Positions 1 to 64,000 of a stretch of DNA of 64,000 nucleotides are shown here, piece after piece (within the stretch, counting starts at the first letter, position 1; each line of letters starts with the position of its first letter). The position numbers and the translations under genes were made by a program. The DNA lies in assembly GCA_907163375.1 (NCBI GenBank), contig CAJQUW010003148.1, forward strand, positions 558,001 through 622,000, given 5' to 3'. The stretch comes from Prostheceraeus crozeri (taxonomy: Eukaryota > Platyhelminthes > Polycladida > Euryleptidae). Below the pieces are notes generated by a model. That model had not been told where the DNA came from and did not search any database. It saw only the letters and a list, made by a program, of their open reading frames with translations.

Positions 1-805
1 CGCTTGAACTCTTCCTTTAGTGATATCGGTATCCGACGCGGAGGATGAATCACAGGAGGAATTGAGGGGTCCACCACAATTCTTACTGTCTCTTTGAAGC
101 ACCCTATTCCTTTGAAGACATCGTTGTACTCGGCAAGAATCTGGCGGCGAGCTTCTGCATCTCCAGGGCCTGGAGAATCGTCCAATGCGATGCGCGAAAT
201 CTGTGACGGCCTCAGTTCGACATCGAGGTGGAAAGAGATAAGTCCAAGTTTGCGACAGGTGGGTAAACCAAGTAGTATCTCACCAGCTGTGTCAGCCACG
301 AAGAAAGATGCAATGGAATGCTTGTCGGCGTGACGGAGGTTGAATGAACATACCCCAAGATGGCGGACAGGCGTACCTCCGTATGCGACGATGCGAGTCT
401 GAGAAGGCATTAACTCAGCAGATGAGTTGAATGGTTCAAAGAATCGCTTCGGAATGACATTGCCTTCTGCTCCAGTGTCGAGCTTGCAAGCTAGAGTCAT
501 TGTCACATTTCCAGACTGAAATTCGAGGTCGACAAACGCTTGCCGTACGTCATTTAATGAGGTGCTGTGTATATGAAGCGTGTCAAAGTAGATTTCACTG
601 CTATTCTCCTGAACTTCGCTTATTGTAGACGTAGTCGGAGTCTTCTGACGTCGCGATAAGCGGCAGCATCGTTGCCAATGTCCCAGCCTACCACAGCCAG
701 TACAGGTTTGGCCGAAGGCAGGACAATTTCCACGCTCATGTTGTCGACCACAGTTGCCACATTTCTGAGCTGTATTGGTAACTGTAGGTTTCACAAAGTT
801 GTTTT
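1..805 (-). CDS. Ty3/Gypsy-like retrotransposon: nucleocapsid, protease and start of RT (partial, runs off left edge)
   Basis: One reading frame on the minus strand stays open from about 805 to the window edge. In order it encodes two CCHC zinc knuckles (spacing CX2CX4HX4C, about 720-763 and 664-705), an aspartic protease with the LDTGAEGNVIP active-site motif (about 455-485), and then the linker and N-terminus of a reverse transcriptase ending in a PPRRIP motif at the window edge. This order is typical of gag-pol in Ty3/Gypsy LTR retrotransposons. The frame is offset from the upstream gag frame (736-1416), so gag and nucleocapsid are separated either by a one-base lesion near 790-815 or by a frameshift signal. 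RT palm, RNase H and integrase must lie left of the window. Confidence 0.8.
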
Positions 806-1416
806 GGAGGCTTACTAACAGTCTTGACGCGATCGACGCGCTCTTCATACTGATCTCGAGGATCGGCACCACGAATAATCTCTACCTGCTGTCGCGTAGC
901 TTCTTCTGTTCGCGCGACATGTAGAGCATCTTCGATGGTGAGCTTTCTCCCTTCCTTGAGAAGTGTGGACTGCACGGATTTAAGGTGTAGGCCGAAAATA
1001 AAAATGTCGACCAGTATGGTTGCTCGCTCATCAGCGTCGTAATCACATTGAGCGATAAGTTCGCGTAGTCGTTTGACGTAGGAGTCAACAGATTCGCCAG
1101 ACTGCTGTCGAGACCCGAGTAGTCGAAATCTTGACACACGGAAGTTGCTTCGTGGCTTGGCATAGGATGAGAAGCGAGTTATGTAAGGTTCGAGTTTGAC
1201 CTTATCGCATGCAGGAATATCGAAAGTATCGGCGATGTCTTGTCCTGTCGATCCAGACCAGAGGAGGAGGTAATTGACTTTGACGGCTTCTGGCACTTTA
1301 AGCAGAGGACCATAGAAGTGCAGATTACAGGCGCGGAGGAACTTTCGCATAGCAGTGTCAAGGTCGGATGATGACCAGTCAATGCTCGGCGGAGGGAGCG
1401 ACGACGATGAGGCCAT
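736..1416 (-). CDS. Gag capsid-like protein of Ty3/Gypsy-like retrotransposon
   Basis: The frame opens with an ATG at 1416, 40 bp downstream of the putative primer binding site. It encodes a retrotransposon Gag capsid domain: a helical region with LLLWSGSTGQDIADTF, then the Gag-type stretch RQQSGESVDSYVKRLRELIAQCDYD, split here as RQQSGESVDSYV and KRLRELIAQCDYD, and a later helix LTIEDALHVARTEE. The last ~18 codons are probably not native, because the zinc knuckles expected next are in another frame (see 1-805). The likely role is assembly of the intracellular particle in which reverse transcription occurs. Family assignment is from motif recognition only. Confidence 0.75.
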   Translation of the reverse strand: MASSSSLPPPSIDWSSSDLDTAMRKFLRACNLHFYGPLLKVPEAVKVNYLLLWSGSTGQDIADTFDIPACDKVKLEPYITRFSSYAKPRSNFRVSRFRLLGSRQQSGESVDSYVKRLRELIAQCDYDADERATILVDIFIFGLHLKSVQSTLLKEGRKLTIEDALHVARTEEATRQQVEIIRGADPRDQYEERVDRVKTVSKPPKQLCETYSYQYSSEMWQLWSTT

Positions 1417-1455
1417 GACGAACGTGGAGAGAATGAGGCGGTGAGGTTACGAAAA

Positions 1456-1466
1456 CTCTGACACCA
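1456..1466 (-). promoter_or_regulatory. Primer binding site
   Basis: Read on the minus strand it is TGGTGTCAGAG, lying immediately inside the LTR end. This is the usual PBS position and starts with TGG, complementary to a tRNA 3' CCA end. It differs by one base from the TGGTATCAGAG seen in many Gypsy-class elements. Confidence 0.55.
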
Positions 1467-1662
1467 TGTTATGTTTTACATCAAGAACAAAACGTGCGTG
1501 CTGCTCGTAGTGTAGCAAAATGTATTCTGCCAGTCTGTCTCAGGAGAGACTCCTAGGATCCTGGGAAGTTGGCGTGCGCGCCAACTCACGGACCAATACG
1601 GTTACAGTGAGGCTGTACGCTGCACTCACTGGCCATAAGTGCAGTAGCTACATGTCATGACA
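1467..1662 (-). repeat. 5' LTR of the Gypsy-like retrotransposon (about 196 bp)
   Basis: On the minus strand the segment begins TGTCATGACATG and ends AACATAACA directly before the PBS, giving 5'-TG...CA-3' ends. The partner LTR lies outside the window, so neither the outer boundary nor a target duplication can be verified. Boundaries rest on the PBS position and the TG/CA termini. Confidence 0.5.
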
Positions 1663-2842
1663 ATATGCTTGGGCCAGTTAGAAAGCTATGAAACAAGCGG
1701 AATCAAAAGATACACCCGGTATCTAATATAAGAAAAATTCTGTTCCAATTTCGATGTAACTAACTGCTGCATCATTTAAGTGATTACAGCTTATCTTCAA
1801 AACTTATAGCATAAATTTATGCGTAGGTCTTCGCTGAGAAAGGTTTACGATTTTCAAATTAATATCCTGAATAATTTAATCTAGTTAAAATATTCAAATT
1901 TACAATAATTTTTGTGCTATGATAACGCACATCGCATAGCACTTGAACGTATTGTTGAACTGGCTACTTTACACATGCGACAATTGAACGAGGAATAGAT
2001 AACACTGTCTACATAAATCTTATATTACAGTAGTTCTAGTTCCTACCTCCAAAAATCAAAATAATTGCATAATTCAATAAAACAGTGCGTGAATGAATTG
2101 CTGGAACAATGAGGACTTGATGATTTGACTGATGGACTATACAAATGATACTGAACAACTGAAGTTTCATTTGAACTTACTCCATTGGTGTGATGATTGA
2201 GACAAACCGGATAAGATGATTGATTCAGCAAACGACGGATTTTCATAAAAATGCGAGACACTGAGACACGACCAAAGGATGTGATTAACAATGACTGTTG
2301 GACATGCCAAAGGCATCTGAAATTATACTGAACATGCAAATGTTGCAATATCATTGGACAAAGTCAGATTACGGAGTCAAAACTGTCGCTGCGCGTTTGC
2401 TTCTTTTGGATAGCTTCTATGGCACTCACATTTTCCCACTTCCAGTGCAATTGGATCCAATTGACTTCGATTGAATGGTGAGGTGTGCTATGGCACTCCC
2501 ATTGCGTGTCAAGAATGCCATAGACTGCCATTGAATTTGGTTAATCGGGAATCTTTACTATTGCTGCACTACAAGCACAATATGCTCAGTAAAAGATAGA
2601 GACCATAGACATCGAACACTAAGCATTAAGGACCTAGATGTTGATGTTCGATGTCTATGATAGAGACCGAGAGAGAATTGCATATTTGCAATTTGCAATA
2701 ATGTAAATCAAAAACATGTAGGCCTACATGTGCACACAATAGCCTAAGTAGCATATTATGTGAACACCGCAGGTGAACACGACACAGACAAAATTACAGG
2801 GAAACACAAATGTTGAAAGAATATAATTATGCAAAGGCATTT
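1663..2842. other. Gene-free AT-rich DNA
   Basis: No convincing coding region is seen. The stretch contains a short perfect hairpin at 2604-2659 (listed separately) and a TAGGCCTA octamer near 2720. Short open frames here have no recognisable motif. Confidence 0.6.
2604..2659. repeat. Hairpin with 14-bp perfect arms
   Basis: CATAGACATCGAAC (2604-2617) is the exact reverse complement of 2646-2659, with a 28-nt loop. A direct repeat GATAGAGACC lies just outside both arms. Function unknown; it could be the remnant of a small foldback element. Confidence 0.6.
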
Positions 2843-3535
2843 CTAATATTGATTTAGGTAAATCGCCGTGAAGATATGAAGTTGTCCGTTTCTACGATTG
2901 GTTCTTGTACACTCAATAGATAACTCATTGCATCTTTGCATTCTGGTTGGAATGAGTTCATGGATAGGATGAGAATTATTAAATTCAGTGGACACAAAAA
3001 ATTTACAGACAGTCCTGATACGCCTGTCACTGATATTTTCAAAATGCATACATCTACTATCACATTCTACTACGTGCAATACGGTGACATCTTTTCGTAA
3101 GTCGGTTAAGCTTCAGTTTTAAATGTATGGAACAAAGTGTTGGTATGGAAAGCAAGACAAACGATGGGGATGCATAGTCAAACAAGAACATGATCAGTGC
3201 GTTGTATGTCTGCATAATGAGATCATTGTGCACAACCTTACGAAGAAAACGCAAGGCATATAGCCTGCTGCTGCATTTCCTAGCCATTTCGGCAACATGA
3301 CAATCCAATTTCAAGCTGGACGTAAATGTCGCACCAGTGTCGCACCAAGAATCTTAATCGAATGCACTTTCACGATGTTAGGCAGTGCATTGAGATCAAT
3401 GGGGTATTCTTGTTGTTTGAATTTTGGGACCACGAAGAGCTTTGATTTGCTGCAGTTGAGTTTGAGATTGAGGGAATTACTGCTTTCCAGCACAGAATCG
3501 AGAAGCACAGAAGTATTTTGCATACTGACCACCAT
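2843..3535 (-). pseudogene. LINE reverse transcriptase, C-terminal half (left part of a split LINE)
   Basis: Three overlapping minus-strand frames together show the region after the RT catalytic box: the LNLKLNCSKSKLF segment (about 3445), a KILGATL segment (about 3345), the thumb pattern with RLYALRFLRK and LFDYASPSF (3060-3314), and a terminal basic region with CKFFVS and HPIHELIP (2860-3050). Frame changes show that it is decayed. The protein would copy LINE RNA at a nicked target. The N-terminal part with FxYTDD lies at 33029 onward. The two halves join in frame if everything between the TA dinucleotides at 3536 and 33027 is removed, so this is one LINE split by later insertions. Confidence 0.75.
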
Positions 3536-4611
3536 TAGTAATGCAAATGGAAAATTTTCCAATTTTTTCAAAATTTTCTTTTGAAATTTATTTTTCGGTG
3601 ATTGACGTGTTTCCTTTGTTTTGGAGACTTATTATAGTCGTCTGAAAAGACTATGTAATATTCAAAGTCCGAAAGCTTCTCTACCATCCCTGTATGTTAA
3701 CTTATGGTACCAACTGTACCTCTTCCATGACTATTTCAGATTTTTCCAAATGAATTTCAGACATAAGATGGATTTCAGATTTCTCTAGCTGAATTTCAGA
3801 TATCTGTCACAAGCTCAACTTTGAAAAGATCCTTGATTCAACTGGAGATCTCAAATTCATCTGGATCATATCTGAAATTCATTTGGGCAAATCTGAAATC
3901 GATTTGGAACTATCTGAACCATCTGAACCAGATATGGAGGATGTGCATCCTCAACGAAGATGTCGGACTGCGCCAGAAGTTTGAAGCTATCATAGATATT
4001 CTTTTACTAATCACACATATCTTTAGTTTCCGAAAATCTCACGAGTTTACAGTCTTTATATCTTCTAGATCACTCATGAATGCTGCGTGGACTGTGTATG
4101 CTTACACTTCATCACATGTTCATCAACACATGGAGAATTTGCATCACTACCCTGTGGGAACGAATCTTGCGAAAAAATGGCGGATGTCAGCTGCAGAATA
4201 TCATGCTACAGTTCAGTCATATGTGCGGGATATTCGCTGGCAAAGTTCGCCGGCGACAATTCGAGCTCGATATGTCACCTTTTACTTCTGACTTTCTCTC
4301 TTATTTTCTTTAGTAATCCGCCTCTACAGCAGAGGCTCTATTTTCTCCCTCACCTCCTCACTATCCCCCAAATATGGCTAATCTATCCAAGAAATAAGTG
4401 CAGACTATCATTCTTTGACAATGATAAGAATATAGAGAGTCCGCATATATCAATTTTCATAACATCTCTTGACATTCAGTAATTTACAACAATGACAAAT
4501 ATTTGAATAATATGATAGTATTTAGTGCGACATTTAATGAAGATAAATACTTTTTTTTGTTTAAGCCTTCGTGAATTAAAAGAAGATCCCTTTTTATCAG
4601 ATCAGACTAAG

Positions 4612-4617
4612 TATGCA
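4612..4617. repeat. Polinton target-site duplication, left copy (TATGCA)
   Basis: TATGCA directly precedes the left terminus. The right copy is TATACA at 32346-32351, five of six bases identical. Six-base duplications are the rule for Polinton integration by their retroviral-type integrase. Confidence 0.7.
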
Positions 4618-6545
4618 AGTAGTAAGCCCGTGGCAGGCGCAAGTCCAAAATGTGAAATGCTGACTCATCCCCCCTCTGGAAGGAAGGTGAGGGAGAGCGC
4701 CAAGGATGTGCTGGGAGGAATGGGTCCGAGAGGAGGAAACGGGTCCCTACCCCCCTCCCTCTGGAAGGAAGGAAGGAGTTTTCCGGTAAGGGATGGGAAG
4801 GAAGGTGATAGGAATGTGGGCAGGATAGAGTTGGAAAAGGGTGGGTGTTGATGGTTTTGGGATGAGAAAAGTTGGAAATCGTCAAGAAGGAGGGTTTGGA
4901 TGTGAAAGTGGAGTTTAGATTTGGAATCTGCGTGAAATTTTGGGAAACTTCTTCCCAACTCAATCGGAGAGAAAAAATTTCGAGGACGTTCCCCCTCCTG
5001 TCAAACTTCCAACTTTGGTGTTAGAGATCGTAGAAAGTCGTGCAATAGCTCATTTGAAAGCTGAGAATGAGAAAAATGCAGTGGAAAGCTCAGTTTGGTC
5101 TAATTTTCTTGGGTTGAGGGAGGAAAATGGCAGGAAAACGTCAGAGTTGGAAAAGTCCGGTGTTGGATGTTTTGGGATGAGAAAAGTCGTTTTTCGACAT
5201 GAAGGAGACCTCGGATGGGAAAATGGAGGCCAGATTCGGAATCTACGTGAAATTTTGGGTCTAGAAACTTCTTCCCAACTCAATCGGAGAAAAAAAATTT
5301 CGAGGACGTCCCCCCTCTGGAAGGAAGGTGAGGGAGTAGGCCAAGGATGTGCTGGGAGGAATGAGTCCGAGAGGAGGAAACGGGTCCCTACCCCTCCCTG
5401 GAAGGAAGGAGGAACTGTGAGGCAAAGGTTAGGAAGGAAGGTGATAGGAATGTGTGAGGGATAGAGTGAGGAAAGGGTGGGTGTTGGTGCTGTTTCGGAT
5501 GAGAAAAGTTGGAAATCGTCATGAAGGAGGTTTCGGATGGGAAAACGGAGTTTAGATTTGGAATCTGTGTGAAATTTTGGGTGGGGAAGGAAGGCGGGAG
5601 GAGTTTTCCTGAGAGGCAAGGGATGGAGCGTCAGAGTTGGAAAAGGGCGGGTGTTGATGGTTTTGGGATGGGCAAAGTCGTTTTTCGTCATGAAGGAGGG
5701 TTTGGATGGGAAAACTGAAGCCAGATTCGGAATCTACTTGAAATTTTGGGTTAGGAAGGATGTTTCCAGCAATTTGGAGAGAAAAAATTTCGAGGACGTC
5801 CCCCCTCCCTCCTGTCAAACTTCCAACTTCAGACTTGGTGGTAGAGATCGTAGAAAGTCGTGCAATAGCTCATTTGAAAGCTAAGAGTGAGAAAAATGCA
5901 GTGGAAAGCTCGGTTTGGTCTAATTTTCTTGGGTTGAGCGAGGAAAATGGCAGGAAAACGTCAGAGTTGGAAAAGTCGGGTGTTGGATGTTTTGGGATGA
6001 GAAAAGTCGTTTTTCGGCATGAAGGAGGTCTCGGATGGGAAAATGGAGTGCCAATTCGGACGTTCTGGCCAAAGTTGGGTCTAGAAACTTCCTTCCAGCT
6101 CAGTAATGGGCAAAAGACCGTTCCAGGACACCATAAAATTCAAAAAAATAGTATCTTTAAAAACGACATAAATTCATGAATTTGAACCCGTTTTCAGGTT
6201 ATTAAGACTTAAATACATGAATTTAGTCCATTCAAAAAGTACCATTTTTTCAAAAAATTGCATTTTTAAAAACGACTAAATTCATGAATTTTGGTCAATT
6301 TCTCAGGTTATGAAGACCTAAATTCATGAATTTATGACGTTTTTAAAAATACCCAATTTTCAAATTTTTCAAAATCTCAAATTTGTGATTATGACATTTT
6401 GCTCCCAAAATCATGACCGTTCCAGGACACCGAAAAAATCATAAAAGTTAAGAATCTCAAATTTGTGATTATGACATTTTTCATTGCTTAAATCATGACC
6501 GTTCCAGGACACCGAAAATCATAAAAGTTGAGAATTTCAAATTCA
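4618..6545. repeat. Polinton left terminal inverted repeat
   Basis: The outer part (4618-about 6105) matches 31513-32345 reverse complemented. The inner part (about 6106-6545) matches 22835-23357 reverse complemented. The outer part is longer than its partner because it restarts near 5311 with the GGAAGGAAGGTGAGG segment already seen at 4678, a partial internal duplication. The inner part is AT-rich, with ATTCATGAAT palindromes and three copies of GACCGTTCCAGGACACC (6116, 6415, 6497). Proline- or glycine-rich open frames in this repeat are compositional and probably not genes. Confidence 0.9.
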
Positions 6546-6608
6546 TGAATTTTATCCATCTTTCAGGTTTTTAAAATATATCATGTGACTAAAAATATTT
6601 CTTTAAAA

Positions 6609-7307
6609 ATGGAAGAAACAAAAGTGGAAGAAACCGCAAGAATATATCCTTCGTTATCATATGAACGTAGTTCTACTTTAATGGACATTGAAAAAATGAA
6701 TAAAGAAAAACACAAAGATAGAGTACGTTATATGAAAGATAAGGAATCTCAATTATTATTAAGATTAGAGCATTATAAAAAAATAAGAAAGAGATGGACT
6801 AAAGTTAAGAATGTAACACAAGGAATTGGCATATTCTTAACAATAAGTTTAGGCGCTCTCACTATTGTTATATCTTCTGGTGTTTTAGTAATTCCATCAG
6901 TTCCTACAGCTTTAACAGGTACGGGTGTTTTTGCAACTTCACTTGTTACAATGTTAGATAAATCTTTAATAACTAAGAAACGAAAATCATTAAAAACTAA
7001 GCATTTACATATTAAAGAAGTCTATGACAAATTGCATTACTACTTTCAAAGAGTATGTGATGATAATGTTATTACGTTAGATGAGATTGAAAAATTTGAT
7101 CAAATAGCTAATGAAGTAAATCAAATATCATTTCAATTACAGTCAGACAAAGTTGATGATAAGAATAAACAGGATGGCAAAATTTCGAGTGATGGTAAAA
7201 CTTTTAGTGATGGTAAAATTTCTAATGAAGAAAATGATAAATTTTTTTTAGAAGAGCTAAAAACTTTAAGCGAAAATTTAAGCAAAACTTTATTAAACAA
7301 AACTTAA
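6609..7307 (+). CDS. Predicted membrane protein of the Polinton
   Basis: 232 residues from the ATG at 6609, chosen because it has the TTTAAAAATGG context shared by the element's genes; an in-frame ATG eight codons upstream lacks it. A lysine- and glutamate-rich N-terminal third (coiled-coil-like, about 25-65) precedes a long hydrophobic segment (about 72-115) that could form a membrane hairpin, followed by a basic KKRKSLKTK patch. Near the C-terminus SDGK occurs as three near-tandem repeats (about 195-212). I do not recognise a named family. Polintons often carry an accessory membrane protein at this end, possibly virion- or entry-related (inference). Confidence 0.7.
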   Translation: MEETKVEETARIYPSLSYERSSTLMDIEKMNKEKHKDRVRYMKDKESQLLLRLEHYKKIRKRWTKVKNVTQGIGIFLTISLGALTIVISSGVLVIPSVPTALTGTGVFATSLVTMLDKSLITKKRKSLKTKHLHIKEVYDKLHYYFQRVCDDNVITLDEIEKFDQIANEVNQISFQLQSDKVDDKNKQDGKISSDGKTFSDGKISNEENDKFFLEELKTLSENLSKTLLNKT

Positions 7308-7428
7308 AACGAGAAACCTTTAAACGAAAAGATGTCAGACAACAAAGCAATAAAAAAATAATTTGTTCAGTAAAATGTTTTTGTTGTATTCCAATGTTAC
7401 CACAAAATTCAAATATTATATTTTAAAA

Positions 7429-8253
7429 ATGGATAAAATTAGAGCTGATAATCAAAAAAGAATTAAACAATTAGAAGAGTTAATGAAACAAAGAAATATT
7501 ATGAAAGAAAATCATCTTCAACATAGAATGATAAAAGCTGGTATTCAATCTGATATGTTTGAAAAAATGCAGCAAACCGAGCAAGTAAAAACTGATTTCG
7601 AGAAAACTATGAAACCATTTAAAACTCTTGAAAAAGAACTTACAAATAATGATAAACAAATTGATATAACAGATCCAGAGCACAAAACTATATTAGATGA
7701 CTATGGATTACTAGAATCAAACATTAATAAGAAATTACCAAAATCTATGCAATTTGAACATTCTATCTCATTTATAGATGGAAAAACAATACCTAGATTT
7801 TATCTCGGACAAAAAGAAATATTTCCACAACCTTTTCGAGGTTTAATTTTTTCACCAGATAAATCTCCTTTTAATTTAGATAGAAATTTTGTTGATCTTT
7901 TAAGAGGAGCAGATTTAAATAATTATGCTGTAGAAGATCTCATAAAATATAAAGCTATGTTAGATAGAGTTGGTGCAGTAAAATCTCTTAGACGTTATAA
8001 ACAATTAGAAAATTTATTATCATCGGGAGTTAAAGTAGGAAAAGGTTTATCTGAAAAACAGAAAACAGAAAAAACTGTATTCTTACCAGATGATCCACAA
8101 GAATTACTAAATAGATTAAATATTTTAATATCGGCAATAAAAGAAGGACATAATTCTAGTTTCAATGAAATTCATGCTATATTGAAAAGACTGTTAGAAA
8201 AGAAGATTCTAAATGAAGAGGATTATAAAAGTATAACGAACCGAATGTTCTAG
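7429..8253 (+). CDS. Conserved Polinton protein of unknown function
   Basis: 274 residues from ATG 7429 (context TTTAAAAATGG); the frame is open 22 codons further upstream but without that context. The N-terminal third is highly charged and probably coiled coil. A central segment (LDRNFVDLLRGADLNNYAVE, then a run of YKAML type) and a C-terminal helical pair (ISAIKEG...NEIHAILKRLLEKK) resemble, from memory, an uncharacterised protein found next to capsid genes in many animal Polintons. The last codons and the stop (8251-8253) lie inside a mini-hairpin repeat, which may have replaced the original end. Function unknown; a structural role is inferred from position. Confidence 0.7.
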   Translation: MDKIRADNQKRIKQLEELMKQRNIMKENHLQHRMIKAGIQSDMFEKMQQTEQVKTDFEKTMKPFKTLEKELTNNDKQIDITDPEHKTILDDYGLLESNINKKLPKSMQFEHSISFIDGKTIPRFYLGQKEIFPQPFRGLIFSPDKSPFNLDRNFVDLLRGADLNNYAVEDLIKYKAMLDRVGAVKSLRRYKQLENLLSSGVKVGKGLSEKQKTEKTVFLPDDPQELLNRLNILISAIKEGHNSSFNEIHAILKRLLEKKILNEEDYKSITNRMF

Positions 8254-8378
8254 GGCTTCGCCCGTAGCTGAAATATGTTGTTTCTAATTTTTATCTATGA
8301 TTTTTATTCATGATTTTTATCTATGATTTTTATCTACGATTTTTATCTATAATATTTATTCAAAATTTTAACTAAAAA
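8253..8378. promoter_or_regulatory. Intergenic spacer with T-rich repeats upstream of the penton gene
   Basis: After the hairpin repeat at 8238-8263 the spacer holds four or five copies of a 12-bp unit of type ATTTTTATCTAT (8288-8350). It ends CTAAAAA just before the start codon and could carry the gene's promoter. No direct evidence for a transcription start. Confidence 0.35.
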
Positions 8379-9167
8379 GTGTGTTCAGCAGATTTAGACA
8401 AAATTAATAATTATTTAGAAAATCTAACAGAGATTTTGGGTTCATCAAAATTTAGTACGACGTTAAAAATTATAACAACTACTTCATCACACACTTGTAA
8501 TTTAGAACCCATTCTACATTTGGAACAAAATAAAAATTATCAAATTGCATTGACTAGTTTCTCTACATTTAACACTATTCAAAACGTTATCAAAGATGTG
8601 AATGATCAATTTAGATATTCTACTGATAAAGGCAAAACATGGAAAATACAAACTTTTCTTCCTGGTTCTTACGAAGTTGAATCAATATCAAATGAAATTA
8701 AGAGACATTTAGGTATACCATTTAAAGATAAGAAACAATTACATTTTGCAGTTGAACCGGCAGTCAATAAATTTTCTCTTACTTTAGACGAAAATCATCA
8801 AGTTGATTTTAATCATGATAGATCATTGTCAAAGCTATTAGGATTTAATAAACAAACCTATAGTCAAGGTTATCATTTAGGTGAGAAGATTCCAAAAATA
8901 ACTGAAATAAATTCAATTGTTGTACATTGTGACATTATTGAAGGAGGATATATAAATGGTAAATTGTCAAATTTAATATTCAGTTTTCCAGCTTTTACTG
9001 TACCCATTGGTTATAGATTAAATGTAATTCCACAAACATTAACATATTTCCCTATTACAAGAAAAACTATTAACAACATTAACATGAGAATCACTGATGA
9101 GAAAGGACAAGAAATAAATTTTGGAGGTGAAGAGATTATGATAGATCTTTTGGTTCGGGAGGTATAA
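8379..9167 (+). CDS. Penton-like minor capsid protein
   Basis: 263 codons. The C-terminal third carries the pattern I associate with the Polinton minor capsid (vertex) jelly-roll protein: FTVPIGYRLNVIPQTLTYFP, then an ITDEKGQEINFGGEEI loop before a final beta strand. It would form the pentameric capsid vertices together with the major capsid protein. The start is odd: where other genes in the element have AAAAATG, this one has AAAAAGTG, and no in-frame ATG lies near. Either GTG is used or the start has been lost by an A-to-G change. It lies between two other plus-strand genes, consistent with a structural block. Confidence 0.65.
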   Translation: MCSADLDKINNYLENLTEILGSSKFSTTLKIITTTSSHTCNLEPILHLEQNKNYQIALTSFSTFNTIQNVIKDVNDQFRYSTDKGKTWKIQTFLPGSYEVESISNEIKRHLGIPFKDKKQLHFAVEPAVNKFSLTLDENHQVDFNHDRSLSKLLGFNKQTYSQGYHLGEKIPKITEINSIVVHCDIIEGGYINGKLSNLIFSFPAFTVPIGYRLNVIPQTLTYFPITRKTINNINMRITDEKGQEINFGGEEIMIDLLVREV

Positions 9168-9250
9168 ACTCCCACGCGAAGCTAGAGAAGTTTAATTAAC
9201 TTCTTCTTCTTTAAAAATAAAAATAAAATAATAAATTTTTTTATTAAAAA

Positions 9251-9988
9251 ATGAGTGAACTACCCCCATTAAATAAAAAGAAACTTAAATTTAATCATCA
9301 TCCAAATTTATCTAATAAAGTTTTGTCAGTTATTTGCGGAAGATCAGGTTGTGGAAAAACATATCTATTATTTAAAATTTTAACGACTCCAAATTTTTTG
9401 GATTATAACAATCTTATAATTTATACAACAACAGCAGAACAACCCGTCTATCAATTTTTAAAATATGGATTTGAAAATAATCTTAAAAAAACAGCAATTG
9501 TTTCATTATTCAAAGAATATGAAAAATCTGAAGATGAAGAAGAAATAAGTTCGTGGTGTGAAGAAGCAGCAAAAAATAATCAGTTAGTTGAATCTAATAA
9601 AAATTAGCATATAAAGATACAATTAATCGATGATAGTGGTAATATGCAAGATCCTAGTAAACTAGATAAAACAATGAAACATTATGTAATTTTTGATGAT
9701 TGTGTTAATGACAGAAATCAGTCAGTTCAGAGAAATTATTTCACAAGAGGTAGACATAATAACTGTAGTGTATTTTATTTAACACAAAGTATGTATTCAT
9801 TAGACGGAAGTGTTATTAGAAAGAATGCAAATATATTTATACTATTTGAAATAAATGCAAGAAACTTAAGTGATTTGTTAAGAGATCTATGTGTAAGAAA
9901 TAAAGATGAATTTAAACCATCGTGTAACAATGCTTGGTCAAAAGATTATGGCTTCATTACAATTAATATTGATAAAAAAAATTCATGA
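9251..9988 (+). pseudogene. FtsK/HerA-type genome-packaging ATPase, interrupted by an in-frame stop
   Basis: Starts at 9251 (context TTAAAAAATG). The first part has Walker A GRSGCGKT (about residues 31-38). After an in-frame TAG at 9605-9607 the same frame continues to 9988 with the Walker B segment HYVIFDDCV and a sensor-like FYLTQS motif. The family packages DNA into capsids in Polintons and related viruses. The stop separates Walker A from Walker B, so neither half alone should be active. With an intact frame the protein would be about 245 residues, normal for the family. Single-base nonsense mutation or sequencing error is likelier than readthrough. Confidence 0.85.
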
Positions 9989-10105
9989 TAGAGTTATAGA
10001 ACATTTGTTTACCGAGTGATAAAAAATATACAAATATTGTGTTATAATATTTTTTATTTTTATTTTATGTATATATCAAATTTGACTATCTTAGAAATTA
10101 GAAAA

Positions 10106-13100
10106 TTAAAAAGGTGAAGTAGTTATTCCATCAGGTAAAATTTTTCTTTTATCATCAAATGGATCTAATGCTAATTTATGTTCTTCTTTTAAATACATGT
10201 TATGTTTTTTTGAATTAAGTCTATAATTACATGCTGTTTTTATTTCATTATTAAATAATACGTTTTTATAATCTTGAAATGTCATTTGATTAGCCACTGA
10301 TGCCTTTGAAATTCCTTTTAATGTTTTATGTGTTTTAATATTATTAGTTGTGTTATAACAATAACATTTAGATTTTAAAAATATAGCTTCTGTTATGAAA
10401 TCTTCATTTCCTTCTAATTCATCTTTTACTTTACATAAATCAGAAGGATGAATGATATCTTTTATTTTATCTATTTCTTCATCAAGTGTAGAATTATACG
10501 GTATTGTTAATTCTAAGAAAACAGAATCGGTATCTGTAAAGTGTAATTTATAGTTTTTGCCATAAGCAGGTGCTAAATAATCATATATAAATCTATACAT
10601 AAATAGTTTAGCTAATTCTAATATAGTGAATCCTATAAAATTAAACTTATCATGTTTTACGCTGATTCGACGTAAATGTACAGCACATAGTTCATCACTA
10701 AATCTAGTAGTTCTTTTATATGTAGGTTTCCTTGTTAAATTTTGAAACCTATCTTTATCATAAACTATTTCAATATTTTGTCTATTACGCACATTTTCTA
10801 AAGTCTTACCATAAAATGCATTATTCATTAATTTGAAGAACACGTTTCCAAAATCATCTTTATTTCTTTTAGCTATTTTACGTTTTTCAATATAGAACTC
10901 TATATAATCTTTTAACCACCTAGATTTTCTATACACTAGTTTCCGGTGAATTTTTGTGAGAATCATTCCATGATCTAAATACCAATCTAGCATTCTTCCT
11001 TCAACAACATACTTTCCTTTATCGCTTTGTGTTGACATAAGTTTTTTTGTTGGTCTGTATTTCTTAGGAATTATAGATTTTTGATAATCTGAAAAATCTT
11101 CTATATTGGGAATTTTGTTTTCGGGACAGAAAGGAAAATATTTTGTTTTATCTTTTATTTCATCAGGATATACTAAATCAACTTCATATATATAACCATG
11201 ATTATAATTTCCATCATATGTTTTTTGATAATCTAGAATATTACACCATGACATTTCACCTGTTGGTAATTCTTGTATCATGCAAGAAGAATATAAGCTA
11301 TTAAAATCATTATATAACAAATAGTTTTCTCTCATGAATTCATCAATTGCATTTTCACGTTCTACTCCTTCTCCTTTCGTTCGAAAAATTTCTAATATTT
11401 TTTCTTTTTCTTCTGGAGATAAAGGTTTCATTATTCCATAATCATCAGGATTTACTTTTTTATTGTAACACTGTACGTAACGATTACCTAAAACTGATGA
11501 AACACCACTTCTAATCCCAGATTCAAAAAATTATAATTTATCATATGTATTTTCTTTATAATGTTTAAGTTTAACGGACTTTGTCCTATAGCCATCGGCT
11601 TGAACACCAGTATGTTTTAATCCTGCTAACCATGTTAAACCTGGTGTAGAATAACAATAACATGGATCTATTCCATAATATTCTAAACACATATCACGAA
11701 AGTTTTCAAAAAGATCAGCAAGGATTAATACATCTATCTGAAGATATTTCATTGTATAATCATACATTGTTCTACAATTTAACTCTCTCCAATTTTTTTC
11801 AGCTTCTGCATAGTCTTCTTCAGATAATTGTGATTGTTTTAATGTTGATGTAAATTTATTTATTGGAGGAAGTTGTTTTTCTTCCATAATTTTAGTCACA
11901 AAATTAAAATCTCCAGTTGAACCAGTCTTCGACTGTGAACCACAGGTTAAATATTCATACGGAAATATTCCTTTCAAAGGTTTAAAATCATATTTATTTA
12001 ATATTTTACATTGTTCAGATTTCAAAGTTTTTCCCATAACATCTAATGAATAAGGAGTAAAAAATCTAAATGCATCTAAAATTCTAATACAACCTAATTG
12101 CATTGAAAAATATTCTTCTTCTGTTTTACATAGTACATTTATTTGTTGTTGTTGTAATTTTTCAGATGAAAATAAATCTTTCATTACTAGATGGAAATCA
12201 TATTTAGAACCATTGTAGAAATATAGAGGAACAAAGTTATATTTAAATTTATTAGCATTAAGATTACAAGAATTATGTGCTGCACCTCTATATAATCCAT
12301 TTAGATGATCATGATCTTTTACCTTATCAAGATATCTACCTTTGCCATTTTTATAATTTTTTGTAAATTCTTTTCCACAGTAATAACAATTTGTTTCATT
12401 AATAAAATTTAATTTTTCTTTTTCTGTTAATGGCATCATTGATATATTTGTTTCAAGCAATTGTGAAAAATAATTTTGTAATTCTTCTACTTTCTTTGTA
12501 AACATTTCTGAACTATCTTCACCATAGTATTGATAATATTCTGATTTAAATAATTCAGGATAATTTGAATGAATGTACATTCCCCAACATAATGGTTTTT
12601 GTTCAAATAAATATTTTTCTTTACTTTGTTCAGCTGCACTTTTTTCAGAATTATCATTTTCAGAATCGGGCGAAGCCCTGGAACTTTCCGTTCGATTTTG
12701 TGTCATATTAACATTATATGCTTCAAAATCACAATAAATAGTAAAGGGTACTTTATTTTTGAAATACCATTTATTGTATTCTAAGTAATCATCTTTAGGA
12801 AAAGTATTTTCAACTGCTTCATTTTGTTGACAATTCTCCAAATGTCTATTCATTTCTTCTTTAGTTCTAAAACTTGTCATACATTGAAGACAAGGAAAAT
12901 TTGTATTATCTGAAGTTTTTGTAAATATAGAAACATCTTTACACAATATAAAATGACCCTGATAATATAATATATTCGCTTGTGCTGGTTGTTTTGTCTG
13001 TTCTAGTTTTTCAAATTTATCTTGATATATTTCATGTGTTTCATCAATTTCTTTTGTAAGATTGAATGTATTTCGATGATAATTTTGATTGAATATTTTC

Positions 13101-14618
13101 AGCTGTTGTTCATATTCATTATTATATTGTTCTTTATATTGTTGTTGACATTTTTTTAAACATTCATTTAATTTTTTATTTTCTTCATTATTTAATTCTT
13201 TATTGTATTTATTGTTTTTATTTAATTCTTGAATCGTTTCTATCTTATTTTGATATTTATGGCCATATTCTTGTACTAATATTTTTGTTTGTTGTTGATA
13301 ATCTGTTTTACATTTTTGTAAACTTTCATTTAAATTTTGTAATTTTTGTTGATATTCTAAAGATAAAGATAAATAATCGGAATCATGATAATAATTATAA
13401 TTACGTCCTTTATAATTATTATGATTAATCATTATTGGTGATAATGTTTTAACAATTTGAAATTTTTCAGTACATATTATATTTCCTTGGTAAAAAATAT
13501 TATGATGCATGTAATTTCCTCTATCATTATATACTATTTCTGATTGACATAAATTTTTATTATTCAAATAAAATTTTTTTGAATCTGAGTAAAGTGGAGT
13601 AATTTTACCAATAGAAACATAATTCACATTTAATTCAAAAACATTTACTTCAATTAAATTTTTATTCTTTTTATGAAACTTTATTAACCTATTATAATCA
13701 TATGGAAATTCATGTAAGCCATCAGAGAGATCAAATTCCTTTATGTATTCTTCTTTATTATAATGATTTAGTCTCTCTTTGTGATATTCTGCAGGATGTA
13801 AATGTGCTATAATACTCCACAGAAAACAATAATCATCTTCATTTTTTATGTTGATTATTTGTGGTACTGAAAGGCAAAGGAACATAACTACCACCAGTAT
13901 TATTTTTATATTTATCAATTACTATTTTCTTAGATAGTATTTTAACAAATCTCCAACCAGATTCACGTAACTGGGCTTCAATTATACAATTTTCTAATTT
14001 AAGTATCATTTGTTCAAATATGGGTTGTATATCATTTACATTATGAATTTCTTGTGAATTTGTAAAATGTCCTTGTATTATTTCTTCAGGAATTCCATCA
14101 GGTCCATTTTTTGTATAAAGTACTTCTACATTCATATAACATTTGAAAGATTTCTTAAATATTTTGAAAAAGTTTTTTAATACATTATAAAAAGTTTCAT
14201 CGGTTTCATTATGTTCAACGGGCGAAGCCCTGGAACCTTCGGTTCGAACCGATTCATTAAATAAATATTTTATATCTGTTACCGCTTCATCGGTTTTTTT
14301 AGTTTCATCAAATTCATCTATGTCGTTAAATTCATCAGTATCATTAAATAAATATCTTTCATCGGGTATGGACTCATCTTCAGTATTAAAAACTTTTTTA
14401 TATTCCGAATGTGAATAATCATCAAACATTTTTTTAACTTCTATATCAGTAGGCAATGTTTCTAGATAGTTTTTATAACTATTTAATTTTAATATATTTC
14501 CTTCATCAACTCGTTCTACATTTTGTAAATGCAATTTACTATTTAAATGAGATTGATAACTTCTTTTTGTTTGCAACTTTTTTTTACATAAGTTACAATA
14601 AAACTTGGTATTTTCCAT
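10106..14618 (-). pseudogene. polB: Protein-primed DNA polymerase B, with one frameshift and one in-frame stop
   Basis: Read leftward from ATG 14618 (minus-strand context AAAAAATGG). The N-terminus has a C2H2 zinc finger (CNLCKKKLQTKRSYQSHLNSK...H). Next comes an acidic region, a long Gln/Lys/Glu coiled coil (about 13000-13400), a second C2H2-like finger (CLQCMTSF...H...C) and a zinc-binding CYYCGKEF segment. Exonuclease motifs are DFEAYN, NGSKYDFHLVM and YLQIDVLILADLF. Polymerase motifs are DFNSLYSS, LMNNAFYGK and TDTDS. All metal-binding aspartates are present. A one-base shift lies near 13840-13870 beside an A-run, and an in-frame TAA at 11531-11533 falls between exonuclease and polymerase domains. 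Total length near 1500 residues suits Polintons. It would replicate the element from protein-primed termini. Confidence 0.92.
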
Positions 14619-14901
14619 TTTTTTATTTTTTAAGGAAAAAATTGTGTTTTAATTTTAGATATAAACATTCTAATAACAAGGTCTTGAGAGTTATTATATA
14701 TTATTATATATTCACGTTCTTTAGTTATTTTATTTTCTTTATCATATTAAGTTTAATCATATTAAGTTTTATCATATTAAGTTTTATCATCTAACGTTTT
14801 ATCAAAAGATAATTTAAATTTATTTTCACTAACTATTGATTCTTCATCATCATAAATTGATTCTTCATCATCATAAATTGATTCTTCATCATCATCATAA
14901 A

Positions 14902-16160
14902 TTACACTTTTTTCTTGATTGGATACCATTCTCTTATTGGAATATCTAACTCTAAATTACATCTTTTATCTGATAATAATATAATAGAGAAAAATATTGG
15001 TCTTTGTTCTCTTTTGGAAAATTTAATAACACCACCATAATCTGAATCACTTTTAGTTTTTATTAACGATGATAAAATTTTAAATTGATTAGATGTAAAT
15101 CCTAATTTAAATTTTGTAGACCCGACACATAGTTGTCGAACAGTATCTTCAACTATACCATCATTATTATTTTCAATTGTAAGAAAATGAAATTTAGACA
15201 AATTTTGATTATATGTAGTATTAATATCATGTACATCAGTATGAGATATAAATTTTTCTTCACTTAAATTTTTATAATTACTAATATTTTTATAATCTTT
15301 TTTAACATTTACACCTTTTTCAGATGTTTCAGAATCATCATCTATATTATCATCATCATTATTATCATCATTATTATTATAAGATTCTTTAAGATCGGGC
15401 AAAGCCCTAGAACCTTCGGTTCGTTTATTATGATTATTATTATGGTCATTGTTAATAGTATAAAGTGTTGTCCACATATAAAGTTTTTCTTGTTGAGCTA
15501 AACCATTTATATAAGATTTTAACAAATTAATATTTAAGTTTGAATATAATCCTATATATGTATCATCATCATATCTTTGGGGCATTTCTAATGTTTCTTG
15601 TTTATAAATTGTATCTCTGTAATAAACTTGACATAATAATTCTTCATTATGTTTTTTACTCTCGATATGAATATTATATTGGTTTTGATCGTCAACAAAT
15701 AATCTAATTTTTTCCTTTGAGAAAGATTTTAATTTTTAACTAATTCTTTAATATTGATATAATTAATAATTTTAGTTTCTATCCAATCAGTATCACTAAT
15801 TGGTAATACTGCTCAAATAAAACCATAAACATTATTATGACCAATAATAACCATATTTTCTTTATTTAATTCAACATAAGCTACATCATTATATTTGCCT
15901 ACAATCTCCATAAATTTTATAAACGGGTCTCCTGGAAATAAACAATAGTTAGTTTCTATAGAAGGTAAACCTTTTGTTTGTTCTCTAAATATTTCGGCTT
16001 GTAGTTGAAATAAAATATTAACATCTATACATGGATTTGTAATAGTATTATTATTATTATTATTATCAAAACATTTATTTTCAAATCCCGTTGATCTCGT
16101 CGAATAAGAAGAACAGGATGATGCGGGCGAATATAATTTTTTTAAATTTGCTTTATCCAT
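14902..16160 (-). pseudogene. Unrecognised Polinton gene with an in-frame stop and a frameshift
   Basis: Start at 16160 (context AAAAAATGG), divergent from the fibre-like gene with only 46 bp between starts, so the pair may share a bidirectional promoter. The first block (16160-15816) ends at an in-frame TGA (15813-15815). The same frame continues to a TAA near 15739, and coding-like sequence then continues in another frame to 14902. The break lies in an A-rich stretch (15725-15740). The protein is rich in Asn and Asp, with an NNDDNNDDDN tract around a mini-hairpin insertion (15397-15422) and a more globular C-terminus (QLCVGSTKFKLGFTSNQF). I do not recognise a family. Confidence 0.6.
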
Positions 16161-16206
16161 TTTTTTATTTTTATTAGAAGAAATTTTATTTTTTTATTGT
16201 TAAAAA
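16161..16206. promoter_or_regulatory. Putative bidirectional promoter between two divergent genes
   Basis: 46 bp of almost pure A/T lie between the two divergent starts, and both starts sit in the A-run ATG context. No other space is available for promoters of either gene, so a shared promoter is inferred. Confidence 0.4.
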
Positions 16207-17094
16207 ATGATGTTACCAAATGTTGGTGGAGGTGCATATATCCCGAATAATCGTGAATTAGAAATAGAGATAGAAAATTATATCATGAAAACTGGAGACG
16301 TTTTATCTGGTCCATTGCATCTTTCTATTCTTCCGCAACAAAATACAAAGTTAACAAATAAACAATATGTTGATACACAAATCAATGACTTAAAAGAAAA
16401 ATATATAAACGATGTTGTGGTTCCACTGATGAACGAATTAAAGTTGCTTAAACTTAATGACAAATCATTAAACGAAAAATTATTAAAACTTGATAAAAAG
16501 GATAGAGAGCTAGAAGCAGATATAGCAAAACTTTTTAAAAAGATTTCAGAAGAATCAAAAATTTTAATATTACTTTCTTTAAATTTAAAATCTGCAGTCA
16601 TTAAAAATAAACATCAGATAAAAATGTTAAAAGAACAATTAGAAGATGAAATAGAAAAACTACCTGAAAGAATTAAAAAAAATTTAAAGCAGTTACAAAC
16701 TACATTCCAAAAAAGTGTTGATGAATTGAGTTCTAAAATTACTCAACAAATGAAAAAGATTAATAGAATAATAAATGAAGTAAACTCACTTAATCAAAAA
16801 GTTGATAAAATGAAAACTCTTAAAATCAATTTAGAAAATGAATTAAAGAGAAATTTACAAGAAAACTCTAAAGAAAATAAAGAACAGTTAGATTCTGTTA
16901 AAAGACAATTAGATGTTCTTAAAATTAAGTTAAATGCTCTTAAAACGGCGTTGAAGATTAATAAGCAGAAAATGCAAGTTAATAGAAAAGAAATTAAAGT
17001 ACATCGCACGCTGCTTGACGCAATAGATAAAGTGCAACAATCAATTTATAAAGTTATCTCGAAGTTGTTGTCCATTCACAAACGTAAATCTTGA
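16207..17094 (+). CDS. Coiled-coil protein with a phage tail-fibre-like motif (candidate fibre)
   Basis: 295 residues, intact. A short glycine-rich head (NVGGGAYIPNN) is followed by KTGDVLSGPLHLS, and 16 residues later by NKQYVDTQI (about residues 29-60). This layout matches the repeat of phage tail-fibre proteins, where a GDxMSGPLxL segment precedes a KxYVDxxI segment that opens a trimeric coiled coil. The remainder (60-290) is nearly continuous heptad-like Leu/Ile/Lys/Glu sequence, predicted long coiled coil, ending in a basic tail. I infer a trimeric spike or fibre attached to the capsid. A cytoplasmic coiled coil is the alternative. The start follows TTAAAAAATG. Confidence 0.65.
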   Translation: MMLPNVGGGAYIPNNRELEIEIENYIMKTGDVLSGPLHLSILPQQNTKLTNKQYVDTQINDLKEKYINDVVVPLMNELKLLKLNDKSLNEKLLKLDKKDRELEADIAKLFKKISEESKILILLSLNLKSAVIKNKHQIKMLKEQLEDEIEKLPERIKKNLKQLQTTFQKSVDELSSKITQQMKKINRIINEVNSLNQKVDKMKTLKINLENELKRNLQENSKENKEQLDSVKRQLDVLKIKLNALKTALKINKQKMQVNRKEIKVHRTLLDAIDKVQQSIYKVISKLLSIHKRKS

Positions 17095-17257
17095 TAGATC
17101 CTTGTCCAGAGGCTTTAGCCTATCGGACCAAAGATTCTGAGGTTATTACCTTATCATAAACGTAAATCTTAGCGCAAATATTAAACAGACCAAAGGTCCT
17201 CAGGTTACTAACCAATCGTAAATATTTTTTCCCAAAAGTCAAATTTAATCCTAAAAA
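17095..17257. repeat. Spacer with mini-hairpin repeats
   Basis: Contains GGCTTTAGCC (17111-17120), a decayed GGACCAAAGATTC and GACCAAAGGTC (17188-17198), spaced by copies of CATAAACGTAAATCTT. These belong to the hairpin family scattered through the Polinton core. Confidence 0.6.
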
Positions 17258-17809
17258 ATGCCTATAATTTATAAACACAATCTTAAACATTTTGCTTCAA
17301 ATCAAAAAATTGCTCATGAACCACGTATGAATCCTGTTAATCATTATGATAATAGAGAAAGAGTTCACACGGAAGGAGCTGGCATCTTCTCTGGTATTGG
17401 AAGTATCGTTAACTTAATTAAAAATAATAAAGATTTGATTACATCTGCTGCAAAAGGAGCAGCTGCTATAGGTAGTACAGCTAGTGCAATATCAAATGCT
17501 GTCAAGTCTCAAAACGAATTAAAAAAACTAGAAGCTATTCGTAAACTTAGGAATGATTCCGAAGAACTAAAAAATTTAAAAAAACTTTCAGAGGAAACAA
17601 AAAATAAAATTGCTAACATAGCTGTTGGGGAAACCTTGAGGAGCGGAGCTCCGTCTGATAGTAAACATAAGAAGAAATCTGGCGTAGCCATAGAACGTTC
17701 AATTGAACCTACGGTTCGTTCAATTGAAAAAATAAGAGGAAATGGCGTGAGCAGCAACCTTCGGTTTAACCAGCAAAGCTGTAGCGGAGCTGGTCTAGCA
17801 AAATTCTAA
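17258..17809 (+). CDS. Small amphipathic capsid-associated protein (candidate pVI-like)
   Basis: 183 residues from the ATG at 17258 (context CTAAAAAATG). After a basic N-terminus comes a glycine/alanine-rich amphipathic stretch (GAGIFSGIGSIVNLIKN, then AAKGAAAIGSTASAISNAV, about 41-85) and a charged helix (86-125). This profile resembles membrane-active internal capsid proteins of adenovirus type, and the gene lies directly before the major capsid gene; both points are suggestive only. The C-terminal ~60 residues are largely encoded by mini-hairpin repeats (17640-17652, 17705-17717, 17757-17800), so that part may be a late addition. Confidence 0.55.
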   Translation: MPIIYKHNLKHFASNQKIAHEPRMNPVNHYDNRERVHTEGAGIFSGIGSIVNLIKNNKDLITSAAKGAAAIGSTASAISNAVKSQNELKKLEAIRKLRNDSEELKNLKKLSEETKNKIANIAVGETLRSGAPSDSKHKKKSGVAIERSIEPTVRSIEKIRGNGVSSNLRFNQQSCSGAGLAKF

Positions 17810-17920
17810 AATTATGTTTTTTAGTAAAATTTTTTTAGCAAACTTTTTTTAGTAAAATTATTTTAGCAGAATTTTTTCTGTGTGTGAGAAAAACAAAAAG
17901 TCCAATTATTTTTTATAAAA

Positions 17921-19200
17921 ATGTCTTCGCTTATCGAAAATAAATTTAGATTAGACGATCCTCCGTTCGTCAGTTGCAATCAAAAAAAAATGACTATATA
18001 AGAATTGCTATGAATCCCGGATCTTCCAGTAGAGTAAATACTGGAGGTGATTTAATTTTTGAAGTTGATAATCAGCAGATTTATATATATCTACCTGATT
18101 CATTTTTACACTGTGAATATTCTTTGTATAGTGATGCCAATTTTACAACACCATTACCAGAAACCGATAATACTGCACTAGAGAATAATTTTTTTCCAAG
18201 ATTATTTACACAAATGCGTTTAGATGTTGCAACTCAAAATATAGAAACAATAAGTGATTCTCCAGGTGTAATTGATACAATGCTTAGATTTGTAACAATT
18301 GGTGAAAATAATAAAAAGTATGAAATCGAAGGTTGGTTTCCTGATACTAATAATGGTATAATTGTTGATGATTTAACTCACGCTGGAACAGATGCAGCAG
18401 GAATTGCGATAGATGTAGAAAATATTGCAAAACATTTAAATAAAACAAACAATAGTGAATATAAAGAAAGACGTGAATTTAACAAGAAAAGTAAACAGAC
18501 AGTAAATTGGTCATTGTCTCCATTATTCGGATATTTAGATTATGATAAAATATCATATCAATTAAAATTTAAGTTAATAATTGATCGCACAGCAAATAAT
18601 GAATTAATCTTTTTTGGTAAGACTGGAAAAAAAGCATATTTAAAAATTGATAGACTTGAATGGTGGATTAAGCATATTACTCCTAGTTTAGAGATTGAAA
18701 CGGCTATTGCAAAAAGATTAAATACTAACAAACCAATTCCAGTAAATTTTCTAAAGCGTACTGCTAGTTCAGTAACTTTTTCCGAACAAAGATTTAACTG
18801 GCATTTTACTAGAACTGCGAATACTCCAAGATATTTATTGCTAACTTTTCAAAGAAATAATTCTCCAAGTTTTGATAAGAACAACAATCTCTTCCATATT
18901 AATACAATTCGAAGTTTACAAGTTTTTTTAAATCAAACCCATTATCCAATTGATCCATTAAGATTCGATGATACCAATAATCAATTTATGGAAGGATATG
19001 ATGCTTATAGAAATCTTTGTATAGAATTTGGAGTTGAACCACAATTAACTCCTGGAGATTGGAGACATTTATATCCTGTTTTCTGTTTCGATTTAAGTGC
19101 ACAATCTGAAGATATTATCAAGACTGGTTGTGATGTAACAATTAATATTGAAAAGAAAGATTCCACAACTTCATTGATGGCTTATGGTTTATTGCTATAA
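17921..19200 (+). pseudogene. Major capsid protein (double jelly-roll), N-terminus frameshifted
   Basis: The main frame (from about 17974 to 19200, over 400 codons) shows the Polinton major capsid pattern: an N-terminal RVNTGGDLIFEVDN region, strand-rich sequence throughout, and near the C-terminus HLYPVFCFDLSAQSED, which I recognise as the family's conserved end. It forms hexon-like capsomers. The only ATG with the element's start context (TATAAAAATG, 17921) is in another frame and reaches a stop 27 codons later. The two frames meet at a run of nine A (about 17982-17990), so one base has been lost or gained there, or slippage on the A-run is used. Confidence 0.85.
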
Positions 19201-19385
19201 GATGTAAAATATTCTATTGAAATTCTTAATGGAAAGATGGCTAGGATAGGCTAAAGCCCAAGACTTTGTCGATTAATTAATTTTTTTTCATAAGTAGAAT
19301 AGATTAAAATTTTTTGGTAACTTAAAATTTTTTCATGACTACAATAGATTAAAAATTTTCGTAACTTAAAATTTTTTTATTAAAA

Positions 19386-19867
19386 ATGTCGCAAGCGAAA
19401 AGTAATAATAGTAAAACTGTTGAATTAAAATTACGTAATATTCTTGACAAAAATACCCCTAAAACTATTACGATTAACAAAAAAAGTATTACATAAGTAA
19501 ACCAATGACCGAGAATATTCAATTACAAGAAGAAAAGAATCGCGGGATTCTCCCATTAATTCCACTAATAATAGGTGGCATAGCAGCTGCAGGAAGTGTT
19601 GCAAGTGCGACAGCTGGTATTGTCCAAGCAGTAAATAAAAATAAATCAGAGAAGGCAGCATTAGAAGAACAAAAACGTCATAATAGAGAGTTAGAGAAAG
19701 TTGCTAGTGGTGACGGAATAGTAGATAATTTTATTAGTAAATTAAAATTAGTTGATGAAGGAAAACCAGTTCTTAAAAATATTCTCCACAATGTTGATGA
19801 TTTAATTGAAATTAAAGAAACAAAAGATGGTTCTGGAATATATCTAAGTCTTAGTATGATTCGGTAA
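19386..19867 (+). pseudogene. Small hydrophobic Polinton protein, probably frameshifted
   Basis: The start-context ATG at 19386 opens only 36 basic codons, ending at 19496. The next frame (ATG 19505, poor context) gives 120 residues: a hydrophobic segment (ILPLIPLIIGGIAAAGSVAS, about 15-40) followed by a charged helix EEQKRHNRELEK. This hydrophobic-segment-plus-RHN-helix layout recurs in small Polinton proteins encoded near the capsid gene. The two frames meet in an A-run (about 19480-19487). Two separate genes are possible, but the missing start context before 19505 favours one broken gene. Role unknown; membrane interaction inferred. Confidence 0.55.
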
Positions 19868-19978
19868 TAACCTCAAGACCTTTGGTCCGATCGGCTAAAG
19901 CCTCTGAACAAGGTTCTATCGGCTAAAGCCTCAGGACCTTTGGTCCGATCCGGTAAAACATTTATTTTATCCTTTAAA
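19868..19978. repeat. Cluster of five mini-hairpin repeats
   Basis: In order: GACCTTTGGTC (19877-19887), GGCTAAAGCC (19893-19902), GAACAAGGTTC (19906-19916), GGCTAAAGCC (19921-19930) and GGACCTTTGGTCC (19934-19946). All are short perfect stems with 2-3-nt loops in otherwise AT-rich DNA. They occupy nearly the whole spacer before the integrase gene. Confidence 0.8.
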
Positions 19979-21310
19979 ATGAATTCTACAAATTCCGAAA
20001 ATTTAATTAAATTAAAAATTGCTAATTTAAATTTATTGAATTATCTATTAAACAAAAATAAAAACTCAAACTGTCAGCATATTGGAGGTGACATACAAAA
20101 AACATTAGAAAACTTTCCTGGATTTATTTGGAGTAAATATTCGAAAGAAAAACATCTTCCCGGTCATTCATATACTGGTCCAGGAACTCGATTAGATATA
20201 AGACTAGATGAGAATAATAATCCGAAACCAGGTGAAGAACCAATAAATAGAGTAGATGCCGCAGCTTACAGGCATGATTTAGCTTATCGAAATCATGATC
20301 TAAGTTCTCGACATGCAGCTGATAAGAAGATGATTCAAGAATTAGATAGTATTCAAAATCCTACATTTAGAGAAAAAATTGAAAGAATGTTTGTTAAGAA
20401 AGCTTTACAAGCTAAAATATTATTCGGTCAGGGTTTAAATGAAACGACAGCAAAGCTGTCTGAGAGCAACGCTCGAACCTACGCGTCTGAAATTCATAGG
20501 GAATACAGAAGGCCTAAATATTTATTGAAAGTAAAAGTATTTAATAAAGATGATGTTTGGAGTGCTGATCTTATTCATATGCCGAATGAAAAAGATTATA
20601 AATACGCATTGACCGTTATAGATTTATATACACGATACGCTTGGGTAAAGCCTTTAAAAAATAAAAGTAGTCTATCAGTTAAATATGCGTTTGAAGAAAT
20701 CTTTAAAGAAAGTAAGAGAAAGCCAAAAAAATTGTTTGTTGATAAAGGGTCGGAATTTTATAACCGAAACGTTCAGCCACTATTTGAAACAGACGAAAGT
20801 CATCGCCAAGGCTCAGTTTATTCAACTGAAAATGCAGGGAAGGCCGTAGTGATAGAAAGATTCAATCGGACGTTAAAAAATAAATTATTCAAGAAATTTA
20901 CTGAGCAAAGAAATCAGAAATGGTTGAAGATATTACCAGGAATTGTAGAAGAGTACAATAATAAAGTTCATTCTGGTATTGAAGAAACCCCAAAGAATGC
21001 TTCTGACGACCCTGATTTAATACGAAAGAAAATATTCGAGAATAATTATTCGAACGAAAATAATAATTTGAATGAGAGTAATCCGAATTTGCAGAAACTT
21101 AAGCCGAAATTTAAAATTGGAGATAGAGTTAGAATATTTAAGTATAAGAATAAATTTGAAAAAGGCTTCGTCGGTTACTGAACTAAAGAAATATTTGAAG
21201 TTTGTAAAATAAACCAAACTTATCCGATTACTCATGAAATCAAAGATTTAGATAATGAAGATATCAGAGGCCGTTTTTATCAAAATGAATTACAACGAAA
21301 TGAGCTTTAG
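19979..21310 (+). pseudogene. Phospholipase A2-like / retroviral-type integrase fusion, with a late in-frame stop
   Basis: Starts at ATG 19979 (context TTTAAAATG). Residues about 45-135 match the parvovirus-type PLA2 fold: YTGPGT calcium-loop-like motif and DAAAYRHDLAY with the catalytic His-Asp pair. A linker containing a mini-hairpin insertion (20446-20474) leads to the integrase core: SADLIHM (first Asp), FVDKGSEFYN (second Asp) and VVIERFNRTLKNK (Glu), all present. A TGA at 21179-21181 cuts the C-terminal SH3/chromo-like tail, but the same frame continues with coding-like sequence to TAG at 21310. The integrase would insert the element; the PLA2 domain may breach endosomal membrane (inference from parvoviruses). 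Confidence 0.88.
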
Positions 21311-21413
21311 CTTTTTAATTATCGTTATTATTATTATTATTGGAACTAACGTTTCGGAAATGAAATTTCCTTGTTAGGCGTACCGCGTAGCGCGTAGCGC
21401 GCAGCCATAGAAC

Positions 21414-21905
21414 CTACGGTTCGTTCAATTCTAACATTATATCAAGAAATGGCACTCCTTCCTGTAATTTAAATAAAACATAAAGACATAATTGACCACA
21501 ATAAGTAGTTCCCGGTTTTTGAATTTGAAATGTATTATAAATTCCATTGCCAAGTAATTTTTTGACTTCGTTTGTAGGTGGAAGTCCATAAGAGTCGAAC
21601 CAATAGTTCTCAGCCTCTGGGCGGTCGAAATAGTAATTATCTCGATTTTTATTAAAGATACCTGCAGACCAATGTACTCCTTTTTGGTCTGAAGTGTGAA
21701 GATTCGTTATGAAATTTATAGTTATTGATGGAACTTTGTTCCGGGAACTGAAGGTTCCTGTTGGCTTATTTTTTAAGAATTGTAATTCGGCTCTCATTAG
21801 AACATGAAAATTCTTTATTCCCAATTGATTTGCGATTTTCTTTAAATCGAAATTCGTCGTGGTTTGCGTTCCATATAATTTAAAAAACTCATTTATGTTG
21901 CTCAT
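21414..21905 (-). CDS. Adenain-like cysteine protease
   Basis: 163 residues from the ATG at 21905, chosen because minus-strand ATTATAAAATG gives the element's start context; the frame is open 22 codons further up without it. The catalytic set is visible: His in VHWSAGIF, acidic residue in YWFDSYG, and Cys in YCGQLCLYVLF, in the order of adenovirus/ULP1-type proteases. It should process capsid precursors during maturation. A mini-hairpin pair (21731-21758) is inserted in frame in the N-terminal half. Another hairpin (21410-21422) supplies the final codons and the stop, so the original C-terminus may be changed. Converges on the integrase gene. Confidence 0.88.
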   Translation of the reverse strand: MSNINEFFKLYGTQTTTNFDLKKIANQLGIKNFHVLMRAELQFLKNKPTGTFSSRNKVPSITINFITNLHTSDQKGVHWSAGIFNKNRDNYYFDRPEAENYWFDSYGLPPTNEVKKLLGNGIYNTFQIQKPGTTYCGQLCLYVLFKLQEGVPFLDIMLELNEP

Positions 21906-21945
21906 TTTATAATTAAAAAAATTTCTTATAGGGATCCCTAGAAGA

Positions 21946-22068
21946 CAGAAGGGAGGAGGTATTGATTTCAAACTGTTCTCTAATGATGTCTTTCCTTACT
22001 ACTTAGTCAGAAGGGGGGGTATTGATTTAAAACTGTTCTCTAATGATGACTTTCCTTACTACTTATTC
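21946..22068. repeat. 62-bp tandem duplication
   Basis: Two nearly identical copies (21946-22007, 22008-22068), each starting CAGAAGGG and containing ATTGATTT and ACTGTTCTCTAATGATG. It lies just upstream of the protease gene and could affect its promoter. Confidence 0.8.
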
Positions 22069-22834
22069 GATTTTGAAATGATTTAATTTAATCTAAATTA
22101 AAACGTTACATTGTTACATTTTATTTTCATGAACTCTCATTAAGGGATATTGTTTGTTTTATCTGTATTAAGACAATGGCAACATCTGTTACCACATTTC
22201 TCAAACCGCATGATTGTTTTAGGGGATCATACGGGTTGTGCATTCATAACATGGCGTTAATAGCATAAAAGCAATCTATTAATTCATTCTCTGCTTTGAG
22301 GGAATATTCTGTTGTTATAGCAATCATTCAATACAATATTGCAGTATCGATAGTCGAGACCAATTGTCGAGCCAAAACCGCAACTTTTCTGGTTTTGGTT
22401 TCCGATCTGGCTCGCGTTATGGCCGATGAAATGATTTACAATGCGGTGCAATTTCCTCATTTTCATTCAAGTACATACGCGTCATGTCATACCCATATGT
22501 TGTCAAGCAAACTTCATTGACCTACAATGCCGCTTTGCTTAGATCACCATTCATAAATTTCACTTACTATTTAAACACACACACAATTCATAAAACGTGA
22601 CGCATTACAATCTTAGTTTAAATTTTATCATCACAATGGTTGGATCTACTGAAAGATCTGTTCGATTGGAGACAAAGCGGAGAAGAATTCAGAAGTTAAC
22701 AAGGGAAATCATACATCTGCAAGCACAAAGTAAAATATTCTTACACTTGGATATGAGAAGAATTTTTGAATACATCGGAGACCCGCACATCAATTATAGG
22801 ACATGATTTAAGAGGGAGAAAAAATTGTAATTCT
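22069..22834. other. Gene-poor stretch inside the right end of the Polinton
   Basis: No supported gene. A short frame near 22597-22806 encodes a basic helix-like peptide without a recognisable motif or the element's start context. CCAAAACC...GGTTTTGG near 22373-22400 forms a small stem. Confidence 0.55.
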
Positions 22835-23357
22835 CAAATTTGAAATTCTCAACTTTTATGATTTTCGGTGTCCTGGAACGGTCATGATTTTAAGGGTGAA
22901 ATGTCATAATCACAAATTTGAGATTCTTAACTTTTATGAATTTTCGGTGTCCTTGAACGGTCATGATTTAAGCAATGAAAAATGTCATAATCACAAATTT
23001 GAGATTCTTAACTTTTATGATTTTTTCGGTGTCCTGGAACGGTCATGATTTTGGGAGCAAAATGTCATAATCACAAATTTGAGATTTTGAAAAATTTGAA
23101 AATTGGGTATTTTTAAAAACGTCATAAATTCATGAATTTAGGTCTTCATAACCTGAGAAATTGACCAAAATTCATGAATTTAGTCGTTTTTAAAAATGCA
23201 ATTTTTTGAAAAAATGGTACTTTTTGAATGGACTAAATTCATGCATTTAGGTCTTAAAAACCTGAAAACGGGTTCAAATTCATGAATTTATGTCGTTTTT
23301 AAAGATACTATTTTTTTGAATTTTATGGTGTCCTGGAACGGTCTTTTGCCCATTACT
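22835..23357. repeat. Polinton right terminal inverted repeat, inner part
   Basis: Reverse complement of about 6106-6545, including ATTCATGAAT palindromes and GGTGTCCTGGAACGGTC repeats. It is cut off from the outer part of the same repeat by the 8.15-kb palindromic insertion. Confidence 0.9.
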
Positions 23358-24357
23358 CAGCTCAATCGGAGAGAAAAAGTGCTAAACCCCCCCCCTCGGC
23401 AGCGATCTTCCAACTTTGGTGGTAGAGATCGTAGAAAGTCGTATAATAGCTCATTTGAAAGCTGGGAGTAAGACAAATTCAGTGGAAAACATGGCCTGTT
23501 CCTATCTGCCTTCGTTTAGAGGTGAGACGTTATTGAAAATTTGGGGCATTGGCGAAAAAACGAGAGTTAGAATTTTTACGAAAATCACTCTAGCGGGTGA
23601 ACCCAGCCTCGGACTGGAAAACAGAGACCAGATTTGGAATCAGCATCAAATTCTGCATCGGCATGGTAAATTTGAAAGCCATCGGAGAGAAAAACTTTTT
23701 CAGCACTTTTCCGAAAAACGAGTTCGAATTTTACTATGGCTGTGGGCTGTAGAGCCAAAACGGAGCATCGGATGGGAAAACGGAGGGCAAATTCGGATTC
23801 AGCGTCAAATTCTACATTGAATTGGTGAATTTCCAGCTCAATCGGAGCACTAGAACCGGAGATAGACGGGTTTAAAGTTTTTGGATGATGGGTATTGCGT
23901 CATCAGCTGATCGCCACAAACTTTATAAGCAAGGAACCGACAGAAACTTTTCATTTAGAGGAGAGCGATAGTCAAAGGAAGGTCGTCTCTCTGAGCTCCG
24001 ATGATAGCTTCGGACATTCCAAATTCCGGGTTTCTGTAAGAAACCGACTTAGAAAATTTCATTGCTGAAGTCAGCTAAGGCGTCAGACTTAGAGGTTCGC
24101 CATGAGATGGCCTTCGTCTCCAGGCCATAGAAGACTCCAAAATTTTAAAGGCTGGTAACTTTGCTTCTACAAGTCCGTTTGACTTGATTCAAAAAAGGTT
24201 CGGTCGCTATTGACCTGCCCTAAGTTATAGACTACTTATAAAATTTCATAAGAAGTGCTAAAAAGTTGAAAAATTTAAATTCACTAGCTTTGGAGGTTTT
24301 CTGGGGTTTTCGACCCTGCTGAAGTCAATGAAAGGATTTTTAATAAGAATTTTAAGT

Positions 24358-24735
24358 TTACCGTGACACACGGTAAAGTATTTGATTAAAAGTAAAGTTT
24401 GATCATTGAAGTTTTATTCGTAAGTCTAGTCAGAAAGTGTATCATGGTTTGCAAAGTTAGTGTAGTCAACTAGTTTTACTGTGACACACGTTTGAGAAAA
24501 GTAAAGTTTGATCATGACGTTTATTCGTGAGTGTCGTCAGAAAGTGTATCATGGTTTGTAAAAGCAAAGTTAGTGTAGTCAAATAATATTACCGCGACAC
24601 CCGTTTCAGAAAGTTAAGTTTGATCATGACGTTTTATGAAACACAAGCGTCATAAAATGTAAGCGTCAGTGTAGTCAAATAGTTTTTACCGCGACGCACG
24701 TTTGTGAAAATAAAGTTTGATCATTGACGTTGTAT
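24358..24735 (+). repeat. Imperfect ~115-bp tandem repeats in the left arm
   Basis: About four units sharing ACCGYGACACACG, AAAGTTTGATCATGACGTT and AGTGTAGTCAA. They have no counterpart at the mirror position of the right arm, so they were gained in one arm or lost from the other. Confidence 0.7.
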
Positions 24736-24752
24736 GACTGACCGAACTCATC

Positions 24753-24975
24753 ACAGCACTAGAAAGTTTTATCGAAAAGGTTTTACTGCACAGTGTAGAT
24801 TGTCTTGTAACTTACTTTCACAGCACTAGAAAAATATATCGACAGGGTTTTACTGCACAGTGTAGATTGTCTTGTAACTTACTTTCACAGCACTAGAAAG
24901 TTTTATCGAAAAGGTTTTACTGCACAGTGTAGATTGTCTTGTAACTTGCTTTCACAGTGTTAGAAAGTTTTATTG
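24753..24975 (+). repeat. Three ~67-bp tandem repeats (left arm)
   Basis: Units start CAGCACTAGAAA at 24753, 24821 and 24888 and contain TTTTACTGCACAGTGTAGAT. They are mirrored at 29396-29640 in the right arm. Confidence 0.8.
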
Positions 24976-27188
24976 GAGACAGTTGGCAAATGTTCCCTTA
25001 TTAGAAAATTCAAACTTCATGACTGTTAGATTAGCTTCATCAGGTTTACTAAAAGCAGTTTTCTACTGCAGTGAGACTGAGAGTTGAGAATGTTATATGA
25101 AAACAATGTTCACCACAGCGCTAGAAAGTTTTACTGCACTGTGTAGATTGTTTCACACAAGGTCTTATAGTAAGCGTTGAATGTTTTATAAAACCAGACG
25201 TTGTCACAAACGTTGAGTGTGTGAGAGCTAGTTCCATGACGTTGAATCGCATGGGTCGTAAAAGTTCATAATCCAAAGGTAGGCTCCTCTACGGTTGGAT
25301 TTAGGGTTTTATATCACATGCGTTAACCATTCGTGTAGAATACGTGAAGCACATGTTCGCATAAAAGTCTAAACGCAAATGTTGAAATAAGTTTTGTAAG
25401 AAGTCTTTGACAGGTTGTTGTGAAACTTAGCGAACGTTGAAAAAAGTTTTATAAAATGTTTCTGCAGTCACACTCGTTAGCGTGCCAGCTTTACTAAATG
25501 TGTTGTTTGCCTTTATCAAATTGAATGCGTGTGTAGACAGTTTTGTAAACAAAGACAGATAGTGTTTTTGCACTCTGCATCGACAGCATACAAGTATACA
25601 CATAGCAACCTGTAACGTTGTTAGTCGAATGCATATGAGTTAGGAAACACTCAAAGCATGTGTGAGATAAAAATCAACCTGCTAGATGAAGTGAAACACA
25701 AAAGTGTCACAACTAGCTTACGGGAAATAAAGGAGAACTGTGATAACGTTTACACTCATCATAGACAGATGAACATATAGTCTAACTTTCTGACATTCAA
25801 ATAAAATTCGTGAACATGAACCGTGGTGTAAGAAACTTTATGACAACAACTTTATGTTGGCAAAACTTTCATAGATTGCAGTCGTGTTTAAAGCTGATAT
25901 AAAGACCTGTAGAAACGCATAAGGCTTAGTTCAACGACTCGACCACTGAACTCACAAAATGAACACGTCTGTGTAGAAAACTCATCAGTAGGAAACAGCA
26001 AAGCATGTCATTGAATGATCAAGTCTGTGTCAGTGGAATTATTTCATGAGTATGAAACAGCGAACATTAGGACTGACCATGAGCATGAAAGGTTAGAATC
26101 AAAGTTTGCTTTTCATGTACATAACAAATGAAACTGTGTCTCATTTCTAAACGAATCGACCATTGATAATAGAATATAATGATTTAGCTCACATGATTGA
26201 TAAAATTCACATCATCTCAAAACCCTTTAACAGCGCTTGTCTTCAAACATATGCTGAATCCCACATAGCTTGTTTGTTACACTAACAATTCATTTCAATG
26301 TGAGCTAATCTTGCATCACTCATTTCATGTAACACAACTTTTCACTTTAATTATTCCCACAATGTTACTGCAGTGGTCTCAACACAATCCCTACCATGTA
26401 TTCTAACACTCTAATCACTGTGCAATGACTGTTGTGAATTGTATCGCATTCACGTGCATAACTCAGACTTGTAAATTCCTGTTACTCAGGTGTGAGAAGG
26501 TTATAAGAACCTAAGATGCTTCAGTTGTTCATTTCAATTTACACGAGTAACATTTGATGCCTTCATGTCTAATAACGTATGAGTTACTTCAGAACTCTAG
26601 TTTAATGGAGACTTTGATTATTCATTCTTAGCTCGCTGAAGATGAGTGTTTTAAAACCATCACACTGTGAAGAGAGATTGCAAACTAATGAAGATAGAAA
26701 TTTGGTTTCTGTATACGTTTGACGTGTGAGTGGCCATCCTTTCATCTCTTTCATCAATTTTGAACCCATCCTCTGAGTTCAACGAAATAAAGTTATAACC
26801 ATGTCGCTGTTTGTAAGATAGGTGAAATAGAAATGAAGTCAGATTTACTTCACTGTTTGTAAAGTTAGAAATATAGTTGACGTTTGGAAAGTTTGAAATC
26901 ATGTTAGAATCCTTTCAGTGTTTGCAAAGTTAGATATAATAGGTTTAATAAGTACGTTAGAGAGTTGACTGTACTGAGATCTAAGGATGTGTTGCTCACA
27001 TTAGAATTCATGTGATTGAATGTCATCTTAATGAAGATAGAAATGTGTTTGTGGCTGCATATGGTGTAAGGGTGGCTTTCCTTCATTCCATTTCATCATT
27101 TATCCTTCCCCTCTGCATTCCATATCCGAAGATATGTCGCGGGCTTGGGACCGCTTTAGCTGCATTAGAAGGAAGGTCTTATAAGAAC

Positions 27189-27653
27189 TCATGATGCATT
27201 CACGAGGAAATGTGGTGAAACAGTGTGCATGATGATTTTATGAACTAAAAAACACCCATCACTCACTCCATCACTGAAAGAAAACATGAACGAGTTGAGA
27301 TGACAGCCATTCGTATGCATGTGTAAAACTCTTACTTCATCATCCGATATCACAATGATATCTTCACTTTCCACTTCCTCACTTTCCATGTTATCACTTT
27401 CCGAGTCCTCTCTTTCGACCGTCTCGGCCTCACTCCCTACCGTCTCGGCCTTACTTGCCACCGTCTCGGCCTCTTGTCGTACTCGTCGGCTCATATCTTC
27501 ATGCAGGGGGAAGTAAGAATAATACTTCACAAATTCCACAGTGATATCCTCACCATAGATATCACTGTGGAATTCTTCTCCGCGGTGTATGCTGCGAAAT
27601 GGCATCACACACGCTGTCGGCTTCTCAGACATGACTATGATAGTAAAATGCAC
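27189..27653 (-). CDS. Acidic open frame with heptad repeats and a SUMO-interaction-like motif (uncertain)
   Basis: 154 codons. The middle has near-repeats of AETVxS and EETV type followed by an acidic tract (ESDNMESEEVESED) and IIVISDDE, which fits a SUMO-interacting motif: a hydrophobic core followed by serine and acids. The flanks look less coding-like. The repeat of CTCGGCC in the DNA accounts for the peptide repeat. It lies in the spacer of the giant palindrome and is the only candidate protein of that insertion. I do not recognise a family. It may be an exon fragment captured by the element. Confidence 0.35.
   Translation of the reverse strand: MHFTIIVMSEKPTACVMPFRSIHRGEEFHSDIYGEDITVEFVKYYSYFPLHEDMSRRVRQEAETVASKAETVGSEAETVEREDSESDNMESEEVESEDIIVISDDEVRVLHMHTNGCHLNSFMFSFSDGVSDGCFLVHKIIMHTVSPHFLVNAS
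27532..27574. repeat. Perfect hairpin, 17-bp arms, 9-nt loop
   Basis: AATTCCACAGTGATATC (27532-27548) and its exact reverse complement (27558-27574) flank the loop CTCACCATA. It lies inside the acidic open frame, near its 5' side on the minus strand. Confidence 0.85.
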
Positions 27654-28202
27654 GAGATTCTGCTTTATATGAGAATGATATAGCCTTTCAAATGTCTGGT
27701 TCGCGCAATCATATTGCTCTAAACTTATGGCTGGAGGAAGAAAAGGGAAGTCATATTTTCATTGACTGCCATCCTCAGCCACTCAACAAACCTAGATGCA
27801 TTTATCGCGTGAATCTCCCTTCCGGCGCGATAGCAATGAGCTGTGTGGGAATCAGCTTTGTGGGAGGTCTGAGATGATGATGCGTTCCTGCATCCTTGCT
27901 CGTGGGACAGCTGCGATAGATCTCTGTTTAATGTGACAGACGGGTGCCAGAGAGAGAGCGCGTACATCTTTGTGTTCTACTCTATCTGCTGAGGGGCTAG
28001 CGCGACAAACAGGCGTCAGAGTGCACTCGTGATTCATTGTGGGCACAGGAGGGAAACATCTGTTTCACTGATAGGTTTTATGATAAACGTTTTGAATGGC
28101 AGCGTGTTGACTATTGCAAGCAATGTTAAATGTCAATCCGTGTGTCATTTTCACATCGTCTGCATTCGCACAGAAAATCACTTGATGCAGGTTTCAATGT
28201 TG

Positions 28203-31200
28203 ATTCTATTATCAATGGTCGATTCGTTTAGAAATGAGACACAGTTTCATTTGTTATGTACATGAAAAGCAAACTTTGATTCTAACCTTTCATGCTCATG
28301 GTCAGTCCTAATGTTCGCTGTTTCATACTCATGAAATAATTCCACTGACACAGACTTGATCATTCAATGACATGCTTTGCTGTTTCCTACTGATGAGTTT
28401 TCTACACAGACGTGTTCATTTTGTGAGTTCAATGGTCGAGTCGTTGAACTAAGCCTTATGCGTTTCTACAGGTCTTTATATCAGCTTTAAACACGACTGC
28501 AATCTATGAAAGTTTTGCCAACATAAGGTTGTTGTCATAAAGTTTCTTACACCACGGTTCATGTTCACGAATTTTATTTGAATGTCAGAAAGTTAGACTA
28601 TATGTTCATCTGTCTATGATGAGTGTAAACGTTGTCACAGTTCTCTTTTATTTCCCGTAAGCTAGTTGTGACACTTTTGTGTTTCACTTCATCTAGCAGG
28701 TTGATTTTTATCTCACACATGCTTTGAGTGTTTCCTAACTCATATGCATTCGACTAACAACGTTACAGGTTGCTATGTGTATACTTGTATGCTGTCGATG
28801 CAGAGTGCAAAAACACTATCTGTCTTTGTTTACAAAACTGTCTACACACGCATTCAATTTGATAAAGGCAAACAACACATTTAGTAAAGCTGGCACGCTA
28901 ACGAGTGTGACTGCAGAAACATTTTATAAAACTTTTTTCAACGTTCGCTAAGTTTCACAACAACCTGTCAAAGACTTCTTACAAAACTTATTTCAACATT
29001 TGCGTTTAGACTTTTATGCGAACATGTGCTTCACGTATTCTACACGAATGGTTAACGCATGTGATATAAAACCCTAAATCCAACCGTAGAGGAGCCTACC
29101 TTTGGATTATGAACTTTTACGACCCATGCGATTCAACGTCATGGAACTAGCTCTCACACACTCAACGTTTGTGACAACGTCTGGTTTTATAAAACATTCA
29201 ACGCTTACTATAAGACCTTGTGTGAAACAATCTACACAGTGCAGTAAAACTTTCTAGCGCTGTGGTGAACATTGTTTTCATATAACATTCTCAACTCTCA
29301 GTCTCACTGCAGTAGAAAACTGCTTTTAGTAAACCTGATGAAGCTAATCTAACAGTCATGAAGTTTGAATTTTCTAATAAGGGAACATTTGCCAACTGTC
29401 TCCAATAAAACTTTCTAACACTGTGAAAGCAAGTTACAAGACAATCTACACTGTGCAGTAAAACCTTTTCGATAAAACTTTCTAGTGCTGTGAAAGTAAG
29501 TTACAAGACAATCTACACTGTGCAGTAAAACCTTGTCGATATATTTTTCTAGTGCTGTGAAAGTAAGTTACAAGACAATCTACACTGTGCAGTAAAACCT
29601 TTTCGATAAAACTTTCTAGTGCTGTGATGAGTTCGGTCAGTCATACAACGTTAATGATCAAACTTTATCAACCTGTGCTGCAATAAAACTTTTGCAAACC
29701 ATGATACACTTTCTGACGACACTGACAAGAGCTTGTTCACTAGCGAAGAGAGAAGTCTGTGATGTGTTGCGTGTGGCGCATGAATGTCCTCCCGTTTCAT
29801 CCCTTCATCATTTCGTCTCCGTGATAGAGACAGTTCTTAAAAGAACTGATGGTTCATTCTCGCATGGTTGGCCAACTGTCGGGAGGCAAGTGCAATGGAA
29901 ATTTTATGAGGTAACCTGTGGCAGATAGCTAAATGTCGCCCTGGCGGTCAGAGTACAACGTTGAGACGAAAGGCAACCACTTGGAAACATGACGCAGAGA
30001 GGTTTCACAAGGATTACCATTGCCCACGTCCCGTGCAGTACTCATCGCTACGGACTTCACCGCTGTCTCGAAAGAACGCCCACCAACAGGAAGTATGACA
30101 CCAAAAATCTCCGTGACTTGCACCGTCCAGGACTTGATCGCCAGACATAAAAATCGGTGGAGTTGGTAAGAGGAAGCACGTCATTGCTTTGATCAGCTTG
30201 ATAGCAAGCCGTAGAGAGGGATAACAAGCCGTGATTCACCAGCGTTTTGCAATGGAGATGTTTAGAGGCCACCCATGACAAGATAGCTAAGACTCAACCG
30301 ATTGGCGTTCAAAGTGCTACGTTGAGAACTGTGTCAAATGCCCAACATGAGACATGAGTTGCCCCAGCGGTTTCGGTCTGAAATATGACACACTCCCTTG
30401 CCACACTTATCACTACGGCATCATCCGCCGTAGCGAAGGAACACCCTGTCAGTGGAATATTACAGCAAAACTCTCCGTGTCTTGCTCGCTTGTATCATGG
30501 TAAGACATGAGAAGACTGGCTCAGACATCACTAAAAATCCTTTCATTGACTTCAGCAGGGTCGAAAACCCCAGAAAACCTCCAAAGCTAGTGAATTTAAA
30601 TTTTTCAACTTTTTAGCACTTCTTATGAAATTTTATAAGTAGTCTATAACTTAGGGCAGGTCAATAGCGACCGAACCTTTTTGAATCAAGTCAAACGGAC
30701 TTGTAGAAGCAAAGTTACCAGCCTTTAAAATTTTGGAGTCTTCTATGGCCTGGAGACGAAGGCCATCTCATGGCGAACCTCTAAGTCTGACGCCTTAGCT
30801 GACTTCAGCAATGAAATTTTCTAAGTCGGTTTCTTACAGAAACCCGGAATTTGGAATGTCCGAAGCTATCATCGGAGCTCAGAGAGACGACCTTCCTTTG
30901 ACTATCGCTCTCCTCTAAATGAAAAGTTTCTGTCGGTTCCTTGCTTATAAAGTTTGTGGCGATCAGCTGATGACGCAATACCCATCATCCAAAAACTTTA
31001 AACCCGTCTATCTCCGGTTCTAGTGCTCCGATTGAGCTGGAAATTCACCAATTCAATGTAGAATTTGACGCTGAATCCGAATTTGCCCTCCGTTTTCCCA
31101 TCCGATGCTCCGTTTTGGCTCTACAGCCCACAGCCATAGTAAAATTCTAACTCGTTTTTCGGAAAAGTGCTGAAAAAGTTTTTCTCTCCGATGGCTTTCA

Positions 31201-31512
31201 AATTTACCATGCCGATGCAGAATTTGATGCTGATTCCAAATCTGGTCTCTGTTTTCCCGTCCGAGGCTGGGTTCACCCGCTAGAGTGATTTTCGTAAAAA
31301 TTCTAACTCTCGTTTTTTCGCCAATGCCCCAAATTTTTAATAACGTCTCACCTCTAAACGAAGGCAGATAGGAACAGGCCATGTTTTCCACTGAATTTGT
31401 CTCACTCCCAGCTTTCAAATGAGCTATTACACGACTTTCTACGATCTCTAACACCAAAGTCGGAAGATCGCTGCCGAGGGGGGGTCAGAACTTTTTCTCT
31501 CCGACTGAGCTG
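28203..31512 (-). repeat. Right arm of the giant palindrome
   Basis: Reverse complement of the left arm, except 29660-30525, which has no match on the left. That unmatched block contains no recognisable gene; it may be a separate insertion or the ancestral sequence lost from the left arm. Confidence 0.88.
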
Positions 31513-32345
31513 GAAGGAAGTTTCTAGACCCAACTTTGGCCAGAACGTCCGAATTGGCATTCCATTTTCCCATCCGAGACCTCCTTCATGCCGAAAAACG
31601 ACTTTTCTCATCCCAAAACATCCAACACCCGACTTTTCCAACTCTGACGTTTTCCTGCCATTTTCCTCCCTCAACCCAAGAAAATTAGACCAAACTGAGC
31701 TTTCCACTGCATTTTTCTCATTCTCAGCTTTCAAATGAGCTATTGCACGACTTTCTACGATCTCTAACACCAAAGTTGGAAGTTTGACAGGAGGGGGAAC
31801 GTCCTCGAAATTTTTTCTCTCCGATTGAGTTGGGAAGAAGTTTCTAGACCCAAAATTTCACGCAGATTCCGAATCTGGCCTCCATTTTCCCATCCGAGGT
31901 CTCCTTCATGACGAAAAACGACTTTTCTCATCCCAAAACCATCAACACCCGCCCTTTTCCAACTCTGCCGCTCGACCCCTTGCCTCTCAGGAAAACTCCT
32001 CCCGCCTTCCTTCCCCACCCAAAATTTCACACAGATTCCAAATCTAAACTCCGTTTTCCCATCCAAACCTTCCTTCATGACGATTTCCAATTTTTCTCAT
32101 CCCAAAACCATCAACACCCACCCTTTTCCAATTCTATCCTGCCCACATTCCTATCACTTTCCTTCCCATCCCTTACCGGAAAACTCCTTCCTTCCTTCCA
32201 GAGGGAGGGGGGTAGGGACCCGTTTCCTCCTCTCGGACCCATTCCTCCCAGCACATCCTTGGCGCTCTCCCTCACCTTCCTTCCAGAGGGGGGGATGAGT
32301 CAGCATTTCACATTTTGGACTTGCGCCTGCCACGGGGTTACTACT
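31513..32345. repeat. Polinton right terminal inverted repeat, outer part
   Basis: Reverse complement of the outer left TIR. It lacks the partial internal duplication seen on the left and ends TTACTACT at 32345, next to the TATACA target copy. Confidence 0.92.
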
Positions 32346-32351
32346 TATACA
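32346..32351. repeat. Polinton target-site duplication, right copy (TATACA)
   Basis: Matches TATGCA at 4612-4617 in five of six bases. Confidence 0.7.
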
Positions 32352-33026
32352 ATGTATTTTCATGTGAAGGTAATATTCGAACATTGCTACTTACCACTAA
32401 TTAGTTGCTACAATATCCACGATTTCGCCGGTTGGCGAAAAATCAGCTCGCATTAGTAAACAAATATCTACCAACTAATTATAGAAACTTTTTCGCCACC
32501 TGTCGTTTTTTAATTTTACACACGTTTTTGGATAAATAATGACCATTGTCACATGCGGAAATAGTTTTACAAAATGAACCTTTAGAAAAATTATCCACAA
32601 AATTGCTACCTCTCCAGATAATCTGTTGATATTAGCAAGATGCGTTCCCACAGGGTATGATCAACGCTGCATAATAAAGCTTAATTTTCAAGCTAACAAT
32701 TAACAAACTCCAAAATGAAGTACATTATTTTTGCTCCGGATCTTTCACATTGCATGAAATTATACCCCTATTGTAAAGCAAGATTCACGTTTTCCCAAAA
32801 CGGTGTCTGTGTGATAATTAAAAATGCTAGCAAATTATCACAAGCCTTTGGTGGCAAAGGAATGTTCATAAATCCGTGGACGGAACTCGTATTGCTACGA
32901 TCGCTTTAATCGAAATAATGATGAAATCCAGAGTTTTAGACCCAATTTATTGGTACGTAGCTACAGAAATAATAAGGTCTATCAGAAAAAATCAAAATTT
33001 TCAAAATTTTCCATAATTTTCATTAC
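32352..33026. other. Right part of the small TA-flanked TIR element
   Basis: No gene. Contains CAGGGTATGATCAACG (about 32650), inverse to CCCTGTGGGAACG near 4150, and the right terminal repeat ending CATTAC at 33026. Confidence 0.5.
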
Positions 33027-33028
33027 TA

Positions 33029-34440
33029 CCGATGATGCAATATCCCTGAAGATATAGTTGATGATAATAGTATCGTCTGTGTATTTTACACTATCAACCG
33101 TCGGCGCAATTAAGTTATTCACATACAAGATAGAGAAAAGAGGTCCCATGATTGAGCACTGCGGAACTCCACTGATAACATTTACTGGATTACTGATGCA
33201 ATTCATACGACGAACAGATTGACGTCGTCCAGAGAGGTAAGATGCTGTTCAATCAATGAATTCATTCGGAAATTCAGGGAGCGCAACTTTGCGATCAGCT
33301 TTATGTGAGAAATGGCATGAAACGCTTTGGAATAATCTAGGCAAGGAAGAGCCACAGCAATATTACCGTCGGATTCCAGGGCTTTGGTGATGTGGTCGCG
33401 AAGTTGGATCAATGCACATGTCTTTGATGACGAAGGGACATAGCCGGATTGATCTTTGTCGATGTGGCAAATGAGGGTATACGTGCTTTATACTTGCTAA
33501 CACATGTCGCTCAAGTAATCTTGCAAATTCTGGGAGTAAGGTAATGAATGGGTCGCAGTTCTTCTAAGCGAGGAGGACTGGTCTTCGGAACTGGAGTAAC
33601 GACAGTGCGACACCATACTTCCAAGCTACAGGCATAAATTTGTCCAAGACACACGAATTGAATGCAGTCAAACCTCGATAGCAGCGACCGCGCTCGGTTC
33701 CGCTAGAAACGGTTGCTATACCAAGAGATTATCAGTACCTATCTAATCGTTCTTTTCCTAGAAAGACCGGTCGTTAAAGCGCGACGGTCGCTATATCAAG
33801 ACGGTCTCTAAGCAAGGTTTGACTGTATATAGCAGATGAGTTCTGCCAAGAAAAGAGCGCCCTCTTTTAGTAGTCGAATGGGAATATCGTCAATTCCAGT
33901 AGCTTTCGCATTCTGCAGTTTAGAGAGAAGTTGATGCACTGAATGAGGCTCAGTAAGTGAGCAACAAGGATCAGGATAATTGGAGATACAGGTAAAATTA
34001 CAGTCGGAGCAGCTGGGACGTTGTCGTCCTCGATAAACATAGATTCGAACAGTTTACTGATGAAAGTACATTATTCTTGAACGTTTGAGAACAATGACAC
34101 GATATTGGACAGGATTGGACTATAGTTTGTTCCCCTGATATCTGTTACAAATTTCCATGCTTTCTTCAATGATTCAATGCCCTTCGCATCCCATCTCATT
34201 TTGGCGTTGGATATTTCAACTTAAATTTTGGACTTGAAGTGATTGTACACAGCAAAGTTACGAGTACGGAATGCATGCCAGCGGTCATTGATGAGGATCT
34301 TCGATTCTGGTGTCATCCAGGGCTTATCTTTGCATGTAATCATCACACTCTTAGTAAGAATGAGGTGGCAACAAGCGTTTAGTTTTGCATAAAATATATC
34401 CACTTTCTCGTCGACTGTATAAGCTTTATAGACGTCAGTA
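33029..34440 (-). pseudogene. LINE reverse transcriptase, N-terminal half (right part of the split LINE)
   Basis: Leftward reading. A linker segment typical of CR1/L2/jockey-like LINEs (DKPWMTPESKILINDRW, about 34290-34350) precedes RT boxes: LPCLDYSKAFHAISH (about 33330), SGVPQCSIMGPLFSILYVN (about 33130) and YTDD (about 33090). A stop at 33203-33206 and other shifts show decay. The domain breaks off at 33029, exactly where the C-terminal half at 3535 would resume. A 161-bp MITE (33665-33825) is inserted in the middle. The endonuclease domain was not identified upstream. Confidence 0.75.
33665..33825. mobile_element. 161-bp MITE inserted in the LINE
   Basis: Ends CAGTCAAACCT...AGGTTTGACTG form terminal inverted repeats followed internally by GCGACC/GGTCGC. 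The right side is followed by TA; the left flank is TG, so the TA duplication is imperfect. The ACCTCG terminal sequence is of the pogo/Tc1-mariner MITE type. Confidence 0.7.
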
Positions 34441-35147
34441 TAAAGTGAGATTAAGATAGGGCCTTTATGAAACTATCAATGTTTGATTTTCTGTGATCAT
34501 GAACAGTACAGCAAAGCTTCATTTTGGGATTCACGACCTTTGAGAAACGCACAATTATGATCACAACTTAACAATGGTGACAGAATTTCAGGTTTACCAA
34601 AATGTGTGACTTCATCAGCCTGGACAAGTACTTTATCAAGGATACTGTTACCATGGGTTGGTTGAGTAACAATGTTCGCAAGGTCAAGGTTCTCTTCAAA
34701 TACACTAGTAAAATCAGCCCGCTAAATCAGCAAATCAGCGATTAAAATATAATTTATGTACATCAACTGCTTTTAACAGACAAAACAGAATATGTCCGAA
34801 AAACATTTTTTTGCCTCTGCTTGCGTAATTTCTGAATTCAGTATAAATATTAATAAATAATGAATCACATATATTGCAAGAAAAAATGAGAATCAGTACA
34901 GTTTCGGAGTACGTTTCAGGCATGATTAAGACATGAAGTCAAGATACATGTAGTTCTGTAAAGTAAGAAAGAAAATCAATCAACGAAAGTATTGTTCAAA
35001 ATGATGACAGCTCTCGGAAAAAAGGAGTTCCTTCTACAAGATGTTTGACAATGGCTGCAAAACCCTGCCGTATACAGAAGATATTAAACGACACAGTGAA
35101 TGCAGCGGCCGGATGATTTCGATTATTAAAAATTTTAAAGAAAAGCT
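34441..35147. other. Probable LINE-derived sequence without an intact gene
   Basis: No intact gene. Between about 34998 and 35147 on the minus strand a frame continues coding-like sequence beyond the RT stop at 35148, probably the frameshifted tail of that LINE. The rest shows nothing recognisable. Confidence 0.4.
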
Positions 35148-36526
35148 TCAAAGTTGCAGATTCCGTCTCTGGTGTAGGTTTTGGAATGAATCACAAGGAC
35201 AGGAATACTCACCACAAATTATAAAATGTGCCCGTCTCTGTAAGTTTTCTAATAGAAACTCGTTATGTGAGGACAGTCCAATGAACGCAGGTGAACAATA
35301 CTCAATCACAGAACGAATTAAACCCTTACAGACTTGCATCAATTGAGACCGTGCAAGAAATGGCTTTAAAGAACGAAGATCATATAAGCGCCGAGACGCA
35401 CATCGAATTATGAATTCAGTTTGCTTGTCCCACTTCAAATCATTGAGATGAACGCCAAGGATCTTAAGATCCATCACAGCGGCAATTTCCGGTATCAAAG
35501 TCGGTTGATAATTCCTTGGTCTGGGTATCCGAAGGAACTTGCACTTCTTGAAATTCAACTTAAGACCAGCTTCCAGCGACCAATTCAATATATTCTTGTG
35601 TTCTAGGAAGTGGGAATCCAAATTGTTTTTGAATTGAGGAACTATTAATGTGCAGTCATCCACGAATTTGATGATTGAGGTCGTTCGATAAAGGGGATTT
35701 AGTTGACCAATTACAAGGTGAAACAGAAAAGGACCCATTAATGACCCTTGAGGAATTCCAGATGTCACATGCTTTTGTCTGCTGAAGATATTATGGATTT
35801 TAACCATCTGTACACGATTCTGCAGGTAATCCAAAGTCCACTGAATGAAAGGTAAGGGAAATTTCATCTTCATCAATGTATTTATGATGACGTCGTGTCC
35901 CAATTGGTCGAAAGCCGTGGCAAAATCGTAGGCTATGATAACTACTCCAAGCACGTTCACGTCTTCCAAGGGACCAGTAGTTATATCATGAACTGCTATA
36001 AGAGCAGAAGTTGCGGAAGATGATGGGACGTTTCCAAATTGAATTTGACCAAATGATTCACGTAAAAGGGATGACATACCGGACTTCAAAATCAACCTTT
36101 CACAAACCGTGAATGGTGTAGTAAGCAAGGAAATGGGAGGAAGTTGATCGACTGATACCGGAGAACATTTGGGAACCGGAGCGACAAGACTTTGCTTCCA
36201 AAGCGACGGATACTGCTTCCGAATAATCGAGACATTGATGATGTGACACAACGGTGAACAAATAATACTTGCGGCTTTTTTGTATAATAGACTTGGAATG
36301 CCATCAATACCGGGTGCCTTGTTTGTCTTGATGGACATAAGAGAGTGGTAAACCATTGCAACTTCAATTGTTGGACACCACTGAAGCTTGTTATCGCGAT
36401 TGTAAACAATTGGAATGGAAGGGGTAGGACGACTCGACTGGTTTGAGATGAATGCTCTGTTTATTTCTTCAACTGCAAAGAAAGTTGATGGGAATTTGAG
36501 AACAAGAGAGTCAGAGGCTACTATTT
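35148..36526 (-). pseudogene. LINE reverse transcriptase (second, nearly continuous copy)
   Basis: About 460 codons in one frame from about 36526 to 35148. RT boxes: TNKAPGIDGIPSLL (box 1), LLTTPFTVCERLI (2), AYDFATAFDQLGHDVI (A), SGIPQGSLMGPFLFHLVI (B), FVDDCTLI (C, catalytic FVDD), LNFKKCKFLRI and LKILGVHL (D/E), then the thumb with SVIEYCSPAF. The catalytic aspartates are present. No ATG or endonuclease was found upstream, so the copy is 5'-truncated. The match to CR1/L2-like animal LINEs is by pattern. It sits in the same orientation as the split LINE at 33029-34440 but differs in sequence, so it is a separate copy or family. Confidence 0.82.
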
Positions 36527-36819
36527 TTTAGGCATAATATATTTACTTACAAGGCTATGCAAAAAGAATAATTTGCTTTGTACGCGAATTATTTGTACGC
36601 GAAGTTTCATTTTAACCAGGAACTTTAATCTGCGTCCCCTTGGATTCACATGAGTCATTCTTTGATCACGTATGACAAGAAGATGAGGTGGATGGAACTC
36701 GGCAGACGTGGAGATTCGTGGTAGGCATAGGGTGTATATCATTTTGTGAAAGTCTCATGTTCGGCCTCATTCCCTGCAGAAACTTGTTCTGACTGCCAGC
36801 CTGCTTACCCTCGAACTGC

Positions 36820-37268
36820 AAGGTTCCAGATCACTCGGTTCAACCGGTGGGAAGTGTATTTTACTACAAGGCAAATGAAAAGTAATACATATCACAAAGC
36901 AGTCGGTTTCATGGTGAGTAAGTCCGTTGCCAGGAACGGTATGGCAGTTGAAGCGATTAGCGACCGACTATTGATAATGCGGCTTAACTGAAAGTCAAAA
37001 CGCATCACGTTTGTGCAGACGTACATGTCCACCGGTGAAACAATTGGTGAGGAAGTGCTACAGATGTATTCGGCAATGCAGGAAGCCCTCGACAGAACAT
37101 CAAGGAAAGACCGCCTTGTTATCATGGGTGACTTCAACACGCAAATCGGGAGCGGGACAATGTACGCTGCCTGTGGACTTTTTCGATACGGAGAGTTAAA
37201 TGATAGAGGACGATTATTATTGGATTGGCTCGGAGACAATGGACTGGTCGCCGTTGATACCTGCTTTC
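36820..37268 (+). pseudogene. LINE endonuclease fragment (APE-type)
   Basis: Two frames together give an APE-type endonuclease: HKAVGFMVSKSVARNG and ISDRLLIMRL (about 36893-36988), then an LVIMGDFNTQIGSG block containing the catalytic GDFN (about 37115-37150) and ELNDRGRLLLDW. The pattern matches the endonucleases of LINEs often mis-annotated as craniofacial development protein 2-like. It breaks off at about 37268, where a different LINE 3' end begins; its own RT part resumes at 37880 with the middle missing. Confidence 0.75.
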
Positions 37269-37877
37269 GAGTTTTGAAAAGTATCTTAATCATGACCAAC
37301 TTGTACTTGTATACAATTCAATTGTGCGATCAATAATTGATTACGCATCACCTGTTTTTGTTTCACCTGATGTAACTCTTGATAGCAAATTAATGATTTT
37401 TTGTAGAAGAGCTTTTCGTACGATTCACGGACCAGATGTAAAGACATGTGACAAATATTAAATTTCAGACATTTCAGATCGTAGGAAGATGCTTGCGCTA
37501 AGGTTATTCCGGCAATCACTTTCGGACACTCAGCATATCTTGCACATGCACTTGCCATCAATATCCAATCGAAGTCAACGAATTATCTTGCCTCACATTA
37601 ATACTACTCGAAGATTGGAGTCCTTCATCAACTCGTGTGCACTTTTCTTCAATGACTCAATGAACTCATGAAAGCAATTACATTATCTTTGAACTTCAAG
37701 CTTGCTCATTTACCAGTAGTGATTTTCTTCTACGACCGTCACGAATAGATACCTTATGTAAATCGACTTCACCTGACGTTTTAAAATGTTCTTCTGTATG
37801 TCCACCTCCCCGATTACTATTGGAGGTGCGAGATTTGTATTTTTGTTTTCAATAAACGCTGATTCATTCATTCATTC
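37269..37877 (+). mobile_element. 3' end of another LINE inserted in the first, with an (ATTC)n tail
   Basis: Plus-strand frames encode the RT thumb (SIIDYASPVFVSP, CRRAFRTIHGP) and the C-terminal region (RRKMLALRLFRQSL, ILPHINTTRRLESF). A short 3' UTR with AATAAA (about 37851) ends in GATTCATTCATTCATTCAT (about 37860-37877). A 5'-truncated LINE copy with a microsatellite tail is the natural reading. Its RT pattern is close to the split LINE at 2843-3535. Confidence 0.75.
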
Positions 37878-37879
37878 AT

Positions 37880-38755
37880 ACGGGTGGGTCAAGACCACAC
37901 GGAGAAATTCAGATTCGAACGAGGAGTAAGACAAGGCTGCCACTGTCGCCGCTCCTTTTTCTCACGTGCAGAGAAGACCTCTCGCGAAGAATGGAAGTCG
38001 AACTGACTGAAAGCGTAGGTATAATAGCTGGAGGACGTGCGCTGTGGAACCTCCGATGCGCTGATGACACACCTGTATTGGCCAGCAGTCGGATCCAGTT
38101 GGAGCGCGAGGCACAGCTGCTTAAGACGCATAGCGAGAAATTCGAGCTGCAAATCAACAGAGACTGTTTCGATGGTTAACAGCAAGTACAGCAATACCCT
38201 GCAGTTGGGAGCACAAAGAGAAACTGTGTACAGCAGTTCATATACCTGGGAAGCACTGTAACGATGAAAGGCAGCAGTAAGCAAGACATTAAAGTACGTT
38301 TGGCCACAGCCAGAAACGCCAAATACCAGCTTGTGGATGTGTGGAAGAGCAAAAATATCAGCCTGCGCCTGAAAAAACAACTTATAAAGAGCTTGATATG
38401 GAGTATCGCGTCGTATGGAGCAGAGAGTTGGACTTTAAGAAAAGTGGACGAAAAGAGAATCAATGCCTTCGAGATGTGGGCCTGGCGGAAGACAGACGGA
38501 AGACAAACGAATGGATGCGAGACAAAGTTGAAGTGCCAGAGAACAATGGACTGCTGGAGATTATCAAGCGGAAGAAATTTGCAAAGTACGCGCATTGGAA
38601 GCGAAGACCCGGTAGACTGATGTTGGCGACGATCGCAGTCGAAGTGGAAGAGAGAAATGACAAGCGAAGAGAGGAAGACCAAGAAAGGCGTGGATTGCCG
38701 ATCTTCGAGGGACGCCCACTCCCCGGTGAACGGGCTACGGCACCTGAACTGTGAA
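37880..38755 (+). pseudogene. RT C-terminal half of the endonuclease-bearing LINE
   Basis: Multiple frame changes, but clear boxes: FERGVRQGC (about 37915), LRCADDTPVLA with the catalytic ADD (about 38050-38085), QQFIYLGSTVTMKG (38236), LRLKKQLIKS, SYGAESWTLRK (about 38410) and a basic C-terminus with KRKKFAKYAHWKRRPG. This matches the second half of the family whose endonuclease lies at 36820-37268; the ~350 codons between are absent. The stop falls at about 38754. Confidence 0.75.
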
Positions 38756-41700
38756 TCATGTATGGTTCACCTAGCGCGATACTTGAAAATATAAATACGC
38801 AGAAGTCCTACGATGAGTCTGACCAGACTTTGCACATTATTGAGCATGTCCCAAGAAATAGGCTTGCTAATCGTAATTAAGGTTGTTACTTTTTGCAATA
38901 TATTGCTATGCTTGAAAGTTCAATATTTAACTTTGATTTAAACACGAAAGGTTTATATTAAATGTTAGTATGCACTTACATGCTTTCATTTTTAGACTGC
39001 TTATGAATCAGATATAGCTTGCCATATTTAATTCTATTATAATTGGTTTACTTTCATTGACATCGAAAGATATATAACTAGGTACTATGTTCCCGCTGTC
39101 GAGAAAGAAATATAGAGAAGGGCGTTAGACAAAAGCATCGATAAAATGATGTTTGAATCCTTTAAAAGATTACTCTCTACCTAATGAATCCATGAAACAG
39201 TTTTTATCTTCTCTAGAAATTTGGAAAAATACCCATCAGGTTTTATAAAAACCAACTGCCGCAAAAGTCACACATCAAGATCAGGTTTTGCATTTCGATT
39301 TGAAATACACAAATGATGTTTTACGGTGGCGTGCATTGTGCACATAGGCCTACTTGTTGCTTTGGAGTAAGTCGGCAAATGAAAAGCAAACTTAATAGGA
39401 AGTAACTTTTATTCACTTTTAGGCCATGGCCTATACCCGATATTACAAGTTGCACATGATGCATGTGGTTTAAACGAGGTGCCAGTGCTGCTATTACAGC
39501 CCGCGCAAGTAAGCCTGTGCAGTAGGCCACATTCAAAATGAAGGTTAGGCAAGGTATAGGCCTATCGCAATTTGAGCAAATTAAATGCATTATTTTAGGC
39601 TCTAATGCATTTATGTGAATTGCCGAAATCGTGTTCGATGTAAATTTGATGATGAATGCTGCGCTTCTTCTATGAATGTTTACACGTGCGCTTCATTGAG
39701 CACATAGAGTGATTGTAAATAAAATCTGAATCCCTAACAATTTTCTTATTCAACCCGAAACCGGACCGAACCTTTTTCCGTTGAAACGTTTTCTTTGGAC
39801 ACCTGATTTGAACATGAAGACGACTGAATTTTTCGTGGGAAATGACTGAAAGCATAACTTATCCATCAGTTATCTCATGATGAATGGAGTTCAAGACAAT
39901 ATGAATGTAAAAAAGATACACATATGAGATTCATCATAAAATTTGTTCAAAATTATCTGACGCATTCGATTCATTGAAAAAGAAGGTCAATTTCAATCAA
40001 CTTCATGCAAATGTGAATGAATTGCTAAGTTTCATTTATTAATTTGGCAGACTATTTGTGTTATCTCCGATCAATTGTAGTCAATAGACTTAAAAATCCG
40101 TAGATCTGGTCATTTACCGATGTCTGGAAGGACCACACAAAATGCCAAATTAAGACAATTTTTTTTTAATTTTTAAATTTTATTTCTAATGAACTTCCCT
40201 TCCGGACTGCCTCTATAACAAGACCGCTTTGCGTGCTGTATGCCTAATATTTGTTATAGGCCTATTTATCATTGAAACAATTTCTTTTATCACAGAGAAT
40301 TAAACCGGTACTTTGAAAAAAACAATTTTTATAAATGAGTTGCCTGTTCATTTGATGAAGTAAGATATCATCATGCATTATGCAAGTTGTTTTGTATCAT
40401 CAATCATGCAAATTGTCAATTGGATGCTCGAGATCTTATCTCAGTTACTGCAGTAAGTTTCTAGCTGGTGATAAATTTTAATTTCCATTTTCCTCTCTTT
40501 TAAAAAATTTAAATTTTAAAAATTTAGCAAGATGGGACAAGTTGTGAGAAAATGCCTCGGCCAGTTGTCATTAATTTTCAGGATTTGGAAAAGCCAAGTA
40601 CCCGTAAACGCGTTTTAGCACCTTGAACTTGGCTTTTCCAAGTCCTGAAAATTAATGGGGACAGTTGTGCCAGACATATAGGGTAAGTTGGGAGATGGTT
40701 CGAGGTACCTTGTAATACTGGATTTTTACATGATTTCCTTAGTTTGTTTATCGACATTTCACTACCGGAGACATTGACGTTGCCCCAGTTAGGGAAGAGT
40801 GAAACATCAAAATCGAAATTCTAAATAATCAACCTTTTAAATTAATGACATGATGGCGATGTACACATGAAATAATTTCACTAATTTGAAATCATTTGAA
40901 CTCGATGGGTGCCTTAGCTTATCCCTGTGATGGGGTAAATTTAGCCATCTGATATTTTTGTATGCGAAATAGACTTCTAATACCGAAGTGAGAATTGATT
41001 TATTTAAAGCGTTTCCTGACCGCTTTGGTGGATCAAAATGTCTTACAGAAAGCTGGGGCCTTACAAGCCGGGCCTTGAAAGCAGAACTCGAAAATGGGCT
41101 ATTTTGGTCCAACTCTGCTTTGGCATTATTTGTGCTTGTAAGACCTAGCATATTTTTTTCATTGAAATCTGTCGTTTTGATTTCACTTTCAATCATCATC
41201 ACTATTGCATGTCAATTACTGGCTCACAGACACTCTAACTTGATCGACAAATCGACTTCCATCACACATTCATGACTTAAATGTCAGTGCTATACTAATG
41301 TTGCAGGCAGATTGACTTGTTGAATTCGCTACCGTAAGGACATCATGACTCTAATCAAACACCGTCTTACAAGATCATGGATTCCAAGTAAGAATTATAC
41401 ATCTTACATAAAATATCTATGCAAATCTTGAGCACATTTGCTCCTTGCGATCAAATCATAGTTACTGCATGTCAGCATATACACAAGTATATGAATCCAA
41501 CCTCGGGGTTAGATGGGACTTTTGTTTGTATTGTGATTCCTAAAAGTATGATATTACGGGATGCGTTCTCGCAATAATCAGTTAGCCAGTCAGCGCGTCT
41601 GATTCCCTGACAGACGGTGCAAAGATCTATTGGATTGGCACGTTAAGAGCAGTCAATCCGGTCGGTCCCTAAAGTTGACGCAAAGCGACCGGCGAAAGTT

Positions 41701-42276
41701 TGGAGAATGACTGATTTGAATAGACATAGCATCGCTTGTCAGACGAATTGAAAGCAGTATTGATTTTTGTTAAAGAATTTGATATCAATGATAAACTGTG
41801 CTAAAAAACGCGGTTCCCACCAATCTGGCATTCGCGATTTTTTTATATTGTGTAAATCTTTCAGCTGGTGTTTCGTGAAAAGTTATGGCAAATCGCAGAT
41901 TTTGGGACGAATGAGGCATTGTTGAGTAAAATGCTACATGTTGGTGGGTCCTAAATTCTCTTTTTGTTCTACTTATGACAGCATTGAACCAAATATCAAC
42001 TAAGATCGCCTTTTGAGATTATTGGACAAAAGCTTATAATTTGAAGTTTAGATTAATGGATGCATTGTTTAATAGAAGACGATTATCATATTTTTGTTTC
42101 ATGATAAGTTTTGAGGTGTTATCATATTAATGAAACGATCTGAGTTTACCCAAACTTGAATTTCTATGTTCAGATGCATAATTCAGATATCTAGATTAAG
42201 ATCGAAATCATTGACCGTTTATTTTGAATAGATAACACAATGGAATGCAGAGAAATGCAATAGACCACTTCGATGC
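38756..42276. other. Gene-free region
   Basis: No coding region supported. Contains several TAGGCCTA octamers (39350-39565, 40260) and the long hairpin at 40569-40657. The region just upstream of 42320 is presumably an intron or 5' region of the Bcl-2 gene. Confidence 0.5.
40569..40657. repeat. Long hairpin, 31-bp arms with one mismatch
   Basis: CATTAATTTTCAGGATTTGG and the following 11 bases (40569-40599) are complementary to 40627-40657 with one mismatch, with a 27-nt loop. CAGTTGT lies on both sides of the arms as a direct repeat. It could be a small foldback MITE or a structured RNA precursor. Confidence 0.75.
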
Positions 42277-42319
42277 TTGGAAATCATAGTCATAAACAGT
42301 TTCCTTTCATTTGACATTT

Positions 42320-42933
42320 CAGACGAATCGGCGAATTACTACACTGCAATAATCTACGAAAGAATGGCTGATACATATACGTCGGATCTATCTGAACTTA
42401 CTGCTTTGAAACCACCAACGCCATATCTAAGCACACTCAATGCAGGATATGTCACAAATGCTCTAACAATCGATTATGTAATGTATCGAATCAGCTGTAT
42501 TGGCTATGCTGATTTGAGATTATTTCCTCGAATGACTGGACTTACTTCTTTGCATCCAGAATTCAAAAATACTTTTGAAAGATTGATTGATAAGGCAGCG
42601 GAATTCGAAGAACAATATACGGCTCGTTTTGATAACAGACTGGCGTTATTGAAAAAAATTCCAGAAAACATAATGGTAGATTACATTCATACATTGCATG
42701 GGATATTTGAAGATAACAGAATCAATTGGGGTCGCATTATCGGATATTTCTCTTTTTGTGGATCCTATTGCGAAAAGTGTGTTTTAAATGGCATAGTAAG
42801 AATTGTCAAAGATATCGTCGAATATTCGGTCAAATATTTCGTCCAGAATATTGTCCCATGGATCCATCAGAAGGGAGGATGGCATGAATTTTATGATAAA
42901 ATGCAGGACGAACATTTTCGGCTTCGTCTTTAA
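42320..42933 (+). CDS. Bcl-2 family apoptosis regulator (last coding exon or single coding exon)
   Basis: TTTCATTTGACATTTCAG just before 42322 is a good 3' splice acceptor. The likely start is ATG 42364, giving 189 residues. All four homology regions are visible in order: BH4-like LTIDYVMYRISCIGY (about 40-54), BH3 RLIDKAAEFEEQYTARF (about 79-95), BH1 INWGRIIGYFSFCGSY (about 124-139) and BH2 PWIHQKGGWHEFYD (about 165-178). The domain order is that of pro-survival Bcl-2/Bcl-xL proteins, which bind BH3 helices of Bax/Bak-type partners at mitochondria. The protein ends ten residues after BH2 with no hydrophobic tail anchor, so either a downstream exon encodes it or the protein is unanchored. Pro- or anti-apoptotic activity cannot be told. 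Confidence 0.9.
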
Positions 42934-45878
42934 ACTTTGAAAGTGTGTTGTACGTCAAAGTAGATATTAATTTGATATATATCTGTGATCATGTAGATAA
43001 CATTGTGTTTTGCACTATATCTCAAGTCTCTAAATTTACGACATCAATAGGAACAAATCATTCCTCAAACAGGAATTGCAAATCGCTGTGTGTTATAGGC
43101 CCCTATGCATGTTTGAAAAGGATATTTCTCTTACCGGTTCATGAATGCCACTTTCGTCTTTTTGCGAACAAGACATGTAGATTACGCATAATAATTCGAA
43201 CACAATTGGACAATCAGATCGAACTAAAAAATCTAATCATTGGGAGCATTCGAAGCTTCATTTCCAAAAATCTCATCCGAATCGGGTAATCAAATTAGAC
43301 TAACACTCGCAAAATGAATTCAAAATGAATCTGATAATCACAATCGAGCTGTTAAATTTCATTTTAGGCGATTCGGTTAGGTCGACGCCTTCATTCTCGA
43401 TGAACGTCTTGATGAATCATTTTACTTATATTTTCATGCAGTTAATTCATTTTGCATCCACCATACTTGTGTGACCATTTATATAGTACGCAAAACTAAA
43501 ATTTTAGTTGTGCATCCATGGTCAAGGCTAATGAACCTAGATTAATCCTTGGACTTCAGAGGGTTCAGTGGACCACGAAACAGCATTTTACAAAATTTTC
43601 TTTTTTGAGTGATGATGCAACAACCGCTCATGCCCATGTAAAATCATCTTTTCGGTTGAATTACTAGAAATTTGGTGGGAAGGAATCCATCGGACTTCCA
43701 AAATTCATTCCCCCCTCAGGCGTTAGAAGATTAACAAACTTCTTGAAGATTTTTTCTGTCATGTGAAAGCTGATTTCGTGCATGTTCATGATGATGCATC
43801 ACATGTGCTATTTATCCACTTATTGTTTACATTGTGCTCTTGCATGTGAGTTGTGTAAGAAGACTATAAATGCGAGTAGTTTGCCTTCACACATGATCGC
43901 ATGTGATTGATTAGCCTGTGTGACACTAATCAGTGCCTAAGATAACCAAGTTTTCACCACAACTAGTGATGAAATTCAGATCTCCACAGCTGTCTTGAAA
44001 GTCAAAAGACTTGAATAGTTATGGCGCCGTTAGGACTTATTTCTGATAGGGATGGATGAAATTAAAGTATTGAGTAACTGCAAAGGTCCTGCAGAACCTT
44101 CAACAAATAGCAATTTCAATAAAGTGAACTATCTGAGAGTTTGTGCAGTAGCAACATCATGAAGGCGCATCCTAAAGCAGCAAATATTGTCTTTGAAATG
44201 TCTTTGACTTACAAAGACATTATTGTCGTTAAGAGCACTGAACGATACACAAAAGAACATAAACATCCATCAGTTATTTGCAAATATGATTGCTCCAAAA
44301 CTATCTCTGATAATTTGACAGCGATCAAAGCAGTAATACTAAGAATTCATAAAACGGGTCCTCCTCAGGTCTCCAAAGGGTATGAAAAATCTCAATCTCA
44401 GGTCTCTGAGGAATTCTCATACGATGATGAAAATCATCCCAGCAGCCATTTATAATAGATTATAATGCTTACTAATTCAAATTTTTAATTGAAGTAGTCC
44501 TAATGAGGACTGATGACGTTCTGCAATCCGCAAGTGTACAGATGCAATGCTACTGTGACCATTGGATTAATCAGTTCTTAAAAGAACTCAATGGAGCTTT
44601 CTTGTGGCAACGAATTAAAATTGATCAGCCTTGGCCCAATATTTGGTAAAAATGGAAATCTTAAGACTTGTAACACTACTAGTAATGAACGTAGACTCAG
44701 CACCCGAAAATTTGGATTGGTAAGTTGTATGCAAATTTTTTAAAAGAATTGGCCTGAAGACTTTTGCTTCTTTCTTTTAATTCTAACACGTTGCTGAATC
44801 GGCATTATTACATTCTGCCCACTCTGATTAGGAACACTTAAAATGTACATGTAATACTCAGATACTAGAGAGGGTTCGTATCATTTCGTGCAAAGAATTT
44901 CAAATCGATTTCGAACTCTTTTTGCTTTTTCTGGTTGGCATGATGAAGTGACAAATAGCTGTTTGATGTTCAATTCATTGTTCATGCTAAGTTGAAATCG
45001 TGTGAATTAAAACTTTCAAAATATTAGAAAATCTACTTCTGGTTGACAAAGAAATCCAAAAATTCGATTGATGTTCATTTCATACTCTCTGTGTCCATTC
45101 CTAAGAATGCCAGTTTCATGTTGAAGTGCTCCTTCCATTCCTGCTGCCAACATCAGTGGGGACTGTCCGAACATGTCATTCCCTTCCTGATAGGCGTGAC
45201 AGGGTATTCAAATGGTCCAATTTTTTTAAGAGTGTTCATGAACCTTGTATGCCAAATTATGCTTGTTTATCATTTCAGAATGTTCCACAGTGGTGCTTTT
45301 ATGGTGTACATGCTCTTTTGATACGCAAAATGAATAACTTCAATTTTATATTAAAGTATTCAGTGATTGGCATGGCAAAATATTCAAATGAATATTGCAA
45401 TGCTCGATCCTGCTCCTTCTAAATGACATTACAAAAATTACAATTTATTAAAGGTGTTCATTCTCTTCCAGATGGGCATAAAAAATAATTCATTAAAATT
45501 CACATTCGGGCGATAATATGCTCCTCCTGACTGGCATGACAGAGAATTTCAAGTCCTCTTTATGAAGGGCATGCTCTTGAGCGACATGTGAAGATATTTG
45601 AATTAATTTGGTGAAAAATGATTTATTTTTTGAGTGTCATATCAAAAACATCGTTTTTCATAAAATCAAAATTTAATTTCAATTATGAAAGTGTAGCAAG
45701 AAAATAGTTGCAAAAAGGAGACAAGCTTCGATATCGTTTACCAATTATTATTTTTCATGCAGCTATGTAGCATCTAACTTAATCACACTTCTGGGCTGCA
45801 TTGCACTAGTAGAGGATGAATTGCTTCGTCAAATATATTTATGAATTAAATTCTTTTTAATTTGCACTTGTCACGTAG
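42934..45878. other. Gene-free region downstream of the Bcl-2 gene
   Basis: No supported coding exon. The open frame at 44141-44455 shows no family motif. It contains one copy of an interspersed repeat (44413-44600). Near 43864 CTATAAATGC resembles a TATA box, but no gene follows that I recognise. Confidence 0.5.
44413..44600 (+). repeat. Interspersed repeat, copy A
   Basis: Shares GATGATGAAAATCAT, the palindrome AGTCCTAATGAGGACT (44496-44511) followed by GATGA, AATCCG and GATGCAATGCT with copy B at 47272-47470, diverged but collinear. Confidence 0.6.
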
Positions 45879-45886
45879 GTAGGCAT

Positions 45887-46754
45887 CAAGAATGGAGCCC
45901 GTCGCCGTCCTGGCCACGGACATAATTTTTCAAGACTGGCTGGCCTGCCGAATACTCATTACGCCGACTGGCCGGGTATTTTCATTAGGCTTATGTCGAC
46001 CACTGATGACAATTATTCTATAAACGCATTGTCTCAAAAATTGTAATTTTTAAGAACATGCAATATGATGAATGTGAAGTAAATATTGCAAAAAGCTTCT
46101 TGAAAATTCATCTTCAAATCTTTATTCAAAGCCGCTGAGGGAGTCGCTGGCTGTTAAGCATACAAAATTGCTGATAGTTGGCGATGAGAACTTAGAATAA
46201 CCATTAAAACTAATGAGAAAAATTACAATTTTTCAGATGAATAGAGCGCAGGTGACTTACAAAATTAAAGGAATCAACAGCGGTATAATTGGATGCGGCA
46301 TTACGAATTGGGCGTAAGACTTGCGGGCGGTCTAGCTTAAATAAGTTTTGCAAGAATTGCATGTTCACTAGCTTGTCCATCGTAACATTATTCCGCATCT
46401 TCAATAAGTTATTACTTGTATTGCTGCTCAATTTTTTCCATACGCGTGCACAACATCTTATCAAAGCTCTAATTAATTGTCCCATTAGCTGATTTGGATA
46501 TTGGAATTCGGATAGATATTGATAAAAATCAGTAACTGGAGAACTCAGGAACTCTTAATTATACGGAGTACCTGTAGACATGCTGTGCGCGATATAAAAT
46601 TCGAGAAATCGAATGATAGCATGACAGTGTAGGTGTAGCAGCTGTCAACTTTAATTGACTAGTAAGTCACAGAGACGCCTAGGCCCGGCCGGATTTAATT
46701 ACACCAGCCGCCGTCCCGGCCCCGACCGCCAAAACCCGGCTGGTTCCAACCCTG
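45887..46754. mobile_element. hAT-type non-autonomous element, 868 bp
   Basis: Flanked by GTAGGCAT (45879-45886) and GTAGACAT (46755-46762), seven of eight bases identical. Ends CAAGAATGGAGCC and, reverse complemented, CAGGGTTGGAACC; both sides contain GC-rich CCGTCC/GGCCGGG segments against AT-rich DNA. No transposase. The 8-bp duplication and CAGGGTTGG-type end fit hAT. Confidence 0.6.
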
Positions 46755-46762
46755 GTAGACAT

Positions 46763-48826
46763 GTCATTTTCTGTACATTTTGCATGTTCATGTGAACTGC
46801 AGTGAATATGAATTTCAATATGTAAAGTCGGCATTTCCGAAAGCAAATTATCATTCTAATTACGATTCTAATGAACTTCCTCCTTGGGTTCTGCTTACCA
46901 AAATTTCCATTCCATAATTCTGATAATTCTGATGCAGCATATTTAGTGTCTTGGAGCTATGAATTATGAAGAAGCAAATAGGAAAATGTTTCCACAAAAA
47001 ACAAACTTAGTATATGATTTGGAGGTCACTTTCAAATACATCATAAATCGAGAAAATGCCGAAGATTTTATCGTCTTTCCACGAATGCAGAGTTAATCAT
47101 TTAGATGAAGGATCAGGAAATGACGACGATAAAGGTGGATCCAATATGTTGACATTATCTGCATGCGTTTGGATAAACTTATTAAGAATCATGTCACAAT
47201 TGGCAAATAATTTACTTCATTATTATCATGGCACAGGTAATGCGCAACGAACCAGTCAATACATTGTACTTCTAATGTGATGATGAAAATCATTTCAGCA
47301 CTCATTTAAAATAGAACATTTCTTAGTAATTTGAATAATTAGTTGATTATTAATTATTATTATTATCATTAATCAGTCCTAATGAGGACTGATGACTTTC
47401 TCTAATCCGTAGGTTAAGAAATGCAATGCTGTGGTAACTAACCATTGAGCAACTAGATATCGATTCAAAAATTTTTTTTGATGCTTTCAGATATGTCGAT
47501 TCCAGAAGAAAACAGCGTCATTGACTTTCATATTTAGCCTCTCATGATCTTTTTAATTTTCAAAATCCATTAAATTCATCATCCATCCACATCCTCATCC
47601 AATCCACAAACTCGCATTTCATTCACATTGATCCGCTATGTGTTGGGTTAGCGATCTCTGCTGAGTTGGACGATTTTTTTCATGGAATGCTTCCAGGAGT
47701 TCCATGACTGTTATTGATGCTCCTCATTATCATAGTGTAGCCGTAAACAATCATGTTATTTATTTTTACTTCAATATTTTTTATGCTCTTGTATATTTTC
47801 AATGCAAAATGCATATTTCGGCATATATCCTACTTGAAAGCATATTGAGCATAAATGCTAAACTTACTATCCTAACAGAGATGCTTTGAGTATTCAAACT
47901 AAATGAAATTCATAAAAATAGCGAAGAAAACGTGAAATTATTTATAATTCTATCAATGCTATTTTTATCATATTTCTCATCCTGCAGCAAGCGTATGATT
48001 AACCTCTATTCGTTTCTTCGATAAAGTTCCTGTGCAGTTTACCTTCTTCCCGTAAACTAATTCCTAGACAACCAATGAGGTGAATGTTCACAGCTATTGT
48101 TATATTTCGAGTTACAAAATGCTGTAGCTTGATTAAATCGATATGATATGTTAGATTTGAATAAATAGTTAATTATTGCACTATATGTTGTAGTTTTTCA
48201 TTTACACGAATACCTAAAGACATAAAGCACACTTTTAGCATATTTTGTAAAAGTATAAAGTATATTTCTCTGAAATTGAAAAGCATGTAATCCAAACCCT
48301 ACTCATGATAGACATGCATTACGGATTCATGATTTGATTGTTAGAATAATACTGTTTGTTTATTTAGCTGATTGATTGTTCACCACTTGCAAATTCAATC
48401 ATTTGCTTTCTTTGACTTCAATTTCAACTAATTGATTAATATTGTTTTTAATCTCAATTAATTGATTGGAAGGGGCAATCAAATTTCAATCAATTTTTGA
48501 TAAATCCTGATAAACATGCCGTCATTAAAATTATTGTGATTTCGTTCTCATGCTTTTTAATTTATTAGGCCTGCTGCTATGAAGAGGTGTGCGCTGTTAC
48601 TAATTGTAAAACGCAATTCCAAATTGTAATTCGCAATTCCGAAATCTCTATTCCTGTATCACCTTTCATTTTCTTAGTTCGATCTCAATTAGTACAATTC
48701 TCCTATTGTTCATTTCAAACTGATTTTCTGCTTGTACTGCATCCATCCCCAGCATACACGGTGAGCATGAAAGCCATTCATTTTGTGATCAAAAAGCCAA
48801 TTGATTAGTTGTCCGAAGGCCACCAT
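46763..48826. other. Gene-free region with repeat copy B
   Basis: No supported gene. Copy B of the interspersed repeat lies at 47272-47470 (palindrome 47375-47390). The region also has AT-rich low-complexity stretches and one TAGGCCT (about 48567). Confidence 0.5.
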
Positions 48827-48834
48827 ATAACAAC

Positions 48835-50482
48835 TAGGGCTGTGCTCGGTGCACCGATTCTTTTGCTTGCACCGGTTCTCGCGTTGATGCACCGAAATGA
48901 GCGAATTTCGCTATTGCTTTACTGCAGTTTCAATAACAATTATTTCACATTATCTGTTATTTTATTCACAGCAAATTGGAGAGAAACATGTTTTAAGCGT
49001 GCAGTATAATTTATTCAGCAAGGAGAACATTGTTCAATTCAAATTTTCAAAAGTCTAGACGTCATAGAGAACATTTTAAAAATTCTGAATAAAAATTTTT
49101 AAATTTTTAGATGTCGGTGTGAATTTTATACTGAATCTGTTAATTTCCTTCCTTTTATACCTGAAGATAGTCAACGGATGCTAACATAAATTAATTATAA
49201 TAGACAACGAAAATAAAATCAAGATCATTCAATATTGGCTCTTTCCAATTCAACTCAAAAAGGAGAACATTGTTCAATTCAAATTTTAAATTTCATTGTT
49301 ATGAAAGTGAAACCTTTTGATGCTTTTTCTCATGTTGAGAAAAATGTGAAATAGTAACGAAAATTTGATAATTCAAGTTCATGACAAACCATTTTATGCC
49401 ACGAAATCTCAATTTCAGCGACCTCAGAATTTCGGAGGAATCTTTTGTGTACCCTGCTGTTGCTCCTCTTGCTAAAATATAGGCTGTCTCAGCATTCCAG
49501 CGGCCAGCGAATCTTTCGGCGGTCCGAAAGATTTTTTCGACATCCGGTAGCATTTTCTAGACAATACGAGATGCCCTTTGTAAAGCACAAAGAAATGCGC
49601 CACATTGCATATTATTCTATAGTAATTCTTTGACTTAGTATGTGATTTGAGCGTTCATCAACCTAACTGTAAATATCTCACTTTGAATATGGAATGTGTA
49701 GACAGTATTATCAACTTTGAAATTATCGATGTGTCATCTCGAAATTGGATCGATTGTTGTTACATGTGTCACAAAGCATCTTCTGCACTGTCTGATTTTC
49801 ATTCTGACAATAAACGAGCATTATCATTATTATAACATCACATCACAGAGAGTGCTTGAAGCCAAGTAATGTCGAGATGTTGTTGACCTTCTTGTATAGT
49901 AATGTGTAGATGACGGCAACATTGCTTCGAATTTCCGACATTCCCTGATGCGCTCAGGTGTTTTGAATAGAAATTATTAGTAAACTCTTCCTTTGTTACA
50001 TCTTTAATTATAAAAGAATCGAAAGAATCCAACGCTTTTTTCCGCCACAGACAGCAATTTAATCATTGTGCGAGTAATTTTTTATCATTTCTTTGTTTAT
50101 GATTTCTATTTTCATCTAGTTCTTTTTATTCTATTTTCATCTAAATATCTCCATCAGAGTTATCATAGAGACGTGCGGGAAATCTATGATGAGACTCACT
50201 TGCAAGCATTGGCAAAGTCAAATTAAAGGAGGACGATGAAATTCTATTTCAAATTAGCAATATTAGAACTTTCCTACCTACTTTATAGACTTTGCATTGA
50301 ATTGCAGAAAACATAAACATCTATAACGAGGGATAGAGGCTTTAATTGACTACTGCACGACATTTATTAGAGTGCCAAATAAATATATCTCGCCTATACT
50401 TTAATAAACGCTTCTGTGCAACCAACTTTTTAAGTTTTCGTTGCACCGGTGCGAGCAGGTGCGGCTATAGTGCACAGACCTA
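48835..50482. mobile_element. hAT-type element, 1.65 kb, perfect 8-bp target duplication
   Basis: ATAACAAC on both sides (48827-48834, 50483-50490). Termini TAGGGCTGTGC and, reverse complemented, TAGGTCTGTGC, with subterminal GCACCG/CGGTGC motifs repeated near both ends. No transposase is recognised, so it is non-autonomous or decayed. A 25-bp segment beginning AGGAGAACATTGTTCAATTC is repeated internally (49021, 49261). Confidence 0.8.
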
Positions 50483-50899
50483 ATAACAACCTATTGCACT
50501 GCCACTGTTTTAAGAATGTAGACACTTTTTATGTCATTGACATTTTATCTCACGTTTATCATCTTAAAATTTTAATTTACGATATTTTCTTGATATTGAA
50601 AGGAAAGTTGTGTTTTTTAATAACGCAATGTATAGATTTACGCAGAAATATTTAGAAATTAAGTTTTCATGCCGAATATTTTTTCACCACCGTCCCATGC
50701 AAAAATGAATCTGTGCACGGTGTCCCATTCCTATCTCGTTCCCCATGTGGTTCCCATGGAATTCCTATTCTAACCAAAAATCCTGGATATTAGCGTTCAG
50801 CATGATAGACATGATTTCAAATGGAACAAATGAAGCTCGATCGTGCATCTAAGTTTATGAGTCCGCTAAGGAATGTGCAGGTTCGGCCGCGTTCAGCCC

Positions 50900-50992
50900 G
50901 GCTCAGACACGATTCTCACTCTGTTCACGATATTTCTGTATGAAGTACATTTATATTTGCGTGAATATACGCTTACTTACTTACTTACTTAA
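50900..50992 (+). repeat. Retroposon 3' end with (CTTA)n tail
   Basis: GC-rich sequence (GTTCAGCCCGGCTCAGAC) leads to GAATATACGC and then TTACTTACTTACTTACTT. The tetranucleotide tail suggests the 3' end of a truncated LINE or SINE on the plus strand. Confidence 0.45.
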
Positions 50993-51190
50993 GTGCTTCT
51001 GATTTCATTTATAGGAAAGGGAGTTTATCACGTATTAAAGTATTTGTTCAATAATACTCTTTGTTCCTGTGAAGGTCCACAGCAGGAAAGTTGGATCACG
51101 CCAATATACGGTTAAAAAAATTCTGCAGAAATGTTTGCATATATTAAATGGCAAATGTACTTTCTATAATTTTAATAATAGTGATAATAA

Positions 51191-51683
51191 TAGTAATGAT
51201 GTAATATAATTACCTTACTAAGCTAACAACGCTACATCGCATGGCATATTTTACTTTGTTTTATTAATATACAATGTAAATGTTGCTTCTGCAATGTGAG
51301 AGGAGGCCAGCTTCTGGTGCTTAACTATTTTTAAAGAGAAACTCCAAATTTATTGTGAGGAGGGCGATACATTCCGTGCAGCTACCCTGCCATGATTACG
51401 TGTGGCAGTCGATGTAATAATTACTAATAATAATAAGTAATAATAATAATTACTAATAATAGTAATGATGTAATATAATTACCTTACTAAGCTAACAACG
51501 CTACATCGCATGGCATATTTTACTTTGTTTTATTAATATACAATGTAAATGTTGCTTCTGCAATGTGAGAGGAGGCCAGCTTCTGGTGCTTAACTATTTT
51601 TAAAGAGAAACTCCAAATTTATTGTGAGGAGGGCGATACATTCCGTGCAGCTACCCTGCCATGATTACGTGTGGCAGTCGATG
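51191..51683. repeat. 269-bp direct tandem duplication (1.8 copies)
   Basis: TAGTAATGATGTAATATAAT starts at 51191 and again at 51460. The following ~220 bp are essentially identical to GGCAGTCGATG (51414 and 51683). A TAATAA-rich microsatellite separates the copies. Near identity implies a recent event or an assembly artefact. Confidence 0.9.
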
Positions 51684-53079
51684 CTAAAAAATGTCTGAAT
51701 GGTTGACGATGCAACCACAAGACATACAACACTTTTTCATTCAGTGGCTATAATTCTCAAAGAAAGGGTATTAAGCTAGCGCCAGAACTTAACCTAGATA
51801 ATTTTATATTTCACAGCTTCCTATTTATGTGTAATATGTGTAATTCACATATTTTGACGATTGATGAAGGTAAATTACAATAATCTTTGAAAGGGCAGTG
51901 CCGGAGACCGGATCGATTTCCAATTTTTGTCGTTATCGTCCGACAGCTACCTGTGGTAAGAGTGGGTCGTAAAAATCCCAACCGGGTTTCAATCAGGCAT
52001 TATCTGGGTTCAGCTTATCGGTCTTTTTAAAAGCTACGTGGACGTCACATTTTATATAGCCCATGAACACCATCTTTAAAATCATGCAATGCATGCTGGC
52101 ATGTTTACAATAACTTTCATGGTAGACCCGTGAGAAATTATACGAGTAATTGAATACATAGAAAAGTGTATTTTCAACATCCATGTAATATGACAAGCTT
52201 TCTAAGGAGAAGTCAGGCAATGATTTCCATTACTACAACTTTTAATAGAGGACACCGACTGTCACCTTAGCAGTGTACTCTAACATTAATATCCTATCTA
52301 ACTATAATATCCCGTAATCATATTGAAATACAAATTTAAGGAACTAAGAATCCATTTTATGTCCTTTTTATAAATTCCTATTTACATACATGAAAAAAGT
52401 TTACAAGCAAAGCTTTTAAAGAGTGTATTAAACTGGTTTATTGTCCAACTAAGTGTCAAATGGGATCACGGATTTTGAAAGCCATCTTAGCCGGCAGAGC
52501 GCCGCAGATGAAATTCGGACCATAACTTCATGCATGTTAACGGCGCAATGTCGATAATTGATAAAATCAGCGTGACTGCAAGCAAAATATTCCTATTTCA
52601 CTGATGTGATGCTCTTGATAATAAAGTATCCTCATTTCATAATTTGAAATATTTCGATTTCTGTTGTCTGGGTTTCAATTCTATTGCATTGTAGTTTGCT
52701 CAAATGGATAACAGGTTTTGGTCAGAAGCGATTCGATCTTAAACATTGTGTGAAAGCGCCCGATTTTCTCGAATTTTGTGAAGAGCTCCTTCAGTATATA
52801 AACGCCCTGATTGATGAATGAAGCGCCCTAAATCCTAAAAGCACGTTTCTTTCTACCTAGAAGCACGCTTGTAAGGTTTTCTGATGATAAAAATCATTGA
52901 TAGTAGCAGATGAATATTAAACATAATAGATATGAAAAGTAGAATAATGGAATTATGTGTGAATAATATATTCTATAATGAATAATGAATAATAGAATTG
53001 TGTGTTATCAGGGTCGGACCGGGTCTCAAGAGTCAATTAAACACAGAATTATTATTAGCAAGTGTTTAGAAGCAGATTA

Positions 53080-53160
53080 CAAGGCGTCGTGGCTAATGCG
53101 GAAATACTGGAAACCTGCGAAGCAGGTTCGAATCGGCAGCTGATTCGAGATTAGATTTTA
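53080..53160 (+). repeat. tRNA-related SINE head (A and B box-like)
   Basis: TGGCTAATGCGG (about 53091) resembles an RNA polymerase III A box, and 35 bp later GGTTCGAATCG fits a B box. A full tRNA cloverleaf cannot be drawn, and no tail was identified, so a SINE remnant is more likely than a tRNA gene. Confidence 0.4.
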
Positions 53161-53429
53161 TTCGAATATGTGATTCAAGAGAAATTCGAATAGGTTCGTT
53201 TCGAATGGTCAAAAATTATTTCGAACGATTTCTTCTGATTTGCAGTCTCTTCCGTTTGTTACTACTTGAGCGTGACATTGTAATAATTATTTAAAGAATA
53301 CTCAAGCCTAAGCTTGAGATTGGATTATTGCTAAATGCGGTTGAAAGCATTGGTTTAACAAGAGTTTGTAACAAGAGACAAGATTTAAGCAAGAGAACAG
53401 CTATAGCACGCATTACATATTGTTCAAAT

Positions 53430-54398
53430 CAGGGCTGTGGACTCGGCATATTTTTTTTAAAATAAATCCGAGTGCGGGTCATATTTACAACAACTGATTT
53501 AAAGCAGAATTGTGAATGGCTCATTGCACGCTCATCTAAAACTTGTATCTAACAGATGATATAAGACGAACTTTTCAGTTTGTCCTTCGTCAGGAACTCT
53601 TAGACATACTTCATGTGGTTTACTAAAACAATTAATTGTACTACAACCAAAACAGGAACTCTAGCTAAAAGTAGGTCCCGAAGCAATCTCAAGGCGTATC
53701 TGTTCAATATCGAAATAATGTTCTAGACATCAATATTCCATCTGATATTTTGGCAGTAGACTCTTAAAATGAGGCTCCTCAAATGTTGAAAACATTTTCG
53801 AATTCAGAAATTCTTTCACGTAGACTTTTTGCACTTAACTCCCATAACTTTTGAATCACTTGCTCGATTGACTTAATACAACCAAATCTCGATGCCATAA
53901 TATCTTAACTGGAATTGTCCATTAATAGTCATTAACTATTTTTGGTGCGCTGACTAGATTTCTTCCTATTGAGATCTAGTCTGTGATTTATTGAGACGAA
54001 ATGTTTCAATGATCCTCTTATCCTGAATCACCCCAAAGATTAAATCAATTGGACGTCTGCTAGATATGTTATGTGAGTTAAAGTAGAAAAAAACACATTG
54101 TCGACTCATAGCAATTTAACTTCATTTTTTCTCTACACCTACTGGATCACCCTAATTCACTGATCACGAGCCGTGCCATCGCATCGATGAAGTTTTTCAC
54201 TTGAGAGAAGTCATAAATCCCACTTCAATATTCTCCAGAATCTGTTAGGCAATATCTATGCCAGTTTTAAGTCCACTGCATCGTGTCTTGTAAATACTGA
54301 TACATTGTATATCATGCCATTATTGACAAAGACAAAAAGTTGAGATGGACTTTGCGGGACTCGGACTCTATGATTTTGCCAACGAGTCCGTAGCTCTG
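53430..54398. mobile_element. hAT-type non-autonomous element, 969 bp
   Basis: Ends CAGGGCTGTGGACTCGG and, reverse complemented, CAGAGCTACGGACTCG, a common hAT MITE terminus. Flanks GTTCAAAT and GGTCAACT agree in six of eight bases. No transposase is seen. Confidence 0.6.
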
Positions 54399-55982
54399 GG
54401 TCAACTCATGCTCCTCAAAAGTTTTAACTCACTCGGGATCATGAATCCGGACTTTTATGATTTTCTGTTTCCAAGCAGTGGCTATTACAAGCAAAGTCCA
54501 AGCTCACACAATAGCTAGTCATGCAATGTAGTGAACAAAGTTTTTTGTAATCCTTCACTTGCATGAACTTGTACGGCTTTTGAGGGATATTGTTTTGAAT
54601 TTGACCTGAATAATTTAGATATTGTCATTATAGTCAGCTACAACATGGGAAACTAGTTACAGACACCCACTTGTTGCAAAAGTTCTATTATAGTGCTTTC
54701 TTAAAATTCAGATAGAAAATCTACTGATTTTTGATTCATGAAAATATGCTTTCTTTGGCTAAGGAATTGCGGTAAGTGCATGAAATGTTGAAGGAGATGA
54801 CAACTCAAGTCCCACGTGGGATACGAAGGACTTTTCTGCAAGTGAGGTTACACGTTCAGTACTTTTCTTTAATGTACCTATTTTGAAAAAGCAAGGCCAA
54901 TGGGAAGTCCCACGTAAAATCAACATCCATTCATAGGGTCAATATATTAGAAAGTAAGTAATGTTTATATTTCATCTTATTGAAAATCATGCAAAGTACA
55001 GCAATTCGTGGTTTGGTATGCAAAAAAGTGAAAGAAAAAATGAGAGAAATAGTAGTCATGATCAGTGTTTTTGAGCGGATCGAAATTCCGCTTTCGCTCG
55101 CTCATCGCTCATTTGCTCATATTCGACCTTTCGCTCGCTCACCGCTCAAAATCATCAAAAATGCCGCTCGCTCGCTCATTTCTCGATAATGCCCTCCTTT
55201 ATTCTACAAACCTTTTTTGTGTTCAAAGCTAATTCCATGCTTTTATTTTAATAAACTCCTTTTATGCGTTAAAGGGAAATTCATCATTTCATTTTGGGTA
55301 AAATTTGAACCACAATGAAATAATGTAGACCATCATACCAATGTATTAAGAAGGTAGCTATTGTAGAAAATTAGTTAAAACAATATATTTTGATGTACAT
55401 AACCACAGAATTCTTTTTATATGTATAGAAATGGGCAATAATCTAAACTTAATCTTACATGCTGATCACATGAATCAGTATATACAATTCTTAGCGCAAA
55501 ACTTGGAGAAAATTCGCAAGGTGCGTCAAGAAACCATGTAATGCGTTGACAATTGAAAATGAACTTAAATGAAATCGTGACAAAATAATATATAATTCCT
55601 AAAGTAGCTAAAGATAAAATACATGACTTATGAGTAATCAACTCAGTAGTAATCAATTACTGGGTGTTGGAAATCTGCTATAAAAAGAATCGCTTGATAA
55701 ACGAAATTGCTGAATTATGTGAAGCAGAAAATGCTGCACCCAAAACGACCTGACACATTGGCGCCAGCCGTGACTGAGATTTCGGCCCACTAAGTTCAGT
55801 ATCTGTCAAGATGGTCGGTCCGCAGCAGCTCGTTGCGCCCAGGTCCTACCTTCTTCCACTTTTGCACTCAACTTCTTCATGGTGGTGTTTATACTCAAGC
55901 ACCCGCTTTAACAAGAAATTTTCTCACCGATGGAGCAACGAAATAGCGGCATCCCACTCTCAGAAGGCATGAGCTCATATTT

Positions 55983-57025
55983 TCACCCTTGCTTCTGAAT
56001 CCCTTCGGCCAGTTCTTTATATTTCGCAGTTTTCTCTTCATGGGCATCCCTAACGCTCTCTTCCCAGGGAACAGTTAGTTCGCCCATAATCATTTTCATC
56101 CCTATCGCGTCGATCAACACTAGATGAGGTCGTTGGTCAGATAGGGATAATTCATCTGGCAGCTGTCTATCCACTCAAGTGGATCACTTCCGATCACTTC
56201 CTACTTCTGCGGTACAGATCGCACGATGAGTCTTTCGTCTCTTTGTTTGACCACTCGGTACAAAGTCAATTCCCGTTGTTACTTACTTGTAGGGGAGACT
56301 TTTGTAAAGTTGGCGGAACTGCCGAGCGGAATCATTATTTAGTACAGCGAGATCCTGTTCGAAACAACTTCTACTTTATCAATTTCAGCCCCTGATCAGA
56401 TTCCACAAATTCGCAGTCGCTATAGAGAAATTCAAATTTAAAGATAGTAGTGGTTCCTTTGGGTGGTTCCGCTAACTTCACAAACGTGGGGGGAGAGAGA
56501 CTGGTTCCACAATTGCTTGCAGGACCAAGCCGCACCGGTGCGTGTAGCATGCTCTCTATAGTGCCACGTGATAGACAGAGAGGGCACGACGAGGATTGGC
56601 ATGTCACACAGATAACACTGTGGGTAGGTCCGGATTCCTCAACGTGTCAGATTAGCAGGGGCATGGAACACATCATATGTCCATTGATGCTTCCGCTTCA
56701 CTGCCCGTAGCCCATGTTCCACCAATTGTTCCATGAGGGCTTGCAAACTTCAACTCCCCAGTCGACCCATCTGCCAATGTCCAACATTTGGACATCTTTC
56801 CAGACTCCCACACTCTTGCGACCACTTTCCATAATCACCTTGCATATTTCTTACTGCATATCGTAGTAAGTTTGTAGCCTGTACACCGCACGTAAATAGT
56901 ACAGTAGACTGCATGCGAAGATAGAGCAAATTAACTGCAAATGTTGTGTAAACTTCCACGAGGCAGGAAAAACATCGCTCCTTTAAATTAAGGACGACTT
57001 TGATTTTTTGCGAAGTAAAATTCAT
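55983..57025 (-). pseudogene. Decayed retroelement ORF with an ELTVPWEE motif
   Basis: At 55983-56174 the minus strand encodes RPHLVLIDAIGMKMIMGELT followed by VPWEESV and a charged helix ending KYKELAEGIQ. This matches the C-terminal segment of some animal LINE-like polyproteins, in which an ELTVPWE motif resembles a PD-(D/E)XK nuclease core. A CPLC zinc-like motif lies upstream at about 56585. Frames are broken throughout. Confidence 0.5.
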
Positions 57026-57465
57026 TGAAAGTGAAGAGCCTTTAGACTGACCATGGAGACGAAGCGCATCGAGGAATTTTACTCAGGGTTGGCTTTTTGC
57101 CGGCTGAAACTGGTTTTTGTCACTAAGTGGTAAAAATCCGGTAAAAACCGGCAAAACTAAAATTCCGAAGTCAGTCAATTTCTTCCCAAATTCTTTACAA
57201 TTTTTTCTTTAATCTTGCCCTGGGAGTGCAGGATAAATTTCAGAGAAATATTCGTATAATCACAATGGGTATGGGACATTTGCCATGGATTTAGAAGACA
57301 AGCAATTCTATATAGCCAGCGGGCAAGATATTCGCAGAAATCTGTAACCAGATTTCTACATTTTCTTATCCTTCTTGCTTCATGGAATGCATGTTTTCCG
57401 GCAAAAACATTGTTTTTTATAGAATCAAGTGGTTTCCTACCAATATGGACGTTTGATGCATACTA

Positions 57466-59120
57466 CAGATTGTTTCATAAAAAATGGATCACCCTTAAAC
57501 ATCGCCTCAACTTCAACTTTGTCTAACTCCGCCAAATTTGAACGAATTTCTCTGAAATTTGGAAGATATGTCAGTTGTGCTTACTAATATCATTGTTGAA
57601 AATTTCAAGCATGAATATTGAGTTCTTTTCCTGTTATAGATAAAAAAAGTAGTAGATAATTTGATCTTCATTTAGCAATGTTACACAAAATCACACCTCA
57701 CTCTTATAAAATTACATTTGTTTCCTTTGTTATGTAATATGTTGTTCTACAAGCCAAAAGCTATCAAGCAAAACAAAAATAAAGAAAATCGGTCAATCAG
57801 AGCCAGTATAGCACCATTATTCATCAACAATAATGTAACTGCTACATGTGATTAACTGGACTTCATGTTCCATAGCTTCCTGACTTCGTTGCGGTGGTGT
57901 TGGCAGCACTCCTGATTGCTTTCAGCTACAAATCTATCTCTTACCGGTTGAAAACAATACAAAGCACAAATGAACAATAACGAGATCGCATTCACAAAAG
58001 GCAAAGTGTCAGCCTTGCTAGAAGTAGGGTTTTCTTTGCGAGCTACAAGCAGGCGACTAAATGTCCCTTACACAAATGTGCATCGATGGCATAATGATGA
58101 TTTTCGACTCTGTCGTAAAGAGGGTTCTGGCTGTCCACGCAAAACATCCAAACGTAGAGACCGCCTAATTTTGAGATTTGTTAAAGTTGATCCAAGTCTC
58201 GTTAACTGAGATGGCTGCACTAGACTCGTCTATTTCTAAGTCCACTATTCGTAGAAGACTTATTGAGTCGAATTTCAAGAGCTGTAAGAGGCCCTCTCAG
58301 ATCGAATTATCAGATCAGCATACAAAAAGACGTCTCAGATGGGCAATGAGTCATTGTCACTGGCGAAATCAATGGGATCGGGTTGTCTGGTCTGATGAGG
58401 CATCAGTCCGTCTGAAGGACAGTGATGTTCGATTGAGATTATAGATAAAATCTGATCAGGAAATGCCGAGACATTTACATCGTCTCCGGGTACAAGGTGG
58501 TGCGACTCTACTGATTTGGGCTGGCATTTGAACCAATGGCCGCCCTGAACTTCACATACAGCAAGGAACCATGAATTCTGAACGCTATGTGAATGTTTTA
58601 CGAATGAACATTGGCCAAATGACAGATCAACTTGGTGATCCATCGACTTGGTTATTTATGGATGATAATGCTAAGTGTCACAGGAGTAGTAGAGTCAACT
58701 TATGCAAGTCTCAATTAGGGCTTGGGACATTATCTTGGCCAGCTCGTTCTCCTGATCTGAATCCCATAGAAAATGTATGGAGTATTCTAAAACGTAACGT
58801 TCGTCGTTCGCTGCTACATACAGATGGCGTATCATAACTTACGTCACTGTTAAAAAGAGAGTGGAGAAAGTTAGATCAGTCAAAAATCAACGATATCATC
58901 GAATCAATGCCTAGACGAATTGGTAATGTCATTGACAATAAGGCTAAGGCCACAAAATATTAGCTTCTTAAGAACCGTTACTGTATCATAGCTTATCAGA
59001 TTATATAAGGACATTTAAATATATTAGGGACATGAAATAACATGAAAAATGCTTTCTGTATCATACTTATGTTTTATTTAGTCAAATTTTAGGATGATCC
59101 ACTTTTTATGAAACGGACTG
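57466..59120 (+). mobile_element. Tc1/mariner transposon, 1655 bp
   Basis: TA on both sides (57464-57465, 59121-59122). Terminal inverted repeats of about 35 bp share TGTTTCATAAAAAATGGATC (left) and, reverse complemented on the right, CCGTTTCATAAAAAGTGGAT. Encodes a Tc1-type transposase (57970-58963). Confidence 0.9.
57970..58963 (+). pseudogene. Tc1-type transposase, frameshifted
   Basis: The N-terminal helix-turn-helix (FSLRATSRRLNVPYTNVHRW) is followed by a second DNA-binding half (SISKSTIRRRLIE) and the catalytic core. Asp lies in VVWSDEAS, Asp in FMDDNAKCH, and Glu in SPDLNPIENVW, with 34 residues between the last two, i.e. DD34E as in Tc1. Several frame changes (about 58200, 58440, 58530, 58835) inactivate it. 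The C-terminus ends near 58963. Confidence 0.88.
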
Positions 59121-61948
59121 TATAATGAATTAAATTGATGAAGCAACAAAAAACGTGCCCGCTATAAAGGATGCACAATAGCTTTATAACAATATTTTTG
59201 ATAATGATTCATCTTCTTACACTTATGCTTGGAGCATATTCTTGATTGAAATATGATATTGATAAAGTTTGAATTGTGAAAATACTTGTCTAAATGTCTT
59301 TCGAATGATGAAAAAGTAAAAAGAACTTATTATGACTAACGTTCATCAATAAAGTCAGGAGCGACGATGATGCTACCACATAACTGAAGTAGTAATGCTG
59401 GAAAAATAGTTTTAGCTAGTTTCTGCCAGTTTTAGCCGAAAAATGGTGGCAAAAGCTGCTGGTTTTTACCAGGTTTTTACCAGGTGTTTACCGGGCTTTA
59501 CCAGGTGTTAAAAACAAGGGTAGTTTTTACCGGCCAACCCTGATTTTGCTTCGCAAAAAATCGCAATAAACTTGAAAGAGGAATATTTACTTACCTCCTG
59601 GAAAGTTGCATAATGAATAACCTTACGCATATGACAACAAAAGATCTAATTGCAAGTACAACATCCTAAATTGAACTCAATGTATTTCAACTGTATGGTA
59701 CAGTTGAAATACATGGTTCGATTTTCAATATCTTCGTTGTAATCAACTCTCAGCACTTTATATTTTATCTACAAAGAAATCATCGTAGCTGTATAATCGA
59801 GACAGTACTATTACGAAAGCTGTTTAAAATGTTAGAATATATACTTTGACACCTTGATTAATGGTTTTTTTAAACGAGTTGGAAAAATCAATGTTTAAAT
59901 TGTCTAACCATTATTGATTAATGACACTCACCGTGGCAAGAAGTAGAAAGAAGGGTGCAGCAGAGCGGAGTCGGCATGGTCGCCCATGATTTATCACTCC
60001 AACTGATTACTACTCATTATCTTAAATGTTGGACACCATTAAATGTTGTCATCCTTTTCACTTAATAATGCTTCTGGTATATTTTCCAAATGAGCTGCTA
60101 AAGATCAATAACTAACAAGATGACATTTCAAAACCTGATTATTATTCTAACTTAAGGAGGCTATCAGAAAAAGGATGTAAGCAAAATAAACTCAACAATG
60201 TTACAATTAGAAGATTTTCAATGACTTAATAATTATCCATACCGGAAAGGGACGATTCGGTCTCCCAAATTTTTGATGTGATCCTCGTAAAACTAAGCCG
60301 CCGACCTACAATTTTGTGACCTAAAGTTTAGCGTATTTTTAAATTTCTCACTGAAATCATCAAGTTCGGTAAAATTTCAACTTTAAAAAAAAATCTGCCG
60401 AAATTGGTGATTTTAAATCTTGAACTGCTTTTTGCAACATGGAGATGAATCAGTTGGAGTAAATGAACATCGCGATAAGAAAGCTTAGACCCCAAATATG
60501 TTGTACCGTGAATTTCATGTGATTTGAAACATCAAAGTTAAGGGGAGACCGATTCAGTCCTACGCGCTTCACAGTCCGGTATGGATAGGAGTAGAATGAA
60601 GGTCCTAAAATCAATGTACCGTGCAGTGGAAGCTATGTATGCCTACTTTCGGGTTGTCCGTGTGTAGGCCTAATTTGGTTGGTTTCAATTTTTCCACAGT
60701 TTGTAGTTTTTTCACGCTTGACGATACTGAAATGTCTCAGGGATCTGCATGTGGATATGTTCCAGCAGGGAAATGTTTCTATCAAATTAAAGCATCTCAT
60801 AATGGCTTCGTGCAATTCCGGAGACAATTCGTACGTACATCGATAGGGCGAAGCGATGATTGGGAGACCGATTCAAAAATATGTGAATTAATGATGTGTC
60901 GATGGTGAGATGTTCAGCACATCATCGATCACAAAGACCTTCTTTCTAAGTTAATATCCACAAGTATAATCCAGACAGGCATTCAATGCATATTTTCAAA
61001 AGTGAGAGATCCACAGAAGAGAAAAAAAGTAAGGATGTTTTGTTCATCAATCAAGTTATATACATGCATAAATATATACTAGGAATCATTTTTAAAATAA
61101 CTTTTCAAATATTTCGCTTTTTTGATTATTTGATCTTTTTTTATTTTTCGCTCACGACAAAAAATCACCGCTCGCTCGCTCAGCTCAGCTCGCTCAAAAA
61201 CACTGGTCATGATACAAGTCCGTTCATCAAGGCGGCAGTAAACGATACGAATGAATTTTGAAATATCATTCGAAATAGGTTATAGTAGTAATAAAAACAC
61301 TTAAGTTTGATTGCATATTTACTTGAGTGACAAGGTGTTGCTGCATCTATCAATATCCATGCACATTGCTGCACATACATGTACAATAGCATCTCGTAAA
61401 ATAATGATTGTTAGGTCCTTAATTGGTTAGCATTTTTCATCATTGGCTGAAGTTATGGCTGGCTATTTTTTTTTGCTCTTCGCTGCTCCAAGGCGCAAAG
61501 CCATTCTAGCAAATCAAACATCAAAAACAAGTTAAGGTAGGCATAGGCCTGCATAGTAGCTGAATATGATTAGATTCAAAACTGAATTCGCGAATCCCAC
61601 AGGATTAGATTCGACTCTGAAGTTGCCGATTTGCAGGTCCTTTTTCATAACATGAAACTAGTCTAGTCAAGTTGATTTCAATGTTAAATAGACCTATCGA
61701 TTGTTTATCTACCACCAAATACTATTGCATATTGCAGACCATTCTCAGTATATGAAGAAAATCAATCTCAAATTCATTAAGTTTACAAACTCACAATGTC
61801 ATCCAATACATATTGAGAAAAATGAACCATGAATGTGTGTGCATGTATCTGCAATACGGTAATCCTTTGTTCAGCTTCATAGACCTTATGCGAGTGGGTC
61901 TAAATGAGCGATCCTTGCTATTTCTGGTAAACCGGGCTCAAACCGGGT

Positions 61949-62090
61949 CTGTCTCTTTCTGAACAGGTATAGGCGGGCTGTGTATGTCTATTTCTGAATA
62001 GGTCTGACCGGGCTGTGTATGTCTCTTTCTGAACAGGTCTGGCCGGGCTGCGTATGTCTCATTCTGAGCAGTTCTGACCAGGCCGGGTCT
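61949..62090. repeat. Minisatellite, 35-bp unit, about 4 copies
   Basis: Units with TTTCTGAAYAGGTCTG and CCGGGCTGYGTATGTCT recur at 61956, 61991, 62026 and 62061. GC-rich against AT-rich surroundings. Confidence 0.85.
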
Positions 62091-63183
62091 AAAAATTTCA
62101 GGACCGTATACATGTCTGTGTGCAACTCAAAACGAAATCCAATCATTTCATTATTGCATGAAAAAATAATTTTGGAATATATCACGGGTTTCAGAAACAA
62201 AGTTATTTTAATAAACGGATCCGGAGTTCGCCGGGGTACCTGGGTCCAGGATTCGCATTCCGTGAGCAATCCAGTTACCGAAAAATCCGAGTATTTGTAT
62301 TTCCTGACATTGCTTCCTCTGATCCATTGCTCCGGAAGTTGCAGTGAGCAAAGATGATTTCTCTACTTGTGGATTCCACTCTCATAATGATAATTTCTTT
62401 TCACTTTCATTTTCTTTGTAGAGTTGATTCTCTGATTTATGAATAGTGATGTGTGTAAAGCATCATCCGATATTCGAATGAATCTACAATTATGTTGTAC
62501 ATGATTTTTCTTAACGTTTTACGGTCGATATACATTGAATATATACAGTGTACACACGCTTACATACTCTTATGTACTTTGAATGCTTGCTATATGATAG
62601 TTATTTTGAATGGTCATGTAAATTAGGCCTATAGTTATTGATATTATTGATTTACAGATGGCACTGAGAATCATTTTTTTGTATAAAGTACTTCCATTTC
62701 ATTGGTCACCTTGAATTTAGACACTGAATGGGCCTTCATTTTAAAAATCTCGTTTTAAAAATAGAAAGCGATTTACTATGTTTGACATGCAGATGCACAA
62801 GAAGCACGCATATTTTAATTATCTTCTTCCAGATTTACTTAAGATTTCTATAACTTTGTCCAATTACATGAGTTCAAATGCATCATATATCACTATATTC
62901 CGTCAAAAAATTAATCTGCTACCATTTTAATCATATGAGCATGAATTCTATTAGAATTTGTTTACTATTCTTGATATTGAATATTTCACAACAATAATTC
63001 CATATATATGTTTCTATGAAACGAAGTCAATCCCACAACTCATGAAATCGTTTATCCAATCATATCTGCTGTTCACGGTCATGAAAACAAACATTCAAGT
63101 TTTATTATCTATTTTTACTGATAAACATAGCCGTCCACATTTCACTACCGTCATAATTCTATTCGAGGTCCAGTTTTATTTAA
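62091..63183. other. Gene-free AT-rich DNA
   Basis: No supported gene. One TAGGCCTA-like octamer near 62627. It forms the 3' flank of the peptide precursor gene. Confidence 0.5.
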
Positions 63184-63543
63184 TTATCCAAATTCGAATC
63201 CACGCTTATGACCATAGCGAATCAAGAATCTGCCATCTTGAGCACTTACCGGCGATTGCTTCTTCGAATTTGATTGATTCAGGAGCTTCGTCAGCAAAAG
63301 TTTAACACTGTCTGGCTTTAATAAGTTCTGTTGACTTGTTGATTTGCCGTCTATTGTATTACGCTTACCAAACTCCATCCCACGTTTGAGTTGTGAAGCA
63401 TCGGTATAAGAAGAATGTTCTTGAGAAGCTCTCGGATAGTCTATTTGTGAGTTAACGTTTTGCATGCGATTTTCAATGCAGAAACTGTATGACAGATGGT
63501 TAGGCAAAAAACAAAACACAACAGGAATTGACCACCAGATCAT
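63184..63543 (-). CDS. Neuropeptide-like precursor (two amidated GxEF peptides)
   Basis: 119 residues from ATG 63543. Residues 1-22 form a plausible signal peptide (MIWWSIPVVFCFLPNHLSYS, then FC). The middle has KRGMEFGKR (about 57-65): dibasic, four residues, Gly as amide donor, dibasic. The protein ends KRGFEFG followed by the stop, so the second copy is released as GFEF-amide by the same logic. Between them lie a helix-like SVKLLLTKLLNQ segment and FLIRYGHKR, a possible third amidated product. The architecture is that of secreted peptide-hormone precursors cleaved by prohormone convertases. I do not recognise the peptide family. A TATA box lies about 90 bp upstream. Single exon in this view. 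Confidence 0.7.
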   Translation of the reverse strand: MIWWSIPVVFCFLPNHLSYSFCIENRMQNVNSQIDYPRASQEHSSYTDASQLKRGMEFGKRNTIDGKSTSQQNLLKPDSVKLLLTKLLNQSNSKKQSPVSAQDGRFLIRYGHKRGFEFG

Positions 63544-63630
63544 GATGGGAAGTAGTGGATGAACGATGGAAGCTAATGTGAAGGGCGTTGAACGACAAAT
63601 CAAAGTGATACTTTTCAACTTTAGCGAACG

Positions 63631-63639
63631 TTTTATATA
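63631..63639 (-). promoter_or_regulatory. TATA box of the peptide precursor gene
   Basis: Minus strand CTATATAAAAC, 88-96 bp upstream of ATG 63543, implying a transcription start near 63600 and a 5' leader of about 55-60 bases if no intron intervenes. Confidence 0.55.
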
Positions 63640-63643
63640 GCTT

Positions 63644-64000
63644 ACATATTTTGAGGATGACGAATGATGCAAGCTGCTGCCAAGTTGCTTTCTCAGATTC
63701 TTTTCAATTTAAAATGTTATCACTGAAGCGTTTGATTTCTTTTGCCCTGTAGAGCATTTGCACCTGCTCGCTGACGTTATCAGGGAAGATACAAGTTTTC
63801 CAACGCCTTTGAAGTCAACTGCACAAGGCAATAACTGTCATCCGTCAAGCGAAAGTTTCAACCATTTTCTGTCATCTTCGTTCCTAAGTTGGTTAAAATG
63901 CAGATGCAAGCGACAACAACTTTTTCCTTCATACAACTCTGTTCAAGCAAAAAATAGAAAAAATCTCTCATCTTCGTTTTAATATTTCATGGCTGAGCAC
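63644..64000. other. Upstream flank, no gene seen
   Basis: Presumed promoter-side flank of the peptide gene. The open frame at 63758-63982 has no recognisable feature. Confidence 0.4.

Follow-up and report, generated by a model that had tools for sequence, protein, structure and literature searches.

The question raised by this locus is why short, perfect, GC-rich hairpins recur, often within genes, in a virus-like transposon of the flatworm Prostheceraeus crozeri. The window (the whole stretch of 64,000 nucleotides that was analysed) had been read earlier from its letters alone, and this sequence-only reading proposed a hairpin family that inserts in frame within Polinton genes. That reading is supported by the comparisons described here, and the observation behind it is stronger than was claimed at the time. 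The best overall explanation is probably that the hairpins are ultrashort mobile palindromic elements living in Polinton DNA. As judged from sequence they are very probably mobile, and on balance their movement appears to be limited to Polinton DNA.

The carrier is a Polinton (Maverick) of 17.3 kb, with a double jelly-roll (DJR) capsid, an rve integrase, an adenain-like protease, PolB-like pieces, terminal inverted repeats (also found by BLAST) and a 6-bp target repeat. Capsid, PLA2 and integrase domains were detected in 6102–23357.

6102–23357, no strand assigned: Polinton carrying the hairpins, with the 6-bp direct repeat CAGCTC at 6096–6101 and 23358–23363
17974–19200, forward strand: double jelly-roll capsid gene, without a GC-rich hairpin of the Polinton-element kind
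21414–21905, reverse strand: adenain-like protease, in whose model the two hairpin inserts are the two stretches of lowest confidence (pLDDT), the remaining fold being well modelled

The polymerase gene contains, by reading, the motifs DFNSLYSS, NNAFYGK and TDTDSV, which we take to mark it as PolB; it was assigned by these motifs, and no polymerase match was obtained in Pfam, PHROGs or PDB. An endonuclease VII-like match was found in the polymerase protein (9.4e-05 in PHROGs; 0.0011 in Pfam, below the Pfam cut-off). The Polinton is flanked by frames of retroelement and Bcl-2-like type, and its contig measures at least 622 kb; the carrier is therefore not mitochondrial DNA. No relatives were found in viral contigs and prokaryote genome contigs, and phage records held no match to the polymerase piece.

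Hairpins were present at all of the places cited in the sequence-only reading, and they are far commoner than in shuffled sequence. The Polinton core holds 22 GC-rich hairpins with three-base loops, against 1.28 expected (maximum 4 in 100 shuffles). Loops of 4, 5 and 6 bases gave 2, 1 and 2 hairpins against about 1 in shuffles, and loops of 7 to 10 bases gave 3, 4, 4 and 6 against about 0.9, with only the 6 exceeding the shuffle maximum. In 6600–21905, 24 GC-rich hairpins (stem at least 4, loop 3–5) were counted against a shuffle mean of 3.2 and maximum of 8 (200 shuffles). Double three-base-loop hairpins numbered 7 in the core against 0.03 expected, 0 in the left flank, and 1 against 0.85 in the right flank, where a mild general surplus of hairpins (75 against 44) does not represent the Polinton double-hairpin family. 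The pattern GGGC-NNN-GCCC / GAACC-TTC-GGTTC, with up to 3 mismatches, occurred at four places (8238 on the reverse strand; 12668, 14220 and 15397 on the forward strand) against 0 expected (100 shuffles), and the family A double hairpin had no match in the window flanks. Folding, proposed earlier as a check, was less telling: as isolated single strands, several elements folded only modestly better than shuffled sequence, so that fold energy could not alone have made the case for the elements; the test is weak for units this short.

Rfam and tRNA scans gave no match. The double-hairpin pattern had 0 matches in the viral and prokaryote genome contig collections, as did family B; one relaxed match (L001) was judged to be due to chance, since its contig is, from its sequence, GC-rich. 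The peptide EGSRASP had no match in the literature, a paper on sponge mitochondrial hairpins (PMC2800124) contained none of the terms sought in it, and a possible Glomeromycota origin of the hairpin-encoded peptides was set aside.

Several element families have a common geometry and differing stem sequences. Alignment of Polinton copies revealed presence or absence at identical positions in the polymerase, protease, pVI-like and other genes, the evidence for mobility being wholly comparative. The elements and sites are given below; the copies compared at most sites were picked for holding a family A element, and the ratios of filled to empty copies are biased for that reason:

8237–8264 (site 8238), reverse strand: family A double hairpin that closes gene 7429–8253 and supplies its stop codon; 31-nt insert, repeat GTA; empty in L153 and L156
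11575–11602, forward strand: family D, GGAC-TTT-GTCC / AGCC-ATC-GGCT, polymerase gene; 30 nt, repeat AAC; 5 filled and 8 empty of 13 rows
11923–11948, forward strand: family C, CAGTC-TTC-GACTG / AACC-ACA-GGTT, polymerase gene; 9 filled and 3 empty of 12 rows
12667–12694 (site 12668), forward strand: family A, polymerase gene, peptide RTESSRASP; repeat AT; empty in L095
14219–14246 (site 14218), forward strand: family A, polymerase gene, peptide RTEGSRASP; repeat AA or AAC; empty in L007, L038, L041, L043 and L049
14280–14282, forward strand: family A site 14282, empty in the window; filled in L017, L022, L041, L043 and L049; repeat TAC (pair L049/window)
14367–14369, forward strand: family A site 14371, empty in the window; filled in L007, L008, L017, L022, L038 and L049
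15396–15423 (site 15397), forward strand: family A, GGGCAAAG variant, in a gene of unknown function, peptide RTEGSRALP; comparison copies were picked for carrying this element
17100–17213, forward strand: spacer hairpins AGGC-TTTA-GCCT, then GACC-AAA-GGTC / GGTT-ACT-AACC
17627–17655, forward strand: hairpin GGAGC-GGA-GCTCC, pVI-like gene, peptide GETLRSGAPS; empty in L109, L117 and several database relatives
17680–17721, forward strand: element GGCGTAGCC-ATA-GAACCTACGGTTC, pVI-like gene, altered in the window; a 28-mer with CA repeat in L109; empty in L119 and others
17756–17785, forward strand: double hairpin AACC-TTC-GGTT / CAGC-AAA-GCTG, pVI-like gene, nested in an older hairpin; 30 nt, repeat TAGC; empty in L101
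19249–19258, forward strand: single hairpin GGC-TAAA-GCC, spacer after the capsid gene
19870–19956, forward strand: spacer hairpins GGACC-TTT-GGTCC and GGC-TAAA-GCC; those claimed earlier at 19877–19946 are present, partly as a variable array of ~30-nt units
20446–20474, forward strand: double hairpin GACAGC-AAA-GCTGTC / GAGC-AAC-GCTC, in a single frame, separating its PLA2-like from its integrase domain; 23 exact units, and no empty site among the 97–100% alike copies shown
21390–21422, forward strand: hairpins where the integrase and protease genes converge, with GAACC-TAC-GGTTC at the protease end
21596–21623, reverse strand: decayed family A-like element, protease gene, adding RPEAENYWFD; 30 nt, repeat GTC; empty in L121, L124 and L137
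21724–21759 (site 21729), reverse strand: double hairpin insert, protease gene, peptide GTFSSRNKVPS; 39 nt with repeat GTT; empty in L121 and L136

The double hairpins at 11576–11600 and 11923–11948 in the polymerase gene and the decayed one at 21597–21623 in the protease gene were additional to those noted earlier.

Presence and absence, with short direct repeats, was confirmed at 11 of the 12 sites having an exact comparison. In 21 filled/empty pairs the insert measured 30 nt (10 of 12 sites), except for 31 nt at 8238, 39 nt at 21729 and 29 nt in one 14371 pair with base changes. Direct repeats of 2–5 nt (AAC, ATC, AT, AC, TAC, CA, TAGC, GTC, GTT, GTA or TATAT) adjoined the insert in 15 of 17 exact pairs; in the other two (14282, L043/L038; 14371, L038/L002) a base difference adjoins the site. 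The double hairpins measure 25–29 nt, and repeats of 2 and 3 nt are indistinguishable at most sites, which makes the unit 28 or 27 nt long. A double hairpin of ~28 nt together with a target duplication of 2–3 nt amounts to 30 bases, or ten codons, and thus the frame is kept. Inserts of 39, 36 and 24 nt break this size rule.

In the 45 pieces (of 60) that were aligned, most coding indels of 18 nt or longer hold a hairpin, and orthologues without a hairpin lacked the residues and the DNA together. The peptides added within genes were, where read, stop-free and hydrophilic, and the similar peptides noted earlier at 12668, 14218 and 15397 are indeed encoded in one frame; the commonest element form has a TAG in another frame than that read. 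These reading properties bear on the proposal that the inserts are untranslated and skipped by the ribosome, as the bypass elements of Magnusiomyces mitochondria reportedly are. Hairpins within genes are a hallmark there. This alternative is extremely improbable, because most inserts within genes have lengths divisible by three and those at 12668, 14218 and 15397 are stop-free despite the TAG, so that no bypass is needed, and because the 31-nt exception stands at a gene end.

At that gene end the hairpin does supply the stop, as had been claimed; the two copies without it continue to a TAA a few codons on. Hairpins also stand at other gene ends (17110, 19249, 19877 and 21390–21422), as they would if they were signals for transcript ending or poly(A) addition. 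In Mimiviridae, according to PMC4402537, poly(A) is added to transcripts at palindromes that form hairpins and have no set sequence, so that structure-only signals exist in giant viruses, and the Polinton hairpins likewise keep structure without sequence at some gene ends. Unlike the hairpins described there, which end transcripts, many Polinton elements lie mid-gene, where a transcript would be truncated, and are optional, since sites can be empty; moreover, the GC scan showed no hairpin where the polymerase gene (10106) and the 14902 gene end. A general signal of this kind is very unlikely, although a secondary transcript-end role for the spacer copies is possible.

The search of the host genome (2.05 Gb) that had been suggested returned 7241 exact copies of the family A double hairpin, 2694 of family C and 1163 of family D, with 0 in each reversed-pattern control. 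All 53 family A matches examined among the matches listed (51 distinct, in 48 loci) lay inside Polinton copies, a sample of 51 of the 7241 copies, drawn from the contigs that head the listing. An alternative is a MITE or related element of the host that is mobilised by a host transposase and meets Polintons by chance; it too would be short, non-coding, abundant and flanked by a short target repeat, often A/T, as in several DNA transposons. It is highly improbable, considering that 51 of 51 distinct sites among the matches listed were in Polintons, that even a separate 17.3-kb Polinton for every one of the 7241 copies would occupy only about 6% of the genome, and that the window flanks hold no elements. 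By eye, no terminal repeats were seen beyond the hairpins themselves.

The dispersal of one sequence to unrelated sites bears on two further alternatives. Identical family A sequence occurs in the terminal repeats and at 8238, 12668, 14218, 14282 and 14371. Among 76 tallied units, 30 have exactly the same family A core, while they stand at several different positions and their backbones differ; part of this agreement reflects selection by the exact pattern. Each hairpin could instead be built in place by template switching at small quasi-palindromes, with no mobile unit; perfect short stems are the expected product of that process, a 9-nt difference near 17696 resembles hairpin growth or shrinkage, and hairpins have been swapped at 12668 and 8238. 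Local templates cannot supply the same GC-rich 28-mer at many unrelated AT-rich sites, and the near-constant insert size and flanking direct repeats also argue against this explanation, which has very little probability overall and is hard to hold for families A and C.

Alternatively, the insertions may be old and no longer mobile, being passed on now solely by spread of the Polinton and by recombination among copies. Same-site copies are probably mostly of shared descent, and many appear to derive from Polinton amplification rather than from separate jumps; family D, in the places listed, resembles an element of a single site. Other Polinton copies carry a second family C element at ~11909, ~12 nt from that at 11923, and among 12 rows neither site was filled in 1, the first only in 2, the second only in 3 and both in 6; the occurrence of all four combinations favours the mobile-element reading but could also have arisen by recombination or precise loss. 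This alternative is nevertheless unlikely, given the shared family A core on differing backbones and the finding that each of the sites 14218, 14282 and 14371 is occupied in part of the copies and vacant in the rest.

The preferred reading, a mobile element of Polinton DNA, suggests the following mechanism. The usual unit is ~28 nt long, consisting of two perfect GC-rich stems of 4–6 bp, each with a three-base loop, and 2–4 joining bases, and would enter at a staggered break with duplication of 2–3 target bases. Movement may take place during copying of Polinton DNA. Protein-primed strand displacement is known for polymerases related to the Polinton polymerase, and would expose long single strands on which hairpins could form, and a nuclease that cuts junctions or hairpins would then excise and reinsert them; the endonuclease VII-like domain of the Polinton's own polymerase protein is a doubtful candidate for this activity. 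The Polinton integrase would then spread filled copies across the host genome. The hairpins thus look like a minimal parasite of a parasite. The fuller form of this idea, in which ~28-nt hairpin DNAs transpose only in Polinton DNA by means of Polinton replication and junction-cutting enzymes, with size and duplication tuned to ten codons so that a gene-dense viral genome is filled without breaking its genes, is tentative, at slightly less than an even chance.

Mobile palindromes of ultrashort length have been described in organelles and in certain bacteria, where the manner of their movement is unsettled. With copies in the thousands, sites that are cleanly empty or filled, and a single carrier encoding few enzymes, the Polinton system narrows the search for the mobilising activity. 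The inserts also show one way in which viral proteins gain new segments of ten residues, and the elements could mark Polinton DNA that replicates or recombines outside the chromosome. As the sequence-only reading had supposed, no hairpin elements in Polintons were found described, judging by titles and abstract starts among the matches listed.

Mitochondrial GC clusters and double-hairpin elements, the original account of the latter being reportedly from Allomyces, are structurally closer to the Polinton elements than the Rickettsia palindromic elements (RPEs) to which the hairpins had been likened. As described in PMC4478555, yeast mitochondrial GC clusters are tiny GC-rich palindromes in an AT-rich genome (42 nt in the main family, GC42), with presence and absence between strains, short direct repeats, and hairpin merger and shuffling. 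The Polinton elements resemble them in these respects, including short flanking repeats, which are AT, AAC, TAC, CA, GTC and others here instead of AG or ACT; the clusters are mitochondrial and mostly intergenic, whereas the Polinton elements often lie in genes of a nuclear virus-like transposon. Fungal mitochondrial double-hairpin elements, compared by description only, likewise have two adjacent GC-rich hairpins per unit, occur in several copies and are considered potentially mobile, and are mitochondrial and mostly intergenic, with some in rRNA genes, according to the part of PMC10085805 available; the Polinton elements differ in their thousands of copies and in their in-frame location in protein genes. 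The likeness to RPEs holds for behaviour, as both are palindromes within open reading frames that they do not destroy, the RPE peptides being in solvent-exposed places, and fails for size: RPEs are 100–150 bp long, reside in bacterial chromosomes and are carried by all orthologues at the same locus, as far as the available text of PMC3767692 states, in contrast to elements of 25–29 nt with clean empty sites in a 2-Gb genome. The Polinton elements are best read as working like mitochondrial GC clusters and double-hairpin elements and, within genes, like RPEs, but as belonging to none of them.

The hairpin elements, units of about 28 nt consisting of two GC-rich stems with 3-base loops, lie in a Polinton whose terminal inverted repeats were identified from the sequence and by BLAST:

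6102-23357, Polinton, with the 6-bp direct repeat CAGCTC flanking both ends

Domain searches of this Polinton identified a double jelly-roll capsid and a single frame with a PLA2-like domain and an rve integrase, as well as weak ATPase and endonuclease VII-like matches. The adenain-like protease gave a structural model with a pLDDT of 84.6 and had adenovirus protease as its top PDB match (E 1.1e-4). Pieces that we take to encode the polymerase, based on their PolB motifs, had no polymerase match in Pfam, PHROGs or PDB; an endonuclease VII-like domain was matched in one of them (11531-13918, minus strand) by PHROGs (9.4e-05) and, below the cut-off, by Pfam (0.0011). Because the polymerase and the integrase are each spread over more than one frame, this Polinton copy looks decayed. 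Within the core the GC content is about 23-32%, against mostly 33-47% beyond it. The Polinton is flanked by a Bcl-2-like frame (42277-42933), which, with an assembly of about 2 Gb, points to an animal as host. The window also contains a retroelement reverse transcriptase frame (35148-36356, minus strand) and, by eye, an apparent large fold-back within 25400-29000, in which stretches of 25450-26260 recur inverted near 28100-28960 around a small frame (27189-27653).

The chief excess of hairpins between 6600 and 21905 was in those with 3-base loops, of which 22 were found against 1.28 expected and a maximum of 4 in 100 shuffles; the refuting outcome named in the sequence-only reading, hairpins no commoner than in shuffled sequence, was not observed. 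Loops of 4, 5 and 6 bases gave 2, 1 and 2 hairpins against about 1 expected for each, and loops of 7-10 bases were mildly over-represented (3, 4, 4 and 6 against about 0.9). Double hairpins with 3-base loops numbered 7 against 0.03 expected (five of 26 nt, one of 25 nt and one of 29 nt); the left flank had none and the right flank had 1, with 0.85 expected. The stem pairs of the families were GGGC/GAACC, GGAC/AGCC, CAGTC/AACC, AACC/CAGC, GACAGC/GAGC and GACC/GGTT, indicating that the geometry, and not the sequence, is common to the families. A 28-nt element of another family, CGGCTAAAGCCAGAGGAGCTTCGCTCCG, with AT on both sides, was observed in the terminal repeat of one Polinton locus (L004; window equivalent 6331).

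The sequence-only reading had suggested asking whether the elements are present or absent at identical positions among Polinton copies, and such variation was seen at the polymerase, pVI-like, protease and 8238 sites. Across 14150-14420, nine rows (the window and eight copies selected for having a nearby family A element) showed mixed combinations at three positions: 14218 and 14282 were each filled in five rows and empty in four, and 14371 was filled in four and empty in five. For further stretches, 20 Polinton copies were selected for containing the 15397 family A copy or what looks like it, with the number of aligned rows varying by site. Position 11576 was empty in 8 of 13 rows and filled in 5; at 11909/11923, both elements were present in six of 12 rows, the second only in three, the first only in two and neither in one; and 12668 was empty in one of 14 rows and filled in 13, two of which carried a different second hairpin. 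The pVI-like gene (20 rows) had three variable insert positions, one of them nested inside an older hairpin, and in the protease gene (11 rows) 21600 was empty in three and 21729 in two. Two of 23 rows were empty at 8238, where the frame passes the stop point of the element and ends at a TAA a few codons later, which upholds the earlier suggestion that the hairpin supplies the stop of this gene; in other copies one of the hairpins had been exchanged for another, or two units stood in tandem. At the end of gene 8379-9167, a tandem array of a unit of about 21 nt containing GAGGTATAAACTCCC was observed in the window (9150-9190) and in three comparison loci (L144, L155 and L158), and its copy number varied between Polinton copies.

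Among 24 filled/empty pairs, the junction was exact in 17, accompanied by nearby base changes in four and not found in three. The insert was 30 nt, except at 8238 (31 nt), at 21729 (39 nt, two pairs) and in one base-changed pair at 14371 (29 nt). Fifteen of the 17 exact pairs had direct repeats of 2-5 nt next to the insert (AAC, ATC, TATAT, AT, AC, TAC, CA, TAGC, GTC, GTT and GTA); the other two had none, and each of these had a base difference adjoining the site. By a rough estimate a random indel has at least 2 matching bases about once in 4-6 cases, so the presence of repeats at 11 of the 12 exact-pair sites is not due to chance. Either 2 or 3 nt of the target may be duplicated; only 2 nt fits at 12668 and 17680, giving a 28-nt unit there.

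Among 45 aligned pieces of 60, a hairpin was contained in most coding indels of at least 18 nt, with exceptions at 14286 and 21041, and AT-rich length changes in spacers were separate from the hairpin-bearing indels. Hairpin-bearing inserts of 24 and 36 nt were also found. The former, a shorter hairpin kind with a 6-bp stem (GACGGC-AGA-GCCGTC), lies in the polymerase gene of five Polinton pieces (window equivalent 12323), and the latter close to the beginning of the pVI-like protein in twelve (window equivalent 17363); both are absent from the window. Database relatives of the pVI-like protein have an extra peptide of 12 residues at the place equivalent to 17363.

Database protein relatives agree independently with the presence and absence seen in DNA. 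In 16 such relatives of the pVI-like protein, peptides encoded by hairpins come and go at the same positions. GTFSSRNKVPS and RPEAENYWFD, or near versions, each occurred in two of nine close protease relatives (P0041-P0049), and both insert stretches were the lowest-confidence blocks of the protease model (residues 51-60 and 91-100; pLDDT 52 and 60), the remaining fold being fairly confident. More distant proteases (P0052, P0064, P0066 and P0091) have other extra segments in the same or nearby loops or at the start, some of them repeat-like (for example, SPKEPLRG), hinting at similar inserts in other Polinton groups. A scan for GC-rich hairpins found none of this kind in the capsid gene of the window. 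Its closest relative, P0001, shows a gap of a single residue; more distant capsid relatives show, at the protein level, longer indels in loops, in some cases of 10-20 residues. The reading frame through family A is the same at 12668, 14218 and 15397, and the TAG present in the most common form of this family lies in a different frame.

A search of the host genome (2,048,925,868 bases) for the double-hairpin consensus, as had been recommended, gave 7241 exact matches for family A, 2694 for family C and 1163 for family D, and none for the reversed-pattern control of each family. Family A was sampled at 48 loci around listed matches, taken from the first contigs of the assembly among the matches listed, and these contained 53 exact matches, 51 of them distinct (L004 and L005 overlap). 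All 53 fell inside Polinton sequence or no more than 250 bases from it, and this sequence had 75-96% identity to the window. For families C and D, similar spacing recurs among the matches listed, in an apparent polymerase gene. The abundance of copies at a single site is due to amplification of the Polinton and not to an equal number of jumps.

Taken together, the comparisons demonstrate that the elements insert with short target repeats, are dispersed, nest in one another and are shuffled, and that they lie in Polintons in all sampled cases. Movement would coincide with Polinton copying, and a nuclease is the candidate mobilizing enzyme. The Polinton itself is flanked by a 6-bp repeat and the elements by 2-3 nt, so that they are unlikely simply to use the Polinton integrase. 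For yeast GC clusters a route through RNA has been discussed (PMC4478555), and the elements may move by such a route; the moving form is more probably DNA.

Mitochondrial GC clusters and double-hairpin elements resemble the Polinton elements in their working principle, as do Rickettsia palindromic elements within coding genes, but compartment, target repeat or size separates the Polinton elements from each of these groups. Consistent with the initial impression, no such family in Polintons appeared among the publications listed, which were judged by titles and the beginnings of abstracts and included few subscription papers or preprints. The elements are rated as ultrashort palindromic mobile DNA, a kind already known, with the Polinton as a new carrier and a unit of ten codons.
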